Assembly: GCF_000813845.1 (NCBI RefSeq)
Contig: NZ_JWTB01000014.1
Coordinates: forward strand, 62,001-126,000
Reading direction: 5' to 3'
Length of the DNA: 64,000 nucleotides
Source: Pseudarthrobacter phenanthrenivorans
Lineage (GTDB): Bacteria > Actinomycetota > Actinomycetes > Actinomycetales > Micrococcaceae
The position numbers and the translations under genes are program-made. Every line of letters starts with the position of its first letter. Within the stretch, counting starts at the first letter, position 1. Shown one piece after another: positions 1 through 64,000 of this stretch. The notes under the pieces are model-generated. The model did no database searches, had not been told where the DNA came from, and saw only the letters and a list, made by a program, of their open reading frames with translations.

Positions 1-566
1 CTTTCCGCGACATCGACGTCCAGGCCGCCGGCTGCCGACGTGGCATCAACCAGGACCAGCGAGCCCTCGTCCGCCCCGGAAACGCGCTGGACCGGAGCGG
101 CCACACCGGTGGAGGTCTCATTCTGCGGCCAGGCGTAGACGTCCACGCCTGCCTCGGCCCGTGCTTCCGGCCGGGTGCCCGGCTCCGACTTGACGATCGA
201 GGAAGCTTCCAGGAACGGCGCCTTGTTGGTGGCGGCGGCAAACTTGGATCCGAACTCGCCGAAGGACAAGTGCTGGGCCTTCTTTTCCACCAGGCCGAAG
301 CTTGCGATGTCCCAGAACGCGGTGGAGCCTCCCACGCCCAGGACCACCTCGTAGCCTTCGGGAGCGCGGAAGAACTGGCTGAGCCCTTCCCGGACTGATC
401 CGACCAGGTTCTTGACCGGGGCCTGCCGGTGGGACGTGCCCAGGATGGTCCTGGAAGCTGCTGCCAGGGCGTCGATCTGCTCCTGCCGGACCTTTGACGG
501 GCCGGCCCCGAACCGCCCGTCCTTGGGCAGGAGGTCGGCAGGGATCGTGATGCTGGTGTCGCTCAC
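1..566 (-). CDS. serC: Phosphoserine transaminase, partial (C-terminus off the left edge)
   Basis: Reverse-strand frame starting at a GTG (566-564) and open to the window edge; 188 residues are visible. The N-terminus VSDTSITIPADLLPKDGRFG, followed by GAGPSKVRQEQ and GTSHRQAPVKN, is the actinobacterial SerC signature (class V PLP aminotransferase). SerC converts 3-phosphohydroxypyruvate and glutamate to phosphoserine and 2-oxoglutarate in serine synthesis and also serves pyridoxine synthesis; it is cytosolic. The PLP-binding lysine lies beyond the edge. It is transcribed divergently from the DtxR-type gene at 847. Confidence 0.93.
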   Translation of the reverse strand, partial: MSDTSITIPADLLPKDGRFGAGPSKVRQEQIDALAAASRTILGTSHRQAPVKNLVGSVREGLSQFFRAPEGYEVVLGVGGSTAFWDIASFGLVEKKAQHLSFGEFGSKFAAATNKAPFLEASSIVKSEPGTRPEARAEAGVDVYAWPQNETSTGVAAPVQRVSGADEGSLVLVDATSAAGGLDVDVAE

Positions 567-846
567 AGGGGCTCCAATTCGGCGGGGACGATAGCTTTGG
601 TCCGGACGGGCGGGTCGTGGTGGCCGGCAGCCGGCGTTGGGCTGCAATACAGGCCGTCCCCATTCTGCCTGAACTGCTGTGCAGGCGGGAGTTGGCGGCG
701 TCAAAGTCCAGACATTGAGACAGGCGGAGACCAGCGCGGCTATTCGGACAAAGTCAAAATAGGCTAAGCTTGCCCCCGGACTACCTCGCGGGAAGAGGCG
801 ATACGGTGGGACAACGCAAGGTACTGCGCTCGAGGAGCTGAGCTGG

Positions 847-1548
847 ATGACGGATCTGATCGACACTACGGAGATGTACCTCAGGACCATCCTGGAGCTT
901 GAGGAAGAAAACATCGTCGCCCTGCGGGCCCGTATCGCCGAGCGTCTGCGCCACTCCGGGCCCACAGTTTCCCAAACCATCGGCCGGATGGAACGCGACG
1001 GCCTGGTTGTCGTCTCGGGCGACAGGCACCTGGAACTCACGGACACCGGCCGCAAGCGCGCCACCGAGGTGATGCGCAAGCACCGGCTGGCCGAACGCCT
1101 TCTCGCCGACGTGATAGGGCTGGACTGGGCCTACGTCCACGACGAAGCCTGCCGTTGGGAGCACGTGATGAGCGAGCGGGTGGAGCGGCGCATCTACGAG
1201 CTGCTGGACCATCCCACCGAGTCGCCATATGGCAATCCCATTCCCGGCCTGGCCGACCTGGGCGGACAGCCTGGCCCCGGCTTCGCGGACGGCGCCGTCA
1301 GCCTGGTGGAAGCCATGAAGGCCTATGGACCGGCCTCGGGCGTCACCGTTGTCCGGCTGGCGGAGCCCATCCAGGTTGAACCGGAACTGCTGGCCCAACT
1401 CGACGAAGGCGGCATCCGGCCCGGTGCCGCCGTGGCACTGGAACGCGTGGGTGATTACATCTCCGTGCGGGTCCCGGGAATCGAAGGCGCCCTCGAACTG
1501 CCGCCCGAAGTCGCCGCGCACGTCTTCGTTGCCGTCGCCCCCTCCTGA
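847..1548 (+). CDS. DtxR/IdeR-family metal-dependent transcriptional regulator
   Basis: 233-residue protein. The N-terminal winged helix ([12 protein letters not shown], then [20 protein letters not shown] at about 35-54) is the DtxR DNA-binding domain. A central metal-binding and dimerisation segment follows ([20 protein letters not shown]). The C-terminus (about 160-230) fits the FeoA/SH3-like domain. The family binds Fe(II) or Mn(II) and represses metal uptake genes; the metal here cannot be told from sequence. The ATG at 847 has a GAGGAG Shine-Dalgarno 9-10 bases upstream. It stands alone between serC and the riboswitch region. Confidence 0.93.
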
Positions 1549-1595
1549 GGCCGGCCGCATACCTTAAACCGCGCTTCCCACCAAAGATAACGGAA

Positions 1596-1625
1596 TTGTT
1601 ACCTAGGGTCTTAAGCCCCTATAGT
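1596..1625 (+). promoter_or_regulatory. Putative sigma-70-type promoter for the first riboswitch transcript
   Basis: TTGTTA at 1596-1601 and TATAGT at 1620-1625 with an 18-base spacer. It lies just upstream of the c-di-AMP riboswitch and after the DtxR-type gene. Assigned by eye from consensus similarity and position. Confidence 0.45.
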
Positions 1626-1659
1626 GGAAGCGATCGTTGATACTTAAGCGTTACCTGTC

Positions 1660-1888
1660 CCGGAGCCGAGCTCTGCCAGCGGGACAGGTGCACGAGTCGT
1701 TACTGGCAGAGGCGGGGGAACCACAAGCGGCAGCGGGGGACTGCCTTGGGGTGAAGTCCGTCAGCAGCAAGCCTCTCCAGTGAAGGATTCTTCCGGGAAT
1801 ACCCCTGTGCAGAAGCTTGCCCATGACGGGCCGGGTCTTTGAACTCTCTGACCCGAATCCGACAGCTAACTCCGCAGGCTTTTCCAGA
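1660..1888 (+). promoter_or_regulatory. ydaO/yuaA-type c-di-AMP riboswitch (first copy)
   Basis: The 5' leader of the M23 peptidase gene has the conserved blocks of the ydaO-yuaA class in order: CTCTGCC, then GGCAGAGGCGGGGGAACC near 1708-1725, GGGGTGAA near 1748, and CCCGAATCCGACAGCTAAC near 1853 followed by TCCGCAGGC. The GGGGAACC and GAATCCGACAGCT elements are the most diagnostic. In actinobacteria this class precedes rpf, NlpC/P60 and M23 wall hydrolase genes and turns them down when c-di-AMP is high. Boundaries are approximate. Confidence 0.88.
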
Positions 1889-1900
1889 GAGGAACCCTTC

Positions 1901-2725
1901 TTGACCATGCAGACCTCCCGGGGCCGCCGCCGCGCGGACGGCCCTCCTGCGGTGCGGAGTGCCGAGGTTGCCGCAGTGGAGCGCCCCCGCGACCTGCACC
2001 GCGACGCGCGCCGCCGCCGGGGTCCCTTCCGGCAGATGACGGATTTCGCCGCGGCCAGCGGCATCGGCCAGAAGGCCGGCATCGCCCTTGCCGCCACCGG
2101 CCTGGTGCTGACGGTGACCGTGCCCGCAACCGGCCCCGTCATGGCTACGGATGCTGCCGGCAATACTCCCGTAGCTGCCTCCGCTGTCAGCCCTCAGCCC
2201 AGGATTTCTGCGGATATTGGCGCGCAGATCGACTTCAGCCGTTCCGCCGTGGTCACCCAGGCGGACCCCGACGGCAAGCTGAAGCAGCTCCTGAGCGCCC
2301 AGTCGGCCGGATCGGTGACGCGGGCGGCTTCTGCCGGCACCCTGGCAGCGCCCCTGGCCACCCTCACCACCGCTTCCCCCTTCGGCTACCGGGTGAGCCC
2401 GATCACCGGCGGTTCCGGCGACTTCCACCGTGGGCAGGACTTCGTGGCTCAGTGCGGAACGTCTGTCCTGGCAGCGGCAACGGGAACCGTGACCTTCGCC
2501 GGCTGGCACCAGTTCGGCGGCGGGAACCGGGTGGTCATCGATCACGGCAACGGCCTGGAGACCACCTACAACCACCTCTCATCCTTCAACGTCAAGGTGG
2601 GCCAGACGGTCTCCCGCGGGGACGTCGTCGCCCTCAGCGGCACCACCGGCGCCTCCACCGGATGCCACCTCCACTTCGAGGTGCAGGTCAACGGCGAAGT
2701 GGTCGACCCGATGGGTTGGCTGTAG
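1901..2725 (+). CDS. Secreted M23-family metallopeptidase (LytM-type cell-wall hydrolase)
   Basis: About 274 residues. TTG at 1901 is preferred as start because GAGAGG lies 8 bases upstream, the same spacing as in the next paralogous leader; ATG at 1907 is the alternative. The N-terminal region is Arg-rich, then a hydrophobic stretch (KAGIALAATGLVLTVTVPAT) looks like a signal or anchor segment. The C-terminal about 110 residues are a peptidase M23 domain with the zinc motifs HRGQD (HxxxD) and HLHFE (HxH). It is predicted to cut peptidoglycan cross-bridges outside the membrane. It sits under a c-di-AMP riboswitch, linking wall remodelling to that signal. Confidence 0.88.
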   Translation: MTMQTSRGRRRADGPPAVRSAEVAAVERPRDLHRDARRRRGPFRQMTDFAAASGIGQKAGIALAATGLVLTVTVPATGPVMATDAAGNTPVAASAVSPQPRISADIGAQIDFSRSAVVTQADPDGKLKQLLSAQSAGSVTRAASAGTLAAPLATLTTASPFGYRVSPITGGSGDFHRGQDFVAQCGTSVLAAATGTVTFAGWHQFGGGNRVVIDHGNGLETTYNHLSSFNVKVGQTVSRGDVVALSGTTGASTGCHLHFEVQVNGEVVDPMGWL

Positions 2726-2842
2726 CCCAAATGAGTGCGCAGTCTCAGATCACCGTGACCCGCCGTGACCTGAATGTGACATTGAAGCAAAACTGCTGTA
2801 CCGTCTAACTCGCGTCAACTTTTCCGAAGTTGACGCTCTTGA

Positions 2843-3031
2843 GTGGATTGCCTAACTCTGCCACCGCTCAAGGTCCGTTCGCATTTCATCGTCTGGCAGG
2901 GGCGGGGGAACCAATTTTGGCCTTCATTCCATGGAGGCCTTGGGGTTAAGTCACGAGCTTTCCAGGAAAGCAAAGTGGCCGGGTGACTCCCATCCGAATC
3001 CGACAGCTCACCTCGCAGGCATTGGGAGAGG
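2843..3031 (+). promoter_or_regulatory. ydaO/yuaA-type c-di-AMP riboswitch (second copy)
   Basis: The 314-base gap between the M23 and NlpC/P60 genes is filled by a promoter-proximal stretch and a second ydaO-type aptamer: CTCTGCC, GGCAGGGGCGGGGGAACC near 2897-2914, GGGGTTAAG near 2942, and CCGAATCCGACAGCTCACCTC at 2994 onward, then GCAGGC. The core blocks match the first copy but the peripheral helices differ (for example TTTTGGCCTTCATTCCATGGAGGCC as a distinct stem), so it is not a recent identical duplication. It should control the downstream NlpC/P60 gene. Confidence 0.87.
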
Positions 3032-3039
3032 CTACCTTC

Positions 3040-3786
3040 GTGTCTTCACGCCATCATGCTGCGCGCCACCGTGCGCAAACGGTTCGCACCAACCCCCTGG
3101 ATGCCATGTCCAAGGCCGTTAGTGCCAATGCCGGGACCGTGGGCCGCCAGGCTGCCGTTGTGGCAGCGGCATCGGGCCTCATCCTGAGCATGGGCCTGCC
3201 GGCGACGGCTGCCGACACCACTGCCGGTGTTTCTGCATCCACCGAGTCCGGCTCCGCCCAGACCGCCCTCGCTGTCACCGCCGCACCCACGGCGACGGTC
3301 TCCTTCGAGCGTCCCGTCGTCAAGACCACCGCTGCACCCAAGGTGGAAACGGTCCGCACACAGTCCACCGCTTCGGCCGACCGCGCCGCAGCAACCCAGG
3401 ACGCGTCGGCCGCCAAGACTGCCGAGACTGTTTCCGCCGTGTCTTCCGCGGCAACGTCGGGAATTGCAGCCATCGCCTACACCGGCATCGGCCACTCCTA
3501 CGTCTGGGGCGGCACCAGCCCCGTTACCGGCTGGGACTGCTCCGGGTTCGTTCAGTGGGTCTACGCGCAGGCCGGCATCAGCATCCCGCGCACCAACGCG
3601 TGGAGCATCATGACTCCCACCTCCACCCCCCAGCCGGGTGACCTGGTCGTCCAGAACGGCGGCGCACACGTCGGCATCTATGTCGGTAACGGCATGATGA
3701 TCAGCGCACTGAACCCGTCGCAGGGCACGCTGCTCCACTCCCCGGCAGCCACCGGTTCATCCTCGTACTACCACTACGGAAACTAG
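3040..3786 (+). CDS. Secreted NlpC/P60-family endopeptidase
   Basis: About 248 residues from a GTG at 3040, with GAGAGG 8 bases upstream and directly after the riboswitch. N-terminus VSSRHHAARHRAQTVRTN, then a signal-like segment (GRQAAVVAAASGLILSMGLP) ending near ATA. An Ala/Thr-rich linker of about 90 residues follows. The C-terminal NlpC/P60 domain has the catalytic Cys in WDCSGFVQW and the His in GGAHVGIYVGNG. The family hydrolyses D-gamma-glutamyl-diaminopimelate or similar stem-peptide bonds. Its N-terminus is clearly homologous to that of the next gene. Confidence 0.9.
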   Translation: MSSRHHAARHRAQTVRTNPLDAMSKAVSANAGTVGRQAAVVAAASGLILSMGLPATAADTTAGVSASTESGSAQTALAVTAAPTATVSFERPVVKTTAAPKVETVRTQSTASADRAAATQDASAAKTAETVSAVSSAATSGIAAIAYTGIGHSYVWGGTSPVTGWDCSGFVQWVYAQAGISIPRTNAWSIMTPTSTPQPGDLVVQNGGAHVGIYVGNGMMISALNPSQGTLLHSPAATGSSSYYHYGN

Positions 3787-3947
3787 TTCTTGGGCTCCAT
3801 GCTCCAAGGGCTATTTCTTTACCCACAGCTTTTTCGCTAGATCACATCCCCGTTCGGGACGCGCCGGCGTACCCCCAAGATGCCGGCGCGTCCAACCTTC
3901 CCTGCCTGCCTACAAGCGGACCAGGGGAAACACGAAAGAGAGAACTG

Positions 3948-4715
3948 ATGACGACACGTGCTACCGCGCGCCACCGTGCCGAGGTCACCAAAACCAACTC
4001 GATCGCTGTCATTGCCAAAGCGGTCAGCGACAACGCCGGCGGCATGGGCCGCCAGGCCGCAGTTATCGCCGCTGCCTCCGGTCTGGTCCTGACCAGCGGC
4101 ATCGCAGCCAACGCTGCCGACGCCAACGTCAAGCGGGACTCCGCTCCGGCCTCCGCACTGGAAGTTGAATCCGCCGTCGACGCCCCGATCTCCGCGGCGT
4201 CCACCATTGCCATCAGCTACGAAAAGCCTGCCGTGACCACCACGCCGGCTCCCGTGGCCGAGCCTGAGCCCCAGGTCGAGGTCCAGGAAGCAGCTCCCGC
4301 GGCCCAGCCCGTTGCTGCTCCCAAGGTCACGGCGAAGGTTGCCACCGCCGCCGCTCCCGCCGCCCCCGCCGCGCAGGCATCGGCCAGTGGCAAGGGTGCT
4401 GCGATCCTTTCCGCCGCTTACGCCCAGCTTGGCGTCATGCAGGACTGCACCATGCTGGTCACCAACTCCCTGGCAGCCGTAGGAATCCACTTCCACGACT
4501 GGCCCGCCGGCTACCTCTCTTTGGGCCGCACGGTCAGTGCAGCCGAAGCGCAGCCCGGTGACCTTATCTACTACGCCGACGGCGGCGCAGGCATGGCGCA
4601 CATCGCTGTTTACGCCGGCAACGGCATGGCGGTCCACGGCGGCTACAACGGAAACCAGACTGTGGTCTTCAGCGCCAACGTCGGTTCCGGCCCCGTTTTC
4701 ATCCGCGTCAACTAA
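3948..4715 (+). CDS. Secreted NlpC/P60-like protein with diverged active site region
   Basis: 255 residues; ATG at 3948 with GAAAGAGAG upstream. Its N-terminus (TTRATARHRAEVTKTNSIAV and the signal segment RQAAVIAAASGLVLTSGIA) is paralogous to the preceding gene. A Pro/Ala-rich linker leads to a C-terminal domain in which the usual DCSGF is replaced by QDCTMLVTNSL; the Cys is kept and the His is likely that of MAHIAVYAGNG. It lacks the riboswitch of its two neighbours. It may be an active cysteine peptidase with altered specificity or a wall-binding relative; activity is not certain. Confidence 0.78.
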   Translation: MTTRATARHRAEVTKTNSIAVIAKAVSDNAGGMGRQAAVIAAASGLVLTSGIAANAADANVKRDSAPASALEVESAVDAPISAASTIAISYEKPAVTTTPAPVAEPEPQVEVQEAAPAAQPVAAPKVTAKVATAAAPAAPAAQASASGKGAAILSAAYAQLGVMQDCTMLVTNSLAAVGIHFHDWPAGYLSLGRTVSAAEAQPGDLIYYADGGAGMAHIAVYAGNGMAVHGGYNGNQTVVFSANVGSGPVFIRVN

Positions 4716-4760
4716 GCTGCCGTGGGCCGGTGCACCGTGTGTGCCGCCGGTCGGTAAGCC

Positions 4761-4803
4761 GGAAAGGACCCCGCCACGCCTGGCCGGGGTCCTTTCTGTT
4801 TAG
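4761..4803 (+). terminator. Intrinsic terminator after the wall-hydrolase genes
   Basis: AAAGGACCCCG at 4763-4773 pairs perfectly with CGGGGTCCTTT at 4785-4795, loop of 11 bases, followed by CTGTTTAG. It lies 45 bases after the NlpC/P60-like stop codon. Confidence 0.8.
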
Positions 4804-4981
4804 TCAACGGGGGCTCGCGCGCCGCCGTCGAGGGTAGCCGCCGGTTTTGCCGTCCAGGGGCGGCGATTACCTGATATTGCACTTCTTTGTTTACTCTTGT
4901 CATGTCGATCCATAGCCCGGACATGCCGAGGGCAGCCGGCCCTCGTGCCCCTGACGGGTGCGGCCGTGAAGAGGTAAGTGC

Positions 4982-5482
4982 ATGCGCACTCTCGTTCTGA
5001 ATGCTGGATATGAACCGCTGGCGGTTGTGACTTTCCGCCGGGCGCTGGTGCTTGTGCTCGCGGGCAAGGCGAGCGTGGTGGCCGAGGGTGACGACCCCGT
5101 GGTGGGCCCCACTGATGTGCTGGGCCGTCCGTCCGTGATCCTCCTCAACCGCTACATCAGGCCCCGGTACAACCACTCCACGGCCGTCAGCCGGCGGGGA
5201 GTGCTTCGGCGGGATGGGCATAAGTGCGCCTATTGCGGCAAGGCGGCCCACACCATCGACCACGTGCACCCCAAGTCGCGGGGCGGCGCCGATTCGTGGG
5301 AAAACCTGGTGGCCGCCTGCCTGCGGTGCAACAACGTCAAAGGGGACCATACGCCCGCGGAGATGGGTTGGACCCTGCGTTTCGTCCCGGAGCCGCCGCA
5401 TGGAACGATCTGGCAGATCAAGGAACTCGAGAAGCCAACGCCAGCGTGGGATCCCTTCCTTCTTCCGGAGCGGGCTGCCTGA
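4982..5482 (+). CDS. HNH endonuclease family protein
   Basis: 166 residues; ATG at 4982 with GAGGTAAG upstream. The C-terminal half has an HNH zinc-ribbon nuclease domain: CAYCG, TIDHVHPKSRGG, WENLVAACLRCNNVKGDHTP. The paired CxxC motifs bind zinc and the His-Asn-His residues form the metal-dependent nuclease site. The N-terminal half (RTLVLNAGYEPLAVVTFRRA) is typical of the widespread single-copy actinobacterial HNH proteins of unknown physiological role. No restriction partner or phage gene is adjacent. Confidence 0.9.
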   Translation: MRTLVLNAGYEPLAVVTFRRALVLVLAGKASVVAEGDDPVVGPTDVLGRPSVILLNRYIRPRYNHSTAVSRRGVLRRDGHKCAYCGKAAHTIDHVHPKSRGGADSWENLVAACLRCNNVKGDHTPAEMGWTLRFVPEPPHGTIWQIKELEKPTPAWDPFLLPERAA

Positions 5483-5548
5483 CCCAGCCCGGCCTGTCCT
5501 CCCGCCGGATTCGGCGCTGCCGGCCCTGCCTGTCGCTAGGCTGGGGTC

Positions 5549-6259
5549 ATGCAAGCGAACACGTTGGCGTTTGATGCCCTGATCCTGGCCGGCGGCCGGT
5601 CTTCACGGCTGGGAGGGGTGCCCAAGCAAACCCTCGTCTTCCGCGGCAAGACTCTCCTGGAATGGGCTCTTGCCGCTGCGTCCGGGGCATGGCGCACTGT
5701 CGTTGTTGGTGACGCCGGCCTCCTCGGGGTCACCGCGGCGCCAGTGCCGGGGACTGCGCCTCCGGCCGCGGTCCTTTCCTGCCGGGAAGAGCCGCCGTTC
5801 TCCGGTCCCGCCGCTGCCATCGCCGCCGGATTGGAAACCCTGGCCAATAACGGTGGTGGTTCGCCGGTCACGCTCGTGCTGGCCTGTGACATGCCGTTGT
5901 CCGCCCAGGCCGTGGCCGCCCTGCGGCACGCCCTGGCTGCGACCCCGGTGGAAGCCGCCCGCGTGCGCAGTGTCATGGCCGCTGCCGAAGACGGGAGGCC
6001 GCAGCCGTTGGCCGCTTTTTACAACACAGCTGAGTTAACACATGCCTGCCGGGAGCTCGCCGCCCGGAACGCGCTGGCCAACGGCTCTGTCCGGGCGCTC
6101 CTTGCTAATCTGGACGTGCAGCTTGTCACAGTCCCCGCCGGGTCCACCTCCGATGTGGATACCTGGGATGACGCTGCTGCGCTGGGGATGGCCGCCGGAA
6201 ACCAGCGCGGAAGGCAGGACCGGCGCACGGGCGACACTAACGTGGGAGGCAATTCGTGA
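5549..6259 (+). CDS. mobA: Molybdenum cofactor guanylyltransferase (MobA-like)
   Basis: 236 residues. The N-terminal nucleotide-binding motif LAGGRSSRLGGVPKQTL and the metal-binding LACDMPLS identify a MobA/NTP-transferase enzyme that adds GMP (or CMP) to molybdopterin. It is the first gene of a tightly packed Moco set; its stop overlaps the next start as GTGA at 6256-6259. The base specificity (GTP versus CTP) cannot be decided from sequence alone. Confidence 0.87.
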   Translation: MQANTLAFDALILAGGRSSRLGGVPKQTLVFRGKTLLEWALAAASGAWRTVVVGDAGLLGVTAAPVPGTAPPAAVLSCREEPPFSGPAAAIAAGLETLANNGGGSPVTLVLACDMPLSAQAVAALRHALAATPVEAARVRSVMAAAEDGRPQPLAAFYNTAELTHACRELAARNALANGSVRALLANLDVQLVTVPAGSTSDVDTWDDAAALGMAAGNQRGRQDRRTGDTNVGGNS

Positions 6260-6549
6260 AAAGCCAGGACGAAACGCTGGAAGAGTGGTGCCGGGCCCTG
6301 CTCCAGGCGTACAAGCTGGAAAATGTCCAGGTCGACGTCAACGCTGTGCTCTCCCTTGCCGGCGTTGCCGCCCACTCCGTGGTCCGGCCGGCCGCGCCGC
6401 TCACCACCTTCATTGCAGGCTTTGCCGCGGGCCTGGCCGCGGCCCCGGGCAGGGAGATGGACGCCGCCGCGATGGACGCAGCGCTGGCCGTCGCCCGTTC
6501 CCTGGCACAGGACTACGGCACTGAAACCGCCGGGACTCCCGGCGAATGA
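6256..6549 (+). CDS. DUF6457 domain protein of the molybdenum cofactor operon
   Basis: 97 residues from a GTG at 6256. It contains EEWCRALLQAYKLENVQVDV and VVRPAAPLTTFIAGFAAGLA. This compact helical domain (DUF6457) is found as a separate gene or fused to MobA in actinobacteria. It overlaps mobA by 4 bases and moeA by 4 bases (ATGA at 6546-6549), indicating translational coupling and a role in Moco guanylylation or transfer. The biochemical function is not known. Confidence 0.82.
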   Translation: MKSQDETLEEWCRALLQAYKLENVQVDVNAVLSLAGVAAHSVVRPAAPLTTFIAGFAAGLAAAPGREMDAAAMDAALAVARSLAQDYGTETAGTPGE

Positions 6550-8063
6550 CCGCAGAACCCCATAGTGTTCCGCATGCACCACCGCGCAGCGAAGGGGAGG
6601 TGCTGACCGCCCGGACGCCACAGGACACAGCCGGACACGTCGGCGTGGTGGGCGGGGCAGGTACATCTGCCCAACACTCCGGTCCCGGGATGGACGACAC
6701 CGGTCCTTCCGCCGGAGGGCAGGGCGGCACCGGCCATCACGATGCGGCCCACACCTGGGCAGAGGCCCGGCAGGTGGCATACGACTCCGCCACTCCCATC
6801 CCGCCCGGTCCCGTGGCGCTCCGGCTGGCGCTGGGCCGGAAACTTGACCGGGACATCGTGGCTCTTCAGGACATGCCCCACTATGCGTCCTCGGCCATGG
6901 ACGGCTGGGTGGTTAACGGAAGCGGCCCGTGGATCCCGGTGGAGCCGGGAGTCCGGCTGGCGCCGCACCAGGCCAGTCCCATCGCCACCGGCGGACTTAT
7001 TCCTCCCGGCGGCAAGGCCGTCCTGCGCACGGAAAGCGCCGTGCTTGGCCGGGACGACGAGGGGCTTCCCGTCCTGCTGACCGGAGGCAAGGCGCGTCCC
7101 GGAGAACCCCGCGCCGGCGAGCACATCAGGAAAGCCGGTGAGGAGGCCCTGGAAGGCGATGTCCTGGTGCAGGCAGGGGTGAAGCTCAACCCGGCACACC
7201 TGGCACTGGCGGCGCTGGCCGGCCACGACGAAGTGCAGGTCCAGGGCAAACCCGTGGTCCGTCTGGTGCTGACCGGATCGGAGGTGGTGGAACAGGGCAG
7301 GCCCGCCCCCGGCCAGGTACGGGACACGTTCGGGCCGCAGTTGCCGGACGTCGTCGCCATGCTGGGTGGAATCCCAGGGGGCCGGCAGAGGATCGGCGAC
7401 TCCTACGCCGAGTGGCTCGCGGCACTCGAAGACGTGCTCCCCGACGTGCCGGACGCACCCGACCTGCCGGCCGACGTCGTTATTACCACCGGGGGCACCG
7501 GGCGTTCGGGAACAGACCACCTCCGGCGTGCGGTCGCCGAACTGGGCGGCCGGCTCATCATCGACGGCGTGGCCATGCGCCCGGGCCATCCCGCAGTCCT
7601 GGCAGAACTTCCGGACGGGCGGTTTGTCCTCGGACTTCCCGGCAACCCGCTGGCGGCCATGATGGCACTTTCCACCATGGGTGGCCCCCTCCTTGCCGCG
7701 CTGGGGCACGGGGCCATGCCGCCGGTGCAGGAAGTGCCCTGCGGAACAATGATCGAACCCGACCCCGGCCGGACCCGGCTCATGCCCTTCCGGTTGCTTT
7801 ACGGCATGGCGTCCCCGGCGCAGCATACGGGCCCGGGAATGATGCGCGGACTGGCCGCCGCCGACGGGGTGCTGGTGGTACCCCCGCATGGCGTGCAGCT
7901 GGGCGAGCCGGTGCCGGCTTTTGCCCTGCCGTGGGGACCGCCCCTGCCGCAGCCCGGGGACGGGGCACCCAAGGCAAAACCGCGCAGCAACCCCCGCGCC
8001 GGCCAGCCCAAAGCGAAGCCGGCATCCGGCGGCCCGGTGGACTGGAGTGCGCTCCTGGGCTGA
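6546..8063 (+). CDS. moeA: Molybdopterin molybdotransferase MoeA
   Basis: 505 residues, longer than the usual about 410. The first 75 residues are a low-complexity Gly/Ser/His-rich extension before HTWAEARQVAYDS. Canonical MoeA motifs follow: YASSAMDGWVV (catalytic loop), VVITTGGTGRSGTDHL, and FVLGLPGNPLAAMMAL. MoeA inserts molybdate into adenylylated molybdopterin. The C-terminal tail is Pro/Lys-rich. It is translationally coupled to the DUF6457 gene. A start inside the extension is possible, but the ATGA overlap supports 6546. Confidence 0.92.
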   Translation: MTAEPHSVPHAPPRSEGEVLTARTPQDTAGHVGVVGGAGTSAQHSGPGMDDTGPSAGGQGGTGHHDAAHTWAEARQVAYDSATPIPPGPVALRLALGRKLDRDIVALQDMPHYASSAMDGWVVNGSGPWIPVEPGVRLAPHQASPIATGGLIPPGGKAVLRTESAVLGRDDEGLPVLLTGGKARPGEPRAGEHIRKAGEEALEGDVLVQAGVKLNPAHLALAALAGHDEVQVQGKPVVRLVLTGSEVVEQGRPAPGQVRDTFGPQLPDVVAMLGGIPGGRQRIGDSYAEWLAALEDVLPDVPDAPDLPADVVITTGGTGRSGTDHLRRAVAELGGRLIIDGVAMRPGHPAVLAELPDGRFVLGLPGNPLAAMMALSTMGGPLLAALGHGAMPPVQEVPCGTMIEPDPGRTRLMPFRLLYGMASPAQHTGPGMMRGLAAADGVLVVPPHGVQLGEPVPAFALPWGPPLPQPGDGAPKAKPRSNPRAGQPKAKPASGGPVDWSALLG

Positions 8064-8113
8064 GGCGGGGCCCCATGGTGCCATGATGGAGTTATGAACA
8101 GGCAGGGTGGAAC

Positions 8114-8989
8114 ATGGGACGCGTAACCCAGCGCCGCAAGGTGCACAAGTATGTCCTGGATGGTTCGCCCGGTGCCCTCGAGTACCCGGTCCGCCACCGC
8201 GAGGACGTCCTGGCGGTAGAGGAGCCGCTGGAAATCCGGCTGGGCAGGCTTTCCTATTCGGTCACCATGCGCACGCCCGGGGACGACTTCGACCTGGTGG
8301 CCGGCTTCCTGGTGTCGGAAGGGGTCATTTGGGCTCCCGAACACCTGGTGTCCCTGCGGTTCTGCGCCGGAGAAGACGAAAACGGCGTCCAAACGTTCAA
8401 CGTGGTGGAGGCGCAGCTGCGGCCGGACGTCCCGGTTCCGGACACCGGCCGCAAGGTCTACACGTCCAGTTCCTGCGGCATTTGCGGAACAGACTCCATC
8501 GAGGCGGTCCAAAAGTCCTCCCATCACAGCCCCGCAGCTGACCCCCTCACAGTGGACGCGGAGGTACTGGCCTCCCTGCCCGGGCTGCTCAGAAAGTCCC
8601 AGCGCCTCTTTGATGACACCGGCGGAGTCCACGCGGCGGGCCTGTTCAAAATTGACGACGACGGCGAGCCCCGCCTGCTGTGCCTGCGGGAGGATGTGGG
8701 CCGGCACAATGCCGTGGACAAAGTGGTGGGCTGGGCGCTGCGTGAAGGCCTCCTGCCACTGGCCGGCACCGTTCTCCAGGTGTCGGGAAGGGCGTCCTTC
8801 GAACTGGTTCAAAAGGCATCCCTGGCAGGGATTCCCATCCTGGCGGCCGTGAGCGCCCCGTCGAGCCTCGCCGTGGAGCTGGCAGAGGCGAACGGACTCA
8901 CCGTGGCTGGATTCAGCCGCGGAACAAGCTTCAACGTCTACGCCGGTGATGCCCGCATCCGTCGGCCGGCCGCGGTGCCCATCAGTTAG
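8114..8989 (+). CDS. fdhD: Formate dehydrogenase accessory sulfurtransferase FdhD
   Basis: 291 residues. FdhD moves sulfur from a cysteine desulfurase to the molybdenum cofactor of formate dehydrogenase. The conserved CxxC is in SSSCGICGTDSIEAV, and the C-terminal part has CLREDVGRHNAVDKVVG and the SGRASFELVQKA motif. It starts 50 bases after moeA and probably belongs to the same transcript. No formate dehydrogenase structural gene lies in the window. Confidence 0.94.
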   Translation: MGRVTQRRKVHKYVLDGSPGALEYPVRHREDVLAVEEPLEIRLGRLSYSVTMRTPGDDFDLVAGFLVSEGVIWAPEHLVSLRFCAGEDENGVQTFNVVEAQLRPDVPVPDTGRKVYTSSSCGICGTDSIEAVQKSSHHSPAADPLTVDAEVLASLPGLLRKSQRLFDDTGGVHAAGLFKIDDDGEPRLLCLREDVGRHNAVDKVVGWALREGLLPLAGTVLQVSGRASFELVQKASLAGIPILAAVSAPSSLAVELAEANGLTVAGFSRGTSFNVYAGDARIRRPAAVPIS

Positions 8990-9111
8990 CTGCGCCCATG
9001 GCCGACGTATGTTCGTTTTCCGCGGGGGGTTGGTTGCCGGGCAGGCGGCGGGTAGATTTGTCCATCGAATGGACGCAATGATCCAGTTCCGAGCCTAAAA
9101 GAGGACCTATA

Positions 9112-12100
9112 TTGCATGACGACCGGACCATCACGGAAGTCCGACTGGCCAGGTTTGTGCGTGAACGCATTGCTCCTGCCATTTACGCCAGGACGGTCCC
9201 GCTTTCCCTGAGCAGTTGGGATGTCCCCGACGAACCGGTCCCAGCGCTCGAAGCGATGCGGCAGGAGTTCCAGCCGCAGGAACACGGTGCCGCCTGGGGC
9301 CGCCCCTGGGGCACCACCTGGCTCCGGTTGCAGGGCGAGGTGCCCGAATCATGGGGAAGTGGCCCCGACACCGCGGTGGAGGTGGTGGTGGACCTGGGAT
9401 TCACCACGGAAGCGCCAGGATTCCAATGCGAGGGGATCGCATGGCGCCCGGACGGCAGCATCATCAAGGCAATCTCACCCCGCAACCAGTACATTCCGCT
9501 GAAGCTGCTGGGCACCGGCATGGCAGTGGACTTCTACGTGGAGGCTGCCGCAAATCCGGACATGGCCCAGGGGTGGACCTTCGCGCCCACTCCGCTGGGC
9601 GACAAGGAGACTGCCGGGGGAGCGCCGCAGTACCGGCTGGGAACCATCGCCATTGCTGAACTCAACCAGTGCGTATGGGAGCTTCAGCAGGATGTCTGGA
9701 CGTTGGCTGGACTCATGGAACAGTTGCCGCCGGAGCTGCCGCGCCGCCATGAGATCCTCCGCGCCCTTGAGCACATGATGGATGTGATGGATCCGGATGA
9801 CGTTGCGGGCACCGCTGCAGCGGGCCGGGAAGCGTTGGCAACGGTCCTGTCGCGGCCCGCCTATGCGTCGGCGCACCAGCTGGTTGCCACCGGGCACGCG
9901 CACATCGATTCGGCCTGGCTCTGGCCGGTGCGGGAAACCATCCGCAAATGCGCCAGGACCTTCTCCAACGTGGTGGCGCTCATGGATGAAGACCCCGATT
10001 TCGTCTTCTCCTGCTCCTCTGCCCAGCAACTAGCTTGGATCAAGGAGTTCTACCCCGAGTTGTTCAGCCGGATCCGGGAGAAGGTCCAGGCGGGCCAGTT
10101 CGTTCCCGTAGGCGGCATGTGGGTGGAATCCGATACCAACATGCCCGGCGGCGAAGCCATGGCCCGGCAGTTCGTCGAGGGCAAAGGCTTCTTCCTGGCG
10201 GAATTCGGTGTTGAGTGCAGGGAAGCATGGCTGCCGGATTCCTTCGGCTACAGCGCTGCGCTGCCGCAGATCGTGAAGTCCGCCGGCAGCCGCTGGTTCC
10301 TCACCCAGAAGATTTCCTGGAACCAGACCAACAGGATGCCCCACCACACCTTCAACTGGGAGGGGATCGACGGAACGCGGCTGTTTACCCACTTCCCGCC
10401 GGTGGACACCTACAACTCGGACCTCAGTGGACGGGACCTGGCCCACGCCGAACGCAACTACCGGGACCACGGCCGGGGCACGGTGTCGCTGGTACCGTTC
10501 GGCTTCGGTGACGGCGGCGGTGGCCCCACCCGCGAGATGCTCGCCGCTGCTGCCCGCACGGCAGACCTGGAAGGATCGCCGAAAGTCAGGATCGGCTCCG
10601 CGGAGAGCTTCTTCCGACAGGCCGAGGCAGAGTACCCGGCACTGCCGGTCTGGGTGGGCGAGATGTACCTGGAGCTGCACCGCGGCACGTACACCAGCCA
10701 GGCCCGGACCAAGAAGGGCAATCGCCGCAGCGAACATCTGCTGCGTGAAGCCGAGCTGTGGTGCGCTACGGCAGCGGTCCGCGCAAGGGGCGGGTTCGAA
10801 TACCCCGCGGCCGAACTCAGGCGCCTCTGGCAGCTGGTGCTGCTGCAGCAGTTCCATGACATCCTTCCCGGCAGCTCCATAGCCTGGGTCCACAAGGACG
10901 CCGAGCGGAACTACCAGGCCGTCGAGGCCGCCCTGGAGTCCCTGATCAGCCAGGCTGCCACTGCCCTGCTGGGCTCCGGCGACCGCCAGTTCCTGCTCAA
11001 CACCGCTCCGCACACCCGTGACGGCGTCCCGGCGCTGGCGGCGGGGGAGCCTGCACCGCACCCGGCACCGGCACAGGCAACGCAGCGCGACGGCGGGTAC
11101 CTCCTGGACAACGGGATCATCAGCGCCCTAGTGGACGCCGACGGCCTGCTTGCCTCGCTGCGCGACCACGCCACCGGCCGCGAAGCCATCGCACCCGGCC
11201 AGCGGGGCAACCTGCTGGAACTGCACCGGGACACACCCAACGAGTGGGATGCGTGGGACATCGACGAGTTCTACCGGCGCAACGTCACTCCGCTGGTCCA
11301 TGCCGAGTCGGTCAGCCTTACCAGCGACGACGGCAAGGCCGTGGTGGAGGTGGAACGGCGCGTGGGCATGTCCACGCTGACCCAGCGCATCACCCTCGCT
11401 CCCGGCAGTCCTTCGCTGGAAATTTCCACCTCCGTGGACTGGCAGGAGCGCGAGAAGCTGCTCAAGCTGGGCTTCGCCCTCGACGTCAAGGCGGACCGAT
11501 CAGCCGCCGAAACGCAGTTTGGCCATGTCTTCCGGCCCACCCACACCAACACCTCATGGGAGGCTGCCAAGTTTGAGATCTGCGCCCACCGCTGGATCCA
11601 CGTCGGCGAACCGGGCTACGGGGTTGCGTTGTCCAACTCCTCCACCTACGGCCATGATGTAGGCAGGAGCGTCAGGGAGTCCGACGGCGGAACCACCACC
11701 ACGGTGCGTCTGTCCCTGCTGCGGGCGCCCAAGTTTCCGGACCCCGACGCCGACCGCGGCCGCCACGAGCTGACGGTGACCATCCGTCCCGGCGCGAGTA
11801 TCGCCGACGCGGTCCAGGAAGGCTACCGCACCAACCTTGCACCCCGCGTGGTCAGCGGCGCAGCTCCGGTGGAGCCGCTTTTCTCCGTCAGCAATCCCGC
11901 GTTGGTCATTGAAGCGGTGAAGCTGGCACAGGATGGCTCGGGCGACGTTGTGGTCCGGCTCTACGAGTCGCTCGGGGAGCGTTCGGCGGGCAGCATTACA
12001 GCTCAATTCCCGGTGAGCAGGGTTCTGGTGACCGATCTTCTGGAGCGTCCCTCCGAGGCTCCAGGAGTGGTTGCGGGCGGCCGGGGTGCCGACCTCTCGC

Positions 12101-12144
12101 TCAGGCCGTTCCAGCTGGTAACACTGCGTTTCGTCCGCGGGTGA
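9112..12144 (+). CDS. Glycoside hydrolase family 38 alpha-mannosidase
   Basis: 1010 residues from a TTG at 9112 with GAGG 7 bases upstream; no in-frame ATG fits better. GH38 residues are present: GHAHIDSAWLWP with zinc ligands His264 and Asp266, the nucleophile Asp376 in WLPDSFGYSAALP, and the zinc His582 in QQFHDILPGSS. The middle and C-terminal beta-sandwich domains complete the usual bacterial length of about 1000. It lacks a signal peptide, so a cytosolic enzyme acting on imported alpha-mannosides is likely. No sugar transporter is adjacent. Confidence 0.92.
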   Translation: MHDDRTITEVRLARFVRERIAPAIYARTVPLSLSSWDVPDEPVPALEAMRQEFQPQEHGAAWGRPWGTTWLRLQGEVPESWGSGPDTAVEVVVDLGFTTEAPGFQCEGIAWRPDGSIIKAISPRNQYIPLKLLGTGMAVDFYVEAAANPDMAQGWTFAPTPLGDKETAGGAPQYRLGTIAIAELNQCVWELQQDVWTLAGLMEQLPPELPRRHEILRALEHMMDVMDPDDVAGTAAAGREALATVLSRPAYASAHQLVATGHAHIDSAWLWPVRETIRKCARTFSNVVALMDEDPDFVFSCSSAQQLAWIKEFYPELFSRIREKVQAGQFVPVGGMWVESDTNMPGGEAMARQFVEGKGFFLAEFGVECREAWLPDSFGYSAALPQIVKSAGSRWFLTQKISWNQTNRMPHHTFNWEGIDGTRLFTHFPPVDTYNSDLSGRDLAHAERNYRDHGRGTVSLVPFGFGDGGGGPTREMLAAAARTADLEGSPKVRIGSAESFFRQAEAEYPALPVWVGEMYLELHRGTYTSQARTKKGNRRSEHLLREAELWCATAAVRARGGFEYPAAELRRLWQLVLLQQFHDILPGSSIAWVHKDAERNYQAVEAALESLISQAATALLGSGDRQFLLNTAPHTRDGVPALAAGEPAPHPAPAQATQRDGGYLLDNGIISALVDADGLLASLRDHATGREAIAPGQRGNLLELHRDTPNEWDAWDIDEFYRRNVTPLVHAESVSLTSDDGKAVVEVERRVGMSTLTQRITLAPGSPSLEISTSVDWQEREKLLKLGFALDVKADRSAAETQFGHVFRPTHTNTSWEAAKFEICAHRWIHVGEPGYGVALSNSSTYGHDVGRSVRESDGGTTTTVRLSLLRAPKFPDPDADRGRHELTVTIRPGASIADAVQEGYRTNLAPRVVSGAAPVEPLFSVSNPALVIEAVKLAQDGSGDVVVRLYESLGERSAGSITAQFPVSRVLVTDLLERPSEAPGVVAGGRGADLSLRPFQLVTLRFVRG

Positions 12145-12353
12145 GAGCCAAGAGAAACTGACAGGGGCCCTTAAACAGGCTGAGTGGGGGCGGTCCCCAA
12201 CGATCCGCCACCACTCATCCCCCCAATGTGTGCGAAGGCCCCCGGAGCTGCCCGCGTTCCAGAATTTATCCCCGTTCGAAAACGCTCGGCGGCCCCGCCT
12301 TCACACATTCATGATTGTTTCACATTCTAATGATTTTGTGAAAGCCGGAAAGG

Positions 12354-13106
12354 TTACTTTTCGGTAGATTTCCTGCGCGGTCCAACGGTCCTGCCATTAA
12401 CCACCTTGGCAACCCAGATCAGGGCCAGCCCAATGACGAAGCAGAGCACCGCCGTGTAGTTGATGATGAATTCGATGGATCCCATAGTGGGCGGGATAAC
12501 CGGAAAAAGTAGTGTGAGCCCAACGGCTACTCCGCCCAAAGCCAGCAGGGCCGCTGCGATGCGCACCAGGATGGGGAGCCGCTCCCGCACGGCCCGAACC
12601 ATGGAGGGCACCAGGACCAAGGTGACATAGGCGGGGTAGGCCCTGCCTGCGGCGCCATAATATTCGACGAGCGCGAAATTACGGTCGTCCTTCGCGGACA
12701 CGGCCTGGAGCCCCGCGGAGGATCCCTCCGTGTCCATGGAAAAGAACAGGGCGACCAATACGGCCGAGACTGCAAACAGGACGATTATGCCTGTCTTCCC
12801 CGTAATCAGGCGGTAGGCGCCGTCGGCACCAAATCCTTTGGCGATTCGGATGCCCATGAAGAAGATGGCACCGAAGATCACGAAGCGCAGCAGCAGGTTG
12901 GCGAGGTTAATTCCGCCCAGCGCCTGGTCGATCACCAGGTACGGGCCCTTGATGCTCAACAGGATCGCCAGTGTCATTGAAGCGAAGATGCCGAAAAGGG
13001 AGCGGTTCTCACCCCGGAGGGTGCTGGGGATCCGCGCGGCGGCAACCAACGCGCATATCGCCAGCGTGCTCCATTGAAGTGTCTCGATCATCCCAGGTTC
13101 TCCCAA
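12354..13106 (-). CDS. Multi-pass membrane protein of unknown function, possibly MAB_1171c-like
   Basis: 250 residues with about seven hydrophobic segments, beginning near TLAICALVAAARI and ending near YTAVLCFVIGLALIWVAKVV with a basic tail. The layout recalls the actinobacterial MAB_1171c-type putative transporters, which commonly sit next to HTH regulators; that family link is from memory. The start overlaps the upstream HTH gene by 19 bases, so the two are co-transcribed. No catalytic motif is visible. Confidence 0.7.
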   Translation of the reverse strand: MGEPGMIETLQWSTLAICALVAAARIPSTLRGENRSLFGIFASMTLAILLSIKGPYLVIDQALGGINLANLLLRFVIFGAIFFMGIRIAKGFGADGAYRLITGKTGIIVLFAVSAVLVALFFSMDTEGSSAGLQAVSAKDDRNFALVEYYGAAGRAYPAYVTLVLVPSMVRAVRERLPILVRIAAALLALGGVAVGLTLLFPVIPPTMGSIEFIINYTAVLCFVIGLALIWVAKVVNGRTVGPRRKSTEK

Positions 13107-13819
13107 ATCTTGTCTGTCTGCGCTTGGTCCTGCTCCTGGCGGCGCAGCACTTTGCCCATTGCCTGGAGCCGGTCTCCGGCAAGGGCGGTTAATTCTCCGT
13201 CGGAAAGGCTGTCCAGCGCGGCCTGCCGCGCACCGGGCGGCCAGCCGGCCTCCTCCTCCGTCACAACCCCCGTGGCCACCAGGCCGCCGGCCGGTCCCAC
13301 TCCCGCTGCCATCGCCGTTGCCACGGCCAGCTCGGGGGACAGCCGGTTGGCGGTCAACTGGGCGGAATAGTTCTGCGGGGCCACGCCGGTGGCTGTCGAC
13401 ACCCGGTGCCGGAGTTCGCCGTCATCAATTGCGTCCACCCAGTTCTTCACCGAGGTGGGGTGCGGGGCGAAACTGAGGGCTGGAGCGGCGCCGCCCTGTC
13501 CCGGTTCCATGGCAGGCCGGACCAGAAGTGCCCGGAGAAGGTCTGCGGTGGAAATCTGGCTCACCAACTCGTTCCTGGTGGGCGGCGGCGGCGGTCCTGC
13601 CAGGACGTTGAAGGCCTCGAACCCTGCCAACGCGGTGACCGGATTGATGTTGTAGGCGCGGCTGATGCTGACCACCGTGCTGACGGAGACCTTGCCCCGC
13701 ACCAGCTGCTGTGCCAGTGTGGTGCGCTTGATCCCGGAGACCCGGCAGACATCCGCGGTGCTGGCATCGGGCGCGATGCTTTGCAGCCAGCGCTGGAACG
13801 CCTTGGCGGGAATGGTCAT
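13088..13819 (-). CDS. Helix-turn-helix regulator paired with a membrane protein
   Basis: 243 residues. The N-terminal about 65 residues look like an XRE-type HTH (DVCRVSGIKRTTLAQQLVRG, then STVVSISRAYNINPVTALAG). The rest contains a Pro-rich stretch (PPPPPTRNELV) and a C-terminal helical region without recognised domain. It is the first gene of a two-gene unit with the membrane protein at 12354 and is divergent from the ABC-F gene, sharing a 250-base intergenic region. Confidence 0.72.
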   Translation of the reverse strand: MTIPAKAFQRWLQSIAPDASTADVCRVSGIKRTTLAQQLVRGKVSVSTVVSISRAYNINPVTALAGFEAFNVLAGPPPPPTRNELVSQISTADLLRALLVRPAMEPGQGGAAPALSFAPHPTSVKNWVDAIDDGELRHRVSTATGVAPQNYSAQLTANRLSPELAVATAMAAGVGPAGGLVATGVVTEEEAGWPPGARQAALDSLSDGELTALAGDRLQAMGKVLRRQEQDQAQTDKIWENLG

Positions 13820-13894
13820 GGGGGACTCTCTGCATAACGGGAGGGGTGTGACCGAGTTTACCGTGCCTGTCCGGCACCGGCCGTGCCGGCGATT

Positions 13895-13981
13895 TTGCCC
13901 GTGATGCAGGTTCGTCTATAGTTGATGGTCGAGCCCGTTGGTCCGTACACCCCCCAAGTCCGGACCAGCGGGTTCTTCTAT
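13895..13981 (+). promoter_or_regulatory. Promoter and terminator-like leader hairpin before the ABC-F gene
   Basis: TTGCCC at 13895-13900 and TATAGT at 13917-13922 (16-base spacer) form a plausible promoter. Directly downstream, positions 13932-13945 pair with 13961-13974 over 14 base pairs (two G-U), loop of 15 bases, followed by a U-rich stretch TTCTTCTAT. The hairpin lies about 100 bases before the chosen ABC-F start. Its position would suit transcription attenuation, as known for some antibiotic-induced ABC-F genes. Confidence 0.5.
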
Positions 13982-14069
13982 GTCCTGCAGCCCCAGCGGC
14001 GCCGCGGCCCTTCCTGCCGCCTCTGCCGGCCGTCAACGGCTGCCCGGGCAGCGGCGAAAGGACCAACCG

Positions 14070-15731
14070 ATGACTGCAACCCTCGTTGCCAAGGACCTCT
14101 CCGGCGGCCACGGCCACCGCACGCTATTTTCCGGGCTGTCGCTGACGGTGGCTCCCGGCGATGTGGTGGGCGTGGTGGGCGCCAACGGGGCCGGGAAGTC
14201 CACGCTGCTGCGCCTGCTCGCCGGCGTGGACCAGCCACAGCAGGGCTCGGTCAGCCTTGCCCCCTCGGACGCCTTTGTCGGCTGGCTGCCCCAGGAGCAC
14301 GAGCGCGTCCCCGGTGAGACAGTAGCCGCCTACATTGCGCGCCGGACCGGCTGCGCGGACGCAACCGCCGAGATGGAATCCACCGCTGAAGCGCTGGGCT
14401 CCGGGGCTCCGGGCGCTGACGATGCCTACTCCAGGGCCTTCGACCGCTGGATGGCCTCCGGCGCTGCCGACCTGGATGAACGCATCCCGGCCGTCCTCTC
14501 GGACCTTGGCCTGGACGCCGGCCCCGATGCGATGATGACCGGTCTCTCCGGCGGCCAGGCTGCCCGGGTGGCCCTCGCTGCGCTCCTGCTGAGCCGGTTC
14601 GACGTCGTACTGCTCGATGAGCCCACGAATGACCTCGACCTTGCCGGCCTGGCCACCTTGGAAAACTTTGTGCAGGGGCTGCGCGGCGGGGTGGTGCTGG
14701 TCAGCCATGACCGCGAATTCCTGGCCCGGTGCGTCACCCGCGTGGTGGAGCTGGACCTGGCCCAGAACAGCGTGGCGGTGTACGACGGCGGCTACGACGC
14801 CTTCCTGGAGGAGCGGGCCGTAGCCCGGCGGCATGCCCGCGAAAAGTTTGAGGAATTCGCGGCCACGAAGGCGGACCTGGTGTCCCGTGCCCGCACGCAG
14901 CGTGAATGGAGCTCCCAGGGCGTCCGGAACGCGATGAAGAAGAACCCGGATAACGACAAGATCCGGCGCGCCGCCAGTACCGAGTCGTCGGAGAAGCAGG
15001 CGCAGAAAGTCCGGCAGATGGAGTCCCGCATCGCCCGGCTGGATGTGGTGGAGGAGCCGCGGAAAGAGTGGCAGCTCCAGTTCACCATCGGCCAGGCACC
15101 GCGGTCCAGCGCCGTCGTCGCCACCTTGCGGAACGCCGTGGCACGGCAGGGTGCTTTCACGCTGGGACCGGTCAACCTCCAGCTCAACGGAGGCGAGCGG
15201 GTGGGCATCACCGGCCCGAACGGGGCCGGCAAGTCCACCCTGCTGCGCCTGCTGCTGGGCACCCAGGCGCCGGACGACGGCGACGCGTCCGTCGGGGCTT
15301 CGGTCGCCGTCGGCGAGATTGACCAGGCACGCGGGATGCTCGACGGCGGCCTGCCGCTGGGCGACGCGGTCGAGGCCGTGCTGGTGGACTGGACCGGCGC
15401 CGATGTCCGCACGCTCCTGGCGAAGTTCGGCCTCAAGGCGGACCACACGTCGCGGACCGTGGATTCCCTCTCGCCGGGGGAACGGACGCGGGCCGCCCTG
15501 GCCCTGCTCCAGGCGCGGGGCGTGAACCTGCTGGTGCTGGATGAGCCCACCAACCACCTCGACCTGCCGGCCATCGAGCAGCTGGAAGAAGCCCTGGAAA
15601 GCTACGATGGCGCCCTGCTGCTGGTCACCCACGACCGCCGCCTGCTGGAAAACGTCAGACTCGACTATCGGTGGCACTTGGACAACGGCACGGTCCAGGA
15701 ACTCCACCACACTGCAAGCCAGGAGAAGTAA
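14070..15731 (+). CDS. ABC-F family ATP-binding protein (ribosome-acting type)
   Basis: 553 residues; ATG at 14070 with GAAAGGA 8 bases upstream. There are two ATPase domains and no membrane segment: Walker A GANGAGKSTLLRLL and GPNGAGKSTLLRLL, signatures LSGGQAARVALAALL and LSPGERTRAALALL, and Walker B VVLLDEPTNDLDL and LLVLDEPTNHLDL. The linker between them is charged (about residues 245-330). ABC-F proteins bind the ribosome E site and act in translation or antibiotic protection. Only 2 bases separate it from the ABC exporter that follows. Confidence 0.92.
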   Translation: MTATLVAKDLSGGHGHRTLFSGLSLTVAPGDVVGVVGANGAGKSTLLRLLAGVDQPQQGSVSLAPSDAFVGWLPQEHERVPGETVAAYIARRTGCADATAEMESTAEALGSGAPGADDAYSRAFDRWMASGAADLDERIPAVLSDLGLDAGPDAMMTGLSGGQAARVALAALLLSRFDVVLLDEPTNDLDLAGLATLENFVQGLRGGVVLVSHDREFLARCVTRVVELDLAQNSVAVYDGGYDAFLEERAVARRHAREKFEEFAATKADLVSRARTQREWSSQGVRNAMKKNPDNDKIRRAASTESSEKQAQKVRQMESRIARLDVVEEPRKEWQLQFTIGQAPRSSAVVATLRNAVARQGAFTLGPVNLQLNGGERVGITGPNGAGKSTLLRLLLGTQAPDDGDASVGASVAVGEIDQARGMLDGGLPLGDAVEAVLVDWTGADVRTLLAKFGLKADHTSRTVDSLSPGERTRAALALLQARGVNLLVLDEPTNHLDLPAIEQLEEALESYDGALLLVTHDRRLLENVRLDYRWHLDNGTVQELHHTASQEK

Positions 15732-15733
15732 CC

Positions 15734-17647
15734 ATGAGCATGGACCGCGTGGCCTGGAGTTCGCTCTACAACATCAGCACCGCAAAGAGCGCCTCCAAGC
15801 CGTTTTCCAAAGAGACCCTGAAGCGGGTGCTGGCCTTCGCCGCACCGCACAAGGGCAAGCTGATCGCCTTCGTGCTGTCCTCCATTGCGGCTGCCTTCCT
15901 GGCCGTCGCCACTCCGGTGCTCGCCGGCCAGGTGGTTGATGCCATCATCGCCAAGGCTGCCGCCGGAACGGTCATCTGGCTGGCGGTGCTGATCGCCATC
16001 GTGGCCGTGGGCGAGGCCGGGGTGGGCCTGCTGACCCGCTGGCTCTCCTCCACCATTGGCGAAGGCGTCATCGTGGACCTGCGCACCCGCGTGTTCGACC
16101 ACGTCCAGCGCATGCCCATCGCCTTCTTCACCCGGACCCGCACCGGCGCGCTGGTCAGCCGGCTCAACAACGACGTCATCGGCGCGCAGTCCGCCTTCGC
16201 CGGAACCTTGTCCGGCGTGGTGAGCAACTCCGTGGCGCTGGCCCTGACACTGGCCGTGATGCTCAATACGTCCTGGCTGGTGACAGTCCTCGCCATGGTG
16301 CTGCTGCCGATTTTCCTGATTCCCGCCCGCCGCATGGGCTCGAAACTGGCAGACCTGCGCCGCGAAGCCGCCGCGCACAACGCTGCCATGGGAACCCAGA
16401 TGACCGAGCGGTTCTCGGCCCCGGGCGCCACGCTGGTCAAGCTGTTTGGCCGGCCGGACGAGGAATCCCGTGAATTTGCTGCCCGCGCGGGACGGGTCCG
16501 GGACATCGGCGTCCGGATGGCGATGCTGCAGTTCACCTTCGTGACCGCCCTGACGCTGGTGTCCGCGCTCGCGCTCGCCCTGGTCTATGGCCTGGGTGGC
16601 TGGCTCGCCCTGGGTGGCCAGCTCGCCCCGGGCGACGTGGTGGTCCTGGCGTTGCTGCTGACCCGGCTCTATGCCCCGCTCACGGCGCTGTCCAACGCCC
16701 GGGTTGAAGTCATGAGCGCGCTGGTCAGCTTCGAACGGGTCTTTGAAATCCTGGACCTGAAACCGCTCATCCAGCAGAAGCCTGATGCCGTGCCGGTCCC
16801 CGCCGGTCCGGTGTCCGTTGAGTTCGACAACGTCCGCTTCGCGTACCCGTCCGCGGACAAGGTATCGCTGGCGTCGCTCGAGGAGGTCTCCACCCTGGAC
16901 ACCCGGGGCGGCGAGGAAGTCCTCCACGGGGTCAGTTTCCGGGTGGAGCCTGGCCAGACCGTCGCCCTGGTGGGCTCTTCAGGGGCCGGCAAGTCCACCA
17001 TTGCACAGCTGCTGTCCCGGCTGTACGACGTCGACTCCGGCGCCGTGCGGCTGGGTGGCACCACCCCGGGGGCCGGGCTGGACGTACGGGACGCCACCTT
17101 CGATTCGCTGCGGGACACCCTGGGCATGGTGACCCAGGACGGCCACCTGTTCCACGAAACCATCGCCTCCAACCTGAGGCTGGCCCGGCCCGATGCCACC
17201 GAGGAGGACATGTGGGACGTCCTGCGCCAGGCGCGACTGGAAACCATGATCCGGTCGCTCCCCGACGGGCTGGAGACCGTGGTGGGGGAGCGCGGCTACC
17301 GGCTTTCCGGCGGTGAACGCCAGCGGTTGACCATCGCCCGGCTCCTGATTGCCCAGCCCCGCGTCGTCATCCTCGACGAGGCAACCGCCGCGCTGGACTC
17401 CACGAACGAAGCCGCTGTGCAGGCAGCCCTGGGCGCTGCGCTCGAGGGCCGGACCGCCGTCGTGATTGCGCACCGGCTTTCCACCGTCCGTGCCGCCGAC
17501 GCCATCCTGGTGGTGGAGGACGGCCGGATCGTGGAGCGCGGAACCCACACCGAACTCCTGGCCGCGGGAGGCCGCTACGCCGAGCTTTACCGGACGCAGT
17601 TTGCCGAGGCCACCGCGGTGGCGGAGGAAGCCGTTCCGGAGTTCTAG
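15734..17647 (+). CDS. ABC exporter, fused permease and ATPase (ABCB type)
   Basis: 637 residues; ATG at 15734, two bases after the ABC-F stop. The N-terminal about 330 residues have six membrane segments (for example LIAFVLSSIAAAFLAVATPV and VIWLAVLIAIVAVGEAGVGL). The C-terminal ATPase has Walker A GSSGAGKSTIAQLL, signature LSGGERQRLTIARLL, Walker B VVILDEATAALD and the H-loop VIAHRLSTVR. It is a half-transporter expected to homodimerise and export a drug, lipid or peptide. Its C-terminus overlaps the convergent NUDIX stop by four bases. Confidence 0.92.
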   Translation: MSMDRVAWSSLYNISTAKSASKPFSKETLKRVLAFAAPHKGKLIAFVLSSIAAAFLAVATPVLAGQVVDAIIAKAAAGTVIWLAVLIAIVAVGEAGVGLLTRWLSSTIGEGVIVDLRTRVFDHVQRMPIAFFTRTRTGALVSRLNNDVIGAQSAFAGTLSGVVSNSVALALTLAVMLNTSWLVTVLAMVLLPIFLIPARRMGSKLADLRREAAAHNAAMGTQMTERFSAPGATLVKLFGRPDEESREFAARAGRVRDIGVRMAMLQFTFVTALTLVSALALALVYGLGGWLALGGQLAPGDVVVLALLLTRLYAPLTALSNARVEVMSALVSFERVFEILDLKPLIQQKPDAVPVPAGPVSVEFDNVRFAYPSADKVSLASLEEVSTLDTRGGEEVLHGVSFRVEPGQTVALVGSSGAGKSTIAQLLSRLYDVDSGAVRLGGTTPGAGLDVRDATFDSLRDTLGMVTQDGHLFHETIASNLRLARPDATEEDMWDVLRQARLETMIRSLPDGLETVVGERGYRLSGGERQRLTIARLLIAQPRVVILDEATAALDSTNEAAVQAALGAALEGRTAVVIAHRLSTVRAADAILVVEDGRIVERGTHTELLAAGGRYAELYRTQFAEATAVAEEAVPEF

Positions 17648-18075
17648 GGTCCGGACTGCGTGGCCTGTGCCGCCAGCAGAGGCAGGATGTGGTCCGTCAG
17701 CAGCGGGGCGAGGTCCCGGGGGAGGGGCGAACCCTTGGCCGGCCCGCTGAAGTCCAGCCAGCGGATCTCGGCGATTTCGGCCGCCGGGGTGGCCTGCCAC
17801 GTCCCCGGGGCGGTGAAGACGGTGGCTTCAATATCGGTGGCCGCCTCGTTCGCGGCGTCGGCGATCCAGACTCCCAGCAGTTCAAGCTCCTGGGGCCTGA
17901 CCACGATGCCCACCTCTTCGGCGAGTTCCCGGGCGGCGGCCTGGACGGCCGTTTCGCCGGGCTCGGGCTTGCCGCCCGGGTGCATGAACATGTCGGTGCC
18001 GCGTTTGCGCACGGTCAGAAGCCGACCGGCATCATCGAACACGCAGACGGCGGAGACCACGATCCGGTCCCTCAT
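17644..18075 (-). CDS. NUDIX hydrolase
   Basis: 143 residues from ATG at 18075. The full Nudix box GX5EX7REUXEEXGU is present as GKPEPGETAVQAAARELAEE followed by VGI (about residues 36-58). The family cleaves nucleoside diphosphates linked to another moiety; substrate unknown. The start overlaps the upstream DUF6314 stop as ATGA, so translation is coupled. Longer in-frame starts upstream exist but lie inside the DUF6314 gene. Confidence 0.9.
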   Translation of the reverse strand: MRDRIVVSAVCVFDDAGRLLTVRKRGTDMFMHPGGKPEPGETAVQAAARELAEEVGIVVRPQELELLGVWIADAANEAATDIEATVFTAPGTWQATPAAEIAEIRWLDFSGPAKGSPLPRDLAPLLTDHILPLLAAQATQSGP

Positions 18076-18548
18076 CCGGCCATCCTCGCCAGGTGGGATG
18101 TGAGCAGCAGGTCTTTGCGCGGGCCGGTCACGTCCCAGCTGTAGCTGAAAGCGTCCGGGCCCTCCCACAGGTAGGACACCCGGTAGGTGTCGGGGTCGCA
18201 CCAGTGGGCGTCCCGGCTGGCGTCCGGGGTGAAACCCATGCGGTGGAACGGCCTGCCGTCGGGAAAGAACACGTCCAGCGCATCCGGCCGTACCGCGGGT
18301 TTCAGGAGGTAGTCACGTGAGGCGGGTCCGGTGAAGGTAGGCCAGCGCATGGTGCCTTCCTCATGAAGGGTCAGGCCGCCGTCGTCCGTGGGGGTGAAAA
18401 GCACGACGCCGGTAAAGGCCCCGCGCGTGCCGTCCGACCTGTCCAGCAGGTTGCGCTCCACCCGCCAGCGGCCCGCGGGCAACGGCTGCCCGGCGTTGCT
18501 GCCCAGGAGGTAGTCGCGGAGGCTGGGCTCCGGCAAAGGAGAGTTCAA
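18072..18548 (-). CDS. DUF6314 family protein
   Basis: 158 residues. It contains GRWRVERNLLDR, GEVLFTPTDD-like sequence (GVVLFTPTDDGGL), and the C-terminal WCDPDTYRVSYLWEGPDAFS and VTGPRKDLLLTSHL. This is the DUF6314 fold, a small soluble beta-rich protein of unknown function. It is the first gene of a two-gene unit with NUDIX; the tRNA-Arg gene lies immediately upstream on the same strand. Confidence 0.8.
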   Translation of the reverse strand: MNSPLPEPSLRDYLLGSNAGQPLPAGRWRVERNLLDRSDGTRGAFTGVVLFTPTDDGGLTLHEEGTMRWPTFTGPASRDYLLKPAVRPDALDVFFPDGRPFHRMGFTPDASRDAHWCDPDTYRVSYLWEGPDAFSYSWDVTGPRKDLLLTSHLARMAG

Positions 18549-18549
18549 G

Positions 18550-18622
18550 TGCCCTCGATTGGAATCGAACCAACGACACCGGCTTTAGGAGAGCCGTGCT
18601 CTATCCACTGAGCTACGAGGGC
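18550..18622 (-). tRNA. tRNA-Arg (anticodon CCU)
   Basis: The reverse complement folds as a tRNA: acceptor GCCCTCG/CGAGGGC, D arm GCTCAGTGGATAGAGC, anticodon stem CGGCT/AGCCG with loop CTCCTAA (anticodon CCT), and T arm TTGGTTCGATTCCAA. The discriminator base is A and no CCA is encoded. It reads AGG codons. No integrase or repeated tRNA 3' end was seen, so it does not mark an integrated element here. Confidence 0.96.
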
Positions 18623-18705
18623 TGGCATCCGGGGGTTCGGCGGGGCCGGTCCGTCCGGACACGGTTACAAGCATACAAGGTACCGGCGCGTACTACGCTC
18701 AAGGC

Positions 18706-19497
18706 ATGAGTCCAGCCCCAACTGCCACTCCCGCCGCAGCCTTCATCCCGAACGTTGCGTCCACCCGGCAGTACATCGGCGCCTGGGCGGTGCTGAGCGT
18801 GCTGCAGTACTTCTTTGCGGAGGCCGCCGTGGCGATGGCCTGGGCCGGACCCCGTCCCTATGACCTGCGGACCGGATACATCAGTGACCTGGGCGCGTTG
18901 AGTTGTGGAATCTATGCCGGCCGGGAGGTGTGCTCGCCGCTCAACTGGCTGATGAACGCATCGTTCGTGGTCCAGGGCCTCGGGCTGCTGCTGGGGGCGG
19001 TGCTGCTGACCTCCGGGCTGCTGCGCGTGGCGGGCCGGCCCGGGACGCGCGTGGACTGGGGCCGCAGGAAACCGTGGATCGCGGCGACTGCGGTCCGGCT
19101 GCTCACAGGCGTTGCGGGGGCCGGAACGGTGGTGGTGGGACTGGTCCCTGAGGATGTCGGCTCGCCGTGGCATTACGCGGGCGCCGTAGCGTATTTCCTC
19201 ACCGGTGGCGCTGCCCTGCTGGTGCTTGGGCTGCTCTGGCTCCGGAAAACGGGAATGGCGTGGTTCCTCCTTGCCTGCGGCAGTGTGTCGCTGGCCGCGC
19301 TTGCCACCGGTGGCCTGACGCACATGATGGTTCCCGAGCCTGGCACCCTGGAACGGCTGATGGGTTATCCGGTCACCGTGGGAATGGCTGCCGCCGGGCT
19401 GGTCATTGCCAGCCGGGTGCACCGGCACCGGAAGCAGGTGAGGGCTGCGGCCCGCGCTGTTGCCCTGGCCGTCCACAATGGAGCTTCCCGCAGATAG
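18706..19497 (+). CDS. DUF998 domain membrane protein
   Basis: 263 residues with about six membrane segments (for example NASFVVQGLGLLLGAVLLTSG, GVAGAGTVVVGLVPED, and WFLLACGSVSLAALATGG). The sequence YISDLGALSCGIYAG near residue 50 and LVPEDVGSPWHYAGAV are characteristic of the DUF998 family, whose function is unknown. It sits alone, divergent from the tRNA gene. Confidence 0.83.
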   Translation: MSPAPTATPAAAFIPNVASTRQYIGAWAVLSVLQYFFAEAAVAMAWAGPRPYDLRTGYISDLGALSCGIYAGREVCSPLNWLMNASFVVQGLGLLLGAVLLTSGLLRVAGRPGTRVDWGRRKPWIAATAVRLLTGVAGAGTVVVGLVPEDVGSPWHYAGAVAYFLTGGAALLVLGLLWLRKTGMAWFLLACGSVSLAALATGGLTHMMVPEPGTLERLMGYPVTVGMAAAGLVIASRVHRHRKQVRAAARAVALAVHNGASRR

Positions 19498-19696
19498 GCC
19501 CCAATGGTCGCCAGCTGGATGGCTTTGCGATTCTTGACCATAAATTGAGCCCTTTTCAGCCCTCGGCCGGCTGGGTTGAGGCCTAGGCTTGCGCCATGTC
19601 GATGCCGTCTGCGGCCTCGCCGGTGGGGGACCGGTCCCAGCACCGTCGTTTGGCTGGCTCCACTCCTTCAGCACCTGCGCGTCCCGGGGCGCTTCC

Positions 19697-21055
19697 ATGA
19701 GTACCTACCTGGCGGAATCAACGCTTCGGGAGTCCGACGGCGGGAGCCGGCTTCTGCTCGAATCTGCACTGGGAGCCACCCCGAACGGTTTGGTGCAGAA
19801 TCCGAGTTTCTTCCGCGGATTTGCTGCCCGTCCGGACGTGGTGGCGAACGCCCTTCTTGCCGTGGCAGACGTCGCGGCGTCGAGGTACTTCGATGCGGCC
19901 TTCCGCCTCAGCGACGTCCTGGACCCAGTCATGACAGCCGGCGGAGACCGGCTGCGGTGCGAATCGTTCTCTGCCTGCAACGGTGTCTATGCGCGGCTCG
20001 ACCTCCTGGAGGCAGGCCTTGACGGGGGCGAGATTGGCTTCGGAACAACCAACGTGGACATCAACAGTGCCCTGCGGTCTGCACTGGCGAACGTCCACAG
20101 GAACGAGCTGCTGCACCTGGCTGTGGGCCGTGATGGGCTGCTGGTTTCCACCCCGGCAGAGAGCCACCTGGAGCGGAAAGTCGAACTCCCGGACCGGTGG
20201 GTGAGGGGTTTCGCCGAGACCCCCGGCATCGCTGCGGGAATGTCCCACTTGGCCACCATGGGCGGACCTGCCATGGCCCAGTTTCTGTCGTCTCTTCCGG
20301 CAGCGCGGCCGGGCCGCACACTTGTATTGCTGCCATCTGCACGAGGGTTCCGTGAAGTGACAACGGCAAGGCCGCACTCAGTAACCTTGGCCGGGACCGG
20401 ACGGCTGGCTGCGGCACGACGTGTCGCACGGTTTGCCACCCGCGTGGACATCTTCAAGCATGGCAGCGGTTCCAGTGCCTGGGTGTTCCAACTGCCCGGA
20501 GCCAACTTCACGCTGCTGCTTTCTCCTGCCGCGGCGCGGGGCTTTTCCGGGGAAGGCGGGATCCCCGAGTCGCTTGCGGCGCCCGGGGCGGAGGCTGACG
20601 GGCAGACTGTGCTGAAGTTCCTGTCATGGCACTCCGTTGTTTCCGCCGGTGAGCTCCAGGCGAAGACAGGGTTGGCTGCGCCCCGGATTAACCATGGACT
20701 TGCCTATTTGGGCGCCTCCGGCAAAGTCGGATTCGATCTGTATGAGGGGGAGTACTTCCACCGGGAACTGCCGCTGGACCGGAAACGCACTGTGAAGGAC
20801 TACCCAAGGCTTGCGGCTGCCCGCAGCGTCCTTGCCGGCGGAGGCGTGGTACGCAGGGAGCACTGGTGGGAAGTCCGCAGTACTGCAGGAACCTATGCGT
20901 ACCGGATCAGCGGGTCTGACGGGTCCTATCGGTGTACGTGTCCCTGGTGGATGGACAACCGGGGGTCCAGGGGACCCTGCAAACACGTGCTGGCCGTCCG
21001 GCTGCACCTGCTGGACGCTGGCGGGAACCGGGAGGGTGATCTCTATGGCGATTGA
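19697..21055 (+). CDS. SWIM zinc-finger domain protein
   Basis: About 452 residues from ATG at 19697; a TTG 108 bases upstream in frame is an alternative. The bulk (residues 1-400) is uncharacterised. Near the C-terminus (about 413-435) is a SWIM finger: YRCTCPWWMDN with CxC, then PCKHVLAVRLHLL with CxH. SWIM domains bind zinc and are thought to bind DNA or protein. The stop overlaps the following large gene by 11 bases, so the two form a unit. The pairing recalls uncharacterised actinobacterial SWIM operons. Confidence 0.85.
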   Translation: MSTYLAESTLRESDGGSRLLLESALGATPNGLVQNPSFFRGFAARPDVVANALLAVADVAASRYFDAAFRLSDVLDPVMTAGGDRLRCESFSACNGVYARLDLLEAGLDGGEIGFGTTNVDINSALRSALANVHRNELLHLAVGRDGLLVSTPAESHLERKVELPDRWVRGFAETPGIAAGMSHLATMGGPAMAQFLSSLPAARPGRTLVLLPSARGFREVTTARPHSVTLAGTGRLAAARRVARFATRVDIFKHGSGSSAWVFQLPGANFTLLLSPAAARGFSGEGGIPESLAAPGAEADGQTVLKFLSWHSVVSAGELQAKTGLAAPRINHGLAYLGASGKVGFDLYEGEYFHRELPLDRKRTVKDYPRLAAARSVLAGGGVVRREHWWEVRSTAGTYAYRISGSDGSYRCTCPWWMDNRGSRGPCKHVLAVRLHLLDAGGNREGDLYGD

Positions 21056-23717
21056 GGAGCGCGCCGATCCGACAGCAGTGCAGGTCATCCGGCGGCTTGT
21101 CACACAGGATGACCGGAAAGCGGTGCCGGAGTACATCAGGAACCTTACTTCGTCCGATCTGAAGGAAGCCACCGCCTGGTTTGCAAAAAGCGGCCGCACC
21201 CTCCTTCGGGATGATACGGACTACCGCTCCGTGGGCAACATAACCATGGAGAACCTTTACGCCAACCTCAGCATCAGGGACGTGGTCACGGTTATGGCCA
21301 GTTCTCCGCGAAATGCTGCGCGGCTCCTGCCCTGGCGAAGTCTGGCTTCGAGCAAGAGCCAAGCTGTCCTGCTGCTGGTCGATGCCATGGTGGCGAAGGG
21401 CGAAGCATGGTGCCGGGAATTTGTGGCAGCAGCGATCGTCCGGAATGCAACAGCGGAACGGGAGACGGCCGCCGCCGTCATCCGCCATTGCCTGCCGCTA
21501 ATTCTCCATTTCAATATCCCCACCATGGATTTGGAGGCATATCCCCGCCTGTGGGCTTTTTATTATGGCTGCCTCCGGCAGGTCCACGAGGTTTGGGACG
21601 AGGATGCTGCCCGGACGTACGAATATCCCAGCTGGGGAGGGCTCCAATTCCGTATCGGTCCGGCAGGATGCTGCGAGGTTCTGCCACGTACCCAGACACA
21701 GCTCATGGACCTTTTCGACCTCGATGACACTGCACCCGACGCCTTGATTCGCTGTTTCGACACTGCCGACGCGCTCGCCCCTTTGAAGGATTCCGGGGTT
21801 GGCGCCGCCCTTTGTGGCTATGTGCAAAGGGGAACGCTGACCCGCGCCGACGTACTTTGCCGCGTTGAAACGGCCCTGTCACGCTGCGACGGAACCCCCA
21901 ACCAACGCCTGCTGGCCGAAGTCCTGAACGCCTTGAAACCGACGCAGGAAGAAACAGGCAGGATCATCCCCCTCCTGCTCTCGGTGGTGGCAACGGCGCC
22001 CGGATTCATGTCTTTCCTGGCGTTGGAACTCCTCTTGGGGGCCCCGATGAGCGGAAGTGACCTGCAGGAACTCAGCAGCGCAGTGTTTGCAAGAAGCGAG
22101 AAGAAGCCGCAGGTATTTTTGGTCCGGCATCTAAAGGCACTCCAGCCAGCCGAAGGTTGCGACGGCGTTCTGCGGATGTGCTGGGAGGCCGCAGCCGGAT
22201 CCGCTGACCTCAAAATCCGGTCAATGGCGGAAAAGGTGCTGGGTGTTCCCGCCATTGTCATCCGGGAAGACCCACTTTCAGGGCAGTCGCTGTGGGCTCC
22301 GGATACGGTGGAGCAGCCGTTCATTCCACCGTACGTGGCGCCCGAGGTGAACCTTGAATTCCCGCTTCCCTGGTGGGACCGGCATTCACGGCACACGGTG
22401 GTTGAGGAGCAGTACCTGGACCGGTTCCTTCGTTCGGCCTTTCATGCTCCCCGGGAAGTACGCGAGTGGTACGGTCGCCGTCATCCGCTGACCGACCCGC
22501 AATTCGTGGGCCCTGCCCCGCGGCTGCCGGATCAACTCGCATACCCGGACCCGGAAACTGTTGTGAAGCTGTGGGCGTCAAATGGGTGGGACGTGGCCGC
22601 TCATCATTTTCTTACCGCCAAAGTGCGAAGTGCGCGCTCCGGGCCTTTCGACCCGTTTGACTGGTTCTCCCGTCTCGACGCCCTCTCCGCAATCCGCGTC
22701 TTCCGCCATAGCGAATTGGCCCTCCAGGCCGGCAGCGTCCCGTATTCCCTCGCTACGCCCAGCTACTCCGATTTCCGCGTCGACCTGGGCCGACTGGTGT
22801 CGGTGCTCAATCTCTATGCGCGCGAAGGTTGGCAGTACGGGGAAGCGGACTTCTTCCAGGCACTCCTGCGTCTGGGGCCAACGGACGGGGAACTGGCATC
22901 GAGCCTTCCCGACATCCCAGTGGGCCCCCTCGGCGGCGCCGACAACCCGGAACGGCAGGCCGGAAGAATACTCCGGGATTGGGTCGCAGGAGGCGGCTTT
23001 ACGCCTCCGGCCGTGAACAAAGCACTGGTCCTGCCAGTTCCGCTGGACCGGTTCCCGTCCCTTCCCCAGGAGCTGCTGTCACCAGACCTATGGGGCGGCG
23101 GTGGCAAGGAGTGGCCACGGGGCAGTTGGCTGGAGGTCGCCACCATCGTGCCCTTCTGGCCGGACCTGGGCGCCGTCTGGCACCGCGAACGGGCAGTCCA
23201 CGACGGGCTGGTATGCCGGCGTAATGGGGAACTGGCAGGCGCAACCGCTGGTGGAATCGGTCTCTGGACCCACGAGTGGCTGATTACGCAACTCGCTGCC
23301 AGCGAGCCGACAGATGCCGTTGGCACTGCACTGGAGCTGGCGAAGAGGGGACTGCTGCTCGCAGACCAGCTGGCCCAGGCGGCCCGAAACCAGTTGAATG
23401 TCGGCGGGCTCGCCGTGGGGCGGCTTACCCGCAACCTGGCGTTGGTGGCGTACGAAGGGCATCTGGACAGGGTTTGGCCCGCGCTGACTGCCTTGGCCGA
23501 GGTTGCCGCAGCACGGCCACGGCTGCCTGCCGGTACCGACGAGCTCTTGGCCACCTGCACTGAGTTGTGGGCAGCAATTCCACGCGGGCAGAGGACACCG
23601 GCAAACGTGCCGGCGGAATTTGTTGCCGCCGTGCTGAAGGTGGCGGGATCTAAAAGCGGAACGAAAAGCGCGCTGGAAGCGAAACGGCTCGCAGCGGACA
23701 TGGGGATCAACGCTTAG
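21045..23717 (+). CDS. Large uncharacterised protein translated with the SWIM protein (DUF6493-like)
   Basis: 890 residues; ATG at 21045 with GGAGGG 8 bases upstream, inside the end of the SWIM gene. No membrane segment or nucleotide-binding motif is visible. The N-terminal half is helical and HEAT-like in appearance (many Leu/Ala-rich helices, for example AYPRLWAFYYGCLRQVHEVW). The C-terminal third (DLGRLVSVLNLYAREGWQY, then GGIGLWTHEWLITQLAASEP) resembles DUF6493-type proteins that accompany SWIM proteins; that name is from memory. Function unknown. Confidence 0.7.
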   Translation: MAIEERADPTAVQVIRRLVTQDDRKAVPEYIRNLTSSDLKEATAWFAKSGRTLLRDDTDYRSVGNITMENLYANLSIRDVVTVMASSPRNAARLLPWRSLASSKSQAVLLLVDAMVAKGEAWCREFVAAAIVRNATAERETAAAVIRHCLPLILHFNIPTMDLEAYPRLWAFYYGCLRQVHEVWDEDAARTYEYPSWGGLQFRIGPAGCCEVLPRTQTQLMDLFDLDDTAPDALIRCFDTADALAPLKDSGVGAALCGYVQRGTLTRADVLCRVETALSRCDGTPNQRLLAEVLNALKPTQEETGRIIPLLLSVVATAPGFMSFLALELLLGAPMSGSDLQELSSAVFARSEKKPQVFLVRHLKALQPAEGCDGVLRMCWEAAAGSADLKIRSMAEKVLGVPAIVIREDPLSGQSLWAPDTVEQPFIPPYVAPEVNLEFPLPWWDRHSRHTVVEEQYLDRFLRSAFHAPREVREWYGRRHPLTDPQFVGPAPRLPDQLAYPDPETVVKLWASNGWDVAAHHFLTAKVRSARSGPFDPFDWFSRLDALSAIRVFRHSELALQAGSVPYSLATPSYSDFRVDLGRLVSVLNLYAREGWQYGEADFFQALLRLGPTDGELASSLPDIPVGPLGGADNPERQAGRILRDWVAGGGFTPPAVNKALVLPVPLDRFPSLPQELLSPDLWGGGGKEWPRGSWLEVATIVPFWPDLGAVWHRERAVHDGLVCRRNGELAGATAGGIGLWTHEWLITQLAASEPTDAVGTALELAKRGLLLADQLAQAARNQLNVGGLAVGRLTRNLALVAYEGHLDRVWPALTALAEVAAARPRLPAGTDELLATCTELWAAIPRGQRTPANVPAEFVAAVLKVAGSKSGTKSALEAKRLAADMGINA

Positions 23718-23741
23718 CAGTGCCGCCCGGGGAACTGCGGC

Positions 23742-24368
23742 TTAGTGGTCTTTCCGCGTCCGCCTGTTGAGGAGAACTACTGCAGCTCCGGCCAGCAGGC
23801 TCAGCACCAGAAGCACCCAGCCTGCGATGGTGAGGCCGGACGCCATAGCCACCTGGCCGGCGTCGGGACCTTGCGTGCCCAGCATGGCATCAATGGCCAC
23901 ATTGCCCCACAGCCGAACCACCACGAACAGCAGGGGCAACGCCCAAAGCGCCCAGCGCAGTGCCTTCCGCGCAACGTTGGTGCCGATGAGCAGAAGCCAG
24001 GTGAAGCCGAAGATCAGCGGGAACAGGGTCCCGGCGGTCTTGTGGACATAGTTCAGCTGGCCCAGCGCATCGCTGTTCATCACGTCCTGCAGCCGGCTGA
24101 TGTAGGCGGGATCGAAGCCGCCCACCAGCGAATCCGGCATGGCCAGTCCTTGGGTGAGTTGCGTGAGCTGGTCCAACGTCAGCAGGTGCAGGTACCAGAA
24201 GAGGAACAGGCTGGCCACGACGCCGGCGATGACGATCAGGTTGCTGTTGCCCTGCGCCTTTTCCGGCGTGCGCTCCGTGCTGGGGTTGACCACCGGCGGC
24301 AGGTGATGCTGGGGCACCACCGCGTTGGCGCCGTGTTTCTTGATCCGCTGGGCAGGGGTTTTGGCCAT
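23742..24368 (-). CDS. Four-pass membrane protein of unknown function
   Basis: 208 residues from ATG at 24368 (MAKTPAQRIKKHG); longer starts upstream are less likely because they run into the divergent promoter region. Hydrophobic segments are near LIVIAGVVASLFLFWYLHLL, TLFPLIFGFTWLLLIG, WALWALPLLFVVVRLWG and GWVLLVLSLLAGAAVVLL. The N-terminus is basic. No family was recognised. It ends 24 bases from the convergent large gene and starts 32 bases from the divergent phosphatase. Confidence 0.7.
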   Translation of the reverse strand: MAKTPAQRIKKHGANAVVPQHHLPPVVNPSTERTPEKAQGNSNLIVIAGVVASLFLFWYLHLLTLDQLTQLTQGLAMPDSLVGGFDPAYISRLQDVMNSDALGQLNYVHKTAGTLFPLIFGFTWLLLIGTNVARKALRWALWALPLLFVVVRLWGNVAIDAMLGTQGPDAGQVAMASGLTIAGWVLLVLSLLAGAAVVLLNRRTRKDH

Positions 24369-24400
24369 GGCACCATTATCCCGCCCCATAAACTGAAGCC

Positions 24401-25231
24401 ATGACCACTGGCCGACACAGCGCAGCTGTTCTTGACCCATCCCTGGACGACTACGAACTGGCGGCGGCCCTGGTCCGTGAAGCCGGGCAGCTGGCGCTCC
24501 TCATGCGCATGGCCGGCCTGCAGTCTGAACAGAAGACGTCAGTCTCAGACGTCGTGACCGCGGCGGACCACGCAGCCGAGGCCTACGTGCTGGAGCAGCT
24601 GCAGCGCTGCCGGCCGGAAGACGGCATCCTGGGGGAGGAAGGGACCGCCGTCCAAGGCGCCAGCGGCCGCACCTGGGTCATCGACCCCGTGGATGGCACC
24701 TACAACTTCCTGCACGGCTCAACCTACTGGTGCTCCGCGATCGCCCTCAAGGACCGCGACGATGTGATGTTGGGTGCCATCTTCCAGCCCGAGGAGGACA
24801 AGCTGTGGCTGGGCGGCCGCGACCGGCGGGCCACCCTGAACGGGGATGTCCTGACCGTATTCAGCGACGACGGCGGCAGGCGTAACGGCACCAGCGTCGC
24901 CGAGCTTGGTGCGGCCACCTACATCCACCCCACCTGGCTGATGGACCCCCTGTGCGCCATGCCGTGGCATGCGGCGGCCACATCCGCAGCCTCCCTTCGC
25001 ATGCTTGGGTCCGGTTCGTGCGATTTGGGCCGGGTGGCGGACGGGCAGCTGGGGTGCTGGTTCCAGCACAGCTGCCCGGAATGGGACTGGCTGCCGGGCA
25101 AGGCGATCGTCCGGGCGGCAGGCGGCGCCGTGGACACGGTCCGGGTGAACGGGCTGGAGTGGTTCCTGGCAGGAGGTACGACGGCGGTGCGCCAGTTGCG
25201 TGCCGCCCTTGAGTCAGCGTCAGTGGCCTAG
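24401..25231 (+). CDS. Inositol-monophosphatase-family phosphatase (possibly histidinol-phosphatase)
   Basis: 276 residues. The lithium-sensitive phosphatase motifs are present: DVVTAADHAAE, ILGEEG, WVIDPVDGTYNF and the C-terminal CPEWDWLPGKAIVRAAGG. The family dephosphorylates myo-inositol phosphate, histidinol phosphate, PAP or fructose bisphosphate. The sequence alone does not decide among these. It stands apart from the iol locus, so inositol catabolism is not implied. Confidence 0.88.
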   Translation: MTTGRHSAAVLDPSLDDYELAAALVREAGQLALLMRMAGLQSEQKTSVSDVVTAADHAAEAYVLEQLQRCRPEDGILGEEGTAVQGASGRTWVIDPVDGTYNFLHGSTYWCSAIALKDRDDVMLGAIFQPEEDKLWLGGRDRRATLNGDVLTVFSDDGGRRNGTSVAELGAATYIHPTWLMDPLCAMPWHAAATSAASLRMLGSGSCDLGRVADGQLGCWFQHSCPEWDWLPGKAIVRAAGGAVDTVRVNGLEWFLAGGTTAVRQLRAALESASVA

Positions 25232-25341
25232 GCATTTCGCTGCCCTGACATGGGCGCTTACGGTTTTGGCCGGTGGATAAGGGCTGGTAATCCACAGGCT
25301 GGAAGGCGTTGTCGGTCCCACCGCCTAGACTTGTAGGCACC

Positions 25342-27834
25342 ATGGATATGTTGTTTGACCCGTACTCTGACGGACCCTTCAAGGCCGCTCCTGCAGCCAC
25401 TGCCCGTACCAAGTCGCCGTCAGAAGGCGTTGTGGGGGCACCTGGCAGTGGCGGCCACGTCCACGCAGAGCGGGCACCGGAAGGGCAACACCGGAGCCAC
25501 CGCCCGGACGCCAAGGCCCTGCTGCAGGGGTTGAACCCGCAGCAGGAGGAAGCGGTCAAGCACGCAGGTTCGGCACTGCTGATCGTCGCCGGCGCCGGCT
25601 CCGGCAAGACCCGCGTGCTCAGCAACAGGATCGCGTACCTGATCGCCACCGGCCGCGCCCACCATGGCGAGATCCTGGCCATCACCTTCACCAACAAAGC
25701 CGCGGCGGAGATGCGGGAGCGCATCGAGGCCCTGGTGGGCGGCCGCGCCAAAATCATGTGGATTTCCACGTTCCACTCGTCCTGCGTGCGGATCCTTAGG
25801 CAGGAAGCCGCGAACGTAGGGCTGAAGTCCAACTTCTCCATCTACGACTCCGCCGACTCCCTGCGCCTGGTCACCCAGGTCTCCAAAGCCCTGGACCTGG
25901 ACCCCAAGAAGTTCGCACCCAAGGCCATCCAACACAAGATTTCGGCGCTGAAGAACGAACTCATCGACGCGGACTCCTTCGCCTCGGCCGCAAATTACAA
26001 CGACCCCTTCGAGCAGGCCGTAGCGGACGTGTACAAGGGGTACACGCAGCGACTCCGCCAAGCCAACGCCATGGATTTCGACGACCTCATCGCTGAGACC
26101 GTCTACATGTTCCGGGCTTTCCCCGCGCTCGCCGAGTCCTACCGGCGCCGGTTCCGCCACGTCCTGGTGGACGAATACCAGGACACCAACCACGCCCAGT
26201 ACGCGCTGGTCCGCGAGATAGTCGGCGAAGGCCCCGGCGCCTCTGAACTCACCGTGGTGGGTGATTCGGACCAGTCCATCTATGCCTTCCGCGGCGCAGA
26301 CATCCGGAACATCGTCGAGTTCGAAAAGGACTACCCCGAAGCCCGCACCATCAAGCTGGAGCAGAACTACCGCTCAACGCAGAACATCCTCAATGCCGCC
26401 AACTCGGTGATCTCGCGCAACCCCAACCGGCCGGAAAAGCGGCTGTGGACCGCCGAGGGCGAAGGCCACAAGATCATTGGCTACGTGGGCGAAAACGAGC
26501 ACGACGAGGCGCAGTTCATCGCCAAGGAGATCGACCGGCTCCAGGACGAGGAGAACCTTCGGCCGGGCGACGTCGCCATCTTCTACCGCACCAACGCCCA
26601 GTCCCGCTCCATCGAAGACGTTTTGGTCCGCGTCGGCCTGCCGTACAAGGTGGTTGGCGGAACACGCTTCTACGAGCGCAAGGAAATCAAGGACGCCCTC
26701 GCCTACCTCCGCGTCCTGGTGAACCCGGACGACGACGTCAACCTGCGCCGCGTCCTGAACGAGCCCAAGCGTGGCATCGGCGACAGGGCAGAAGGGGCCG
26801 TCGCCGCGCTGGCGGAGCGGGAGCGGACGTCCTTCATGGCAGCTGCACGCCGCGCCGACCAGGCACCCGGCATGGCCACCCGGTCGGTCAACGCCGTCCT
26901 GGGCTTCGTGAAGATGCTGGACGACCTCGCCGAAGTGGCTGCCGGGTCCGGCGCCGCCGCCGCGCTCGAAGCCGTCCTGGAACAGACCGGCTACCTCGCT
27001 GCGCTTCGCTCCAGCACCGACCCGCAGGACGAGTCCCGGGTGGAGAACCTGGCCGAACTGGTGGCCGTGGTTCGTGAATACGAGCAGGAAAACCCGGAAG
27101 GCACACTGGCCGCGTTCCTGGAACAGGTATCCCTCGTGGCCGACGCCGACCAGATCCCCGACGCCCCCGGCGCCGACATTGACGCCGCCGTGGCCGAGGC
27201 CAAGCGGCTCGGCGTGGTGACGCTGATGACCCTGCATACGGCCAAGGGCCTGGAGTTCCCGGTCGTGTTCCTTACCGGCATGGAGCACGGACTCTTCCCA
27301 CACCAGCGCTCCGCCACCGACCCCAAGGAACTGGCCGAGGAACGCCGGCTGGCCTATGTGGGCCTCACCCGCGCCCGCAAGCGGCTTTACGTCACACGGT
27401 CCGAGGTCCGCAGCATGTGGGGCCAAAGCCAGTACAACCCCGCCAGCCAGTTCCTGGAGGAGATTCCCGCCGAGCTCCTGGAATGGAAGCGCGAAGGGAC
27501 CAGCCGCCAGTCGTGGGCAGGCGGCGGCTCCATCGGATCCGGCCGCTACAGCGGCTCGTTCTGGGGCGCCGGAACTGCCCGGGGCGCTGCGGCGGACTCC
27601 TCCGCCGGCTTCAACGCCGACGTCCCTGCATTCATCGCCAAGAACCGGGTGCAGCCGCAAAAGGAAATCATCGCCGTCAGCGTGGGGGACAAGGTCAACC
27701 ACACAAGCTTCGGCAACGGAACAGTCCTGGCGCTTGAAGGGGCCGGCGACAAGACCGTGGCAAAGGTCAAATTCGACGTCGGCGAGAAACGCCTGCTGCT
27801 GCGCTACGCCCCGCTGACCAAGCTGGACGCCTGA
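25342..27834 (+). CDS. pcrA: ATP-dependent DNA helicase PcrA/UvrD
   Basis: 830 residues; ATG at 25342. It is a superfamily 1A 3'-5' helicase with motif I AGAGSGKTRVLSNRIAYL (about 83-100), motif II VLVDEYQDTNHAQ, motif III DSDQSIYAFRGAD, motif IV EQNYRST, motif V TLHTAKGLEFPVVF and motif VI YVGLTRARKRLYVT. The first 70 residues are a poorly conserved extension. The C-terminal about 60 residues form the Tudor-like region (GDKVNHTSFGNGTVLAL). It acts in nucleotide excision repair and clearing of replication obstacles. Confidence 0.95.
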   Translation: MDMLFDPYSDGPFKAAPAATARTKSPSEGVVGAPGSGGHVHAERAPEGQHRSHRPDAKALLQGLNPQQEEAVKHAGSALLIVAGAGSGKTRVLSNRIAYLIATGRAHHGEILAITFTNKAAAEMRERIEALVGGRAKIMWISTFHSSCVRILRQEAANVGLKSNFSIYDSADSLRLVTQVSKALDLDPKKFAPKAIQHKISALKNELIDADSFASAANYNDPFEQAVADVYKGYTQRLRQANAMDFDDLIAETVYMFRAFPALAESYRRRFRHVLVDEYQDTNHAQYALVREIVGEGPGASELTVVGDSDQSIYAFRGADIRNIVEFEKDYPEARTIKLEQNYRSTQNILNAANSVISRNPNRPEKRLWTAEGEGHKIIGYVGENEHDEAQFIAKEIDRLQDEENLRPGDVAIFYRTNAQSRSIEDVLVRVGLPYKVVGGTRFYERKEIKDALAYLRVLVNPDDDVNLRRVLNEPKRGIGDRAEGAVAALAERERTSFMAAARRADQAPGMATRSVNAVLGFVKMLDDLAEVAAGSGAAAALEAVLEQTGYLAALRSSTDPQDESRVENLAELVAVVREYEQENPEGTLAAFLEQVSLVADADQIPDAPGADIDAAVAEAKRLGVVTLMTLHTAKGLEFPVVFLTGMEHGLFPHQRSATDPKELAEERRLAYVGLTRARKRLYVTRSEVRSMWGQSQYNPASQFLEEIPAELLEWKREGTSRQSWAGGGSIGSGRYSGSFWGAGTARGAAADSSAGFNADVPAFIAKNRVQPQKEIIAVSVGDKVNHTSFGNGTVLALEGAGDKTVAKVKFDVGEKRLLLRYAPLTKLDA

Positions 27835-27916
27835 GCCCGCCGCCCCGGTTCCCCCGCTTCGGCACGGTGCGGTGCGGAGCCGCAAGGTGCGGTGGCGGGG
27901 GAGCGGCAAAGGCATA

Positions 27917-28636
27917 ATGGACGCCATGCGACGGACTGTACGGGGGATGCTCGCCGCCCTTTTCCTTGCCACCATGGTTTCCACCGCCACAGGGTGCAGC
28001 GTGACCACTGCGGACCCCTCCTACATCCCGCCCGATCCGCCCCAGCCCATGGAGCAACTGGAAAAGGCTCCCCTCGCCGAGGCCAAGGCGTTCTCCAGCG
28101 GCACCGGCGTCCTCTCCTTCATCACCCAGGACCGGGCCATCGCGTGCTCCCTGACGTCCGCCCGGGGCGACCACGTGGACCTGCCCTATGAACAGAACAG
28201 CTACGGCGACGCCGCCAACAACAAGCTGCCCATCGTTCCGGTGGCCCACTGCGAACTCGCCACCTACCCGGCGCCCCGGCCGGGGGACGTCACGGACGAC
28301 TGCGCCGGAACCCACCTTGGCTACCTGGGCGGCACCGCGCTGCTCTCGCCCGACACGGCACACTACGGAGGATGCCGCTCCGGCGTCACAAGCATGGAGG
28401 CAGCCTACGGACCGCGGGGCACCAAGGCCGGTCCCCTTGCGGAGCTGCCGGTCCTCATGGACGGGCAAAACCTCGAACGCAACGGTCTGCGATGCTCCGC
28501 CTACAACGGCGGTGTGGCGTGCGGAAACGTCTCGGCCGGCGTCGGATTCTTCATCTCTCCGGAACGTTACGAACTGATCCCGGGCGCGGCCAAAAGCAGC
28601 CCGCCACCGCAGCCGGAGGCGCCAAAAACCCCGTAA
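27917..28636 (+). CDS. Putative secreted lipoprotein
   Basis: About 239 residues. The N-terminus MDAMRRTVRGMLAALFLATM leads to a lipobox ending TATGC at the predicted lipidated Cys near residue 30. The mature part has several Cys and a beta-rich appearance (VLSFITQDRAIACSLTSARG and NGGVACGNVSAGVGFF). No family recognised. The start could also be the ATG at 27926. It follows pcrA in the same direction but after an 82-base gap, so it may have its own promoter. Confidence 0.75.
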   Translation: MDAMRRTVRGMLAALFLATMVSTATGCSVTTADPSYIPPDPPQPMEQLEKAPLAEAKAFSSGTGVLSFITQDRAIACSLTSARGDHVDLPYEQNSYGDAANNKLPIVPVAHCELATYPAPRPGDVTDDCAGTHLGYLGGTALLSPDTAHYGGCRSGVTSMEAAYGPRGTKAGPLAELPVLMDGQNLERNGLRCSAYNGGVACGNVSAGVGFFISPERYELIPGAAKSSPPPQPEAPKTP

Positions 28637-28731
28637 ATCCGCGGTTTTTCTACGCCCCATAGAATAGTGTGCTTACTCACATAAGCGGTAGTCTGGGACG
28701 GCCCGGTCCCTCCAAAGGACTAGAGTTCCCC

Positions 28732-28845
28732 ATGGAGCATTACGCCGCGTGGCTCGTTTCCAACAGGCCGCCGGTGCGTGCAATCCGCAGCCCGGTCATC
28801 GTCTTACCGATGGTGTCCGACTGTACAGAAACTACTTCGACGTAG
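28732..28845 (+). CDS. Possible short leader ORF upstream of sucC
   Basis: A 37-codon frame (MEHYAAWLVSNRPPVRAIRS onward) begins at ATG 28732, after a weak AAAGGA, and ends 14 bases before the sucC start. Codon use is not strongly biased, so this may be chance within the 223-base sucC leader. Listed only because the leader is otherwise unexplained. Confidence 0.18.
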   Translation: MEHYAAWLVSNRPPVRAIRSPVIVLPMVSDCTETTST

Positions 28846-28859
28846 AAGGACACTAAACC

Positions 28860-30029
28860 GTGGACCTGTTTGAATACCAGGCGCGCGATATGTTCGAGGC
28901 GCACGGTGTACCCGTGCTTGCCGGCATCGTGGCGTACACCCCAGAAGAAGCAAAGGCAGCTGCCGAGAAGATCGGCGGCGTTACCGTTGTCAAGGCACAG
29001 GTCAAGGTAGGCGGCCGCGGCAAGGCCGGCGGCGTCAAGGTCGCAAAGTCCGCCGACGAGGCGTTTGAGCACGCCTCCAACATCCTGGGCATGGACATCA
29101 AGGGCCACACCGTCAACAAGGTGATGATTGCCCAGGGTGCGGACATCGCCGAGGAGTACTACTTCTCCGTCCTGCTGGACCGGGCCAACCGCAACTACCT
29201 GGCCATGTGCTCGGTTGAGGGCGGCATGGAGATCGAGCAGCTCGCCGTCGAACGTCCCGAAGCGCTGGCCAAGATCGCCATCGACCCCGCCGTGGGCATC
29301 GACCAGGCCAAGGCCGACGAAATCGTCGCCGCCGCCGGCTTTGCTGAGGAACTGCGCGGCAAGGTCGCCGGCGTCATCCTCAAGCTGTGGGATGTCTTCA
29401 AGAAGGAAGACGCCACCCTGGTGGAGGTCAACCCGCTGGTCAAGACCGGCACCGGTGACATCCTGGCGCTGGACGGCAAGGTCTCCCTGGACGAGAACGC
29501 CGACTTCCGCCACCCCAAGCACGCCCAGCTCGAGGACAAGGACGCTGCCGATCCCCTTGAGGCCAAGGCAAAGGCGCAGGACCTCAACTACGTCAAGCTC
29601 GACGGCGAAGTAGGCATCATCGGCAATGGCGCCGGCCTGGTCATGTCCACCCTCGACGTTGTTGCCTACGCCGGTGAGAACCACGGCAACGTCAAGCCCG
29701 CAAACTTCCTCGACATCGGTGGCGGCGCCTCGGCCGAGGTCATGGCCGCAGGCCTGGACGTCATCCTGGGCGACGAGCAGGTCAAGTCCGTGTTCGTCAA
29801 CGTCTTCGGCGGTATCACCGCGTGCGACGCTGTCGCCAAGGGCATCGTCGGCGCGCTGGCCGAGCTGGGCCACTCCGCCAACAAACCGCTGGTAGTGCGC
29901 CTCGACGGCAACAACGTCGAGGAAGGCCGCCGCATCCTCACCGAGGCCAACCACCCGCTGGTTACCCTGGCCGCCACCATGGACGAGGGCGCCGACAAGG
30001 CCGCCGAACTCGCCAACGCAGCGAAGTAA
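28860..30029 (+). CDS. sucC: Succinyl-CoA synthetase (ADP-forming) beta subunit
   Basis: 389 residues from a GTG at 28860 with AAGGACA upstream. N-terminal ATP-grasp domain ([38 protein letters not shown]) and C-terminal ligase domain ([32 protein letters not shown]). With SucD it interconverts succinyl-CoA and succinate with nucleotide phosphorylation in the TCA cycle. sucD follows 11 bases later. Confidence 0.97.
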
Positions 30030-30040
30030 AGGGACGCACC

Positions 30041-30943
30041 ATGTCTATCTATCTGAACAAAGACTCCAAGGTCATCGTCCAGGGCATCACCGGCGGCGAA
30101 GGCACCAAGCACACCGCCCTGATGCTCAAGGCCGGCACCAACATCGTGGGCGGCGTCAACGCCCGCAAGGCCGGTACCACCGTCCTGCACGGCGATAACG
30201 AAATCAACGTCTACGGCACCGTCAAGGAAGCCATGGCTGAGACCGGCGCCGACGTCTCCATCGTCTTCGTGCCGCCGGCATTCACCAAGAACGCCGTCGT
30301 CGAAGCCATCGAGGCCGGCATCGGCCTGGTCGTCGTCATCACCGAAGGCGTTCCGGTCCAGGACTCCGCCGAATTCTGGGCCCTCGCCCAGTCCAAGCTG
30401 GACGCCGACGGCAACCAGGTCACCCGCATCATTGGCCCGAACTGCCCCGGCATCATCACCCCCGGTGAAGCCCTGGTGGGCATCACGCCCGCCAACATCA
30501 CCGGCAAGGGCCCCATCGGCCTGGTGTCCAAGTCCGGCACCCTGACCTACCAGATGATGTACGAACTGCGCGACCTGGGCTTCTCCACCGCTATCGGCAT
30601 CGGCGGCGACCCCATCATCGGCACCACCCACATCGATGCCCTGGCCGCGTTCGAGGCTGACCCCGAGACCAAGGCCATCGTCATGATCGGCGAAATCGGC
30701 GGCGACGCCGAAGAGCGCGCAGCCGACTTCATCAAGGCCAACGTCACCAAGCCGGTTGTTGGCTACGTGGCCGGCTTCACCGCCCCCGAAGGCAAGACCA
30801 TGGGCCACGCAGGCGCCATCGTCTCCGGCTCGGCCGGTACCGCCCAGGCCAAGAAGGAAGCCCTGGAAGCTGCCGGCGTCAAGGTTGGCAAGACGCCGTC
30901 CGAGACCGCCAAGCTGCTCCGCGAGGTCTACTCAGCCCTCTAG
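30041..30943 (+). CDS. sucD: Succinyl-CoA synthetase alpha subunit
   Basis: 300 residues; ATG at 30041 with AAAGGG upstream. CoA-binding Rossmann domain at the N-terminus ([19 protein letters not shown]) and the ligase domain with the phosphorylated His (about residue 256) in [32 protein letters not shown] is the conserved substrate loop. It forms an operon with sucC and is followed by a strong terminator. Confidence 0.97.
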
Positions 30944-30965
30944 GACGACGGCAGCCTCAGCGCGG

Positions 30966-31025
30966 GGCCACCCGGTCCGTCCCAGCCATGGGACGGAACA
31001 CCGGGTGGCCTCGCGTTCGTTTTTA
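30966..31025 (+). terminator. Intrinsic terminator of sucCD
   Basis: GGCCACCCGG at 30966-30975 pairs with CCGGGTGGCC at 31001-31010, and inside it TCCGTCCC pairs with GGGACGGA. The stem is followed by TCGCGTTCGTTTTTAA. It lies just after the sucD stop. Confidence 0.82.
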
Positions 31026-31125
31026 ACGAACGGCGACGGCGGCGGGCGGCTCCTGCCCAACCCGGTCGAGTAATGTTGGGGAAGGAAAATCATGGCGCCG
31101 CGGGCGCGCAGGCAGGGGAACAACG

Positions 31126-31857
31126 ATGGCAGAGAAGCGACCCACCCTGGTCGACGCTGTCGTGGACAAGGTCCTCGAACACATCATCAGCGGCGACATC
31201 AAGGCCGACGACGCCCTGCCGCCCGAAGCAGACATCGCCAAGGAATCGGGTGTCAGCAGGCTGACGGCCCGGGAGGCCATGAAAGTGCTGAAGGCGCAGG
31301 ACGTTGTCTACGTCAAGCGCGGCCTTGGCACTTTCGTCAATCCGCCCGAACGCTGGACCGGACTGGATGCCATCATGCGGGCAGCGTCGAAGGGAGTGGC
31401 CTCCGACCAAGTGGCCCTCCGCCTGCTTGAGGTCCGCCGCATGGTGGAGACCGGGGCAGCCGAGCTCGCAGCCTCCCGCCACCGCCCGGCCGATCTCACT
31501 GCCCTCCAGGACAGCGTGGAGCAGATGGAAGCGGCGCACCAGGCGGGGGACGTCGACGCCCTGACAATCGCCGACATCGCCTTCCACGACACCGTGCTGC
31601 GCGCCTCCGGGAACCCCTTCGTGCCAGCACTGCTGGGCCAGCTCTCCACCCTGCTGTATGCCATGCGGCGGGAGACCTCCGCTTTCCCGGACGTGCAGCG
31701 CCACGCGATCCATCATCACAAGATGGTCCTCGCTGCCATTGCCGCGGGCGATCCTGCCACCGCCCGTTCCACCATGGACGCCCACATCACCCAAACCTTC
31801 GAGGATTACGAGCACTACCTCGCGGTCTCCAGCCGCAGCGGCGCAACTGCCGGCTGA
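31126..31857 (+). CDS. GntR-family regulator, FadR/FCD subfamily
   Basis: 243 residues. The N-terminal winged helix (KVLEHIISGDIKADDALPPE, SRLTAREAMKVL, and VYVKRGLGTFV) and a C-terminal FCD effector domain (metal-binding residues around FHDTVLRAS, HHHKMVLAAI and MDAHI). FCD regulators usually bind small organic acids and repress catabolic operons. It immediately precedes the catabolic locus and likely controls the MFS/SDR genes that follow via the palindrome at 32006. Confidence 0.88.
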   Translation: MAEKRPTLVDAVVDKVLEHIISGDIKADDALPPEADIAKESGVSRLTAREAMKVLKAQDVVYVKRGLGTFVNPPERWTGLDAIMRAASKGVASDQVALRLLEVRRMVETGAAELAASRHRPADLTALQDSVEQMEAAHQAGDVDALTIADIAFHDTVLRASGNPFVPALLGQLSTLLYAMRRETSAFPDVQRHAIHHHKMVLAAIAAGDPATARSTMDAHITQTFEDYEHYLAVSSRSGATAG

Positions 31858-31964
31858 GGACTGTTTCGCCCTGTCGGCGACGGGCAGCTGCTGGACATGG
31901 GGACGCCGTGCTTCCCTATCCCTCTCAATAAGCTGCAACCCCTTACGCGGCACCATGACCTGTG

Positions 31965-32019
31965 TTGACGGTCCCACGCACCTGTGACTAGAATCTCAGT
32001 CAGACATCAGACATCTGAT
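31965..32019 (+). promoter_or_regulatory. Promoter with palindromic operator before the MFS/SDR genes
   Basis: TTGACG at 31965-31970 and TAGAAT at 31989-31994 with an 18-base spacer. ATCAGACATCTGAT at 32006-32019 is a palindrome with 6-base arms (ATCAGA/TCTGAT) placed just after the expected transcription start, where a repressor would block elongation or initiation. The adjacent FadR-type protein is the likely binder (inference from proximity). Confidence 0.6.
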
Positions 32020-32058
32020 ATCAATTTCCCCCCAATGCCGCCAGCCAAAGGAGTCGTT

Positions 32059-32115
32059 ATGTGCGCGCATTCCCTTTTCAAGGGTTTCCACACCCCGGCG
32101 GGAGGCCCGCGATGA
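32059..32115 (+). CDS. Possible 18-residue leader peptide ORF coupled to the MFS gene
   Basis: ATG at 32059 follows a strong AAAGGAG (32046-32052). The frame reads MCAHSLFKGFHTPAGGPR and its TGA (32113-32115) overlaps the MFS ATG at 32112. The ribosome-binding site is better than that of the MFS gene (GGAGG at 32101-32105), so translation of the short frame could deliver ribosomes to the transporter start. No similarity recognised. Confidence 0.4.
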   Translation: MCAHSLFKGFHTPAGGPR

Positions 32116-33461
32116 CCTCCCGTACTTCCGCCCCTGCACTCAGCGAACTGGGCGAGACTACCCTCCGCAAGGTCCGCAGGAGGCTCATGCCCCTGATCGT
32201 CCTGCTGTACTTCATCGCCTACCTTGACCGTAACAACGTGGGCTTCGCAAAACTCGGAATGCAGGGCGACATTGGTTTGACCGAGGCCGCCTACGGCCTG
32301 GGTGCCGGCATTTTCTTCCTGGGCTATGCACTCCTGGAGATTCCCAGCAATGGCGGCATGTACCGGTACGGTGCCCGCAAGTGGATTGCCCGCATCCTGA
32401 TCAGCTGGGGCATCTTCGCCACGGCCATGTTCCTGGTCAACGGCGAAGCCACCTTCTACGTCATCCGCTTCCTACTCGGGGCGGCAGAAGCCGGTTTCTT
32501 CCCCGCCATCCTCTTCTACCTGACGCTCTGGTTCCCCGCAGCGCAGCGGGTCACCGTGCTGGGCATCTTCATCCTGGCGCAGCCCATCTCGAACGCCCTG
32601 GGCGCACCCGTGTCCGGCATGCTCCTGAACCTGGAGGGCGTGGCCGGCCTGCACGGCTGGCAGTGGCTCTACATCCTCGAGGGCATTCCGGCCATCATCC
32701 TCGGCATCATCACGCCGTTCGTCATGACCGACCGCCCCGAGCACGCCAAGTGGCTCAAGCCGGAAGAGCGTGAATGGCTGTCGACCACCATGGCCGCTGA
32801 GCTGGCCCACAAGCAGAAGTCCGGAAACCACAACTTCCTGGCCGGCCTCAAGGACCCCCGCACCATCGCCTACTCCGCGCTGTACTTCGGCCTGGTCTGC
32901 GGCATCTACGGCCTGGGGCTCTGGCTGCCCACCATCGTCAAGGCACTGGGCAAGTTTGACTCAACGCAGGTGGGGTTCATCGTCTTCATCCCCTATGCCA
33001 TCGCGGCCGTCTTCGTCTATTTCTGGAGCAAGCGGTCGGACCGTACCGGCAACCGCGTGTGGCATGCCAGCATGAGCATGGTGCTCGCTGCCGTCGGCCT
33101 CCTGGGCGCTGGCTACCTGCTCCCGGTCAATGCCGTGCTTGCCATGGTCTTCCTGACCCTGGCGGCAATGGGCATCTACTCGGCCATCGCGCCCTTCCTG
33201 GCCATGCCCTCCGCTGCCCTCACCGGCGCCGCGGCCGCCGCGGGCCTCGCCATGGTCAACTCCCTGGGCAACCTGGGCGGCTTCGTGGCTCCCTACATCG
33301 TGGGCATCCTCAAGGATGCCACCGGCAACAGCCAGACCGGCCTGGTCTTCCTGGCCGCCTGCCTGGCGGTGACCGCTGCCGCCACCTACCTCTACGCCCG
33401 CAAGCGGCCCGAGGGTGTCTCTGCCCCCGGAGTCACCGTTCCCGCCGCCGAAACCCACTAG
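32112..33461 (+). CDS. MFS transporter, anion:cation symporter (ACS) family
   Basis: 449 residues from ATG 32112; a GTG at 32061 in the same frame would extend it by 17 residues. It has twelve predicted membrane segments. The motif LIVLLYFIAYLDRNNVGFAK at the first helix and the DRPEHAKWLKPEER loop are typical of ACS-type importers of organic or sugar acids (tartrate, galactonate, phthalate). A close paralogue lies at 40311. It heads a two-gene unit with the SDR that starts 10 bases later. Confidence 0.88.
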   Translation: MTSRTSAPALSELGETTLRKVRRRLMPLIVLLYFIAYLDRNNVGFAKLGMQGDIGLTEAAYGLGAGIFFLGYALLEIPSNGGMYRYGARKWIARILISWGIFATAMFLVNGEATFYVIRFLLGAAEAGFFPAILFYLTLWFPAAQRVTVLGIFILAQPISNALGAPVSGMLLNLEGVAGLHGWQWLYILEGIPAIILGIITPFVMTDRPEHAKWLKPEEREWLSTTMAAELAHKQKSGNHNFLAGLKDPRTIAYSALYFGLVCGIYGLGLWLPTIVKALGKFDSTQVGFIVFIPYAIAAVFVYFWSKRSDRTGNRVWHASMSMVLAAVGLLGAGYLLPVNAVLAMVFLTLAAMGIYSAIAPFLAMPSAALTGAAAAAGLAMVNSLGNLGGFVAPYIVGILKDATGNSQTGLVFLAACLAVTAAATYLYARKRPEGVSAPGVTVPAAETH

Positions 33462-33471
33462 GAAAACAGCA

Positions 33472-34248
33472 ATGACAACACAGCACACTTTTCCCGCAGA
33501 GCGCACGGCGGTCCTGACCGGCGCGGCCTCCGCCCGCGGCATCGGCCGCGCAACCGCCGACCGACTGGCCAGCGAGGGCTGGTCCATCGCCATCCTTGAC
33601 ATCAATGCCGAAGACGCCCAGGCGGCGGCAGCCGAGATCGGTTCCAGCCGTGCGGTCAAGGCCCTCGGGGTAGGCGCTGACGTCTCGGACGAGGCGTCGG
33701 TGGACCGCGCCATCGCGGAGATCGAGGAGTCGCTGCCGCCCATCGTCGGACTCGTCAACCTGGCCGGGATCAGCTCGCCCACCCCCTTCATGGAAACCAC
33801 CGTGGCGGAATGGGACAAGGTCTTCGCCATCAACATGCGCGGCACTTTCCTCGTTTCCCAGCGCGTCCTCAAGGGCATGATCCAGCGGGAACTGGGAAGG
33901 ATCGTCAGTATCTCCTCCATCTCCGCCCAGCGCGGCGGCGGAACCTACTCCAAGGTTGCGTACAGCGCCTCCAAGGCCGGAATTTTGGGGTTCACCCGTG
34001 CCCTGGCCAGGGAAGTGGGCGAGCACAACATCACCGTGAACGCCATCGCCCCGGGCCCGATCGACACCGACATCATGGGCGGAACCCTGACCGATGAGCG
34101 CAAGGCCCAGATGTCCGAAGGGATCATGATGGGCCGCGTTGGAACGCGGGAGGAAGTTGCCGCCCTCATCGCCTTCCTGTTGGGCGAGGATGCCGGCTAC
34201 ATCACGGCCGCCACCTACGACATCAACGGCGGCCTGCAGGTTTCCTGA
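33472..34248 (+). CDS. SDR-family oxidoreductase
   Basis: 258 residues; ATG at 33472. Classical short-chain dehydrogenase: nucleotide-binding TGAASARGIGRATA, catalytic Ser in SISSISAQRGGG, and Tyr164/Lys168 in YSASKAG. The ending ATYDINGGLQVS matches the 3-oxoacyl-ACP-reductase-like sugar/polyol dehydrogenases. It is paralogous to the SDR at 39442 and likely oxidises a hydroxyl of the transported sugar derivative, but the substrate is not known. Confidence 0.88.
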   Translation: MTTQHTFPAERTAVLTGAASARGIGRATADRLASEGWSIAILDINAEDAQAAAAEIGSSRAVKALGVGADVSDEASVDRAIAEIEESLPPIVGLVNLAGISSPTPFMETTVAEWDKVFAINMRGTFLVSQRVLKGMIQRELGRIVSISSISAQRGGGTYSKVAYSASKAGILGFTRALAREVGEHNITVNAIAPGPIDTDIMGGTLTDERKAQMSEGIMMGRVGTREEVAALIAFLLGEDAGYITAATYDINGGLQVS

Positions 34249-34344
34249 CGCGGCAGCCCGCCGGTGCCGTGCTGCCTGGCAGCACGGCACCGGCGGGGGT
34301 GTGCCCGGAGACACCTGCCCCCGGCGTTCCCGCACCTTCACCGG

Positions 34345-34352
34345 CTATAGGA
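34345..34352 (+). promoter_or_regulatory. CTATAGGA box at the start of the second GntR gene
   Basis: CTATAGGA ends 7 bases before the ATG at 34360. It can serve as a -10 element (TATAGG) of a leaderless transcript, since no Shine-Dalgarno is visible. On the opposite strand it reads ATCCTATAG, a 9-base match to the palindromic site before the gene at 35175, suggesting autoregulation. Confidence 0.4.
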
Positions 34353-34359
34353 TTTCTAC

Positions 34360-35049
34360 ATGGCAACCAAGAACCAGGCCTCCGGCGGCGTGAGCAGGCA
34401 GGTCCTCGCCGACCACGTCTACGAAGCGCTCCTGGTTGCCCTGATGGACGGCCGGCTTGAAGCCGGCACGCCGGTCAGCATCGATGGCATGGCCCGGGAG
34501 CTGGACGTTTCCCCGACGCCTGTCCGCGAGGCGCTCGCCCGGCTTGAAGCCACCGGGATGGTCCGGAGAATGGCCCTGCGCGGCTACCGCGTGGCGCCGC
34601 TGTTCACCCCCGATGAGCTGGCGGACCTGATGGACGCGAGGCTGGTCATCGAGCCCGCCAATGCCTTCATGGCCTGCAGGCACGCGGGCAGCGAGCTGAC
34701 CGGGCAGCTTCAACAGGCCATCGAGGACCTGAAGGCCGCACCGCGCGGTCCGTCGTTCGCTGAGTTCCGTGCGTACTGGGAAGCCGACGAGCGGTTTCAC
34801 CGACTCATCGCCGAATCGGCGGACAACCAGTTCCTGCTGTCCGCATACAACGCCCTGGGCGGCCAGGTGCAGCGCTTCCGCTTCTTCGGCGGCCTGGGCG
34901 TCACGGATGCCGATTATGCCATCGCCGAGCACACTGAAATCCTCAAAGCATTTGAGGCCGGTGACGCCGAGCTTGCCCGGCAAAAGATGATCGACCACAT
35001 CGAAGGCGTCAAACAGCGCTCCCAGCACGACAGCGAAGTGCGCAGCTAG
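34360..35049 (+). CDS. GntR-family regulator, FCD subfamily
   Basis: 229 residues. Winged-helix N-terminus (VYEALLVALMDGRLEAGTPV, SPTPVREALARLEATGMV) and FCD domain (ERFHRLIAESADNQFLLSAY, and AEHTEILKAFEAGDAELARQ). It lies upstream of the kinase/isomerase operon in the same orientation. A related sequence box at its own start and at 35139 suggests it regulates itself and that operon. Confidence 0.87.
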   Translation: MATKNQASGGVSRQVLADHVYEALLVALMDGRLEAGTPVSIDGMARELDVSPTPVREALARLEATGMVRRMALRGYRVAPLFTPDELADLMDARLVIEPANAFMACRHAGSELTGQLQQAIEDLKAAPRGPSFAEFRAYWEADERFHRLIAESADNQFLLSAYNALGGQVQRFRFFGGLGVTDADYAIAEHTEILKAFEAGDAELARQKMIDHIEGVKQRSQHDSEVRS

Positions 35050-35112
35050 CAATAGCGCCGGCGGCCGCCCCGCACCACCCCTGGCTTCCCCGCGAGGCCG
35101 TCCCCCAACCCC

Positions 35113-35148
35113 TTGACAGGGACACGTACAAGCATAGATCCTATAGGA
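35113..35148 (+). promoter_or_regulatory. Promoter with TCCTATAGGA operator before the kinase/isomerase operon
   Basis: TTGACA at 35113-35118, a 16-base spacer and TAGATC at 35135-35140 (weak -10). The perfect 10-base palindrome TCCTATAGGA at 35139-35148 overlaps the -10 and the start region. ATCCTATAG is shared in inverse orientation with the box before the GntR gene at 34360. Confidence 0.5.
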
Positions 35149-35174
35149 AATGCGATTCGAGATCTGGAGTGACA

Positions 35175-36173
35175 ATGCCGTACACCGCCGATAACTGGCC
35201 CATTGCCGCCGCCCTGCTGCAGTTCCCCGGAACCCGGCCGGACGGAACCACTGCCCAGGATGCCCCTGCCAGCGACTGGCAGCGGGTCTTCGAGGAAGTG
35301 GCCGATGCCGGTTTCTCCAACGCCGACCTCACCGACAGCTGGGTCCGCCCCGGCGATCTTTCCAGCGCCCGGCTGGACGAGCTGAAGGCTGCGGCCACCG
35401 CCGCTGGCCTGGGGCTTCCCTCCATCTCAGCCATCCGCCGCAGCGTGATCGAGGAAGGGAAGTGGGAGGAAAACCTGGCCTACACCCACCGCACCCTCGA
35501 AGCCGCGGCGCAGCTTGGCTGCGAAGTTGTCTCCATCGGCCTGCACCAGGCGATCACCCCCGAGCAGCAGAAGCAGCTGTGGTTCTGGACCGTCGAAGGC
35601 CACAAGGATCCCGTCGGTGACAAGGAAAGCTGGAACAACGCCGTCAGCCGCATCCGCGAAGTGGGCAAGCACGCGGCCGAGCTCGGCCTCCTGGTGTCCC
35701 TGGAGATGTACGAGGACACCTACCTGGGCACGGGGGACTCGTCCGTGCAGCTGGTCCAGGACATCGACCTGCCCAACGTGGGACTGAACCCGGACCTGGG
35801 AAACCTGATCCGCCTGCACCGGCCCATCGAGGACTGGCGTGAACTGGTCCACAAGACGCTGCCGTACTCCAACTACTGGCACGTGAAGAACTACATCCGC
35901 GATGAGGACCAGGCCCGGGACCACTATGTCGCCATGCCGGCGCCGATGGAATCAGGCCTCATCAGCTACCGCGAGGCCTTCCAGTTCGCCCTCTCCGTAG
36001 GTTTCCAGGGCATCATCTGCACCGAACACTACGGCGGGGACGGCCTGAGCGTCACGGCCGCCAACCAGGACTACCTGCGCCGCCAGGTCCTGCCCAAACG
36101 GGACAGCTATGCACTGGGAACCAGCATGGTGGCCCAGGGCCGGCAAACCCCGGCTGCCGTCCCGGCACGCTAA
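35175..36173 (+). CDS. Sugar phosphate isomerase/epimerase-like TIM-barrel protein
   Basis: 332 residues from ATG 35175 (GGAG 5 bases upstream). The fold is of the xylose-isomerase-like TIM-barrel superfamily (VVSIGLHQAITPEQ, LLVSLEMYEDTYLG, VGLNPDLGNLIRLH, HVKNYIRD, GIICTEHYGGDG), with Glu, Asp, His and Glu positioned to bind a divalent metal. Members isomerise, epimerise, dehydrate or decarboxylate sugars and sugar acids. In this operon it could be the decarboxylase or isomerase acting before the kinase; that is inference. Confidence 0.78.
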   Translation: MPYTADNWPIAAALLQFPGTRPDGTTAQDAPASDWQRVFEEVADAGFSNADLTDSWVRPGDLSSARLDELKAAATAAGLGLPSISAIRRSVIEEGKWEENLAYTHRTLEAAAQLGCEVVSIGLHQAITPEQQKQLWFWTVEGHKDPVGDKESWNNAVSRIREVGKHAAELGLLVSLEMYEDTYLGTGDSSVQLVQDIDLPNVGLNPDLGNLIRLHRPIEDWRELVHKTLPYSNYWHVKNYIRDEDQARDHYVAMPAPMESGLISYREAFQFALSVGFQGIICTEHYGGDGLSVTAANQDYLRRQVLPKRDSYALGTSMVAQGRQTPAAVPAR

Positions 36174-36209
36174 GTCCCGCAACCACCCCAAGCGGTTCAA
36201 CGAGGAATC

Positions 36210-37931
36210 ATGACAAAGATATTTGACGATCCAGCGCAGTTTGCCGACGACGCCCTCGACGGCTTCGTCGCGGCCAACCGCCAGTACGTGGCCCGCGTTG
36301 ACGGCGGAGTGGTCCGTTCAACCGAATCACCTGACGGCCAGGTGGCGCTGGTCATTGGCGGCGGTTCCGGCCACTACCCGGCCTTCGCGGGCCTGGTGGG
36401 TGCCGGGCTCGCGGCCGGAAGTGCCTGCGGCAACATGTTTGCGTCCCCTGCCGCCGGTCAGGTTTACCGGGTGGCCAAGGCATCCCATACCGGCGGCGGC
36501 GTCCTGCTGAGCTACGGCAACTACGCGGGCGATGTCCTCCATTTCGGCCAGGCACAGGACAAGCTGAACGCCGAAGGCATCGAAACCCGGACCGTCCTGG
36601 TCACCGATGACATCGCCAGCGCCCCCCTCGAAGAGATCGGCAAACGCCGCGGCATCGCCGGGGACCTTACGGTCTTCAAGGTGGCCGGGGCGGCAGCAGA
36701 AGCGGGCCTCAACCTGGACGAGGTGGAACGCCTCGCCATCAAGGCCAACCACCACACCCGCTCGCTTGGCGTGGCCTTCGCCGGCTGCACCCTTCCCGGC
36801 GCGGAGGAACCCCTGTTCACGGTGCCTGAAGGCATGATGTCCGTCGGACTTGGCATCCACGGCGAACCCGGAATCTCGGAGCAGCCGCTGCCCACCGCCA
36901 GCGAACTCGCCAAGCTGCTGGTGGACGGACTGCTGAAGGACAAGCCTGAAAACGCCGGTACCCGCGTGGTGCCGATCCTGAACGGCCTGGGCACGGTCAA
37001 ATATGACGAACTGTTCCTGCTGTTTGGCAGGATCGAGTCGCTTCTGACCTCAGCCGGCCTTGAGATCGTGGAGCCCGAATGCGGCGAACTGGTAACCAGT
37101 CTGGACATGTCCGGACTGTCGCTGACGCTGTTCTGGCTGGACGGGGAACTGGAGAAATTCTGGGCCGCGCCGGCTGATACCCCCGCCTTCCGGAAGGGCA
37201 ACCTGGCTCCCCGCCGGGCCCGTTCGCTGGAGGCCCTGGAAGACGCCGAAGCGACTCCGGCGCTGGCTGCCACGGCAGCCTCCACCGCCCTGGCGGCCAC
37301 CGCCGTGGGCGCCCTGAAGGAAGCCCAGGCCGTCGTCGTCGAACATGAGGAGGCGCTCGGGAAGCTTGACGCCATCGCCGGGGACGGGGACCACGGCATC
37401 GGCATGCGGCGCGGCGTGGACGCAGCCGTTGCTGCAGCGGAGAAGTCCCACGCAGGCGGCGCCGGCCTGGAGGAAGTCCTCGCGGCGGCGGGGGAGCAGT
37501 GGGCCGAGCGCGCCGGCGGTACTTCCGGGGCCCTTTGGGGCGCGGCCGTCACTGCCGTCGGCAGGACCCTTGGCAGCAAGGACGCCTATACCGCGGCTGA
37601 CGCAGCGGCAGCCGTCAACGCTCTCCGCGACGCCATCATCACCCTGGGCAAGGCCGAAGCCGGAGACAAGACCATGGTGGACGCGCTGCTTCCGTTCGCC
37701 GACACCTTCGCCAAGGAAATTGACGACGGCGGCAGCCTGGCCGGCAGCCTTCGTGCGGCGGCGGAGGCGGCCGCCAAGGCCGCTGACGCGACTGCCGGCC
37801 TCAGCCCGAAGAAAGGCCGTGCCCGGCCTTTGGCGGAAAAGAGCATTGGCCATCCCGACCCCGGTGCTGTGTCCTTCGGCCTCATCGCCCGCCGGGTGGC
37901 CGAGTACGCCGCCTCGATCGAAAGCAACTAA
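36210..37931 (+). CDS. Dihydroxyacetone-kinase-family protein (DhaK-DhaL fusion), probable erythrulose kinase
   Basis: 573 residues. DhaK half: [15 protein letters not shown] (His55) and the covalent substrate His, probably His217, in GLGIHGEPG. DhaL half after an Ala-rich linker (about 345-375) has [16 protein letters not shown] near residue 390 and GDKTMVDAL. The single-chain ATP-dependent form phosphorylates dihydroxyacetone or, in tetritol pathways, erythrulose. The adjacent RpiB- and TIM-like isomerases favour L- or D-erythrulose. Confidence 0.85.
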
Positions 37932-37942
37932 GGAGAACCCTT

Positions 37943-38437
37943 ATGACTGAGCAATCCCAGCTAGGCTGGCGCATCGTCGTCGGCAACGATGAAGCCGGCG
38001 TCGAATACAAGAACGCCCTGCGCGAACTGCTGGAGGCGGACCCCCGCGTTGCGTCGGTGGAGGACGTAGGAGTCGGCGCCAACGACTCCACGGCCTACCC
38101 GCACCTGGCCGTTGCAGCAGCCCGCAAGGTGGCCGCCGGCGAAGCGGACCGCGCGCTGCTGATCTGCGGCACCGGCCTGGGCGTGGCCATCTCGGCCAAC
38201 AAGGTACCGGGCATCCGCGCAGTCACGGCCCACGACAGCTATTCCGTGGAACGCTCCGTGCTGTCCAACAACGCGCAGGTGCTGACCATGGGCCAGCGCG
38301 TCATCGGCCTGGAACTTGCCAAGAAGCTGGTGGGCGAGTGGCTCAACTACCGCTTCGATGAAAACTCCGCATCCGCGGCCAAAGTAGACGCCATCTGCTC
38401 CTATGAGGGCGCGTCGGAAGGACTTGACACCAAATGA
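37943..38437 (+). CDS. RpiB/LacA/LacB-family sugar-phosphate isomerase
   Basis: 164 residues; 11 bases after the kinase. The RpiB catalytic Cys75 is in [19 protein letters not shown], the ring-opening His97 in [18 protein letters not shown], followed by [13 protein letters not shown]. Enzymes of this type in erythritol loci (EryI/DerI) convert D-erythrulose 4-phosphate to D-erythrose 4-phosphate. The assignment to that reaction rests on the neighbouring kinase and TIM-like gene. It overlaps the next gene by four bases. Confidence 0.87.
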
Positions 38438-39387
38438 GCACACGTAACATCGCCGTCGTCGGCTCCGGCTACATGGGCGGCGGAATCGCCCAGGTCCTGG
38501 CACTCGCCGGGGCCCGCGTGGCCCTGGCGGACGTCTCCGCCGAAATCGCCCGGAGCAACTACGAACGGCTGCTGAAGGAATCCGACGAATTCGTCGCTGC
38601 AGGCCTCTTCCCGGCCAACGCAACGGACCTGCTCAAGGAAAACCTCTGGGCCGCCAAGGACATCGAAGAAGCAGTAGCTGACGCCGAGTACATCGAGGAA
38701 GCGGTGCCGGAGGTCCTCGAGATCAAGCACGCCACCCTGGCCCGGATCAGCGCTGCCGCCCGCCCCGACGCGATCATCGGCTCCAACACCTCCACCATTT
38801 CCATCGCCAAACTCGCCGAGGTCGTCGACAACCCGGAGCGGTTCCTGGGCGTCCACTTCTCCAACCCCGCCCCGTTCATTCCCGGCGTGGAAGTCATCCC
38901 GCACGAGGGAACTTCCGAGGCAACCGTCCAGGCCGCCCGCACCATCGTGGGGGAGACCGGCAAGGAAACGGCCACCGTCAAGGACGTCACCGGCTTCGTG
39001 CTGAACCGGCTCCAGTACGCCCTCTTCCACGAGGCCGCCCAGGTAGTGGAGGAAGGCATCGCCACCGCCGAGGACGTGGACACCCTGGTCCGCACCACCT
39101 TCGGCTTCCGGCTGCCGTTCTTCGGCCCGTTCGCCATCGCCGACATGGCAGGGCTGGACGTCTACGCCTTCTGCTACAAGTCACTGCAGACCGGATTCCC
39201 GGAGCGGTTCGCCACCCCGAAGATCCTGCAGGACAAGGTCGACGCCGGGCAGCTCGGCACCAAGACCGGCTCCGGCTTCCTTGACGTCCCCGCCGACCGC
39301 ACCGCAGCCCTGGTTGCCTACCGGAACAAGGCGTACGTGGCCATGCAGAAGCTCATCGAGGAACTGGGACCTGCGCCGCTGTCCTAG
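38434..39387 (+). CDS. 3-hydroxyacyl-CoA-dehydrogenase-family protein, possible sugar-acid 3-dehydrogenase
   Basis: 317 residues. N-terminal Rossmann fold [20 protein letters not shown], catalytic His141 in [19 protein letters not shown], and the C-terminal helical domain ([20 protein letters not shown], then [20 protein letters not shown]). It is monofunctional with no enoyl-CoA hydratase part. No CoA ligase or thiolase is nearby. Lambda-crystallin-type members of this family oxidise L-gulonate at C3, so oxidation of a sugar acid to a 3-keto acid is plausible here (inference). Confidence 0.82.
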
Positions 39388-39441
39388 GCAACGCCTGCCT
39401 TGGCAACGCCCTCCAGTTCCCGTTCATCCAAAAGGAAAACC

Positions 39442-40209
39442 ATGACTTCATTCCCCACCGACCGCACGGTGATTGTCACCGGTGCCGTCTCCGAGCGCGG
39501 CATCGGCCGGGCCACCGCCGAGTACCTGGCCGAGCGCGGCTGGAACATCGGCGTGATCGACCTGGACGACGCCGCCAGCAAGAACCTGGCCAAGGAACTG
39601 GCGGACAGGCACGGTGTCAAAGCCCACGGTGCCGGCGCCAATATTGGCGACGAAGCCTCCGTGCGGGCCGCCATCGACGAGATCGAGGCCGAGCTTCCCC
39701 AGTTGGTTGCCCTGGCCAACATCGCAGGCGTCAGCTCACCCGTCCCCTATCTGGAGCTCGATGGAACCGAATGGGACCGCGTGGTCAACATCAACATGAA
39801 CGGTGTCCACTACGCCACCCGCCGGGCCGCCGAGTCCATGGCAAAGAACCGGCTGGGCCGGATCGTGAACATTTCGTCGGTTTCCGCGCAGCGGGGCGGC
39901 GGAACGTTCAGCAAGACTCCGTACTCGGTGGCCAAGGCCGGCGTCATCGGCCTGACCCGCGCCACCGCCCGGGAACTGGGCGAGTACGACATCACTGTCA
40001 ACGCCATCTCGCCCGGTCCCATCGATACGGACATTATGGGCGGCACCCTTAGCGAGGAACGCAAGGATGAACTCGTCAAGGACCTGGTGGTGAACCGGGT
40101 GGGCACCACCCGCGACGTCGCCGCGGCCATCTCCTTCCTCATCGGCGAGGACGCGGGGTACATCTCCGGCCAGACGCTGAACGTCGACGGCGGCCTGTAC
40201 ATGCACTGA
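39442..40209 (+). CDS. SDR-family oxidoreductase (paralogue of 33472)
   Basis: 255 residues; ATG at 39442 with AAAGGAAA upstream. Nucleotide-binding TGAVSERGIGRATAEYLAER, SSVSAQRGGGTFSK, and catalytic Tyr161/Lys165 in YSVAKAG, ending GQTLNVDGGLYMH. It shares long stretches with the SDR at 33472 (RGIGRAT, SAQRGGGT, GPIDTDIMGGTL). Two related dehydrogenases in one locus suggest two stereoisomers or two successive oxidations. Confidence 0.88.
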   Translation: MTSFPTDRTVIVTGAVSERGIGRATAEYLAERGWNIGVIDLDDAASKNLAKELADRHGVKAHGAGANIGDEASVRAAIDEIEAELPQLVALANIAGVSSPVPYLELDGTEWDRVVNINMNGVHYATRRAAESMAKNRLGRIVNISSVSAQRGGGTFSKTPYSVAKAGVIGLTRATARELGEYDITVNAISPGPIDTDIMGGTLSEERKDELVKDLVVNRVGTTRDVAAAISFLIGEDAGYISGQTLNVDGGLYMH

Positions 40210-40210
40210 C

Positions 40211-40277
40211 GGCGCCCACCTCCCGGCATCACAAGGCCGGGCGCCACACCACGCCCGGGGGCCGCCGGCCCCCGGGG
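40211..40277 (+). repeat. Tandem hairpins between the SDR and MFS genes
   Basis: GGCGCCC (40211-40217) pairs with GGGCGCC (40239-40245), followed by CCCGGGGGCC (40254-40263) pairing perfectly with GGCCCCCGGG (40267-40276) across a 3-base loop. There is no U-tract. They could stabilise or process the operon mRNA; a Rho-independent terminator is unlikely. Confidence 0.6.
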
Positions 40278-40310
40278 AACAACCAACGTCACCACTCGAA
40301 GGAGAGTGTT

Positions 40311-41657
40311 GTGTCAGAAACCACCGCAACATCCAAGGAACTCCTGGCCCGTCCGGTCCTGAAGTCCGCGATCTTCAAAGCGGCCCGCCGGCTCATGCCG
40401 ATGCTGGTCATCCTCTACGTTGTTTCGTTCCTGGACCGCACCAACGTGGGCTTCGCCGAAGCGGCGCTGGGCGCGGACAAGGGCGTGTCCGCCGCAGCCT
40501 TCGCCCTCGGGGCGGGCATCTTCTTCATCGGCTACGCAATCTTCGAGATCCCCAGCAACCTGCTGCTCAAGAAAGTCGGCGCCAAGATCTGGCTGGCACG
40601 CATTGCCATCACCTGGGGCATCGTGTCCGCATGCTTCGCCTTCGTGCAGGGCGAGACCTCGTTCGTGATCCTGCGTTTCCTCCTCGGCGTGACCGAGGCA
40701 GGCCTGTTCCCCGGTGTCATCATGTACCTGGCCGAATGGTTCCCGAACAAGGTGCGCGTGCAGATGTTCGCCATCTTCTACCTGGCCCAGCCGTTCTCGC
40801 AGATGATCGGCAATCCGCTCTCCGGCTGGCTGATCAACATCGGCGACCAGGTTCCCGGCCTGCGCGGCTGGCAGGTCATGTTCTTCGTCGAAGGCATGCT
40901 GGCCGTCCTGGCGGGCGTTGCGGCGTTCTTCTTCCTGATTAACGGACCGGAGAAGGCCAAGTTCCTCAGCCGCGAGGAGAAGTACGCGCTGAAGGAAGTC
41001 ATGGCCCTTGAGGACAACATCAAGGACGAACACGGCCCCCGCGGCATCCTCGCGGCCATGCGCAATGGCCGCGTCTGGTACTTCACCGTCATCTACTTCT
41101 GCCTCCAGATCGCCGTCTACGGCGTGACGTTCTTCCTGCCGCAGCAGGTGAGCTCGCTGACCGGGCAAAAGGTGGGGCTCGCCGTCGGGCTGTTGATCGC
41201 CGTCCCGTGGTTCTTCGGGATTTTCGCCTGCTACTTCATCGGCAAGGCCGCCGACACCGTGGCCAAGCGCCGCAAGTTCGGCACCATCCTGTTCCTGTCC
41301 ACCGGCCTGTGCATCTTCGGCTCGGCCTGGGCAGGCACCAACCACCAGCCGGTCCTGGGCATGATCTTCATAACCCTCGCCGTCTGCAGCTTCCTGGCAG
41401 TGGGTCCGGTGGTCTGGTCCTATCCCACGGCGTTCCTCGCCGGTTCCGCCGCTGCGGCAGGCATCGGGCTGATCAACTCGCTGGGCAACCTGGGCGGCTT
41501 CGTGGCCCCCATCCTGCGCACCGCCGTCAACGAGGCCACGCACTCACCCACCGGATCCATGGGCGTCTACGCCCTGGGCGTCCTGCCGTTCGTAGCCGCA
41601 GCGATGATGTACGCAACGAAACGGTTCAAGAACAAAGCCGACGACCTGCTCGACTGA
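40311..41657 (+). CDS. MFS transporter, ACS family (paralogue of 32112)
   Basis: 448 residues from a GTG at 40311 with AAGGAGAG upstream. Twelve predicted membrane segments; LVILYVVSFLDRTNVGFAEA at helix 1 and the NGPEKAKFLSREEKYAL loop are typical of the ACS family. It is part of the kinase/isomerase operon, so it probably brings in the same class of sugar acid as the transporter at 32112, perhaps with different specificity. Confidence 0.88.
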   Translation: MSETTATSKELLARPVLKSAIFKAARRLMPMLVILYVVSFLDRTNVGFAEAALGADKGVSAAAFALGAGIFFIGYAIFEIPSNLLLKKVGAKIWLARIAITWGIVSACFAFVQGETSFVILRFLLGVTEAGLFPGVIMYLAEWFPNKVRVQMFAIFYLAQPFSQMIGNPLSGWLINIGDQVPGLRGWQVMFFVEGMLAVLAGVAAFFFLINGPEKAKFLSREEKYALKEVMALEDNIKDEHGPRGILAAMRNGRVWYFTVIYFCLQIAVYGVTFFLPQQVSSLTGQKVGLAVGLLIAVPWFFGIFACYFIGKAADTVAKRRKFGTILFLSTGLCIFGSAWAGTNHQPVLGMIFITLAVCSFLAVGPVVWSYPTAFLAGSAAAAGIGLINSLGNLGGFVAPILRTAVNEATHSPTGSMGVYALGVLPFVAAAMMYATKRFKNKADDLLD

Positions 41658-41684
41658 GCACCGCACTATCCACGCAAGGACACC

Positions 41685-42500
41685 ATGAGCACCTCCGGCA
41701 GCAGCGCAGGCAACGGCACCCTCTTCATCGGTGTCAGCACCAAGATGTACCTGGGCTACCAGGAAAGCCTGCGCTGGCTGTCGGAGGTGCGGTGCATCGT
41801 CGATGACAGGCCCGGACTGGCAGCGGAGCATTCCACGGTCCGGGTCTTTGTCATCCCCTCCTTCCCGGTCCTTGAGCCCGCGGCCCGGATCCTGGCCGGC
41901 TCGCCGGTCCTGCTCGGCGCCCAGAACTGCGCGTGGGGCGGCGGTCCACTGACCGGGGAGGTCAGCCCCGGGATGCTGGCCGAGCTCGGCGTCTCGCTCG
42001 TCGAAATCGGCCACGCCGAACGCCGCCGGCTGTTCGGGGAGGACGACGCCGTCGTGGCACGCAAGGTGCGTGCCGCCGTCGACCATTCCCTGACCCCGCT
42101 GCTGTGCATCGGTGAGCCGGACAGGCTCGACGCCGGGGCTGCCGCGGACTTCTGCCTGGGGCAGGTCCACGCTGCCACGGGGGGAAGTCCCACCCTGCTG
42201 AACCGCCTGGTGCTAGCCTACGAACCGGTGTGGGCCATCGGCGCGCAGGAGCCGGCGCCGGCGCAGCACGTCAACGCCGTCCTCACCTCGATCCGGACAG
42301 CCCTGGGCCCGGGCTGCCCCATCATCTACGGCGGCAGCGCCGGGCCGGGACTGCTCCCGCAGCTGCCCGCTGCGGACGGACTCTTCCTGGGCCGCTTCGC
42401 CCACGACGCCGCAAACCTGGGCCGGGTGCTTGACGAAGCGCTCCTCCAGCGTCAGGCAGGCGCCGACGCCCCGGCCAGGAGCTCGTCAAGGCGCTCATAG
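41685..42500 (+). CDS. Triosephosphate-isomerase-like protein, probable L-erythrulose-phosphate isomerase
   Basis: 271 residues. TIM-barrel with Lys20 (VSTKMYLG), His110 (EIGHAERRRLFG; Ser of the usual GHSERR is Ala), Glu180 (AYEPVWAIG) and phosphate loop YGGSAGPGLL. Genuine TPI normally sits in the gapA-pgk-tpiA cluster; here the context and the substitutions match the EryH/LerI type that converts L-erythrulose 1-phosphate to D-erythrulose 4-phosphate. The last 16 codons overlap the convergent SRPBCC gene by 49 bases. Confidence 0.83.
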   Translation: MSTSGSSAGNGTLFIGVSTKMYLGYQESLRWLSEVRCIVDDRPGLAAEHSTVRVFVIPSFPVLEPAARILAGSPVLLGAQNCAWGGGPLTGEVSPGMLAELGVSLVEIGHAERRRLFGEDDAVVARKVRAAVDHSLTPLLCIGEPDRLDAGAAADFCLGQVHAATGGSPTLLNRLVLAYEPVWAIGAQEPAPAQHVNAVLTSIRTALGPGCPIIYGGSAGPGLLPQLPAADGLFLGRFAHDAANLGRVLDEALLQRQAGADAPARSSSRRS

Positions 42501-42940
42501 CCTTCGGACATGCCGCCTTCCATGCCCGAGTGCAGCATGCCGTCCCGCGCCTCCATGCTTGGGTACATGGCGTGGCCCCGCAGCCTGCACCGGCCGCCGT
42601 CGAGCGGTTCAAAAGTCATGGACTCGAGGCTCACGGAGTCCGGGTAGCCGCCGAACTCGAAGGTCTGCAGGGCGAACTCGTTCTCGCGCACCGTGTGGAA
42701 GATTCCACGGAACTCGTATGGGACCCCCTCCGGGCCGGTGTGAATGTACCGGTAGCTCCCGCCCGTGCGGAAATCGTAATGGTCCATGTCCATCTTCATG
42801 CCCCGCGGACCCAGCCACCGGGCCACCAGCTCCGGGTCCTTGTGTGCCCGGAAGACATCCGCCACCGGAAAGTCGAACTCCCGCTCGAAGTCGATGTAGG
42901 GGAGTCCCTCCGGGGCCGTGATTCTCAGTGGATTGCTCAT
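42452..42940 (-). CDS. SRPBCC-family (AHSA1-like) protein
   Basis: 162 residues. START/Bet v 1-like fold: DFEREFDFPVADVFRAHKDP at the N-terminus, ARWLGPRGMKMDMDHYDFRT, and LDELLAGA at the end. Such proteins bind hydrophobic ligands and are often encoded with an ArsR-type regulator, as here (ATGA overlap at 42937-42940). The specific ligand is unknown. Confidence 0.88.
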   Translation of the reverse strand: MSNPLRITAPEGLPYIDFEREFDFPVADVFRAHKDPELVARWLGPRGMKMDMDHYDFRTGGSYRYIHTGPEGVPYEFRGIFHTVRENEFALQTFEFGGYPDSVSLESMTFEPLDGGRCRLRGHAMYPSMEARDGMLHSGMEGGMSEGYERLDELLAGASAPA

Positions 42941-43293
42941 TTCCTGTCCTTTGCCGTTGGCGCCGCTTGCCCGGCGCTGGATTCAAGCACGGCATCGAGG
43001 CTGCGGAACTGCTCCTCGCGGACCAACCGGTACTGGTCAATCCAGGCAGTGAGCGCTTCCAGCCGTGCGGGGTTCAGGTGGACGGGCCTGCGCTGGGCAT
43101 CCCTGGTGCGGGTCACCAGCTGCGCCTGCTCGAGTACCTGGATGTGCTTCGAGACTGCCTGCTTGGAAATCTCGAACGGCTCCGCCAGCTCGTTCACCGT
43201 GGCCGGGCCACGGCTCAAACGGGCAATGATGCTTCGCCGCACGGGGTCGGCCAGGGCGAGGAATGCGGAGTCCAATTCCGCGTCATTGGTCAT
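42937..43293 (-). CDS. ArsR-family HTH regulator
   Basis: 118 residues from ATG 43293 with AAGGGG upstream. Winged helix: FLALADPVRRSIIARLSRGP, then FEISKQAVSKHIQVLEQAQL and the wing VTRTRDAQRRPV. It lacks the metal-binding Cys motif of arsenic sensors and belongs to the subgroup paired with SRPBCC proteins. The operator at 43324 lies directly upstream. Confidence 0.9.
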   Translation of the reverse strand: MTNDAELDSAFLALADPVRRSIIARLSRGPATVNELAEPFEISKQAVSKHIQVLEQAQLVTRTRDAQRRPVHLNPARLEALTAWIDQYRLVREEQFRSLDAVLESSAGQAAPTAKDRK

Positions 43294-43323
43294 GCCCGGC
43301 CCCTTAATCAACCTCTTTGTTTA

Positions 43324-43339
43324 TCAATCTCTTGATTGA
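43324..43339 (-). promoter_or_regulatory. Palindromic operator for the ArsR/SRPBCC pair
   Basis: TCAATCTCTTGATTGA, with TCAATC and GATTGA as perfect 6-base arms, 31 bases upstream of the ArsR start. AT-rich, typical of ArsR-family sites. Binder inferred from position. Confidence 0.55.
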
Positions 43340-43402
43340 CTAATCGTAACCCCGGTTGCGCCCCCCTTTCAAGGGTCTTGTTTCTTCGAAAAATCCTTTG
43401 TT

Positions 43403-43420
43403 AGTATGTTAGGACAAACT
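43403..43420 (+). promoter_or_regulatory. Operator-like box before the tautomerase (AGTATGTTAGGACAAACT)
   Basis: AGTATGTTAGGACAAACT matches AGTATGTCAGTACAAACC before iolC in 15 of 18 positions and resembles a site before the HutC-type regulator gene at 58630. The core TGT-N4-ACA is a short inverted repeat typical of GntR operators. Confidence 0.55.
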
Positions 43421-43438
43421 ACTCGAGGAGATACTTTC

Positions 43439-43843
43439 ATGCCATTGGTACGCATTGACGTCAACGAGGGGCGCTCACCGGAGGATCTGCAGAAGCTGAG
43501 CCGCGGGATCCATGACGCCATCCTTGCGGAGTACGGAATTCCGGAACGTGACTACTTCCATATCCTGACCGAACACGCGCAGGGCCAGATCTTCGCCCAG
43601 GACGCGGGACTGGGGTTTGAGCGCACCGGGGGAGTGGTGATGATCCAGATCTTCACCCAGGGCGGCCGGTCCCAGGAGGTCAAGCAGCGGCTCTTTGCGG
43701 CGGTGGCTGAAAAGCTTGCTGGCGTGGGTGTTGCCGGCGAGGACGTCTTTATTGGCTATGTCGAAAACACCGCCGGGGACTGGTCGTTCGGATTTGGCCG
43801 CGCCCAGTACGTCACGGGCGAATTGGCTGTGCCCAAGAAGTAG
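43439..43843 (+). CDS. Tautomerase-family protein
   Basis: 134 residues from ATG 43439 with CGAGGAG upstream; Pro follows Met (MPLVRIDVNEG), which after Met removal becomes the catalytic Pro1. The rest (QKLSRGIHDAILAEYGIPER, GGVVMIQIFTQGGRSQEVKQ) fits the longer YusQ/MSAD-like group. It catalyses keto-enol tautomerisation or related chemistry. It lies upstream of iolC in the same direction and shares its operator-like box, so it may belong to the inositol regulon. Confidence 0.87.
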   Translation: MPLVRIDVNEGRSPEDLQKLSRGIHDAILAEYGIPERDYFHILTEHAQGQIFAQDAGLGFERTGGVVMIQIFTQGGRSQEVKQRLFAAVAEKLAGVGVAGEDVFIGYVENTAGDWSFGFGRAQYVTGELAVPKK

Positions 43844-43891
43844 CCGGGTGCCCATTCCTCATGGGAAGAGTGCGGCGAAACGTATGTTGTA

Positions 43892-43939
43892 AGTATGTCA
43901 GTACAAACCTTTGACAGGACATTGGAACTACGGCAAAGT
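43892..43939 (+). promoter_or_regulatory. Operator-like box and promoter of the iol operon
   Basis: AGTATGTCAGTACAAACC at 43892-43909 is directly followed by TTGACA at 43911-43916, a 17-base spacer and CAAAGT at 43934-43939. The box touches the -35 element. It probably binds the HutC-type regulator encoded at 57890 (inference from shared box). Confidence 0.62.
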
Positions 43940-44030
43940 AGTGCCTGTGGCCCACACCACGGCCTGCCAGTTCCGGAGTTCCTGCCCCTCAAAGGACACG
44001 AGTTCCACACCAGAAAGGTCCACGATCACC

Positions 44031-45059
44031 GTGACCCACGAGCTTCTTACGATCGGGCGCATCAGCGTTGATATCTACCCGAACGACATCGGGGTTGGCC
44101 TGGAGGACGTTGAGTCCTTCGGCAAATACCTTGGTGGTTCCCCGTCCAACGTCGCCGTCGCCGCGGCCCGGCACGGCCGCCGGACCGGCGTCATCACCCG
44201 GACAGGGGACGACCCCTTCGGCACGTACCTGCACCGCGAACTGCACAAGTTCAACGTCGACGATTCTTTCGTGACCCCGGTCGCCGGCCTGCAGACACCG
44301 GCGACGTTCTGTGCAATCAAGCCGGCCACCGATGACTTCCCGCTGTACTTCTACGGCCGGTTCCCCACGGCTCCGGACCTGCAGATCAAGGCCGAAGAGC
44401 TGGACCTGGACGCCATCCGGAAGGCGGGGATCTTCTGGTCCACGGTGACGGGCCTGTCCCAGGAACCGTCCCGGTCCGCCCACATCGCCGCGCACGAGGC
44501 CCGCCCCCGGGCAGAACTTGCCGAGGGACAGTTCACCATCCTGGACCTGGACTACCGCCCCATGTTCTGGGCCTCCCAAGAAGAAGCCCGCGCCGAGGTA
44601 GCGAAGATCCTGCCGCACGTCACCGTGGCCATCGGCAATGACAAGGAATGCGCCGTCGCCGTCGGCGACGGTACGCCCGATGAGCAGGCAGACCGGCTGC
44701 TCGCCGCCGGCGTGGAGATCGCCGTCGTCAAGCTCGGCCCGGAAGGCGTGATGGCCAAGACCCGCACCGAGCGCGTGGTCTCGGCGCCCGTGCCGGTGGA
44801 AACCCTGAACGGCCTGGGGGCAGGCGATTCCTTTGGCGGCGCCTTCTGCCACGGCCTGTTGTCCGGCTGGCCGCTGGCCCAGGTCCTGGACTACGCAAAC
44901 GCCGCCGGTGCCATCGTCGCCTCCCGCCTCTCCTGCGCCGACGCCATGCCGACGCCGGAGGAGGTCACCTCGCTGCTGGCCGAACGCGGCCGTCCGGTTC
45001 CCGGCACCGGTGTTTCCAGCGCCAACGCACAGCTTGCCACCGAAGGAGCAGCACTGTGA
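44031..45059 (+). CDS. iolC: 5-dehydro-2-deoxygluconokinase
   Basis: 342 residues from a GTG at 44031 (GAAAGGT upstream). PfkB-family kinase: N-terminal LLTIGRISVDIYPNDIGVGL and FGKYLGGSPSNVAVAAARHG, C-terminal ATP/anion-hole motif TLNGLGAGDSFGGAFCHG. It phosphorylates 2-deoxy-5-keto-gluconate in myo-inositol catabolism. Its TGA overlaps the aldolase start (GTGA). Confidence 0.94.
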   Translation: MTHELLTIGRISVDIYPNDIGVGLEDVESFGKYLGGSPSNVAVAAARHGRRTGVITRTGDDPFGTYLHRELHKFNVDDSFVTPVAGLQTPATFCAIKPATDDFPLYFYGRFPTAPDLQIKAEELDLDAIRKAGIFWSTVTGLSQEPSRSAHIAAHEARPRAELAEGQFTILDLDYRPMFWASQEEARAEVAKILPHVTVAIGNDKECAVAVGDGTPDEQADRLLAAGVEIAVVKLGPEGVMAKTRTERVVSAPVPVETLNGLGAGDSFGGAFCHGLLSGWPLAQVLDYANAAGAIVASRLSCADAMPTPEEVTSLLAERGRPVPGTGVSSANAQLATEGAAL

Positions 45060-45994
45060 CCCTCACCCCGATCGCCTCGAACCATGCCGTGGACGATGAC
45101 CCGCGCCGCTACGAGCACCTGAGCACCATCCGCCTCGAAGACCCGGACGCCGTGGCCCGCGCCGCGAAGGCACGCCGCCGCCACCCGGGCGTGAAGGCAG
45201 GCCGGCAGAACTTCATCGTCGCCGCCGACCACCCGGCCCGCGGCGCCCTGGCCGTCGGCAACGACCCCGTCGCCATGGCGGACCGGCGGCAGTTGCTGGA
45301 CCGTTTGCAGATCGCTTTGGCCAACCCTGCCGTCGACGGTGTGCTGGCATCGCCGGACATCATGGATGACCTGCTGCTCCTGGGGGCCTTGGACGGGAAG
45401 CTGGTGTTCGGTTCGATGAACCGCGGCGGCCTGGCCGGGCTGGTCAACGAGTTCGATGACCGCTTCACCGGCCACACCGCGGCCGCTCTGGAGGCGTTGG
45501 GTGCTGACGGCGGGAAGATGCTGACCCGGATCTGCCTGGGCGACCCGGACACGGTGGCCACCCTGGAAGCGACCGCACGGGCCATCGACTCCCTGGCGGA
45601 GCGGAAGCTGATCGCCATGGTGGAGCCGTTCCTCTCCGTCCGGGATAACGGCCGGGTCCGCAACGACCTGTCCACCAACGCCGTGATCAAGTCCATCGCG
45701 ATCGCCGAGGGCCTGGGTTCCACCAGCGCCTACACGTGGATGAAGCTGCCGGTCGTGGCGGAGATGGAACGCGTCATGGCCGCCACCACCATGCCCACCG
45801 TCCTGCTGGGCGGGGACCCGGACGGCACCCAGGACGAGGTCTTCGCCACCTGGGAAGCCGCGCTGGCGTTGCCCGGTGTCCAAGGCCTGACCGTTGGCCG
45901 CACCCTGCTCTACCCCGCAGACGGGGACGTCGCCGGCGCCGTCGCCAGCGCGGCCTCGCTGCTGCACCACACCACTGACATCCCGGAGAACTAG
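45056..45994 (+). CDS. Cgl0158-type (beta/alpha)8 aldolase of the inositol pathway
   Basis: 312 residues from a GTG at 45056. It is often annotated as deoxyribose-phosphate aldolase and belongs to the actinobacterial Cgl0158-type barrel proteins. Lys in AYTWMKLPVVAEMERVM is a candidate Schiff-base residue. Lying between iolC and iolD it is expected to cleave 2-deoxy-5-keto-gluconate 6-phosphate to malonic semialdehyde and dihydroxyacetone phosphate, the job of IolJ in Bacillus. That role is inferred from position. Confidence 0.8.
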   Translation: MTLTPIASNHAVDDDPRRYEHLSTIRLEDPDAVARAAKARRRHPGVKAGRQNFIVAADHPARGALAVGNDPVAMADRRQLLDRLQIALANPAVDGVLASPDIMDDLLLLGALDGKLVFGSMNRGGLAGLVNEFDDRFTGHTAAALEALGADGGKMLTRICLGDPDTVATLEATARAIDSLAERKLIAMVEPFLSVRDNGRVRNDLSTNAVIKSIAIAEGLGSTSAYTWMKLPVVAEMERVMAATTMPTVLLGGDPDGTQDEVFATWEAALALPGVQGLTVGRTLLYPADGDVAGAVASAASLLHHTTDIPEN

Positions 45995-45996
45995 CC

Positions 45997-47973
45997 ATGG
46001 GCACCACAACAGGAACACGCAGGATGACGGTGGCGCAGGCCGTCGTCGAATATCTCTCCAAGCAGTACACCGTCGACAAGGTGGGCGGCCAGGAATACCG
46101 GGAACGGCTCATTCCGGGCACGTTCGGGATTTTCGGGCACGGCAACGTGGCCGGCGTGGGCCAGGCGTTGAAGCAGTACCAGAAGCTGGACCCCACCCTG
46201 ATGCCGTACTACCAGGGCCGGAACGAGCAGGCCCAGGTCCACCAGGCCGTGGGATATGCCCGGCACACCCGCCGACGCCAGACCTATGCGATCAGTACCT
46301 CGATCGGCCCGGGGTCCTCGAACCTGTTGACCGGTGCCGCGCTGGCCACCACCAACCGGTTGCCTGTCCTGCTGCTGCCGTCCGATACGTTCGCCACCCG
46401 GGCTGCCGACCCCGTGCTTCAGCAGCTCGAGCAGCCGCACGCGTACGACCTCACAGTCAACGACGCGTTCCGGCCGCTGTCCAAGTTCTTCGACCGGGTC
46501 ACCCGGCCCGAGCAGTTGTTCTCCGCGTTCCACCACGGCCTGCGCGTCCTGACCGATCCGGCCGAGACGGGCGCGGTGACCATCTCGCTGCCGCAGGACG
46601 TCCAGGCCGAAGCCTTCGATGTTCCCGAAGAGTTCCTGGCAGAGCGGGAGTGGCGGATCCGCCGCCCCGAGGCCGACGACGACGACATCGCCCGCGCCGC
46701 AGCAGCCATCCGCGCAGCGAAGCGTCCGCTGATCATTGCCGGCGGCGGCGTCCTCTACGCCTACGCCAACGATGAACTGGCCAGGTTCGCCGAGCTGACC
46801 GGCATCCCGGTGGGCAACACCCAGGCCGGCGTCGGGGTCCTGCCCTGGGACCACAAGCACTCCCTGGGCGCCATTGGCTCCACCGGCACGACGGCGGCCA
46901 ATGCCATCGCCGCCGAAGCGGACCTGATCATCGGCATCGGCACCCGCTACGAGGACTTCACCACCGCGTCCCGGACCGCGTTCCAGAATCCCGACGTGAA
47001 GTTCGTGAACATCAACGTCGCCCCGATCGACGCCTACAAGCACGGCACCGCGCTGCCGATCGTTGCCGACGCCCGCAAGGCCCTGGCCAAGCTCAACGCA
47101 GCCCTGGGCGGCTACCGCGTCGGTGCCGACCTGGAACAGCTGGTCGAGGCCGAGAAGAAGCGCTGGAACGCCACGGTGGACGAGGCCTTCGACACCCGCA
47201 ACACCCCGCTGCCGGCCCAGAACGAAATCATCGGAGCCACCAACCGGGCCATGGACGCCCGCGACGTGGTCATCTGCGCCGCCGGGTCCCTGCCCGGTGA
47301 CCTGCACAAGATGTGGCGCGTCCGGGACCCGTTCGGCTACCACGTGGAGTACGCCTACTCCTGCATGGGCTACGAAATCCCCGGCGGCCTGGGCGTCAAG
47401 CGTGCAGCGATTGCCGAAGCGGCAAGCACGACGGCGGCAGGCGCGTCAGGCGGACAGGTGCGGGACGTCGTCGTGATGGTGGGGGACGGCTCCTACCTGA
47501 TGATGCATACCGAACTGGTCACCGCCGTCGCCGAACGCATCAAGCTGATCGTGGTCCTGATCCAGAACCACGGCTACGCCTCCATCGGTTCCCTGTCCGA
47601 GTCCCTGGGGTCGCAGCGGTTCGGTACCCAGTACCGGGCGCTGGATGAGGAACAGCACAGCTTCGACGAGGGCGAGATCCTGCCCGTGGACCTGGCCCTG
47701 AACGCCGAGTCCCTGGGCGTGAAGGTCATCCGGATCGAACCCGGCGAGAAGGTCATTGCAGAACTGGAGCAGGCCATCCGCGATGCCAAGGCTGCCCCGG
47801 AGGGCAGCGGGCCGATCCTGATCCACGTCGAATCCGACCCGCTCCTGGACGCACCGTCCTCTGAGTCCTGGTGGGATGTCCCCGTCTCCCAGGTCTCCGA
47901 ACTGGAATCCACCAAACAGGCCTTCCAAACCTACGTTGACCACAAGTCACGCCAGCGCAAACTGCTCGGCTGA
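45997..47973 (+). CDS. iolD: 3D-(3,5/4)-trihydroxycyclohexane-1,2-dione acylhydrolase
   Basis: 658 residues. Thiamine-diphosphate enzyme: N-terminal GTFGIFGHGNVAGVGQALKQ and STSIGPGSSNLLTGAALATT, C-terminal TPP site GDGSYLMMHTELVTAVAERI and QNHGYASIGSL. It opens the cyclohexane ring to 5-deoxy-glucuronate. Two bases after the aldolase gene. Confidence 0.96.
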   Translation: MGTTTGTRRMTVAQAVVEYLSKQYTVDKVGGQEYRERLIPGTFGIFGHGNVAGVGQALKQYQKLDPTLMPYYQGRNEQAQVHQAVGYARHTRRRQTYAISTSIGPGSSNLLTGAALATTNRLPVLLLPSDTFATRAADPVLQQLEQPHAYDLTVNDAFRPLSKFFDRVTRPEQLFSAFHHGLRVLTDPAETGAVTISLPQDVQAEAFDVPEEFLAEREWRIRRPEADDDDIARAAAAIRAAKRPLIIAGGGVLYAYANDELARFAELTGIPVGNTQAGVGVLPWDHKHSLGAIGSTGTTAANAIAAEADLIIGIGTRYEDFTTASRTAFQNPDVKFVNINVAPIDAYKHGTALPIVADARKALAKLNAALGGYRVGADLEQLVEAEKKRWNATVDEAFDTRNTPLPAQNEIIGATNRAMDARDVVICAAGSLPGDLHKMWRVRDPFGYHVEYAYSCMGYEIPGGLGVKRAAIAEAASTTAAGASGGQVRDVVVMVGDGSYLMMHTELVTAVAERIKLIVVLIQNHGYASIGSLSESLGSQRFGTQYRALDEEQHSFDEGEILPVDLALNAESLGVKVIRIEPGEKVIAELEQAIRDAKAAPEGSGPILIHVESDPLLDAPSSESWWDVPVSQVSELESTKQAFQTYVDHKSRQRKLLG

Positions 47974-48005
47974 CCACACTTTTTCACTACTCAAGGAAGA
48001 GTCCC

Positions 48006-49526
48006 ATGACTGCCACCACCACCCAGACCCAGACCACGGTCATCAACCACTTCATCAACGGCGAAGAGACGGCCGGCGAAGGCGACCGCACCACGAACGT
48101 GTACAACCCGGCCACCGGTGCCGTCTCCGCCACACTGCGGCTGGCCAACCGCGCCGACCTGGACACCGCCGTCGCCGCCGCCCGCAAGGCCGCCGACACC
48201 TGGGGCGATGTCTCCCTGGCCAAGCGCACCGCTGTCCTGTTCAAGTTCCGCGAACTCGTCGCCGCCCATGTTGACGACCTCGCCCAGCTGGTTACCGCCG
48301 AGCACGGCAAGGTCCTCTCGGACGCCAAGGGCGAGATCGGCCGCGGCCTGGAAGTCATCGAATACGCCTGCGGCATCCCCACCCTGCTTAAGGGCGACTA
48401 CTCGGACCAGGTCTCCACCGGCATCGACGTGTTCAACTTCCGTGAGCCGCTCGGCGTCGTCGCGGGCATCACCCCGTTCAACTTCCCCGTCATGGTGCCG
48501 CTGTGGATGGCGCCGATGGCCATCGCCACCGGCAACGCGTTCATCCTCAAGCCCTCCGAACGGGACCCCTCCGCCTCGCTGCTGCTGGCCAGGCTCTGGA
48601 AGGAAGCCGGCCTGCCGGACGGTGTGTTCCAGGTCCTGCACGGCGACAAGGAAACCGTCGACGGGCTCCTCACCCACCCGGACGTGGACGGCATCTCCTT
48701 CGTTGGCTCCACCCCGATCGCCCAGTACGTCCACGAAACCGCCACCAGGCACGGCAAGCGCGTCCAGGCGCTGGGCGGCGCGAAGAACCACGCCATGATC
48801 CTGCCCGACGCCGACCTCGACAACGCCGCCGACCACCTCGCGGCCGCCGCGTTCGGCTCCGCCGGCGAACGCTGCATGGCCATCTCCGTCGCTGTCGCCG
48901 TCGGCGAGGCCGCTGACCTGCTGGTCAAGAAGGTCGAAGAGCGCGCCCTGGCCGTCAAGGTCAAGAACGGCACCGAACCCGACGCCGAAATGGGCCCGGT
49001 CATCACCCCGGCCTCCAAGGAACGCATCGTACGGATCGTCACCGAAGCCGAAACCGCCGGCGCCGCCATGGTCGTGGATGGCCGCGACCTCGTGGTCCCC
49101 GGCCACGAAAACGGCTTCTGGGTCGGCCCCACCGTCCTGGACCACGTCAAGACCGAAATGACCGCCTACACGGAGGAAATCTTCGGACCTGTCCTCGTCG
49201 TCGTCCGCGTGGACACCCTCGAAGACGGCATCAAGCTCATCAACGCCAACCCCTACGGCAACGGCACCGCCATCTTCACCTCCTCCGGCGCCGCCGCCCG
49301 CAAGTTCCAGCGCTCGGTCACCGTGGGCATGATCGGCATCAACGTACCCCTGCCCGTCCCCGTGGCCTACCACTCCTTCGGCGGCTGGAAGGCATCGCTC
49401 TTCGGCGACAAGCACATCTACGGCCCCGAAGGCGTCAGCTTCTACACCCGCGGCAAGGTAGTCACTTCCCGCTGGCCCGAAACCCACCACGCCTCCGGCG
49501 CCTCCTACAACTTCCCCTCCAACTGA
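48006..49526 (+). CDS. iolA: CoA-acylating methylmalonate/malonate semialdehyde dehydrogenase
   Basis: 506 residues. Aldehyde dehydrogenase of the MmsA/IolA type: FINGEETAGEGDRTTNVYNP, GITPFNFPVMVPLWMAPMAI, ALGGAKNHAMILPDADLD, and catalytic Cys290 in GSAGERCMAISVAVA. It turns malonic semialdehyde into acetyl-CoA at the end of inositol catabolism. It starts 32 bases after iolD. Confidence 0.95.
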   Translation: MTATTTQTQTTVINHFINGEETAGEGDRTTNVYNPATGAVSATLRLANRADLDTAVAAARKAADTWGDVSLAKRTAVLFKFRELVAAHVDDLAQLVTAEHGKVLSDAKGEIGRGLEVIEYACGIPTLLKGDYSDQVSTGIDVFNFREPLGVVAGITPFNFPVMVPLWMAPMAIATGNAFILKPSERDPSASLLLARLWKEAGLPDGVFQVLHGDKETVDGLLTHPDVDGISFVGSTPIAQYVHETATRHGKRVQALGGAKNHAMILPDADLDNAADHLAAAAFGSAGERCMAISVAVAVGEAADLLVKKVEERALAVKVKNGTEPDAEMGPVITPASKERIVRIVTEAETAGAAMVVDGRDLVVPGHENGFWVGPTVLDHVKTEMTAYTEEIFGPVLVVVRVDTLEDGIKLINANPYGNGTAIFTSSGAAARKFQRSVTVGMIGINVPLPVPVAYHSFGGWKASLFGDKHIYGPEGVSFYTRGKVVTSRWPETHHASGASYNFPSN

Positions 49527-49554
49527 TCCCCACCGCCACCCTCGCCTCGCAAGT

Positions 49555-49637
49555 CCAAATCGGCTCCCAACCTTCGCAAGCTCAGGCTGGGACCCTCGCC
49601 GATTTGGCTCCACGGCCAGGGAACCCTGGCGGCGTGG
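49555..49637 (+). repeat. Tandem hairpins between iolA and iolE
   Basis: CCAAATCGGC (49555-49564) pairs perfectly with GCCGATTTGG (49598-49607) with an inner TCCCA/TGGGA stem. A second hairpin pairs GCCAGGG (49615-49621) with CCCTGGC (49624-49630) inside CCAC/GTGG. No U-tract follows. They fill most of the 132-base gap and may shape differential mRNA stability across the operon. Confidence 0.65.
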
Positions 49638-49658
49638 CCCCTATCAAAGAGACAGACA

Positions 49659-50570
49659 ATGACTGAGAACAAGCTGATCATCGGCACGGCGCCGGACTCC
49701 TGGGGCGTCTGGTTCGCGGACGACCCCAAGCAGACCCCCTGGGAACGCTTCCTCGACGAGGTGGCGGAGTCCGGCTACAAATGGATTGAACTGGGCCCCT
49801 ACGGCTACCTTCCCACCGACCCGACCCGCCTGGCGGAAGAACTCAAGCAGCGTGACCTGAAAGTCACCGCGGGCACCGTGTTCACCGCCTTCCACCGCGG
49901 CCTCGCCCAGTGGGAAACCGCCTGGGAACCGGCCCGCAAGGTGGCAGAGCTGACGGCTGCCATGGGCGGCGAGCACATCGTCGTCATCCCCGCCATGTGG
50001 CGTGACGACGTCACCGGTGAAGCCGTGGAGAGCGGCACTCTGAGCAGCAAAGCCTGGGCCGACCTGTTCGCCGGCCACAACCGCCTGGGCAAGACCCTCC
50101 TGGAGGACTTCGGCCTGAAGCAGCAGTTCCACTCCCACGCAGACTCGCACGTGGGCGCGCAGCAGGACATTGAGACCCTGCTGGGAGCCACCGACCCGCA
50201 GTACCTGAACCTCTGCCTGGACACCGGACACGCTGAATACTGCGGCGCCTCCAGCCTGGACCTGATCAAGAACTACCCGGACCGGATCGGCTACCTGCAC
50301 CTGAAGCAGATCAACCCGGAGATCCTCAAGAAGGTCAATGAGGAGAACATGACCTGGGCCGCCGCCAACCTGGCCGGCGTCATGACCGAGCCCCCCAACG
50401 GCCTGCCGGACCTCCGCGCGGTCATCGAAGCCGTGGAAGCCCTGGACCGGCCCATCTTCGGCATCGTGGAGCAGGACATGTACCCCGTGGCCTTCGACGT
50501 GCCGATGCCCATCGCCAAGCGCACCCGCAACTACCTGCTGTCCTGCGGCTCCCGTACCGCCGTCAGCTAA
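49659..50570 (+). CDS. iolE: myo-Inosose-2 dehydratase
   Basis: 303 residues; RBS AAAGAGAC upstream of ATG 49659. TIM-barrel with IolE hallmarks: LIIGTAPDSWGVWFADD, GYKWIELGPYGYLPTD, FHSHADSHVGAQQDIETLL and LCLDTGHAEYCG. It dehydrates 2-keto-myo-inositol to trihydroxycyclohexanedione. Confidence 0.95.
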   Translation: MTENKLIIGTAPDSWGVWFADDPKQTPWERFLDEVAESGYKWIELGPYGYLPTDPTRLAEELKQRDLKVTAGTVFTAFHRGLAQWETAWEPARKVAELTAAMGGEHIVVIPAMWRDDVTGEAVESGTLSSKAWADLFAGHNRLGKTLLEDFGLKQQFHSHADSHVGAQQDIETLLGATDPQYLNLCLDTGHAEYCGASSLDLIKNYPDRIGYLHLKQINPEILKKVNEENMTWAAANLAGVMTEPPNGLPDLRAVIEAVEALDRPIFGIVEQDMYPVAFDVPMPIAKRTRNYLLSCGSRTAVS

Positions 50571-50601
50571 CTCCCGCCACAGACACCAGAAGGACAGAAC
50601 A

Positions 50602-51615
50602 ATGACTCAGAACCTCCGCGTTGCCGTCATCGGCGCAGGGCGCATGGGCGCCGACCACATCCAGCGCCTCAACAAGCGCATCCATGGAGCCGAAGTCGCC
50701 GCCGTCGTGGACGTGGACCTCGCCCGGGCGCAGGCCGCCATCGAAGGCATCCCGGGCGCCGTGGCCCTGGCCGACGCTGACGAGGCCCTCAACAACGGCG
50801 ACGTCAACGCCGTCCTGATCGCCACCCCCGGCTTCCTGCACCAGGACATCCTGCTCAAGGCCATCGCCAAGGACATCCCAATCCTCTGCGAAAAGCCCCT
50901 CACCCCCGACGCCGAATCCTCCTGGAAAATTGTCGAGGCAGAGGTGGCCCTGGGCCGCAAGCGGATCCAGGTGGGCTTCATGCGCCGCTTCGATGCCGAG
51001 TACGCCGCCCTGGGATCGATCATCCGCAACCACGAACTGGGCGAGCTGCTGATGCTGCACCACCAGCACCGCAACCCCAGCACCCCCGAGGGCTTCACCA
51101 ACGAGATGCTGATCAACGACTCCGTGGTCCACGAATTCGATGCCATCCGGTTCTTTACTGGCGAGGAAATCACCAGCGTCCAGGTGCGCCTGGGCAAGGC
51201 CACCCGGAACGCGCCGAACGGCCAGCACGATCCGCAGCACGTCCTGCTCGAGACCGAGTCCGGTGTCCTGGCTGATGTGGAAATCTACGTCAATGCCAAG
51301 TTCGGCTACGAAGTGGCCACCCAGGCCTCCTTCGAGGACGGCATCGTCAGCATCGGCGGGGACAAGGGACCCTACACCCGCAGCAACGGCCACTGGGGCG
51401 GCAACGTCACTCCCGGCTTCGAGGAGCGCTTCGGGGCGGCATACGACGTCGAAATCCAGTCATGGGTGGACGCGGCACTTAAGGGCGGAATCGGCGGCCC
51501 CTCCGCCTGGGACGGGTACGCCACCGCCGCGTGCTGTGAAGCAGGCGTTGAAGCACAGAAGAACGGCGAAAAGGTCGCCGTGAAGCTGGCGGCAAAGCCC
51601 GACCTCTACAAGTAG
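50602..51615 (+). CDS. iolG: Inositol 2-dehydrogenase (Gfo/Idh/MocA family)
   Basis: 337 residues. Rossmann GAGRMGADHIQRL, Lys98 in CEKPLTPDAE, and catalytic Asp173/His177 in NDSVVHEFDAIRFF, matching the spacing in Bacillus IolG. It oxidises myo-inositol to 2-keto-myo-inositol with NAD, the first step of the pathway. A strong terminator follows. Confidence 0.93.
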   Translation: MTQNLRVAVIGAGRMGADHIQRLNKRIHGAEVAAVVDVDLARAQAAIEGIPGAVALADADEALNNGDVNAVLIATPGFLHQDILLKAIAKDIPILCEKPLTPDAESSWKIVEAEVALGRKRIQVGFMRRFDAEYAALGSIIRNHELGELLMLHHQHRNPSTPEGFTNEMLINDSVVHEFDAIRFFTGEEITSVQVRLGKATRNAPNGQHDPQHVLLETESGVLADVEIYVNAKFGYEVATQASFEDGIVSIGGDKGPYTRSNGHWGGNVTPGFEERFGAAYDVEIQSWVDAALKGGIGGPSAWDGYATAACCEAGVEAQKNGEKVAVKLAAKPDLYK

Positions 51616-51621
51616 GACCGG

Positions 51622-51654
51622 AAAGGGGGCGGAGCCATCCGTCCCCTTTTGTGT
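51622..51654 (+). terminator. Intrinsic terminator between iolG and iolH
   Basis: AAAGGGGGCGGA (51622-51633) pairs with TCCGTCCCCTTT (51638-51649, one G-U) around a 4-base loop, followed by TTGTGT. It splits the iol operon before iolH although the genes are in the same direction. Confidence 0.78.
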
Positions 51655-51688
51655 CTCCAACCTGACTGATCCACAATGGAGTGTTTAC

Positions 51689-52564
51689 GTGAAAATCGCC
51701 CTTGACCCCACCCCGTTCCACCACTCCCACAGCCTGCTGGAGTTCCCCAAACTGGTGGCGGACCTCGGATACAAGTACATGCAAATGACCCCGCATGCGG
51801 ACTTCATCCCGTTCTACAACCACCCCAAAGCGGACGATGAACTGGTGGGCCAGCTGAAGAGTGCCTGCCAGGATGCCGGAATCGGGATCGCCTCTGTCCT
51901 GCCCGTGCTGCGCTGGTCCGGCCCGGACGAGGACGCCCGCGAAGCTGCGGTCCGCTACTGGAAGCGCGCCATCCAGATCACCGTGGACCTGGGCGTCAGC
52001 ACCATGAACACCGAGTTCAGCGGCCGCCCCGAAAAGGCAGAGGAATCCGAGCGGGCCTTTTACCGTTCCATGGAGGAACTGCTGCCGATCATCGAGCGTG
52101 AAGGCATCGACCTGCTGATCGACCCGCACCCGGACGACTTCGTGGAGGAAGGCCTGGCCGCCATCCGCGTGATCCGCGGCGTCAACTCGAAGAACGTTGG
52201 CATGGTCTACGTGGCCTCGCACAGTTTCCACATGAAGAACAGCCCTTTGGACATCATGCGGGCTGCGGGCGACAAGCTGCGGCTGGTCCACGTGGCCGAC
52301 ACCATGAACCATCACGCGTCCCATGGCCTGCGGTACATCACCAACCCGCCCGGCAACCCGGTCCGCGTCCACCAGCACCTGAAGATCGGCGATGGCGACG
52401 TGAACTGGGATGAGTTCTTCGGCGGCCTGAAGGAAATCGGCTTCCTGGACCGTGAAGATTCGGTGATGGTGTCCAGTGTCTTTGCCGAGGACGAGAACGC
52501 CGAAGACGTTTCCCGGTACCAGCTGGAGACCATGAAGCAGTACGTCCAAAAGGTGAGCGTATGA
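51689..52564 (+). CDS. iolH: IolH-like sugar phosphate isomerase/epimerase
   Basis: 291 residues from a GTG at 51689 with TGGAG 7 bases upstream. N-terminus MKIALDPTPFHHSHSLLEFP and TIM-barrel motifs TMNTEFSGRPEKAEES, LLIDPHPDDFVEEG and LRLVHVADTMNHHASHG match IolH of inositol clusters in length and pattern. Its exact step is not established. Its TGA overlaps the transporter start as ATGA. Confidence 0.82.
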   Translation: MKIALDPTPFHHSHSLLEFPKLVADLGYKYMQMTPHADFIPFYNHPKADDELVGQLKSACQDAGIGIASVLPVLRWSGPDEDAREAAVRYWKRAIQITVDLGVSTMNTEFSGRPEKAEESERAFYRSMEELLPIIEREGIDLLIDPHPDDFVEEGLAAIRVIRGVNSKNVGMVYVASHSFHMKNSPLDIMRAAGDKLRLVHVADTMNHHASHGLRYITNPPGNPVRVHQHLKIGDGDVNWDEFFGGLKEIGFLDREDSVMVSSVFAEDENAEDVSRYQLETMKQYVQKVSV

Positions 52565-53991
52565 GTTCGCCTGCGCATACCGCTCCGCGGCCCGGAAACC
52601 ACAAGCGCGCGCTGCGGACCGTCACTATCATCTCCACCTTCGGCGGCCTGCTGTTCGGCTACGACACGGGCGTGATCAACGGCGCCCTGCCGTATATGCA
52701 GGAGGACCTCGGGCTCACCCCGCTCACTGAGGGCCTGGTGACCTCGTCCCTGCTGTTCGGTGCCGCGTTCGGCGCCCTTTTCGGCGGCCGCCTGGCGGAC
52801 CGCAACGGCCGGCGCAGGATGATCATGGTGCTGGCGGTCGTGTTCCTGCTGGGTACCCTGGGCTGCACCTTCGCGCCCAACACCGAAGTGATGATCGCCG
52901 CCCGGTTCATCCTGGGACTGGCCGTGGGCGGGGCGTCCGTCACGGTGCCGGTGTACCTTGCAGAGGTATCGCCCAGCAACCGGCGTGGGCGCATCGTCAC
53001 GCAGAACGAACTCATGATCGTCACCGGGCAGTTGCTGGCGTTCATCTTCAACGCCTACCTCGGCAACTCCTTCGGCGAATCTCACGGGATCTGGCGATGG
53101 ATGCTGGTGATCGCCACTCTTCCGGCCATTGCGCTGTGGATCGGCATGAATTTCATGCCTGAAAGCCCCCGGTGGCTGGCCTCGATCGGCAGCTTTGGCG
53201 AGACACTCAGCGTGCTGCAGCGGATCCGTTCGCAGGAGGAGGCGCGCAGGGAGTTCGAAGAAGTCAAAGCCATGGCCGTGGAGGACTACAAGTCCAAGAT
53301 GGGCTCCTGGAAGGACCTGGGCATTCCGTGGCTCCGGCGCATCTTCTTCGTGGGCCTGGGCCTGGCGGTGATCCAGCAGATTACCGGCGTGAACTCGATC
53401 ATGTATTACGGAACCCAGATCCTGTCGCAGTCCGGTTTTGGCCGCGAAGCGGCACTGACGGCGAACATTGCCAACGGCGTGATCTCGGTCCTCGCCACGT
53501 TCGTCGGGATCTGGCTGCTGGGCAAGGTGGGCCGGCGCAGGATGCTGATCACCGGGCAGGTGGGGACCACGACGGCGCTGCTGCTGATCGGACTGTTCTC
53601 CCTGATATTGCCGGAAGGCTCCGGCCGCGGCTTCGTCATCCTTGCGCTGACCGTGACATTCCTGGCATTCCAGCAGGGAGCCATTTCGCCGGTGACCTGG
53701 CTGATGCTCTCGGAAATCTTCCCGCTGAAAATCCGTGGCCTGGGCATGGGCGCTTCGGCGTTCCTGCTGTGGATCGTGAACTTCCTGATCGGGTTTGGTT
53801 TCCCGCAGCTGCTGGCGGCCCTGGGGATCTCCAACACTTTCTTCGTGTTCGCGGTCCTTGGTGTGGGCGCAATTGCCTTCGCTGCCAAGTATGTGCCCGA
53901 GACCAAGGACAAGAGCCTGGAGGACCTGGAGCACTACTTCAAGAACGTGGCCGGGAACAAAGCCCATGCCGCGGAAGCCACGATTCCCTGA
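52561..53991 (+). CDS. MFS sugar porter, probable myo-inositol transporter
   Basis: 476 residues, twelve predicted membrane segments. Sugar porter signatures: GGLLFGYDTGVINGALPYM at helix 1, GRLADRNGRRRMI, and PESPRWLASIG in the central loop, and VPETKDKSLEDLEHYF at the end. Coupled to iolH and within the iol locus, so inositol or a close derivative is the likely substrate (IolT type). Confidence 0.9.
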   Translation: MSSPAHTAPRPGNHKRALRTVTIISTFGGLLFGYDTGVINGALPYMQEDLGLTPLTEGLVTSSLLFGAAFGALFGGRLADRNGRRRMIMVLAVVFLLGTLGCTFAPNTEVMIAARFILGLAVGGASVTVPVYLAEVSPSNRRGRIVTQNELMIVTGQLLAFIFNAYLGNSFGESHGIWRWMLVIATLPAIALWIGMNFMPESPRWLASIGSFGETLSVLQRIRSQEEARREFEEVKAMAVEDYKSKMGSWKDLGIPWLRRIFFVGLGLAVIQQITGVNSIMYYGTQILSQSGFGREAALTANIANGVISVLATFVGIWLLGKVGRRRMLITGQVGTTTALLLIGLFSLILPEGSGRGFVILALTVTFLAFQQGAISPVTWLMLSEIFPLKIRGLGMGASAFLLWIVNFLIGFGFPQLLAALGISNTFFVFAVLGVGAIAFAAKYVPETKDKSLEDLEHYFKNVAGNKAHAAEATIP

Positions 53992-54017
53992 CCAGGATCA
54001 ATCCACTGTCCCTACAG

Positions 54018-54055
54018 GCAAATGCCCCGGTGGGGATCTCCACCGGGGCATTTGC
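54018..54055. terminator. Strong symmetrical hairpin ending the iol operon
   Basis: GCAAATGCCCCGGTG (54018-54032) pairs over 15 bases with CACCGGGGCATTTGC (54041-54055), 8-base loop. It sits between the sugar porter and the convergent MarR gene and could terminate both, although U-tracts are short. Confidence 0.75.
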
Positions 54056-54075
54056 GCGCCAAGGCACGGGCAGTC

Positions 54076-54525
54076 TTATGCGCGGGCGTGCAGCCGGGGG
54101 AGGGCGTCCACCAGCGGTGCAAGCTCCGGAACGGCCTGGGCTTCCTCGAGGGCACGCTCCAGCGTGGCGTCGTGGACCGGCCGGGCCGTTGCCAACAGGC
54201 TGCTGCCGCTGGCAGTGAGCTCGGTGTAGATGCCGCGGCGGTCGTCGTCGCAGAGGATCCTGGTCAGCAGGCCACGGTCCTCCAGGCGGTTTACCAGCCG
54301 GGTGGTGGCGCTGGGGCTCAAGGCGGTGGCGCGGGCCAACTGCTGCATCCGCATGTGCCAGCCGTCCTGCCGGCTAAGGGCGTCGAGCACCGTGTACTCC
54401 ACCACGGACAGTTTGGATTCGGCCTGGAGGGCACGCTCGAGCTCATTGTCGATCAGCCCGTGCAGGGCCGCCAGCGTTCGCCAGCCCTGGGCGCGGACCT
54501 CGACGGCGTCGTCCTTGATGCCCAT
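54076..54525 (-). CDS. MarR-family regulator
   Basis: 149 residues from ATG 54525 with AAGGAG upstream. Winged helix: LSVVEYTVLDALSRQDGWHM, LARATALSPSATTRLVNRLE and the wing LLTRILCDDDRRGIYTELT. It is divergent from an MFS exporter gene with a shared operator region at 54578-54639, the usual arrangement for a drug-responsive repressor. Confidence 0.92.
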   Translation of the reverse strand: MGIKDDAVEVRAQGWRTLAALHGLIDNELERALQAESKLSVVEYTVLDALSRQDGWHMRMQQLARATALSPSATTRLVNRLEDRGLLTRILCDDDRRGIYTELTASGSSLLATARPVHDATLERALEEAQAVPELAPLVDALPRLHARA

Positions 54526-54577
54526 GCGTGCTCCTTCGTAGGTGGCCGCCCGGAACGGCCCATCGGTCAACAGACAG

Positions 54578-54639
54578 AGATAGTTGCTTGCGCGGTATAT
54601 TTGCATGTGCAACAATAAACACCGCGTCTGCAACTATCT
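54578..54639. promoter_or_regulatory. Nested inverted repeats between marR and the MFS exporter gene
   Basis: AGATAGTTGC at 54578-54587 and GCAACTATCT at 54630-54639 are perfect 10-base inverted copies. Between them TTGCATGTGCAA (54601-54612) is a palindrome with the same GCAA core. Likely MarR binding sites covering both promoters. Confidence 0.62.
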
Positions 54640-54694
54640 TAGGCGCTTTCCCATTGAGGGGACAACCACACCTACAGCTCAAAGGAGCATTCGC

Positions 54695-55903
54695 ATGCCT
54701 GTTGGCTTGATAGCACTCGCCCTGGGCGGCTTCGGCATAGGACTTACCGAGTTCGTCATCGCCGGCCTGCTGCCGCAGGTGGCGGCCGACTTCGGGGTCA
54801 GTGAGGCCTCCGCCGGCTGGTTCATCTCCGGCTACGCGCTCTCGGTGGTGGTGGGCGCGCTGGGCCTGACTGCCGCGGTGACTCGTTTCCGGCGCAAGCC
54901 GGTGCTGGCCGCCCTGCTGGTCCTGTTCATCGCCGGGAACCTGCTGTCCGCAACGGCGGACGGCTACTGGCCCATGATGGCCGGGCGCGTCATCGCTGCC
55001 CTCTCGCATGGCGCGTTCTTCGGTATCGGGGCTGTGGTGGCCGCCGGCATGGTTCCTCGCAGCAAGAAGGCGGGCGCCATCGCGCTCATGTTCACCGGGC
55101 TCACCGCAGCCAACGTCCTGGGCGTGCCCTTTGGAACTTTGCTGGGCCAGGCCGCCGGCTGGCGTGCCACCTTCTGGGCCATCACGGTCATCGGCGTAGC
55201 CGCGCTCGCCGGCATCCTGGCACTCGTCCCCTCATCGGCGGGTGAAACGGAAGAAGCGGCCAGCCTCCGCTCCGAGCTGCGTGCGTTCCGCTCCGGCCAG
55301 GTCTGGCTCTCGATCGTGGTGACCATCCTGGGCTTCGGCGGAATGTTCGGCGCCTTCACCTACATCGCCTACACCCTCACCGAAGTGTCCGGCTTTGCCG
55401 CCTCCACCGTGCCGTGGCTGCTGATCGTCTTCGGAGTGGGCCTCTTTGCCGGCAATACCCTTGGCGGAAAGGCTGCGGACCGCAACGTGGACCGCACACT
55501 GCTGGTGGTGCTGGCTGTGCTGACCGTGGTCCTGGCGGGATTTGCGCTGACGGCCACGAACCCCGTGCTGACAGTCATTTCCCTGGTCCTCATGGGCGCG
55601 TTCGGTTTTGCCACTGTGCCGGGGCTCCAGATGCGCGTCATGAAGTACGCCTCCGGCGCTCCCACCCTCGCTTCCGGTGCCAACATCGGGGCGTTCAATG
55701 TGGGGAACGCCCTCGGCGCCTGGCTTGGCGGCATCACCATCACCGCCGGACTGGGCTACACCTCTCCGATCTGGGCCGGTGCCGGCATCACCCTGGCGGG
55801 CCTGGCCGTGATGGCCATCGCCGCCGCTGGGGCCAGGAGGAGTGGGCAGCGGGGCGATAACCGCGGCACGGTCCAGGCCGTGGAGGAACTGGCCAGCCGC
55901 TAA
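54695..55903 (+). CDS. MFS transporter, DHA1-type efflux family
   Basis: 402 residues; ATG 54695 with AAAGGAG 8 bases upstream. Twelve predicted membrane segments: ALGGFGIGLTEFVIAGLLPQ in helix 1 and GRVIAALSHGAFFGIGAVVA are typical of the AraJ/DHA1 exporters. Divergent from marR, thus probably a drug or metabolite exporter. It ends with a 4-base overlap with the convergent LacI gene. Confidence 0.9.
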   Translation: MPVGLIALALGGFGIGLTEFVIAGLLPQVAADFGVSEASAGWFISGYALSVVVGALGLTAAVTRFRRKPVLAALLVLFIAGNLLSATADGYWPMMAGRVIAALSHGAFFGIGAVVAAGMVPRSKKAGAIALMFTGLTAANVLGVPFGTLLGQAAGWRATFWAITVIGVAALAGILALVPSSAGETEEAASLRSELRAFRSGQVWLSIVVTILGFGGMFGAFTYIAYTLTEVSGFAASTVPWLLIVFGVGLFAGNTLGGKAADRNVDRTLLVVLAVLTVVLAGFALTATNPVLTVISLVLMGAFGFATVPGLQMRVMKYASGAPTLASGANIGAFNVGNALGAWLGGITITAGLGYTSPIWAGAGITLAGLAVMAIAAAGARRSGQRGDNRGTVQAVEELASR

Positions 55904-56916
55904 GCGGCCGGATCGGAGGAGCGGCGCACCATGAGGGCAGGCTCGAGCTTGCGGGTTACGGCCGGACCGGCCGTGCCCGCAATCCGGTCCAGCATGACGT
56001 GCGCCCCCACCCTTCCCAGCTCCCGGGCGTGCTGGTCGATGGAGGTCAGGCCGATCAGCGGGGAAGCGCCGACCTCGATGTTGTCGCATCCAACGATCGC
56101 CACATCGCCCGGAACGGACAGTCCCCGCGCCGCCAGCGCCTCCATGATGCCGATGGCCGTGAGGTCGTTGTGCGCAAAGACCGCCGTGGGGAGGGTGGCG
56201 CCGGAGTCCAGGAACTGTTCCATCACGGCCCGGCCGCCGCGTTCGGTCATGTCGCTGTGCACCAGCTGCGGCTCCAGGCCGAACTCACGCATGGCATGGA
56301 GGTAGCCTTCCCTGCGTTCGGTGTAGGGGAGCCAGTCGGAGATGTCCACGTGCGCGATCCGTCGGTGCCCCAGCTGGTACAGGTGCTCCACGGCGAGTGC
56401 GCCGGAACGGAAGTCGTCGGTCAAAACGGAATCCACGCCGTCGACCTCCAGCTCCCGGGTGATGACGACGGCGGGCGTCCCGCGCAGGGCCCCTGCCAGT
56501 TCCGCCGAGGTGCCGGTGTAGCCGGCCAGCAGCACGCCGTCCACGCGCAGGTCCACGAACGAGCGGACGGCCTCAAGTTCCGTCCCGGGATCAGCAGAGC
56601 CGACGGCGACCATCACCTGGTTGCCGCTGCCGGCCAGGCCCTCGGTCAGGCCGTCGTAGATATCAGCGAAGACCGAGTTGTGCAGATCGAGGAAGAGGAC
56701 CCCAAGCGTGTTGGTCCGGTGGCTGGCCAGCCGGCTGGCGAGCCTGTTGGGGGAGTACCCCAGCGCGGCGGCGCTTTCCAGCACCGCCGTCCGTTTGGCC
56801 GGCGAAACGTTCGGGGAATCGCGCATCACCAGGGACACCAAGGCGCGGCTCACGCCGGCGTCGCGTGCCACGTCCTCCATGGTCACCGACCGTGCTGAGG
56901 GGGAAGTCTGTCTCAC
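55900..56916 (-). CDS. LacI-family transcriptional regulator
   Basis: 338 residues from a GTG at 56916. HTH TMEDVARDAGVSRALVSLVM and hinge, then a periplasmic-binding-protein-like sensor domain (TNTLGVLFLDLHNSVFADIY, PTAVFAHNDLTAIGIMEAL, VAIVGCDNIEVG). It lies between the MarR/MFS pair and iolB; the only LacI-type palindrome found in this region is before the sugar porter at 58927, a possible target. Confidence 0.92.
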   Translation of the reverse strand: MRQTSPSARSVTMEDVARDAGVSRALVSLVMRDSPNVSPAKRTAVLESAAALGYSPNRLASRLASHRTNTLGVLFLDLHNSVFADIYDGLTEGLAGSGNQVMVAVGSADPGTELEAVRSFVDLRVDGVLLAGYTGTSAELAGALRGTPAVVITRELEVDGVDSVLTDDFRSGALAVEHLYQLGHRRIAHVDISDWLPYTERREGYLHAMREFGLEPQLVHSDMTERGGRAVMEQFLDSGATLPTAVFAHNDLTAIGIMEALAARGLSVPGDVAIVGCDNIEVGASPLIGLTSIDQHARELGRVGAHVMLDRIAGTAGPAVTRKLEPALMVRRSSDPAA

Positions 56917-56963
56917 AGGACTCCACTATGCCAGCCTGCCGCCGCTTGGCCGCCCAACCATGG

Positions 56964-57857
56964 TCAGGAGCCGAACGGCAGCCGGGGATCGATGTTCTGG
57001 CTGTCCCAGGTCTGACGCACCCAGCCGTGGTGGGGGTCGTCGCTGATCAGCCATTCGCGCGCAGGCCCCGGACCCGCCATCACGTTGAGGTAGTAGAGGT
57101 CGTACCCCGGCGCGGCCATGGCAGGACCGTGCCAGCCATAAGGGACCAGGACGACATCACCCGTGCGGACCTCGGCGGAGACGTCGATGGGCCGCTCGTC
57201 CGAGGCATACACGCGCTGGTAGCCGATGGCGTCGGCGTCCGTGGGCGCCCCGGAGCCGGAAGCCACCTGCGTTTCGAAGTAGTAGATCTCCTCCAGGGAG
57301 GTCTCGCCCTCCTTCTCCTCGTCATGCTTGTGCGGAGGGTAGGAGGACCAGTTCCCGGCCGGCGTGAGGACCTCGCAGACGATGAACCTGTCGGCCTCCA
57401 GTGCCGCCGGCGTGCCGAAGTTGTGGACCTGGCGCGAGCAGTTGCCCGCCCCACGAAGCTCCACCGGGGTCTCGGCAGCCGGCACCAGCCTGGTGGGGTA
57501 GGACTTTTGTGCCGGCGCGGTTGCCACGGCCACCCGGCCGCCGTCGGCGGAGCTGATGCTGACGGCCCGCCCGGTGCCAGAGTAGAGCACGTCGGTGGGG
57601 CCGGCGAAGACGGAGGGCCGTCCTTCGAGGGGGTAGTCCGTACCGTCCACGGCCACGGTGAAGGATCCGTTGAGGGGCACCACGATCCGTTCCTCCTCCG
57701 CGGCGGGAAGCTCGACGGCGGCGCCGGCACCAAGGGTGGCAACCTTCAGGCCCGTATGGGCCCAGCCGTCCACGGTGAGGGCGGAATCGGAGGTCCCGAT
57801 CGAAACATCCCAGGCGCCGTCGGAGGCAGTGCCCAGGGGGTAGACCCAGTTGGTCAT
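56964..57857 (-). CDS. iolB: 5-deoxy-glucuronate isomerase
   Basis: 297 residues from ATG 57857 with AAGGAGCC upstream. Bicupin with metal-binding YPPHKHDEE and LVPYGWHGPAMAAPGYD; ends DDPHHGWVRQTWD. It converts 5-deoxy-glucuronate to 2-deoxy-5-keto-gluconate, the one core step missing from the main iol operon. It is transcribed after the GntR regulator gene, 32 bases apart. Confidence 0.95.
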   Translation of the reverse strand: MTNWVYPLGTASDGAWDVSIGTSDSALTVDGWAHTGLKVATLGAGAAVELPAAEEERIVVPLNGSFTVAVDGTDYPLEGRPSVFAGPTDVLYSGTGRAVSISSADGGRVAVATAPAQKSYPTRLVPAAETPVELRGAGNCSRQVHNFGTPAALEADRFIVCEVLTPAGNWSSYPPHKHDEEKEGETSLEEIYYFETQVASGSGAPTDADAIGYQRVYASDERPIDVSAEVRTGDVVLVPYGWHGPAMAAPGYDLYYLNVMAGPGPAREWLISDDPHHGWVRQTWDSQNIDPRLPFGS

Positions 57858-57889
57858 GGAGTTGGCTCCTTGGATTATTGCTGTGCGGA

Positions 57890-58630
57890 TTATCGCTGTA
57901 CGAGAGTCATCTCAAAGCTGTAGGAATCGGCCCGGTAGACGTGGTGGCCGGTCTCAACGCGGCGCCCGGTATCGTCCATCGCCGTGCGTTCCATGGTGAC
58001 CAGTGCCGACCCCGCCGGAGTGTCCAGCATGGACGCCTGGTAATCGTTGGCGTTCATGGCGCCGATGCGCTGCGTGGCCAACCGGAAGTTGACGCCCCCG
58101 CGGCGGAGGATCGAGTACAGGCCTTCGGCGCCCAGCATGGCCTCATCCATCTCTGCGATATCGTCGCGCACCCAGTTCTCCATGAGGGCCAGGGGCTTGC
58201 CGCCCACCCGCCGCAGCCTGGTGAAGTGGTACACCTTCGAACCTGCGGGCAGCTGCAGCGTGGTGAGGGTTGCGTCGTCCGCCTCCAGGTGCGAGAAGCT
58301 GAGGACCTCGGTGGTGGGCTTCTTGCCGTTGTTGGTGAGGTCGTCGTAGAGGCTGGAAAGTTCCAGCGGCCGGCGCACCTGGCTGGAGACCACCTGGGTG
58401 CCCACGCCCCGTTTCCGCACCAGCAGGCCGGAGCGGACCAGTTCGTCCATGGCCTTGCGCATGGTGGGGCGGGAGAGGTTCAGCTGGGCGGCCAGGTCGA
58501 TCTCGTTGTCCAACCGGCTCCCGGGTTCCAGGACCCCGCTGTAGATCGCCGCCTCGATGCCCTGGACCACCTGGTGGTACAGGGGCACGGGGGAGGAGCG
58601 GTCGATGCTGAGTCCCAGGTTGTTCGCCAC
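57890..58630 (-). CDS. GntR-family regulator, HutC subfamily (probable inositol regulator)
   Basis: 246 residues from a GTG at 58630 with GAGGGA 7 bases upstream. Winged helix PLYHQVVQGIEAAIYSGVLE, LNLSRPTMRKAMDELVRSG, VRKRGVGTQVV, then a UTRA ligand-binding domain (YHFTRLRRVGGKPLALMENW). First gene of a unit with iolB. The box upstream (58711) resembles those before iolC and the tautomerase, supporting an IolR-like role. Confidence 0.87.
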   Translation of the reverse strand: MANNLGLSIDRSSPVPLYHQVVQGIEAAIYSGVLEPGSRLDNEIDLAAQLNLSRPTMRKAMDELVRSGLLVRKRGVGTQVVSSQVRRPLELSSLYDDLTNNGKKPTTEVLSFSHLEADDATLTTLQLPAGSKVYHFTRLRRVGGKPLALMENWVRDDIAEMDEAMLGAEGLYSILRRGGVNFRLATQRIGAMNANDYQASMLDTPAGSALVTMERTAMDDTGRRVETGHHVYRADSYSFEMTLVQR

Positions 58631-58710
58631 GGTGCGTTCCCTCGTTGTCGGTCCTGCGCCTCCGTCCGGTCGGGACAGCCGCGCCTGCGGCCCATGTGCC
58701 GCCATATGTT

Positions 58711-58728
58711 CTCTTGATAGGACATACT
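58711..58728 (-). promoter_or_regulatory. Operator-like box before the HutC-type regulator
   Basis: On the reverse strand it reads AGTATGTCCTATCAAGAG, sharing AGTATGT and the TGT-N4-(A/T)CA core with the boxes at 43403 and 43892. It lies about 80 bases before the regulator start and would allow autoregulation. Confidence 0.45.
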
Positions 58729-58834
58729 TTCTTCCCCGATCGTATCAGCAGGGCTCTGCGGGTCAAGGGTGCCGCCTGCCCGCGTCGGCGGGAACACGGT
58801 GCCAATGCAATTGTGCTGACATTAAGACTTTCTA

Positions 58835-58862
58835 TTGACGAACAGTATTAGAGCGCTCTAAA
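58835..58862 (+). promoter_or_regulatory. Promoter and LacI-type operator before the second sugar porter
   Basis: TTGACG at 58835-58840, 16-base spacer and TCTAAA at 58857-58862. TTAGAGCGCTCTAA at 58848-58861 is a perfect 14-base palindrome with the central CG typical of LacI-family operators, covering the -10 element. Confidence 0.7.
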
Positions 58863-58926
58863 GTCGGTGGCACGCATCACATTCCCGGCCGGTCTTCCGG
58901 TCCCCGAGAGAATCTGAGAGGCAACA

Positions 58927-60345
58927 ATGCTGTTGCAGAAACAAACCACCGGCGCGCCCGGCACGCAGCGCCGCGGATACCTTGCCCGGCTCACCGTCAT
59001 CTCCACCCTGGGCGGCCTGCTCTTCGGCTACGACACCGGCGTTATCTCCGGCGCCCTGCTGTACATGAATGACTCCCTCAACATGACCGCCGTCGAGGAA
59101 GCAACCGTGGTGAGCGCACTGCTGTTCCCGGGGGCCGCCGTCGGCGCCCTCACCGGAGGCCGCATGGCCGACAAGCTGGGCCGCCGCGGCTCCCTGCTCG
59201 TCTGCGCCTTGCTGTTCCTGCTGGGCGCCATCGGCTGCGCCCTCGCCCCCAACGTCAGCTTCATGATCGCGGCCCGCATCGTCCTTGGCCTCGGCGTCGG
59301 CGCCGCCGCCGTCACTTGCCCGCTGTACCTTGCCGAAATGGCGCCCGCCCACCTGCGTGGCCGCATGGTGACCATCAACGAACTCATGATCGTCACCGGC
59401 CAGATGCTCGCATTCGCCATCAACGCCCTCCTGGACGCCCTGATCCACGACACCGAAGTGTGGAGGACCATGCTGGGCATCGCCTCCCTGCCTGCCCTCG
59501 CACTGCTCGCAGGCATGCTGATGCTCCCCGAGTCACCCCGCTGGTACGCCATCCGCGGCCGCCTCGAGGACAGCCGCCGCGTCCTTAACCTCAGCCGCAG
59601 CCCCCAGGAAGCAGCTGCAGAATTCGAGGAGATCGCGCAGGCGGCCCGCACCGCAAAGGAAGAGCGGGGCCACGCCCTGCGCGACCTGAAGAACAACCCC
59701 TGGATGCGCCGCCTGCTGTACATCGGCATCGGCCTCGCCACGGTCCAGCAGGCCACCGGAATCAATACCGTGAATTACTACGCACCCACCATCCTGGAAA
59801 AGAGCGGACTCGGCGTCAGCGCGTCGCTGGTGGCAACCATCGGTGTCGGCGTCACCTCAGTGCTGATGACCATCCTGGGCATCTGGCTGCTGGGCTTCGT
59901 GGGCCGCCGCAGGATGCTGGTCATCGGCTTCTCCGGGGTGGTCGGCTCGCAGGCACTGCTGGCCATCGTCTTCCTCCTGCCGCAGTCGGACCTGGCCAGC
60001 TACACCATCCTGGCCGCCATGATGCTGTTCGTGGCCTTTGTCCAGTGCTTCATCGGCACCTGCGTCTGGCTCCTGCTTTCCGAAATGTTCCCGCTGGCCA
60101 TCCGCGGGTTCGCCATGGGAATCGCGGTCTTCGCCCTCTGGACCGTGAACGCGGCCATCTCCTTCCTGTTCCCCATCGTGGTCAACGCCCTTGGCTCCAC
60201 CGGCACATTCGGCCTGTTCGTCCTGGTGAACATCGCGTCCCTGGCCTTCGTCATCAAGTTTGTTCCGGAAACGAAGGGCCACTCGCTCGAGGACCTGGAA
60301 GCGCACTTTCGCGGCGGTGAGGTTCCGGCAAAGGTCTCCGCTTAG
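58927..60345 (+). CDS. MFS sugar porter, second putative inositol transporter
   Basis: 472 residues, twelve predicted membrane segments. Sugar porter motifs GGLLFGYDTGVISGALLYMN, GRMADKLGRRGSL, PESPRWYAIRGRL and VPETKGHSLEDLEAHF. It is homologous to the porter at 52561 and lies divergent from the regulator/iolB unit, so an IolT-type role is likely, but control by the LacI-type operator suggests another sugar or polyol is possible. Confidence 0.88.
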   Translation: MLLQKQTTGAPGTQRRGYLARLTVISTLGGLLFGYDTGVISGALLYMNDSLNMTAVEEATVVSALLFPGAAVGALTGGRMADKLGRRGSLLVCALLFLLGAIGCALAPNVSFMIAARIVLGLGVGAAAVTCPLYLAEMAPAHLRGRMVTINELMIVTGQMLAFAINALLDALIHDTEVWRTMLGIASLPALALLAGMLMLPESPRWYAIRGRLEDSRRVLNLSRSPQEAAAEFEEIAQAARTAKEERGHALRDLKNNPWMRRLLYIGIGLATVQQATGINTVNYYAPTILEKSGLGVSASLVATIGVGVTSVLMTILGIWLLGFVGRRRMLVIGFSGVVGSQALLAIVFLLPQSDLASYTILAAMMLFVAFVQCFIGTCVWLLLSEMFPLAIRGFAMGIAVFALWTVNAAISFLFPIVVNALGSTGTFGLFVLVNIASLAFVIKFVPETKGHSLEDLEAHFRGGEVPAKVSA

Positions 60346-60487
60346 CGACGCCTTGCCGCGGCATCGCGGCTCACGGCGGGGTTGGACCCAGGCCGTCCAG
60401 TAACAACCGGACGGGCACGGTCCGGCCCCGCTTTTTGCGTGGGGTGGCCTAGGCTGGCTCCATGATGTGGAGCGCGGGGCAGCAACC

Positions 60488-61624
60488 ATGAATTTCGCCG
60501 GAAGCCTTGGTCCCCGCCCCCGCAACCTCGAAGTCCAGGACCTGGCCAGCTTCGACAGCCTGGTGGCCGGCGGTGCCGTCAACCTGCACGGCTGGCATGC
60601 GCAGTCGCTGGACCTGCGCGGCCGGTCGGCGGCACTCAAAAACGTCAGCGTCGAGGGCGCGATGTTCCTGGGCTGCATCTTCGACGACGGCATGGAAGCC
60701 AACCTCCGCAGCCGCGGCGCCCTGATCTTCCCCAGGCTTGAAGGTGTCCCCTTCGACCCGTACCGGGCCGTCCTGTACTCCCCGGCCGAACTGTACGCGG
60801 GACTGGCAACCTCGCCGTATGAGGAGCTGCCGGATGCCCGGATCTACCACTGGAGCATCCAACCCGGCCAGCGCCACCGTGTGGACTCAACGCTGGCCTC
60901 GGCCCTGCATGACCACGCCGTCGGCGATGCACTGGATGAGCTGACCGGGTCAGTGCCCTGGTCCAGCCGCGCCATCGTCGGGGTCATGGGCGGCCATGCT
61001 GCGCCGCGCGGCAGTGCCGGCTTCGCCCAGGCCGCCCTGCTGGGACGGCGGCTGGCGCTGGCAGGGTACACGGTGGCCACCGGCGGCGGTCCGGGGGCCA
61101 TGGAGGCGGCAAACCTCGGGGCCTACCTGAGCCGGGCACCCGACGGTGACGTGAAGGCGGAACTTTCAGCCCTCGCCGCCGTTCCGGGCTTCAGGCCCTC
61201 GGTGTCCGCGTGGGCACGGGCGGCAGCCGCCGTCGTCGAACGCCATCCGGGCGGGACGCCGTCGCTGGGCATCCCCACCTGGTTCTACGGGCATGAGCCG
61301 CCCAACTACTTCGCCACGCACATCGCCAAGTACTTCGCGAACGCCATCCGCGAGGCCATCCTGCTGGAGCTCTGCCACGGCGGCATCGTCTTCCTTCCCG
61401 GTGCCGCCGGCACTGTCCAGGAGATCTTCCAGGATGCCTGCGAGAACTACTACGGCGCCCGCGAGAAGGTGGCGCCGATGGTGCTGGTGGGCCGGCGCCA
61501 CTGGGAACAGGAATACCCCGCCTGGCCCATGCTGCGCTCGCTTGCCACCGGCCGCGCCATGGCGGATTACATCTTCCTGGTGGACACGGTGGAGGAAGCA
61601 GTGGAGGTCCTGCAGCGCCGCTGA
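60488..61624 (+). CDS. LOG/TIGR00725-like Rossmann nucleotide-binding protein with N-terminal extension
   Basis: 378 residues, longer than LOG proteins of about 200. Residues about 30-75 (NLHGWHAQSLDLRGRSAALK and following) look like a short pentapeptide-type coil. The C-terminal part has the nucleotide-binding ATGGGPGAMEAANLGAYLS and LPGAAGTVQEIFQDACENYY, equivalent to the LOG PGGxGTxxE motif but with Ala for the second Gly. LOG enzymes release cytokinin bases from nucleotides; activity here is uncertain. Confidence 0.78.
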   Translation: MNFAGSLGPRPRNLEVQDLASFDSLVAGGAVNLHGWHAQSLDLRGRSAALKNVSVEGAMFLGCIFDDGMEANLRSRGALIFPRLEGVPFDPYRAVLYSPAELYAGLATSPYEELPDARIYHWSIQPGQRHRVDSTLASALHDHAVGDALDELTGSVPWSSRAIVGVMGGHAAPRGSAGFAQAALLGRRLALAGYTVATGGGPGAMEAANLGAYLSRAPDGDVKAELSALAAVPGFRPSVSAWARAAAAVVERHPGGTPSLGIPTWFYGHEPPNYFATHIAKYFANAIREAILLELCHGGIVFLPGAAGTVQEIFQDACENYYGAREKVAPMVLVGRRHWEQEYPAWPMLRSLATGRAMADYIFLVDTVEEAVEVLQRR

Positions 61625-61659
61625 CGGCACCGCAGCACCTCAAGGATGCGAACTCCCGG

Positions 61660-62799
61660 CTAGCCTACGGCGGTACCGAACAGCAGGCCCAGCAGGTAGG
61701 TGATGGCGGCGGCGCCGAGGCCGATGGCCAGCTGGCGCAGGCCGCGGGTCAGCGGGGAGGTGCCGGAGAGGAGGCCGACGGCGGCGCCGGTCGCCAGGAG
61801 TGCGGTGCCCACCAGGACTCCTGCCACCACCAGCGCGGTGACGCCGGTCAGGCCGAACAGGAACGGCAGGATGGGGACGATGGCCCCGGAGGCGAAGAAG
61901 CAGAAGCTGGACAGCGCGGCTCCCCATGCCGTACCCACCGCCTCATGCTGGTCCTCTTCCTCCGGCAGGTCTGGCTGGAGCGACAGGCTGGGGTCGCAGT
62001 CGCAGGACAGCAGCCCCATCCGCTCGGCCACCCGGTGCTCCGCCGCCTCCCGCGACATCCCGCGGGCCAGGTACACCAGGAGGAGTTCGTTGTGTTCCAG
62101 GTCCAGCTTGGGCGCGGCCGCCAGGGTGATCTGCGTTGGCCGGGTGGCGGCCAGCAGTTCGCGCTGGGAACGGACGGAAATGAATTCGCCCGCGCCCATC
62201 GACATGGCGCCGGCCAGCAGCCCGGCGATGCCGCTGAGCAGCACCACGCTGCTGGCCACGCCGGAGGCTGCCATGCCCATCACCAGGGACAGGTTGCTGA
62301 CCAGGCCGTCGTTTGCGCCGAAGACCGCGGCGCGGAACGTTCCGGCCAGCCGGTTGCGGCCGCGGGTGGCCAGCCCACGGACCACTTCCTCATGGATCTG
62401 CTCGTCGGCGGCCATGGCCTCGGTGGCGTTGGGATCCTTGGCATAGGGGGAGCGGCCCTCGGCGCGCTGGGCCAGGGCCAGCACGAACACGGAGCCGAAA
62501 TGCCGGGCCAGGAAGCCAAGGAAGCGGCTCCGCGCGGACGCTCTCTTCGGCTTGCCGGCATGGTCCCCCAGCAGGGCCAGCCAGTGGGCTTCGTGCCGGC
62601 CTTCCGCCTCGGCCAGGGCCAGCAGGATGTCACGTTCCTCGCCCTGGCGGTTCTGCGCGAGGTCGCGGTAGACGGCGGCCTCGGCGCGTTCATCGGCAAG
62701 GTACTGGCGCCACCGCTTGATGTTGGCCGCCGAGGGCTGGGGTGGGCCGGCGGCCTCCTGGGGCGTGGCGTGGGAATGGGAACGGGCGTGCTGCGACAC
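61660..62799 (-). CDS. VIT1/CCC1-family metal transporter with N-terminal ferritin-like domain
   Basis: 379 residues. N-terminal about 150 residues are a ferritin/rubrerythrin-like helical domain with RWRQYLADERAEAAVYRDLA and GRHEAHW carrying Glu/His metal ligands. The C-terminal part has CCC1/VIT1 segments: FGANDGLVSNLSLVMGMAAS, MSMGAGEFISVRSQRELL and about four more membrane helices. The family moves Fe(II) or Mn(II) and the fused ferritin-like domain probably delivers or senses iron. Confidence 0.9.
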   Translation of the reverse strand: MSQHARSHSHATPQEAAGPPQPSAANIKRWRQYLADERAEAAVYRDLAQNRQGEERDILLALAEAEGRHEAHWLALLGDHAGKPKRASARSRFLGFLARHFGSVFVLALAQRAEGRSPYAKDPNATEAMAADEQIHEEVVRGLATRGRNRLAGTFRAAVFGANDGLVSNLSLVMGMAASGVASSVVLLSGIAGLLAGAMSMGAGEFISVRSQRELLAATRPTQITLAAAPKLDLEHNELLLVYLARGMSREAAEHRVAERMGLLSCDCDPSLSLQPDLPEEEDQHEAVGTAWGAALSSFCFFASGAIVPILPFLFGLTGVTALVVAGVLVGTALLATGAAVGLLSGTSPLTRGLRQLAIGLGAAAITYLLGLLFGTAVG

Positions 62800-63063
62800 T
62801 GAAACTCCTGGACTGGAAAGGGCATGTACTCGCGCCTTTGCCCTGCCAGCCTACTGCTGATTTTCGCGGATTTTTGGCTGGCAAACCTCGCTGCGAAGTT
62901 TCGGTTTGCCTCAAATCCGCGGCTCCTGCCGCCGTTCGTCCACCTGCCGCGGGGTGCTGTGACGGCTATTGACCCGTCCGGTGCACGGTGCTGTGATGAA
63001 GGGGTGGCGCGGCCTGCGCCCTCCCTGAAAGAGCACGTCAGGCGAACTTACGGAGGTTCAATC

Positions 63064-63291
63064 ATGAGCACCACCGGACAGCACCCGGACATGCCGCACC
63101 TTGACGCCGTGGAGGCGGATCCCGCCTACGACTACGCGGAAGATGCACCGGTTGACGATGAAACCTGGGTCGCAGAGGACGACATCGTCGACGAGGAAGA
63201 GCCCGTGGTCCAGGCGCCACCGATCGTCATCGACGCCGAGGACCGCGAGGTCCCGCTGGATGACGACGAGCCCCGCGACACGGAAGGCTAG
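63064..63291 (+). CDS. Small acidic protein of unknown function
   Basis: 75 residues from ATG 63064 with GGAGG upstream. Very acidic (runs such as DDIVDEEEP and LDDDEPRDTEG), no membrane segment and likely disordered. The good ribosome-binding site and the downstream terminator support a real gene. No family recognised. Confidence 0.65.
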   Translation: MSTTGQHPDMPHLDAVEADPAYDYAEDAPVDDETWVAEDDIVDEEEPVVQAPPIVIDAEDREVPLDDDEPRDTEG

Positions 63292-63312
63292 AAACAGGGG
63301 CGGCCAGGACTG

Positions 63313-63370
63313 ACGACGGCGGCACCACCTTTCGCTGCCATGCGAAAGGAGGTGCCGCCGTCGTACTTTA
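63313..63370. terminator. Bidirectional terminator between the acidic protein and the symporter
   Basis: ACGACGGCGGCACC (63313-63326) pairs with GGTGCCGCCGTCGT (63351-63364), with an inner CTTTCGC/GCGAAAG stem. The flank ACTTTA is moderately U-rich. It lies between convergent genes. Confidence 0.8.
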
Positions 63371-63394
63371 ATGCTTGGGCTTGAATGCCTGGGA

Positions 63395-64000
63395 TCAGCG
63401 TCCGGCGAGGACTTCCTCCGGGGTTTCCTCCGCGCCCTGGCCCGAGACCCGGCGCTGCCATGCCTGCATGACGGCGGGGTCCGTGGGCGGGGTGAACAGC
63501 GAGGCTGCAATGTAGACAACGGCCGAGGCGATCAGCCCGTAGTAGATGGGCTCGTTGGCGTAGATGCCGTCCAGCGGTTCCTTGGCGTTCACCTCCAGGA
63601 TGATCATGGTCCCCAGCGTCACCACCGAACCAACGGCCATGGACGCCGCCGCAGCCATGCCGGTCCCGCGCTTCCAGACCAGGCCGCCAAGGATGGCCAC
63701 CAGGAGGCCGCCCACCAGGATGTCGTAGGCGATGGTCAGGGCCGCCACGACGTCCTTGGTAATGATGGCAATGACGATCGCGACGACGCCCAGCACCAGG
63801 ACCCAGATGCGGTTTGCCTTGACGTCATGCTCCGGATTTTCGGTGTCCCCGGTCTCCACCGTCTTGCCGAACCAGCCGGCCACGAATGGCAACACGTCCG
63901 CGCGGGCCACGGTCGCGGCGGCGATGAGGGCGCCCGAGGCGGTGGACATCATGGCTGCCACGGCGGCGGCGAGGACCAGCCCGCCGATGCCGACCGGGAG
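63395..64000 (-). CDS. Sodium/solute symporter (SSS family), partial (N-terminus off the right edge)
   Basis: 202 codons visible, open to the edge. Helices include IWVLVLGVVAIVIAIITKDV, ILVGGLLVAILGGLVWKRG and YYGLIASAVVYIAASLFTPP, and the segment MMSTASGALIAAATVARADV corresponds to the conserved SSS core with small residues near the sodium site. The C-terminal tail is hydrophilic. Substrate unknown; neighbours beyond the edge would help. Confidence 0.88.
   Translation of the reverse strand, partial: LPVGIGGLVLAAAVAAMMSTASGALIAAATVARADVLPFVAGWFGKTVETGDTENPEHDVKANRIWVLVLGVVAIVIAIITKDVVAALTIAYDILVGGLLVAILGGLVWKRGTGMAAAASMAVGSVVTLGTMIILEVNAKEPLDGIYANEPIYYGLIASAVVYIAASLFTPPTDPAVMQAWQRRVSGQGAEETPEEVLAGR

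Follow-up and report, generated by a model that had tools for sequence, protein, structure and literature searches.

Known relatives and layout of the gene pair

Type XIII retrons, as named by the PADLOC models, combine a reverse transcriptase (RT_XIII) with a SWIM protein (SWIM_XIII) and a large WGR_XIII or HEAT-ARM_XIII protein; the type is said to originate in a retron classification published in NAR in 2020. The same models name a complete system of this type, comprising WGR/HEAT-ARM, SWIM, and RT genes, in Methylobacterium bullatum, and a PADLOC-called type XIII retron is mentioned in a passage of PMC11953036. Proteins of the DUF6493 family (PF20103 with PF25148, DUF7824, and PF25149, DUF7825) are annotated beside SWIM proteins in public plasmid records. 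Among the literature matches listed, no paper contained the word DUF6493, and none joined 'retron' to 'WHSWIM' or 'SWIM domain'.

Here, an overlapping gene pair in a 64,000-nucleotide stretch of DNA (the window) was compared with these systems (Table 1). The pair shares with type XIII retrons a homologous SWIM protein and an adjoining large partner, which is a helical-repeat protein by its PADLOC name in the retrons and by prediction in the window. It differs from them in having no reverse transcriptase and no detected ncRNA, and in a partner of the DUF6493 type. The initial annotation had described open reading frames of 452 and 890 residues overlapping by 11 bases, and this layout holds, with both frames open. 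A start codon would permit a 4-base overlap in 71 of 80 relatives.

Table 1. Positions of the gene pair and associated features in the window
Feature	Position	Strand	Description
SWIM-family gene	19697..21055	+	ATG start, 452 aa, open
Predicted clamp-fold domain, coding part	19805..20533	+	Residues 37-279 of the SWIM protein
SWIM finger match, coding part	20924..20998	+	Residues 410-434, CxC...CxH
Large partner gene	21045..23717	+	ATG start, 890 aa, open; divergent DUF6493/DUF7824/DUF7825-type, predicted alpha-solenoid
Overlap of SWIM and partner genes	21045..21055	+	11 bases
Leader upstream of the pair	19498..19696		No Rfam family, no unusual folding
Inserted segment relative to empty sites	19445..23719		Comparison with ten relatives

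The SWIM protein and its predicted clamp fold

The C-terminal SWIM finger initially proposed for the 452-residue protein was recovered in a Pfam scan (PF04434, E 4.6e-4, 20.1 bits against a Pfam cut-off of 19.6), and its CxC(n)CxH ligand set is complete. In an alignment of 36 sequences that counts the window's own, C413 and C415 never vary, and at least 90% retain C428 and H430. The protein also matches SWIM_XIII (E 7e-45); the M. bullatum retron copy, with which it shares 29% identity over residues 64-435, matches that model at E 4.8e-213, so that the window protein is a distant SWIM_XIII member. Among named proteins, it stands closest to the SWIM accessory of type XIII retrons; a SWIM_XIII match does not by itself make a retron.

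Residues 37-279 were unexpectedly modelled by AlphaFold2 as a complete two-domain PCNA sliding-clamp fold (pLDDT 83.9, pTM 0.83), followed in the predicted domain order by a winged helix (~288-356) and the SWIM finger (~384-440). Compared with the PDB, the clamp-domain model reached Z 18.7 (rmsd 2.9 over 212 aligned residues) and, in Foldseek, a best E of 1.5e-9; in both structure-search programs, all 50 PDB matches listed for this prediction are clamps, including 9-1-1 subunits. In contrast to PCNA and 9-1-1 clamps, however, the SWIM protein has no sequence match to clamps, carries its putative clamp domain fused to a winged helix and a SWIM finger, and is missing from most relatives of the host, which encodes a separate beta clamp (PF00712); three-domain beta clamps serve bacterial replication. 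An hmmsearch of the SWIM family profile against PDB sequences matched no clamp (best E 0.52, to a non-clamp), and a sequence search of solved structures gave nothing convincing for either the SWIM protein or its partner. The four putative ring-lining helices, assigned to the inner face by eye, are only mildly positive (mean net charge ~+3 per protomer); conserved R127, R236, R242, and R245 lie in putative inner helices, with none in the first and third. Neither the predicted clamp fold nor the retron link had been noticed in the initial annotation.

The large partner and the genomic context

An HMM search of the 890-residue partner, one of the checks suggested at the outset, found nothing in Pfam, NCBIfam, or PADLOC even with the E limit set at 10. 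By profile comparison, it is a divergent DUF6493-type protein: the partner family aligned with DUF6493 members over 710 columns in hhalign (probability 99.3, E 3e-20). The likeness to that family lies in profile similarity, whereas PF20103, PF25148, and PF25149 match neither the window partner nor its two host-genus orthologues (L035, L039); seven distant partners (L040, L043, L044, L045, L129, L130, and L132) match at least one of the three models. No WGR_XIII or HEAT-ARM_XIII match was found in the window partner or in the further partners scanned with PADLOC (six in one scan, two in another), and comparison of the partner family with one WGR_XIII retron protein gave an hhalign probability of 0.2. 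The link to retrons is thus carried by the SWIM protein alone, the partner showing no detectable relationship to the one retron WGR/HEAT-ARM protein compared.

The partner is predicted to be almost entirely helical and was modelled as a long alpha-solenoid, bearing out, as a prediction, the initial description of a HEAT-like protein. A fold search returned only generic solenoids, none above Z 9.6; such similarity could reflect just a common arrangement. FANCD2/FANCI and the cohesin loader Scc2 are among these weak matches. The partner was less conserved than the SWIM protein in 496 of 496 comparisons, although it has a conserved segment at residues 535-623. PHROGs yielded nothing for the four proteins searched.

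No RVT_1 match was found in the whole genome of the window (83 contigs). RVT_1 was likewise absent from the flanks fetched around the pair for 50 of the 80 named carriers, some of whose contigs end within 10 kb of it. RVT_1 is present in 22 of these 50 carrier genomes, on contigs differing in length from the pair's in 20 and on the same contig, 44 kb and 1.4 Mb away, in two. When a local profile of six RTs was run against 98 loci (L035-L132; some the same place twice, and two non-carriers), only the retron's RT, itself part of the profile, was matched; this test has low sensitivity, since five of the six single RTs missed even the retron's RT. Over positions 12000-28000, Rfam, which lacks some retron ncRNAs, detected nothing beyond a tRNA and, on the strand opposite to it, a match below threshold. 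The leader is poorly conserved and folds no better than shuffled sequences (z +1.6), and nothing pointing to a retron ncRNA was found in it by Rfam, folding, or conservation.

Both genes are carried by the same 8 of 396 Actinomycetota genomes, partial matches having been dropped. Ten genomes matched SWIM_XIII, of which two (G250, G467) were excluded because, within frames of 1100-1208 aa, their matches reached only the end of the profile (positions 407-504); a partner match of ~70 residues in another (G470; E 5e-4) was also excluded, while G238 was kept among the carriers despite a frameshift or assembly fault in its SWIM gene. In the host genus, the pair occurs in 6 of 198 genomes, leaving out 13 weak matches of ~100 residues (E 2.8e-5 to 8.8e-4), and it is therefore ruled out as a housekeeping feature of the genus. 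At two of the weak-match loci, the aligned stretches read, by eye, like acyl-CoA ligase. Streptomyces carriers number 69 of 199 genomes. All five other carriers found in the host genus have both genes in identical order, and among at least 566 relatives in genome contigs, every one of the best 80 is paired, in either gene order, indicating that the pairing exceeds chance. The SWIM-partner pairing is old and tight, in agreement with the coupling that the initial annotation had proposed and with the neighbourhood conservation by which it was to be judged.

Relative to empty sites in ten relatives, where homology stops at 19430-19455 and restarts at 23717-23782, the pair forms a 4.3-kb insertion between convergent genes that contains only the two genes and their leader; the window accordingly gives no sign of an integrase island. 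A tree of the copies requires at least three changes of gene order and nests two proteobacterial plasmid copies, one of them adjoined by an integrase gene, among actinobacterial ones. Up to 41 of 59 Streptomyces loci have common flanking gene families, a pattern resembling vertical descent accompanied by loss. No copy of the pair was found in 50,697 phage records, viral contigs yielded no relative that could be confirmed, either for the SWIM family of the window or for the SWIM protein of the retron, and 46 viral contigs with related RTs had no SWIM, partner, or WGR match.

As originally observed, MoxR and vWA genes are absent, none being found among ten neighbouring window genes (9112 to 30026; Pfam, E 1e-5). 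Kinship with SWIM/MoxR/vWA conflict operons, which had been suggested initially, is not supported: such systems resemble the pair in having a large partner and perhaps in serving in conflict, but differ in the genes missing from its neighbourhood, and the nearest named relative is the type XIII retron SWIM protein. By word search, 'SWIM' does not occur in the main text of the eLife 2020 conflict-system paper (PMC7159879). A broader scan covered 138 of 148 listed proteins at 18 loci, 17 of them non-Streptomyces. PADLOC at E 1e-15 found three PDC-S11 models, C3a206, mad3, and PDC-S41, with one protein each; because these matches are isolated, a defence island is not supported. Of the 118 neighbour Pfam families, the 25 listed are mostly metabolic and regulatory, with one nSTAND1 and one Schlafen-type helicase protein. 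EAL/GGDEF, DUF7793, and TPR genes adjoin the pair in genus relatives and look unrelated.

Possible functions of the pair

Found in certain soil bacteria but lacking in most of their close kin, the pair may constitute a defence or DNA-care system that has so far gone unrecognised. The favoured reading, which is held tentatively, is that it represents a retron-free relative of the type XIII accessory module, engaged in DNA surveillance against phages or plasmids. The clamp-like domain, perhaps as a ring, would bind DNA or an invader-typical replication structure together with the winged helix/SWIM part; the fast-evolving solenoid, as scaffold or effector, would bind the clamp-SWIM protein and either keep it quiet or relay its signal, and the complex might then block replication or growth. 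Type XIII retrons would keep a comparable SWIM protein locked in the reverse transcriptase-msDNA complex, and the pair would act without such a lock. The effector step is unsupported, because the partner contains no recognisable catalytic domain, just as the initial annotation had seen no catalytic motif there. Surveillance is favoured by the SWIM_XIII homology, the genome free of RT matches, the constant pairing, the predicted clamp fold, the patchy, compact insertion, the plasmid copies, and the fast-evolving partner; against it stand the ordinary neighbours, the shared Streptomyces flanks, the lack of copies in phage records and viral contigs, a retron link through the SWIM protein only, and the only mildly positive helices that would line a ring. 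We know of no phage or plasmid phenotype for the pair.

A rival reading is a DNA-repair or replication accessory, in which the clamp-SWIM protein, scaffolded by its HEAT partner, would serve as a clamp of the 9-1-1 or recombination-mediator kind, aiding damage survival in some strains and unrelated to phages. The 9-1-1 subunits among the structure matches, the FANCD2/FANCI and Scc2 solenoid matches, the ordinary chromosomal neighbours, and the Streptomyces flanks are consistent with this role, and SWIM proteins of the Shu complex act in recombination. It is nevertheless somewhat unlikely, given the rarity of the pair in the host genus, the fast evolution of the partner, solenoid matches too weak to carry function, and a SWIM family whose closest named role is in retrons.

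A toxin-antitoxin-like or addiction pair, with one protein restraining the other and both retained for their own maintenance, would account for the overlapping genes, their compact insertion between convergent genes, their joint occurrence wherever found, and the plasmid copies. Both proteins, however, are far above the usual toxin or antitoxin size, no toxic fold was recognised, and gene order is not fixed, making this distinctly improbable. Even less credence is given to a type XIII retron remnant that has lost its reverse transcriptase and ncRNA: the SWIM_XIII homology fits such an origin, but the RT-free form is widespread and conserved, the partner family differs from that of the retron, the single retron sequence included in the tree has a very long branch (5.5 changes per column), and the leader lacks ncRNA features.

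A bolder form of the surveillance reading, considered rather unlikely, is that the pair is a stand-alone immune system in which a bacterial PCNA-fold clamp, equipped with winged helix and SWIM finger, patrols DNA and signals via a HEAT-like solenoid. On this view, type XIII retrons arose once a clamp-SWIM protein of this kind was placed under a reverse transcriptase and its msDNA as controlling elements. If true, a two-domain PCNA-type clamp outside replication, fused to DNA-binding modules and tied to a solenoid, would represent a new way of reading DNA in bacteria. For the SWIM accessory of type XIII retrons, too, the predicted fold offers a structural model concrete enough to test.

Association of the two genes

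The initial annotation described two same-strand reading frames, and their coordinates, sizes and 11-base overlap were all borne out (table below), as was the C-terminal SWIM finger, by a Pfam match barely over the cut-off (E 4.6e-4). Profile searches of the large protein (P0002), suggested at that stage, returned zero matches in Pfam, NCBIfam and PADLOC. Public annotations name such genes "SWIM zinc finger family protein" and "DUF6493 family protein" with no function given, and a literature search, with most subscription papers outside its scope, found no paper on the pair.

Features of the gene pair, its surroundings and the related retron
Feature	Location	Strand	Description
SWIM-family gene	window 19697-21055	same as partner gene	452 aa
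Large partner gene	window 21045-23717	same as SWIM gene	890 aa
tRNA-Arg (CCT)	window 18549-18622		~0.8 kb from the insertion's left edge, untouched by the insertion
Methylobacterium bullatum type XIII retron	L131 4393-11421, plasmid NZ_LR743510.1		WGR/HEAT-ARM, SWIM, gap with an inverted repeat (by eye) and RT in series

Conserved pairing, proposed earlier as a check, was found in other genomes: among 396 Actinomycetota genomes, a protein matching the PADLOC type XIII retron model SWIM_XIII beyond the bare finger occurs in eight, and the partner in those same eight (counts excluding three partial matches). The partner is also present at all 80 named loci, which are the top 80 among 566 or more relatives on genome contigs and thus biased toward close relatives, lying 3′ of the SWIM gene at 67 and 5′ at 13. 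Since the partner profile was built without any reverse-order sequence, the reverse-order partners are independent finds. The partner is a fragment ~1.4 kb from the SWIM gene at L058, split in two pieces at L115, and truncated by the contig end at L068, L085 and L107. A start codon permitting a 4-base overlap is available at 71/80 loci, under a rule that picks the start codon closest to such an overlap. When 41 SWIM proteins are placed on a tree, gene order must have changed at least three times, even with starred branches alone counted; that the genes have stayed together, mostly overlapping, despite these changes speaks for a joint function. A Phycicoccus MAG (L059 2523-11269) carries a SWIM-partner-partner-SWIM series, whose two SWIM proteins fall in separate parts of the tree.

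Profile alignment of P0002 and five genus orthologues with partners from other Actinomycetota, in which DUF6493, DUF7824 or DUF7825 matches are present, spans 710 columns (probability 99.3, E 3e-20); P0002 is a divergent member of this DUF6493/DUF7824/DUF7825 family. Across 32 loci, all 496 of 496 comparisons show weaker conservation of the partner (median identity 0.22) than of the SWIM protein (0.47). Conservation among ten equal partner stretches is highest at P0002 residues 535-623 (window 22647-22913), a candidate interface or active site with invariant R609 and near-invariant E557, P572 and D602. The partner's predicted structure is a long alpha-solenoid (pLDDT 85.1, pTM 0.57), for which a fold search gave generic matches only.

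Predicted structure of the SWIM protein

In a Foldseek search of the PDB with an AlphaFold2 model of the window SWIM protein (36 sequences; pLDDT 83.9, pTM 0.83), every one of the 50 matches listed was a clamp of the PCNA or 9-1-1 type, with a best E of 1.5e-9. A second aligner, which merely re-ranks Foldseek's matches, placed residues 39-278 on Sulfolobus PCNA (Z 18.7, rmsd 2.9, 212 residues, 11% identity), and PCNAs or other processivity clamps made up the majority of named matches among predicted viral structures. The order of strands and helices, assigned by eye, is consistent with a pair of clamp domains whose connecting linker contains the highly conserved LPDRWxRGFAE; in the prediction, a winged helix comes next and then the SWIM finger. 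Because sequence profiles of the SWIM family gave no connection to known clamps, the putative clamp is a fold-level claim for the window protein alone; by homology, the retron SWIM protein may share the fold. The window's genome encodes a separate beta clamp. This predicted anatomy supports a DNA-engaging protein with three DNA-binding-type modules and a scaffold-like partner.

Relation to type XIII retrons

The window SWIM protein matches SWIM_XIII (E 7e-45) and has a distant relative, 29% identical across residues 64-435 of the window protein, on a plasmid of Methylobacterium bullatum. There, a 1080-aa protein (WGR_XIII, E 1.5e-251, with a HEAT-ARM_XIII match), the SWIM protein (SWIM_XIII, E 4.8e-213), a ~320-base gap containing a long inverted repeat (by eye) and a reverse transcriptase (RT_XIII, E 6.6e-176) stand in a row, identifying the locus as a type XIII retron. 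The record has no gene annotation in the collection searched. In contrast to this retron, whose SWIM protein is homologous to the window's, the window's genome gave zero matches to the reverse transcriptase (RT) family RVT_1, and the retron WGR/HEAT-ARM protein has no detectable relation to the window partner family (one retron sequence compared).

RTs occur in 3/12 other carrier genomes searched (two non-carriers in the same search excluded), on other contigs or distant from the pair. RVT_1 was matched in 22 of 50 named carriers, in 20 of them on contigs whose lengths differ from that of the pair's contig; in L061 and L058 an RT shares the pair's contig, ~44 kb and 1.4 Mb off. Thus, an RT does not accompany the pair. 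The SWIM_XIII model (PDLC02972) matches many SWIM proteins without a neighboring RT, and such a match alone should therefore not be named a retron.

Distribution and possible function

The pair is carried by 6/198 genomes of the window's genus, and SWIM_XIII matches occur in 69/199 genomes of a second genus, judged to be Streptomyces. In ten pair-less genus relatives the window flanks (to ~19440 and from ~23720) adjoin each other, with a spacing of at most ~0.1 kb in nine and ~0.7 kb in L148; pair and leader therefore constitute 4.3 kb inserted where two convergent genes meet at their 3′ ends, or were cleanly lost in those relatives. All six genus carriers have the pair near the same inositol-phosphatase-like gene, on either side. 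EAL/GGDEF, DUF7793 and TPR-type genes adjoin it in L036, L037 and L039.

The SWIM protein matches 9/72,556 plasmid records, including the retron and an 11.8-Mb record, and zero phage records searched. One plasmid copy, on Diaphorobacter plasmid NZ_CP049906.1 (L129 4774-14313), has an integrase gene immediately 5′ of SWIM and two DUF6493 genes, with VapC and antitoxin genes close by. Two proteobacterial copies nest among actinobacterial ones in the SWIM tree, one on a long branch with odd composition.

Retron kinship, patchy presence, compact insertion and a fast-evolving partner suggest an immune role, in which the pair would act as a retron-free anti-phage or anti-plasmid DNA-surveillance module. 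Against this, PADLOC matches among 138 neighbors of 18 loci are isolated only, metabolic and regulatory functions predominate among the 25 of 118 Pfam families listed for them, and flanking gene families are common to up to 41/59 Streptomyces loci. DNA surveillance is therefore proposed tentatively, at somewhat short of an even chance, while a DNA-repair accessory, which those ordinary neighborhoods and shared flanks would fit, is considered less likely. The pair is akin to a known retron module but lacks the retron itself; the surprise of the finding lies in the predicted clamp fold.
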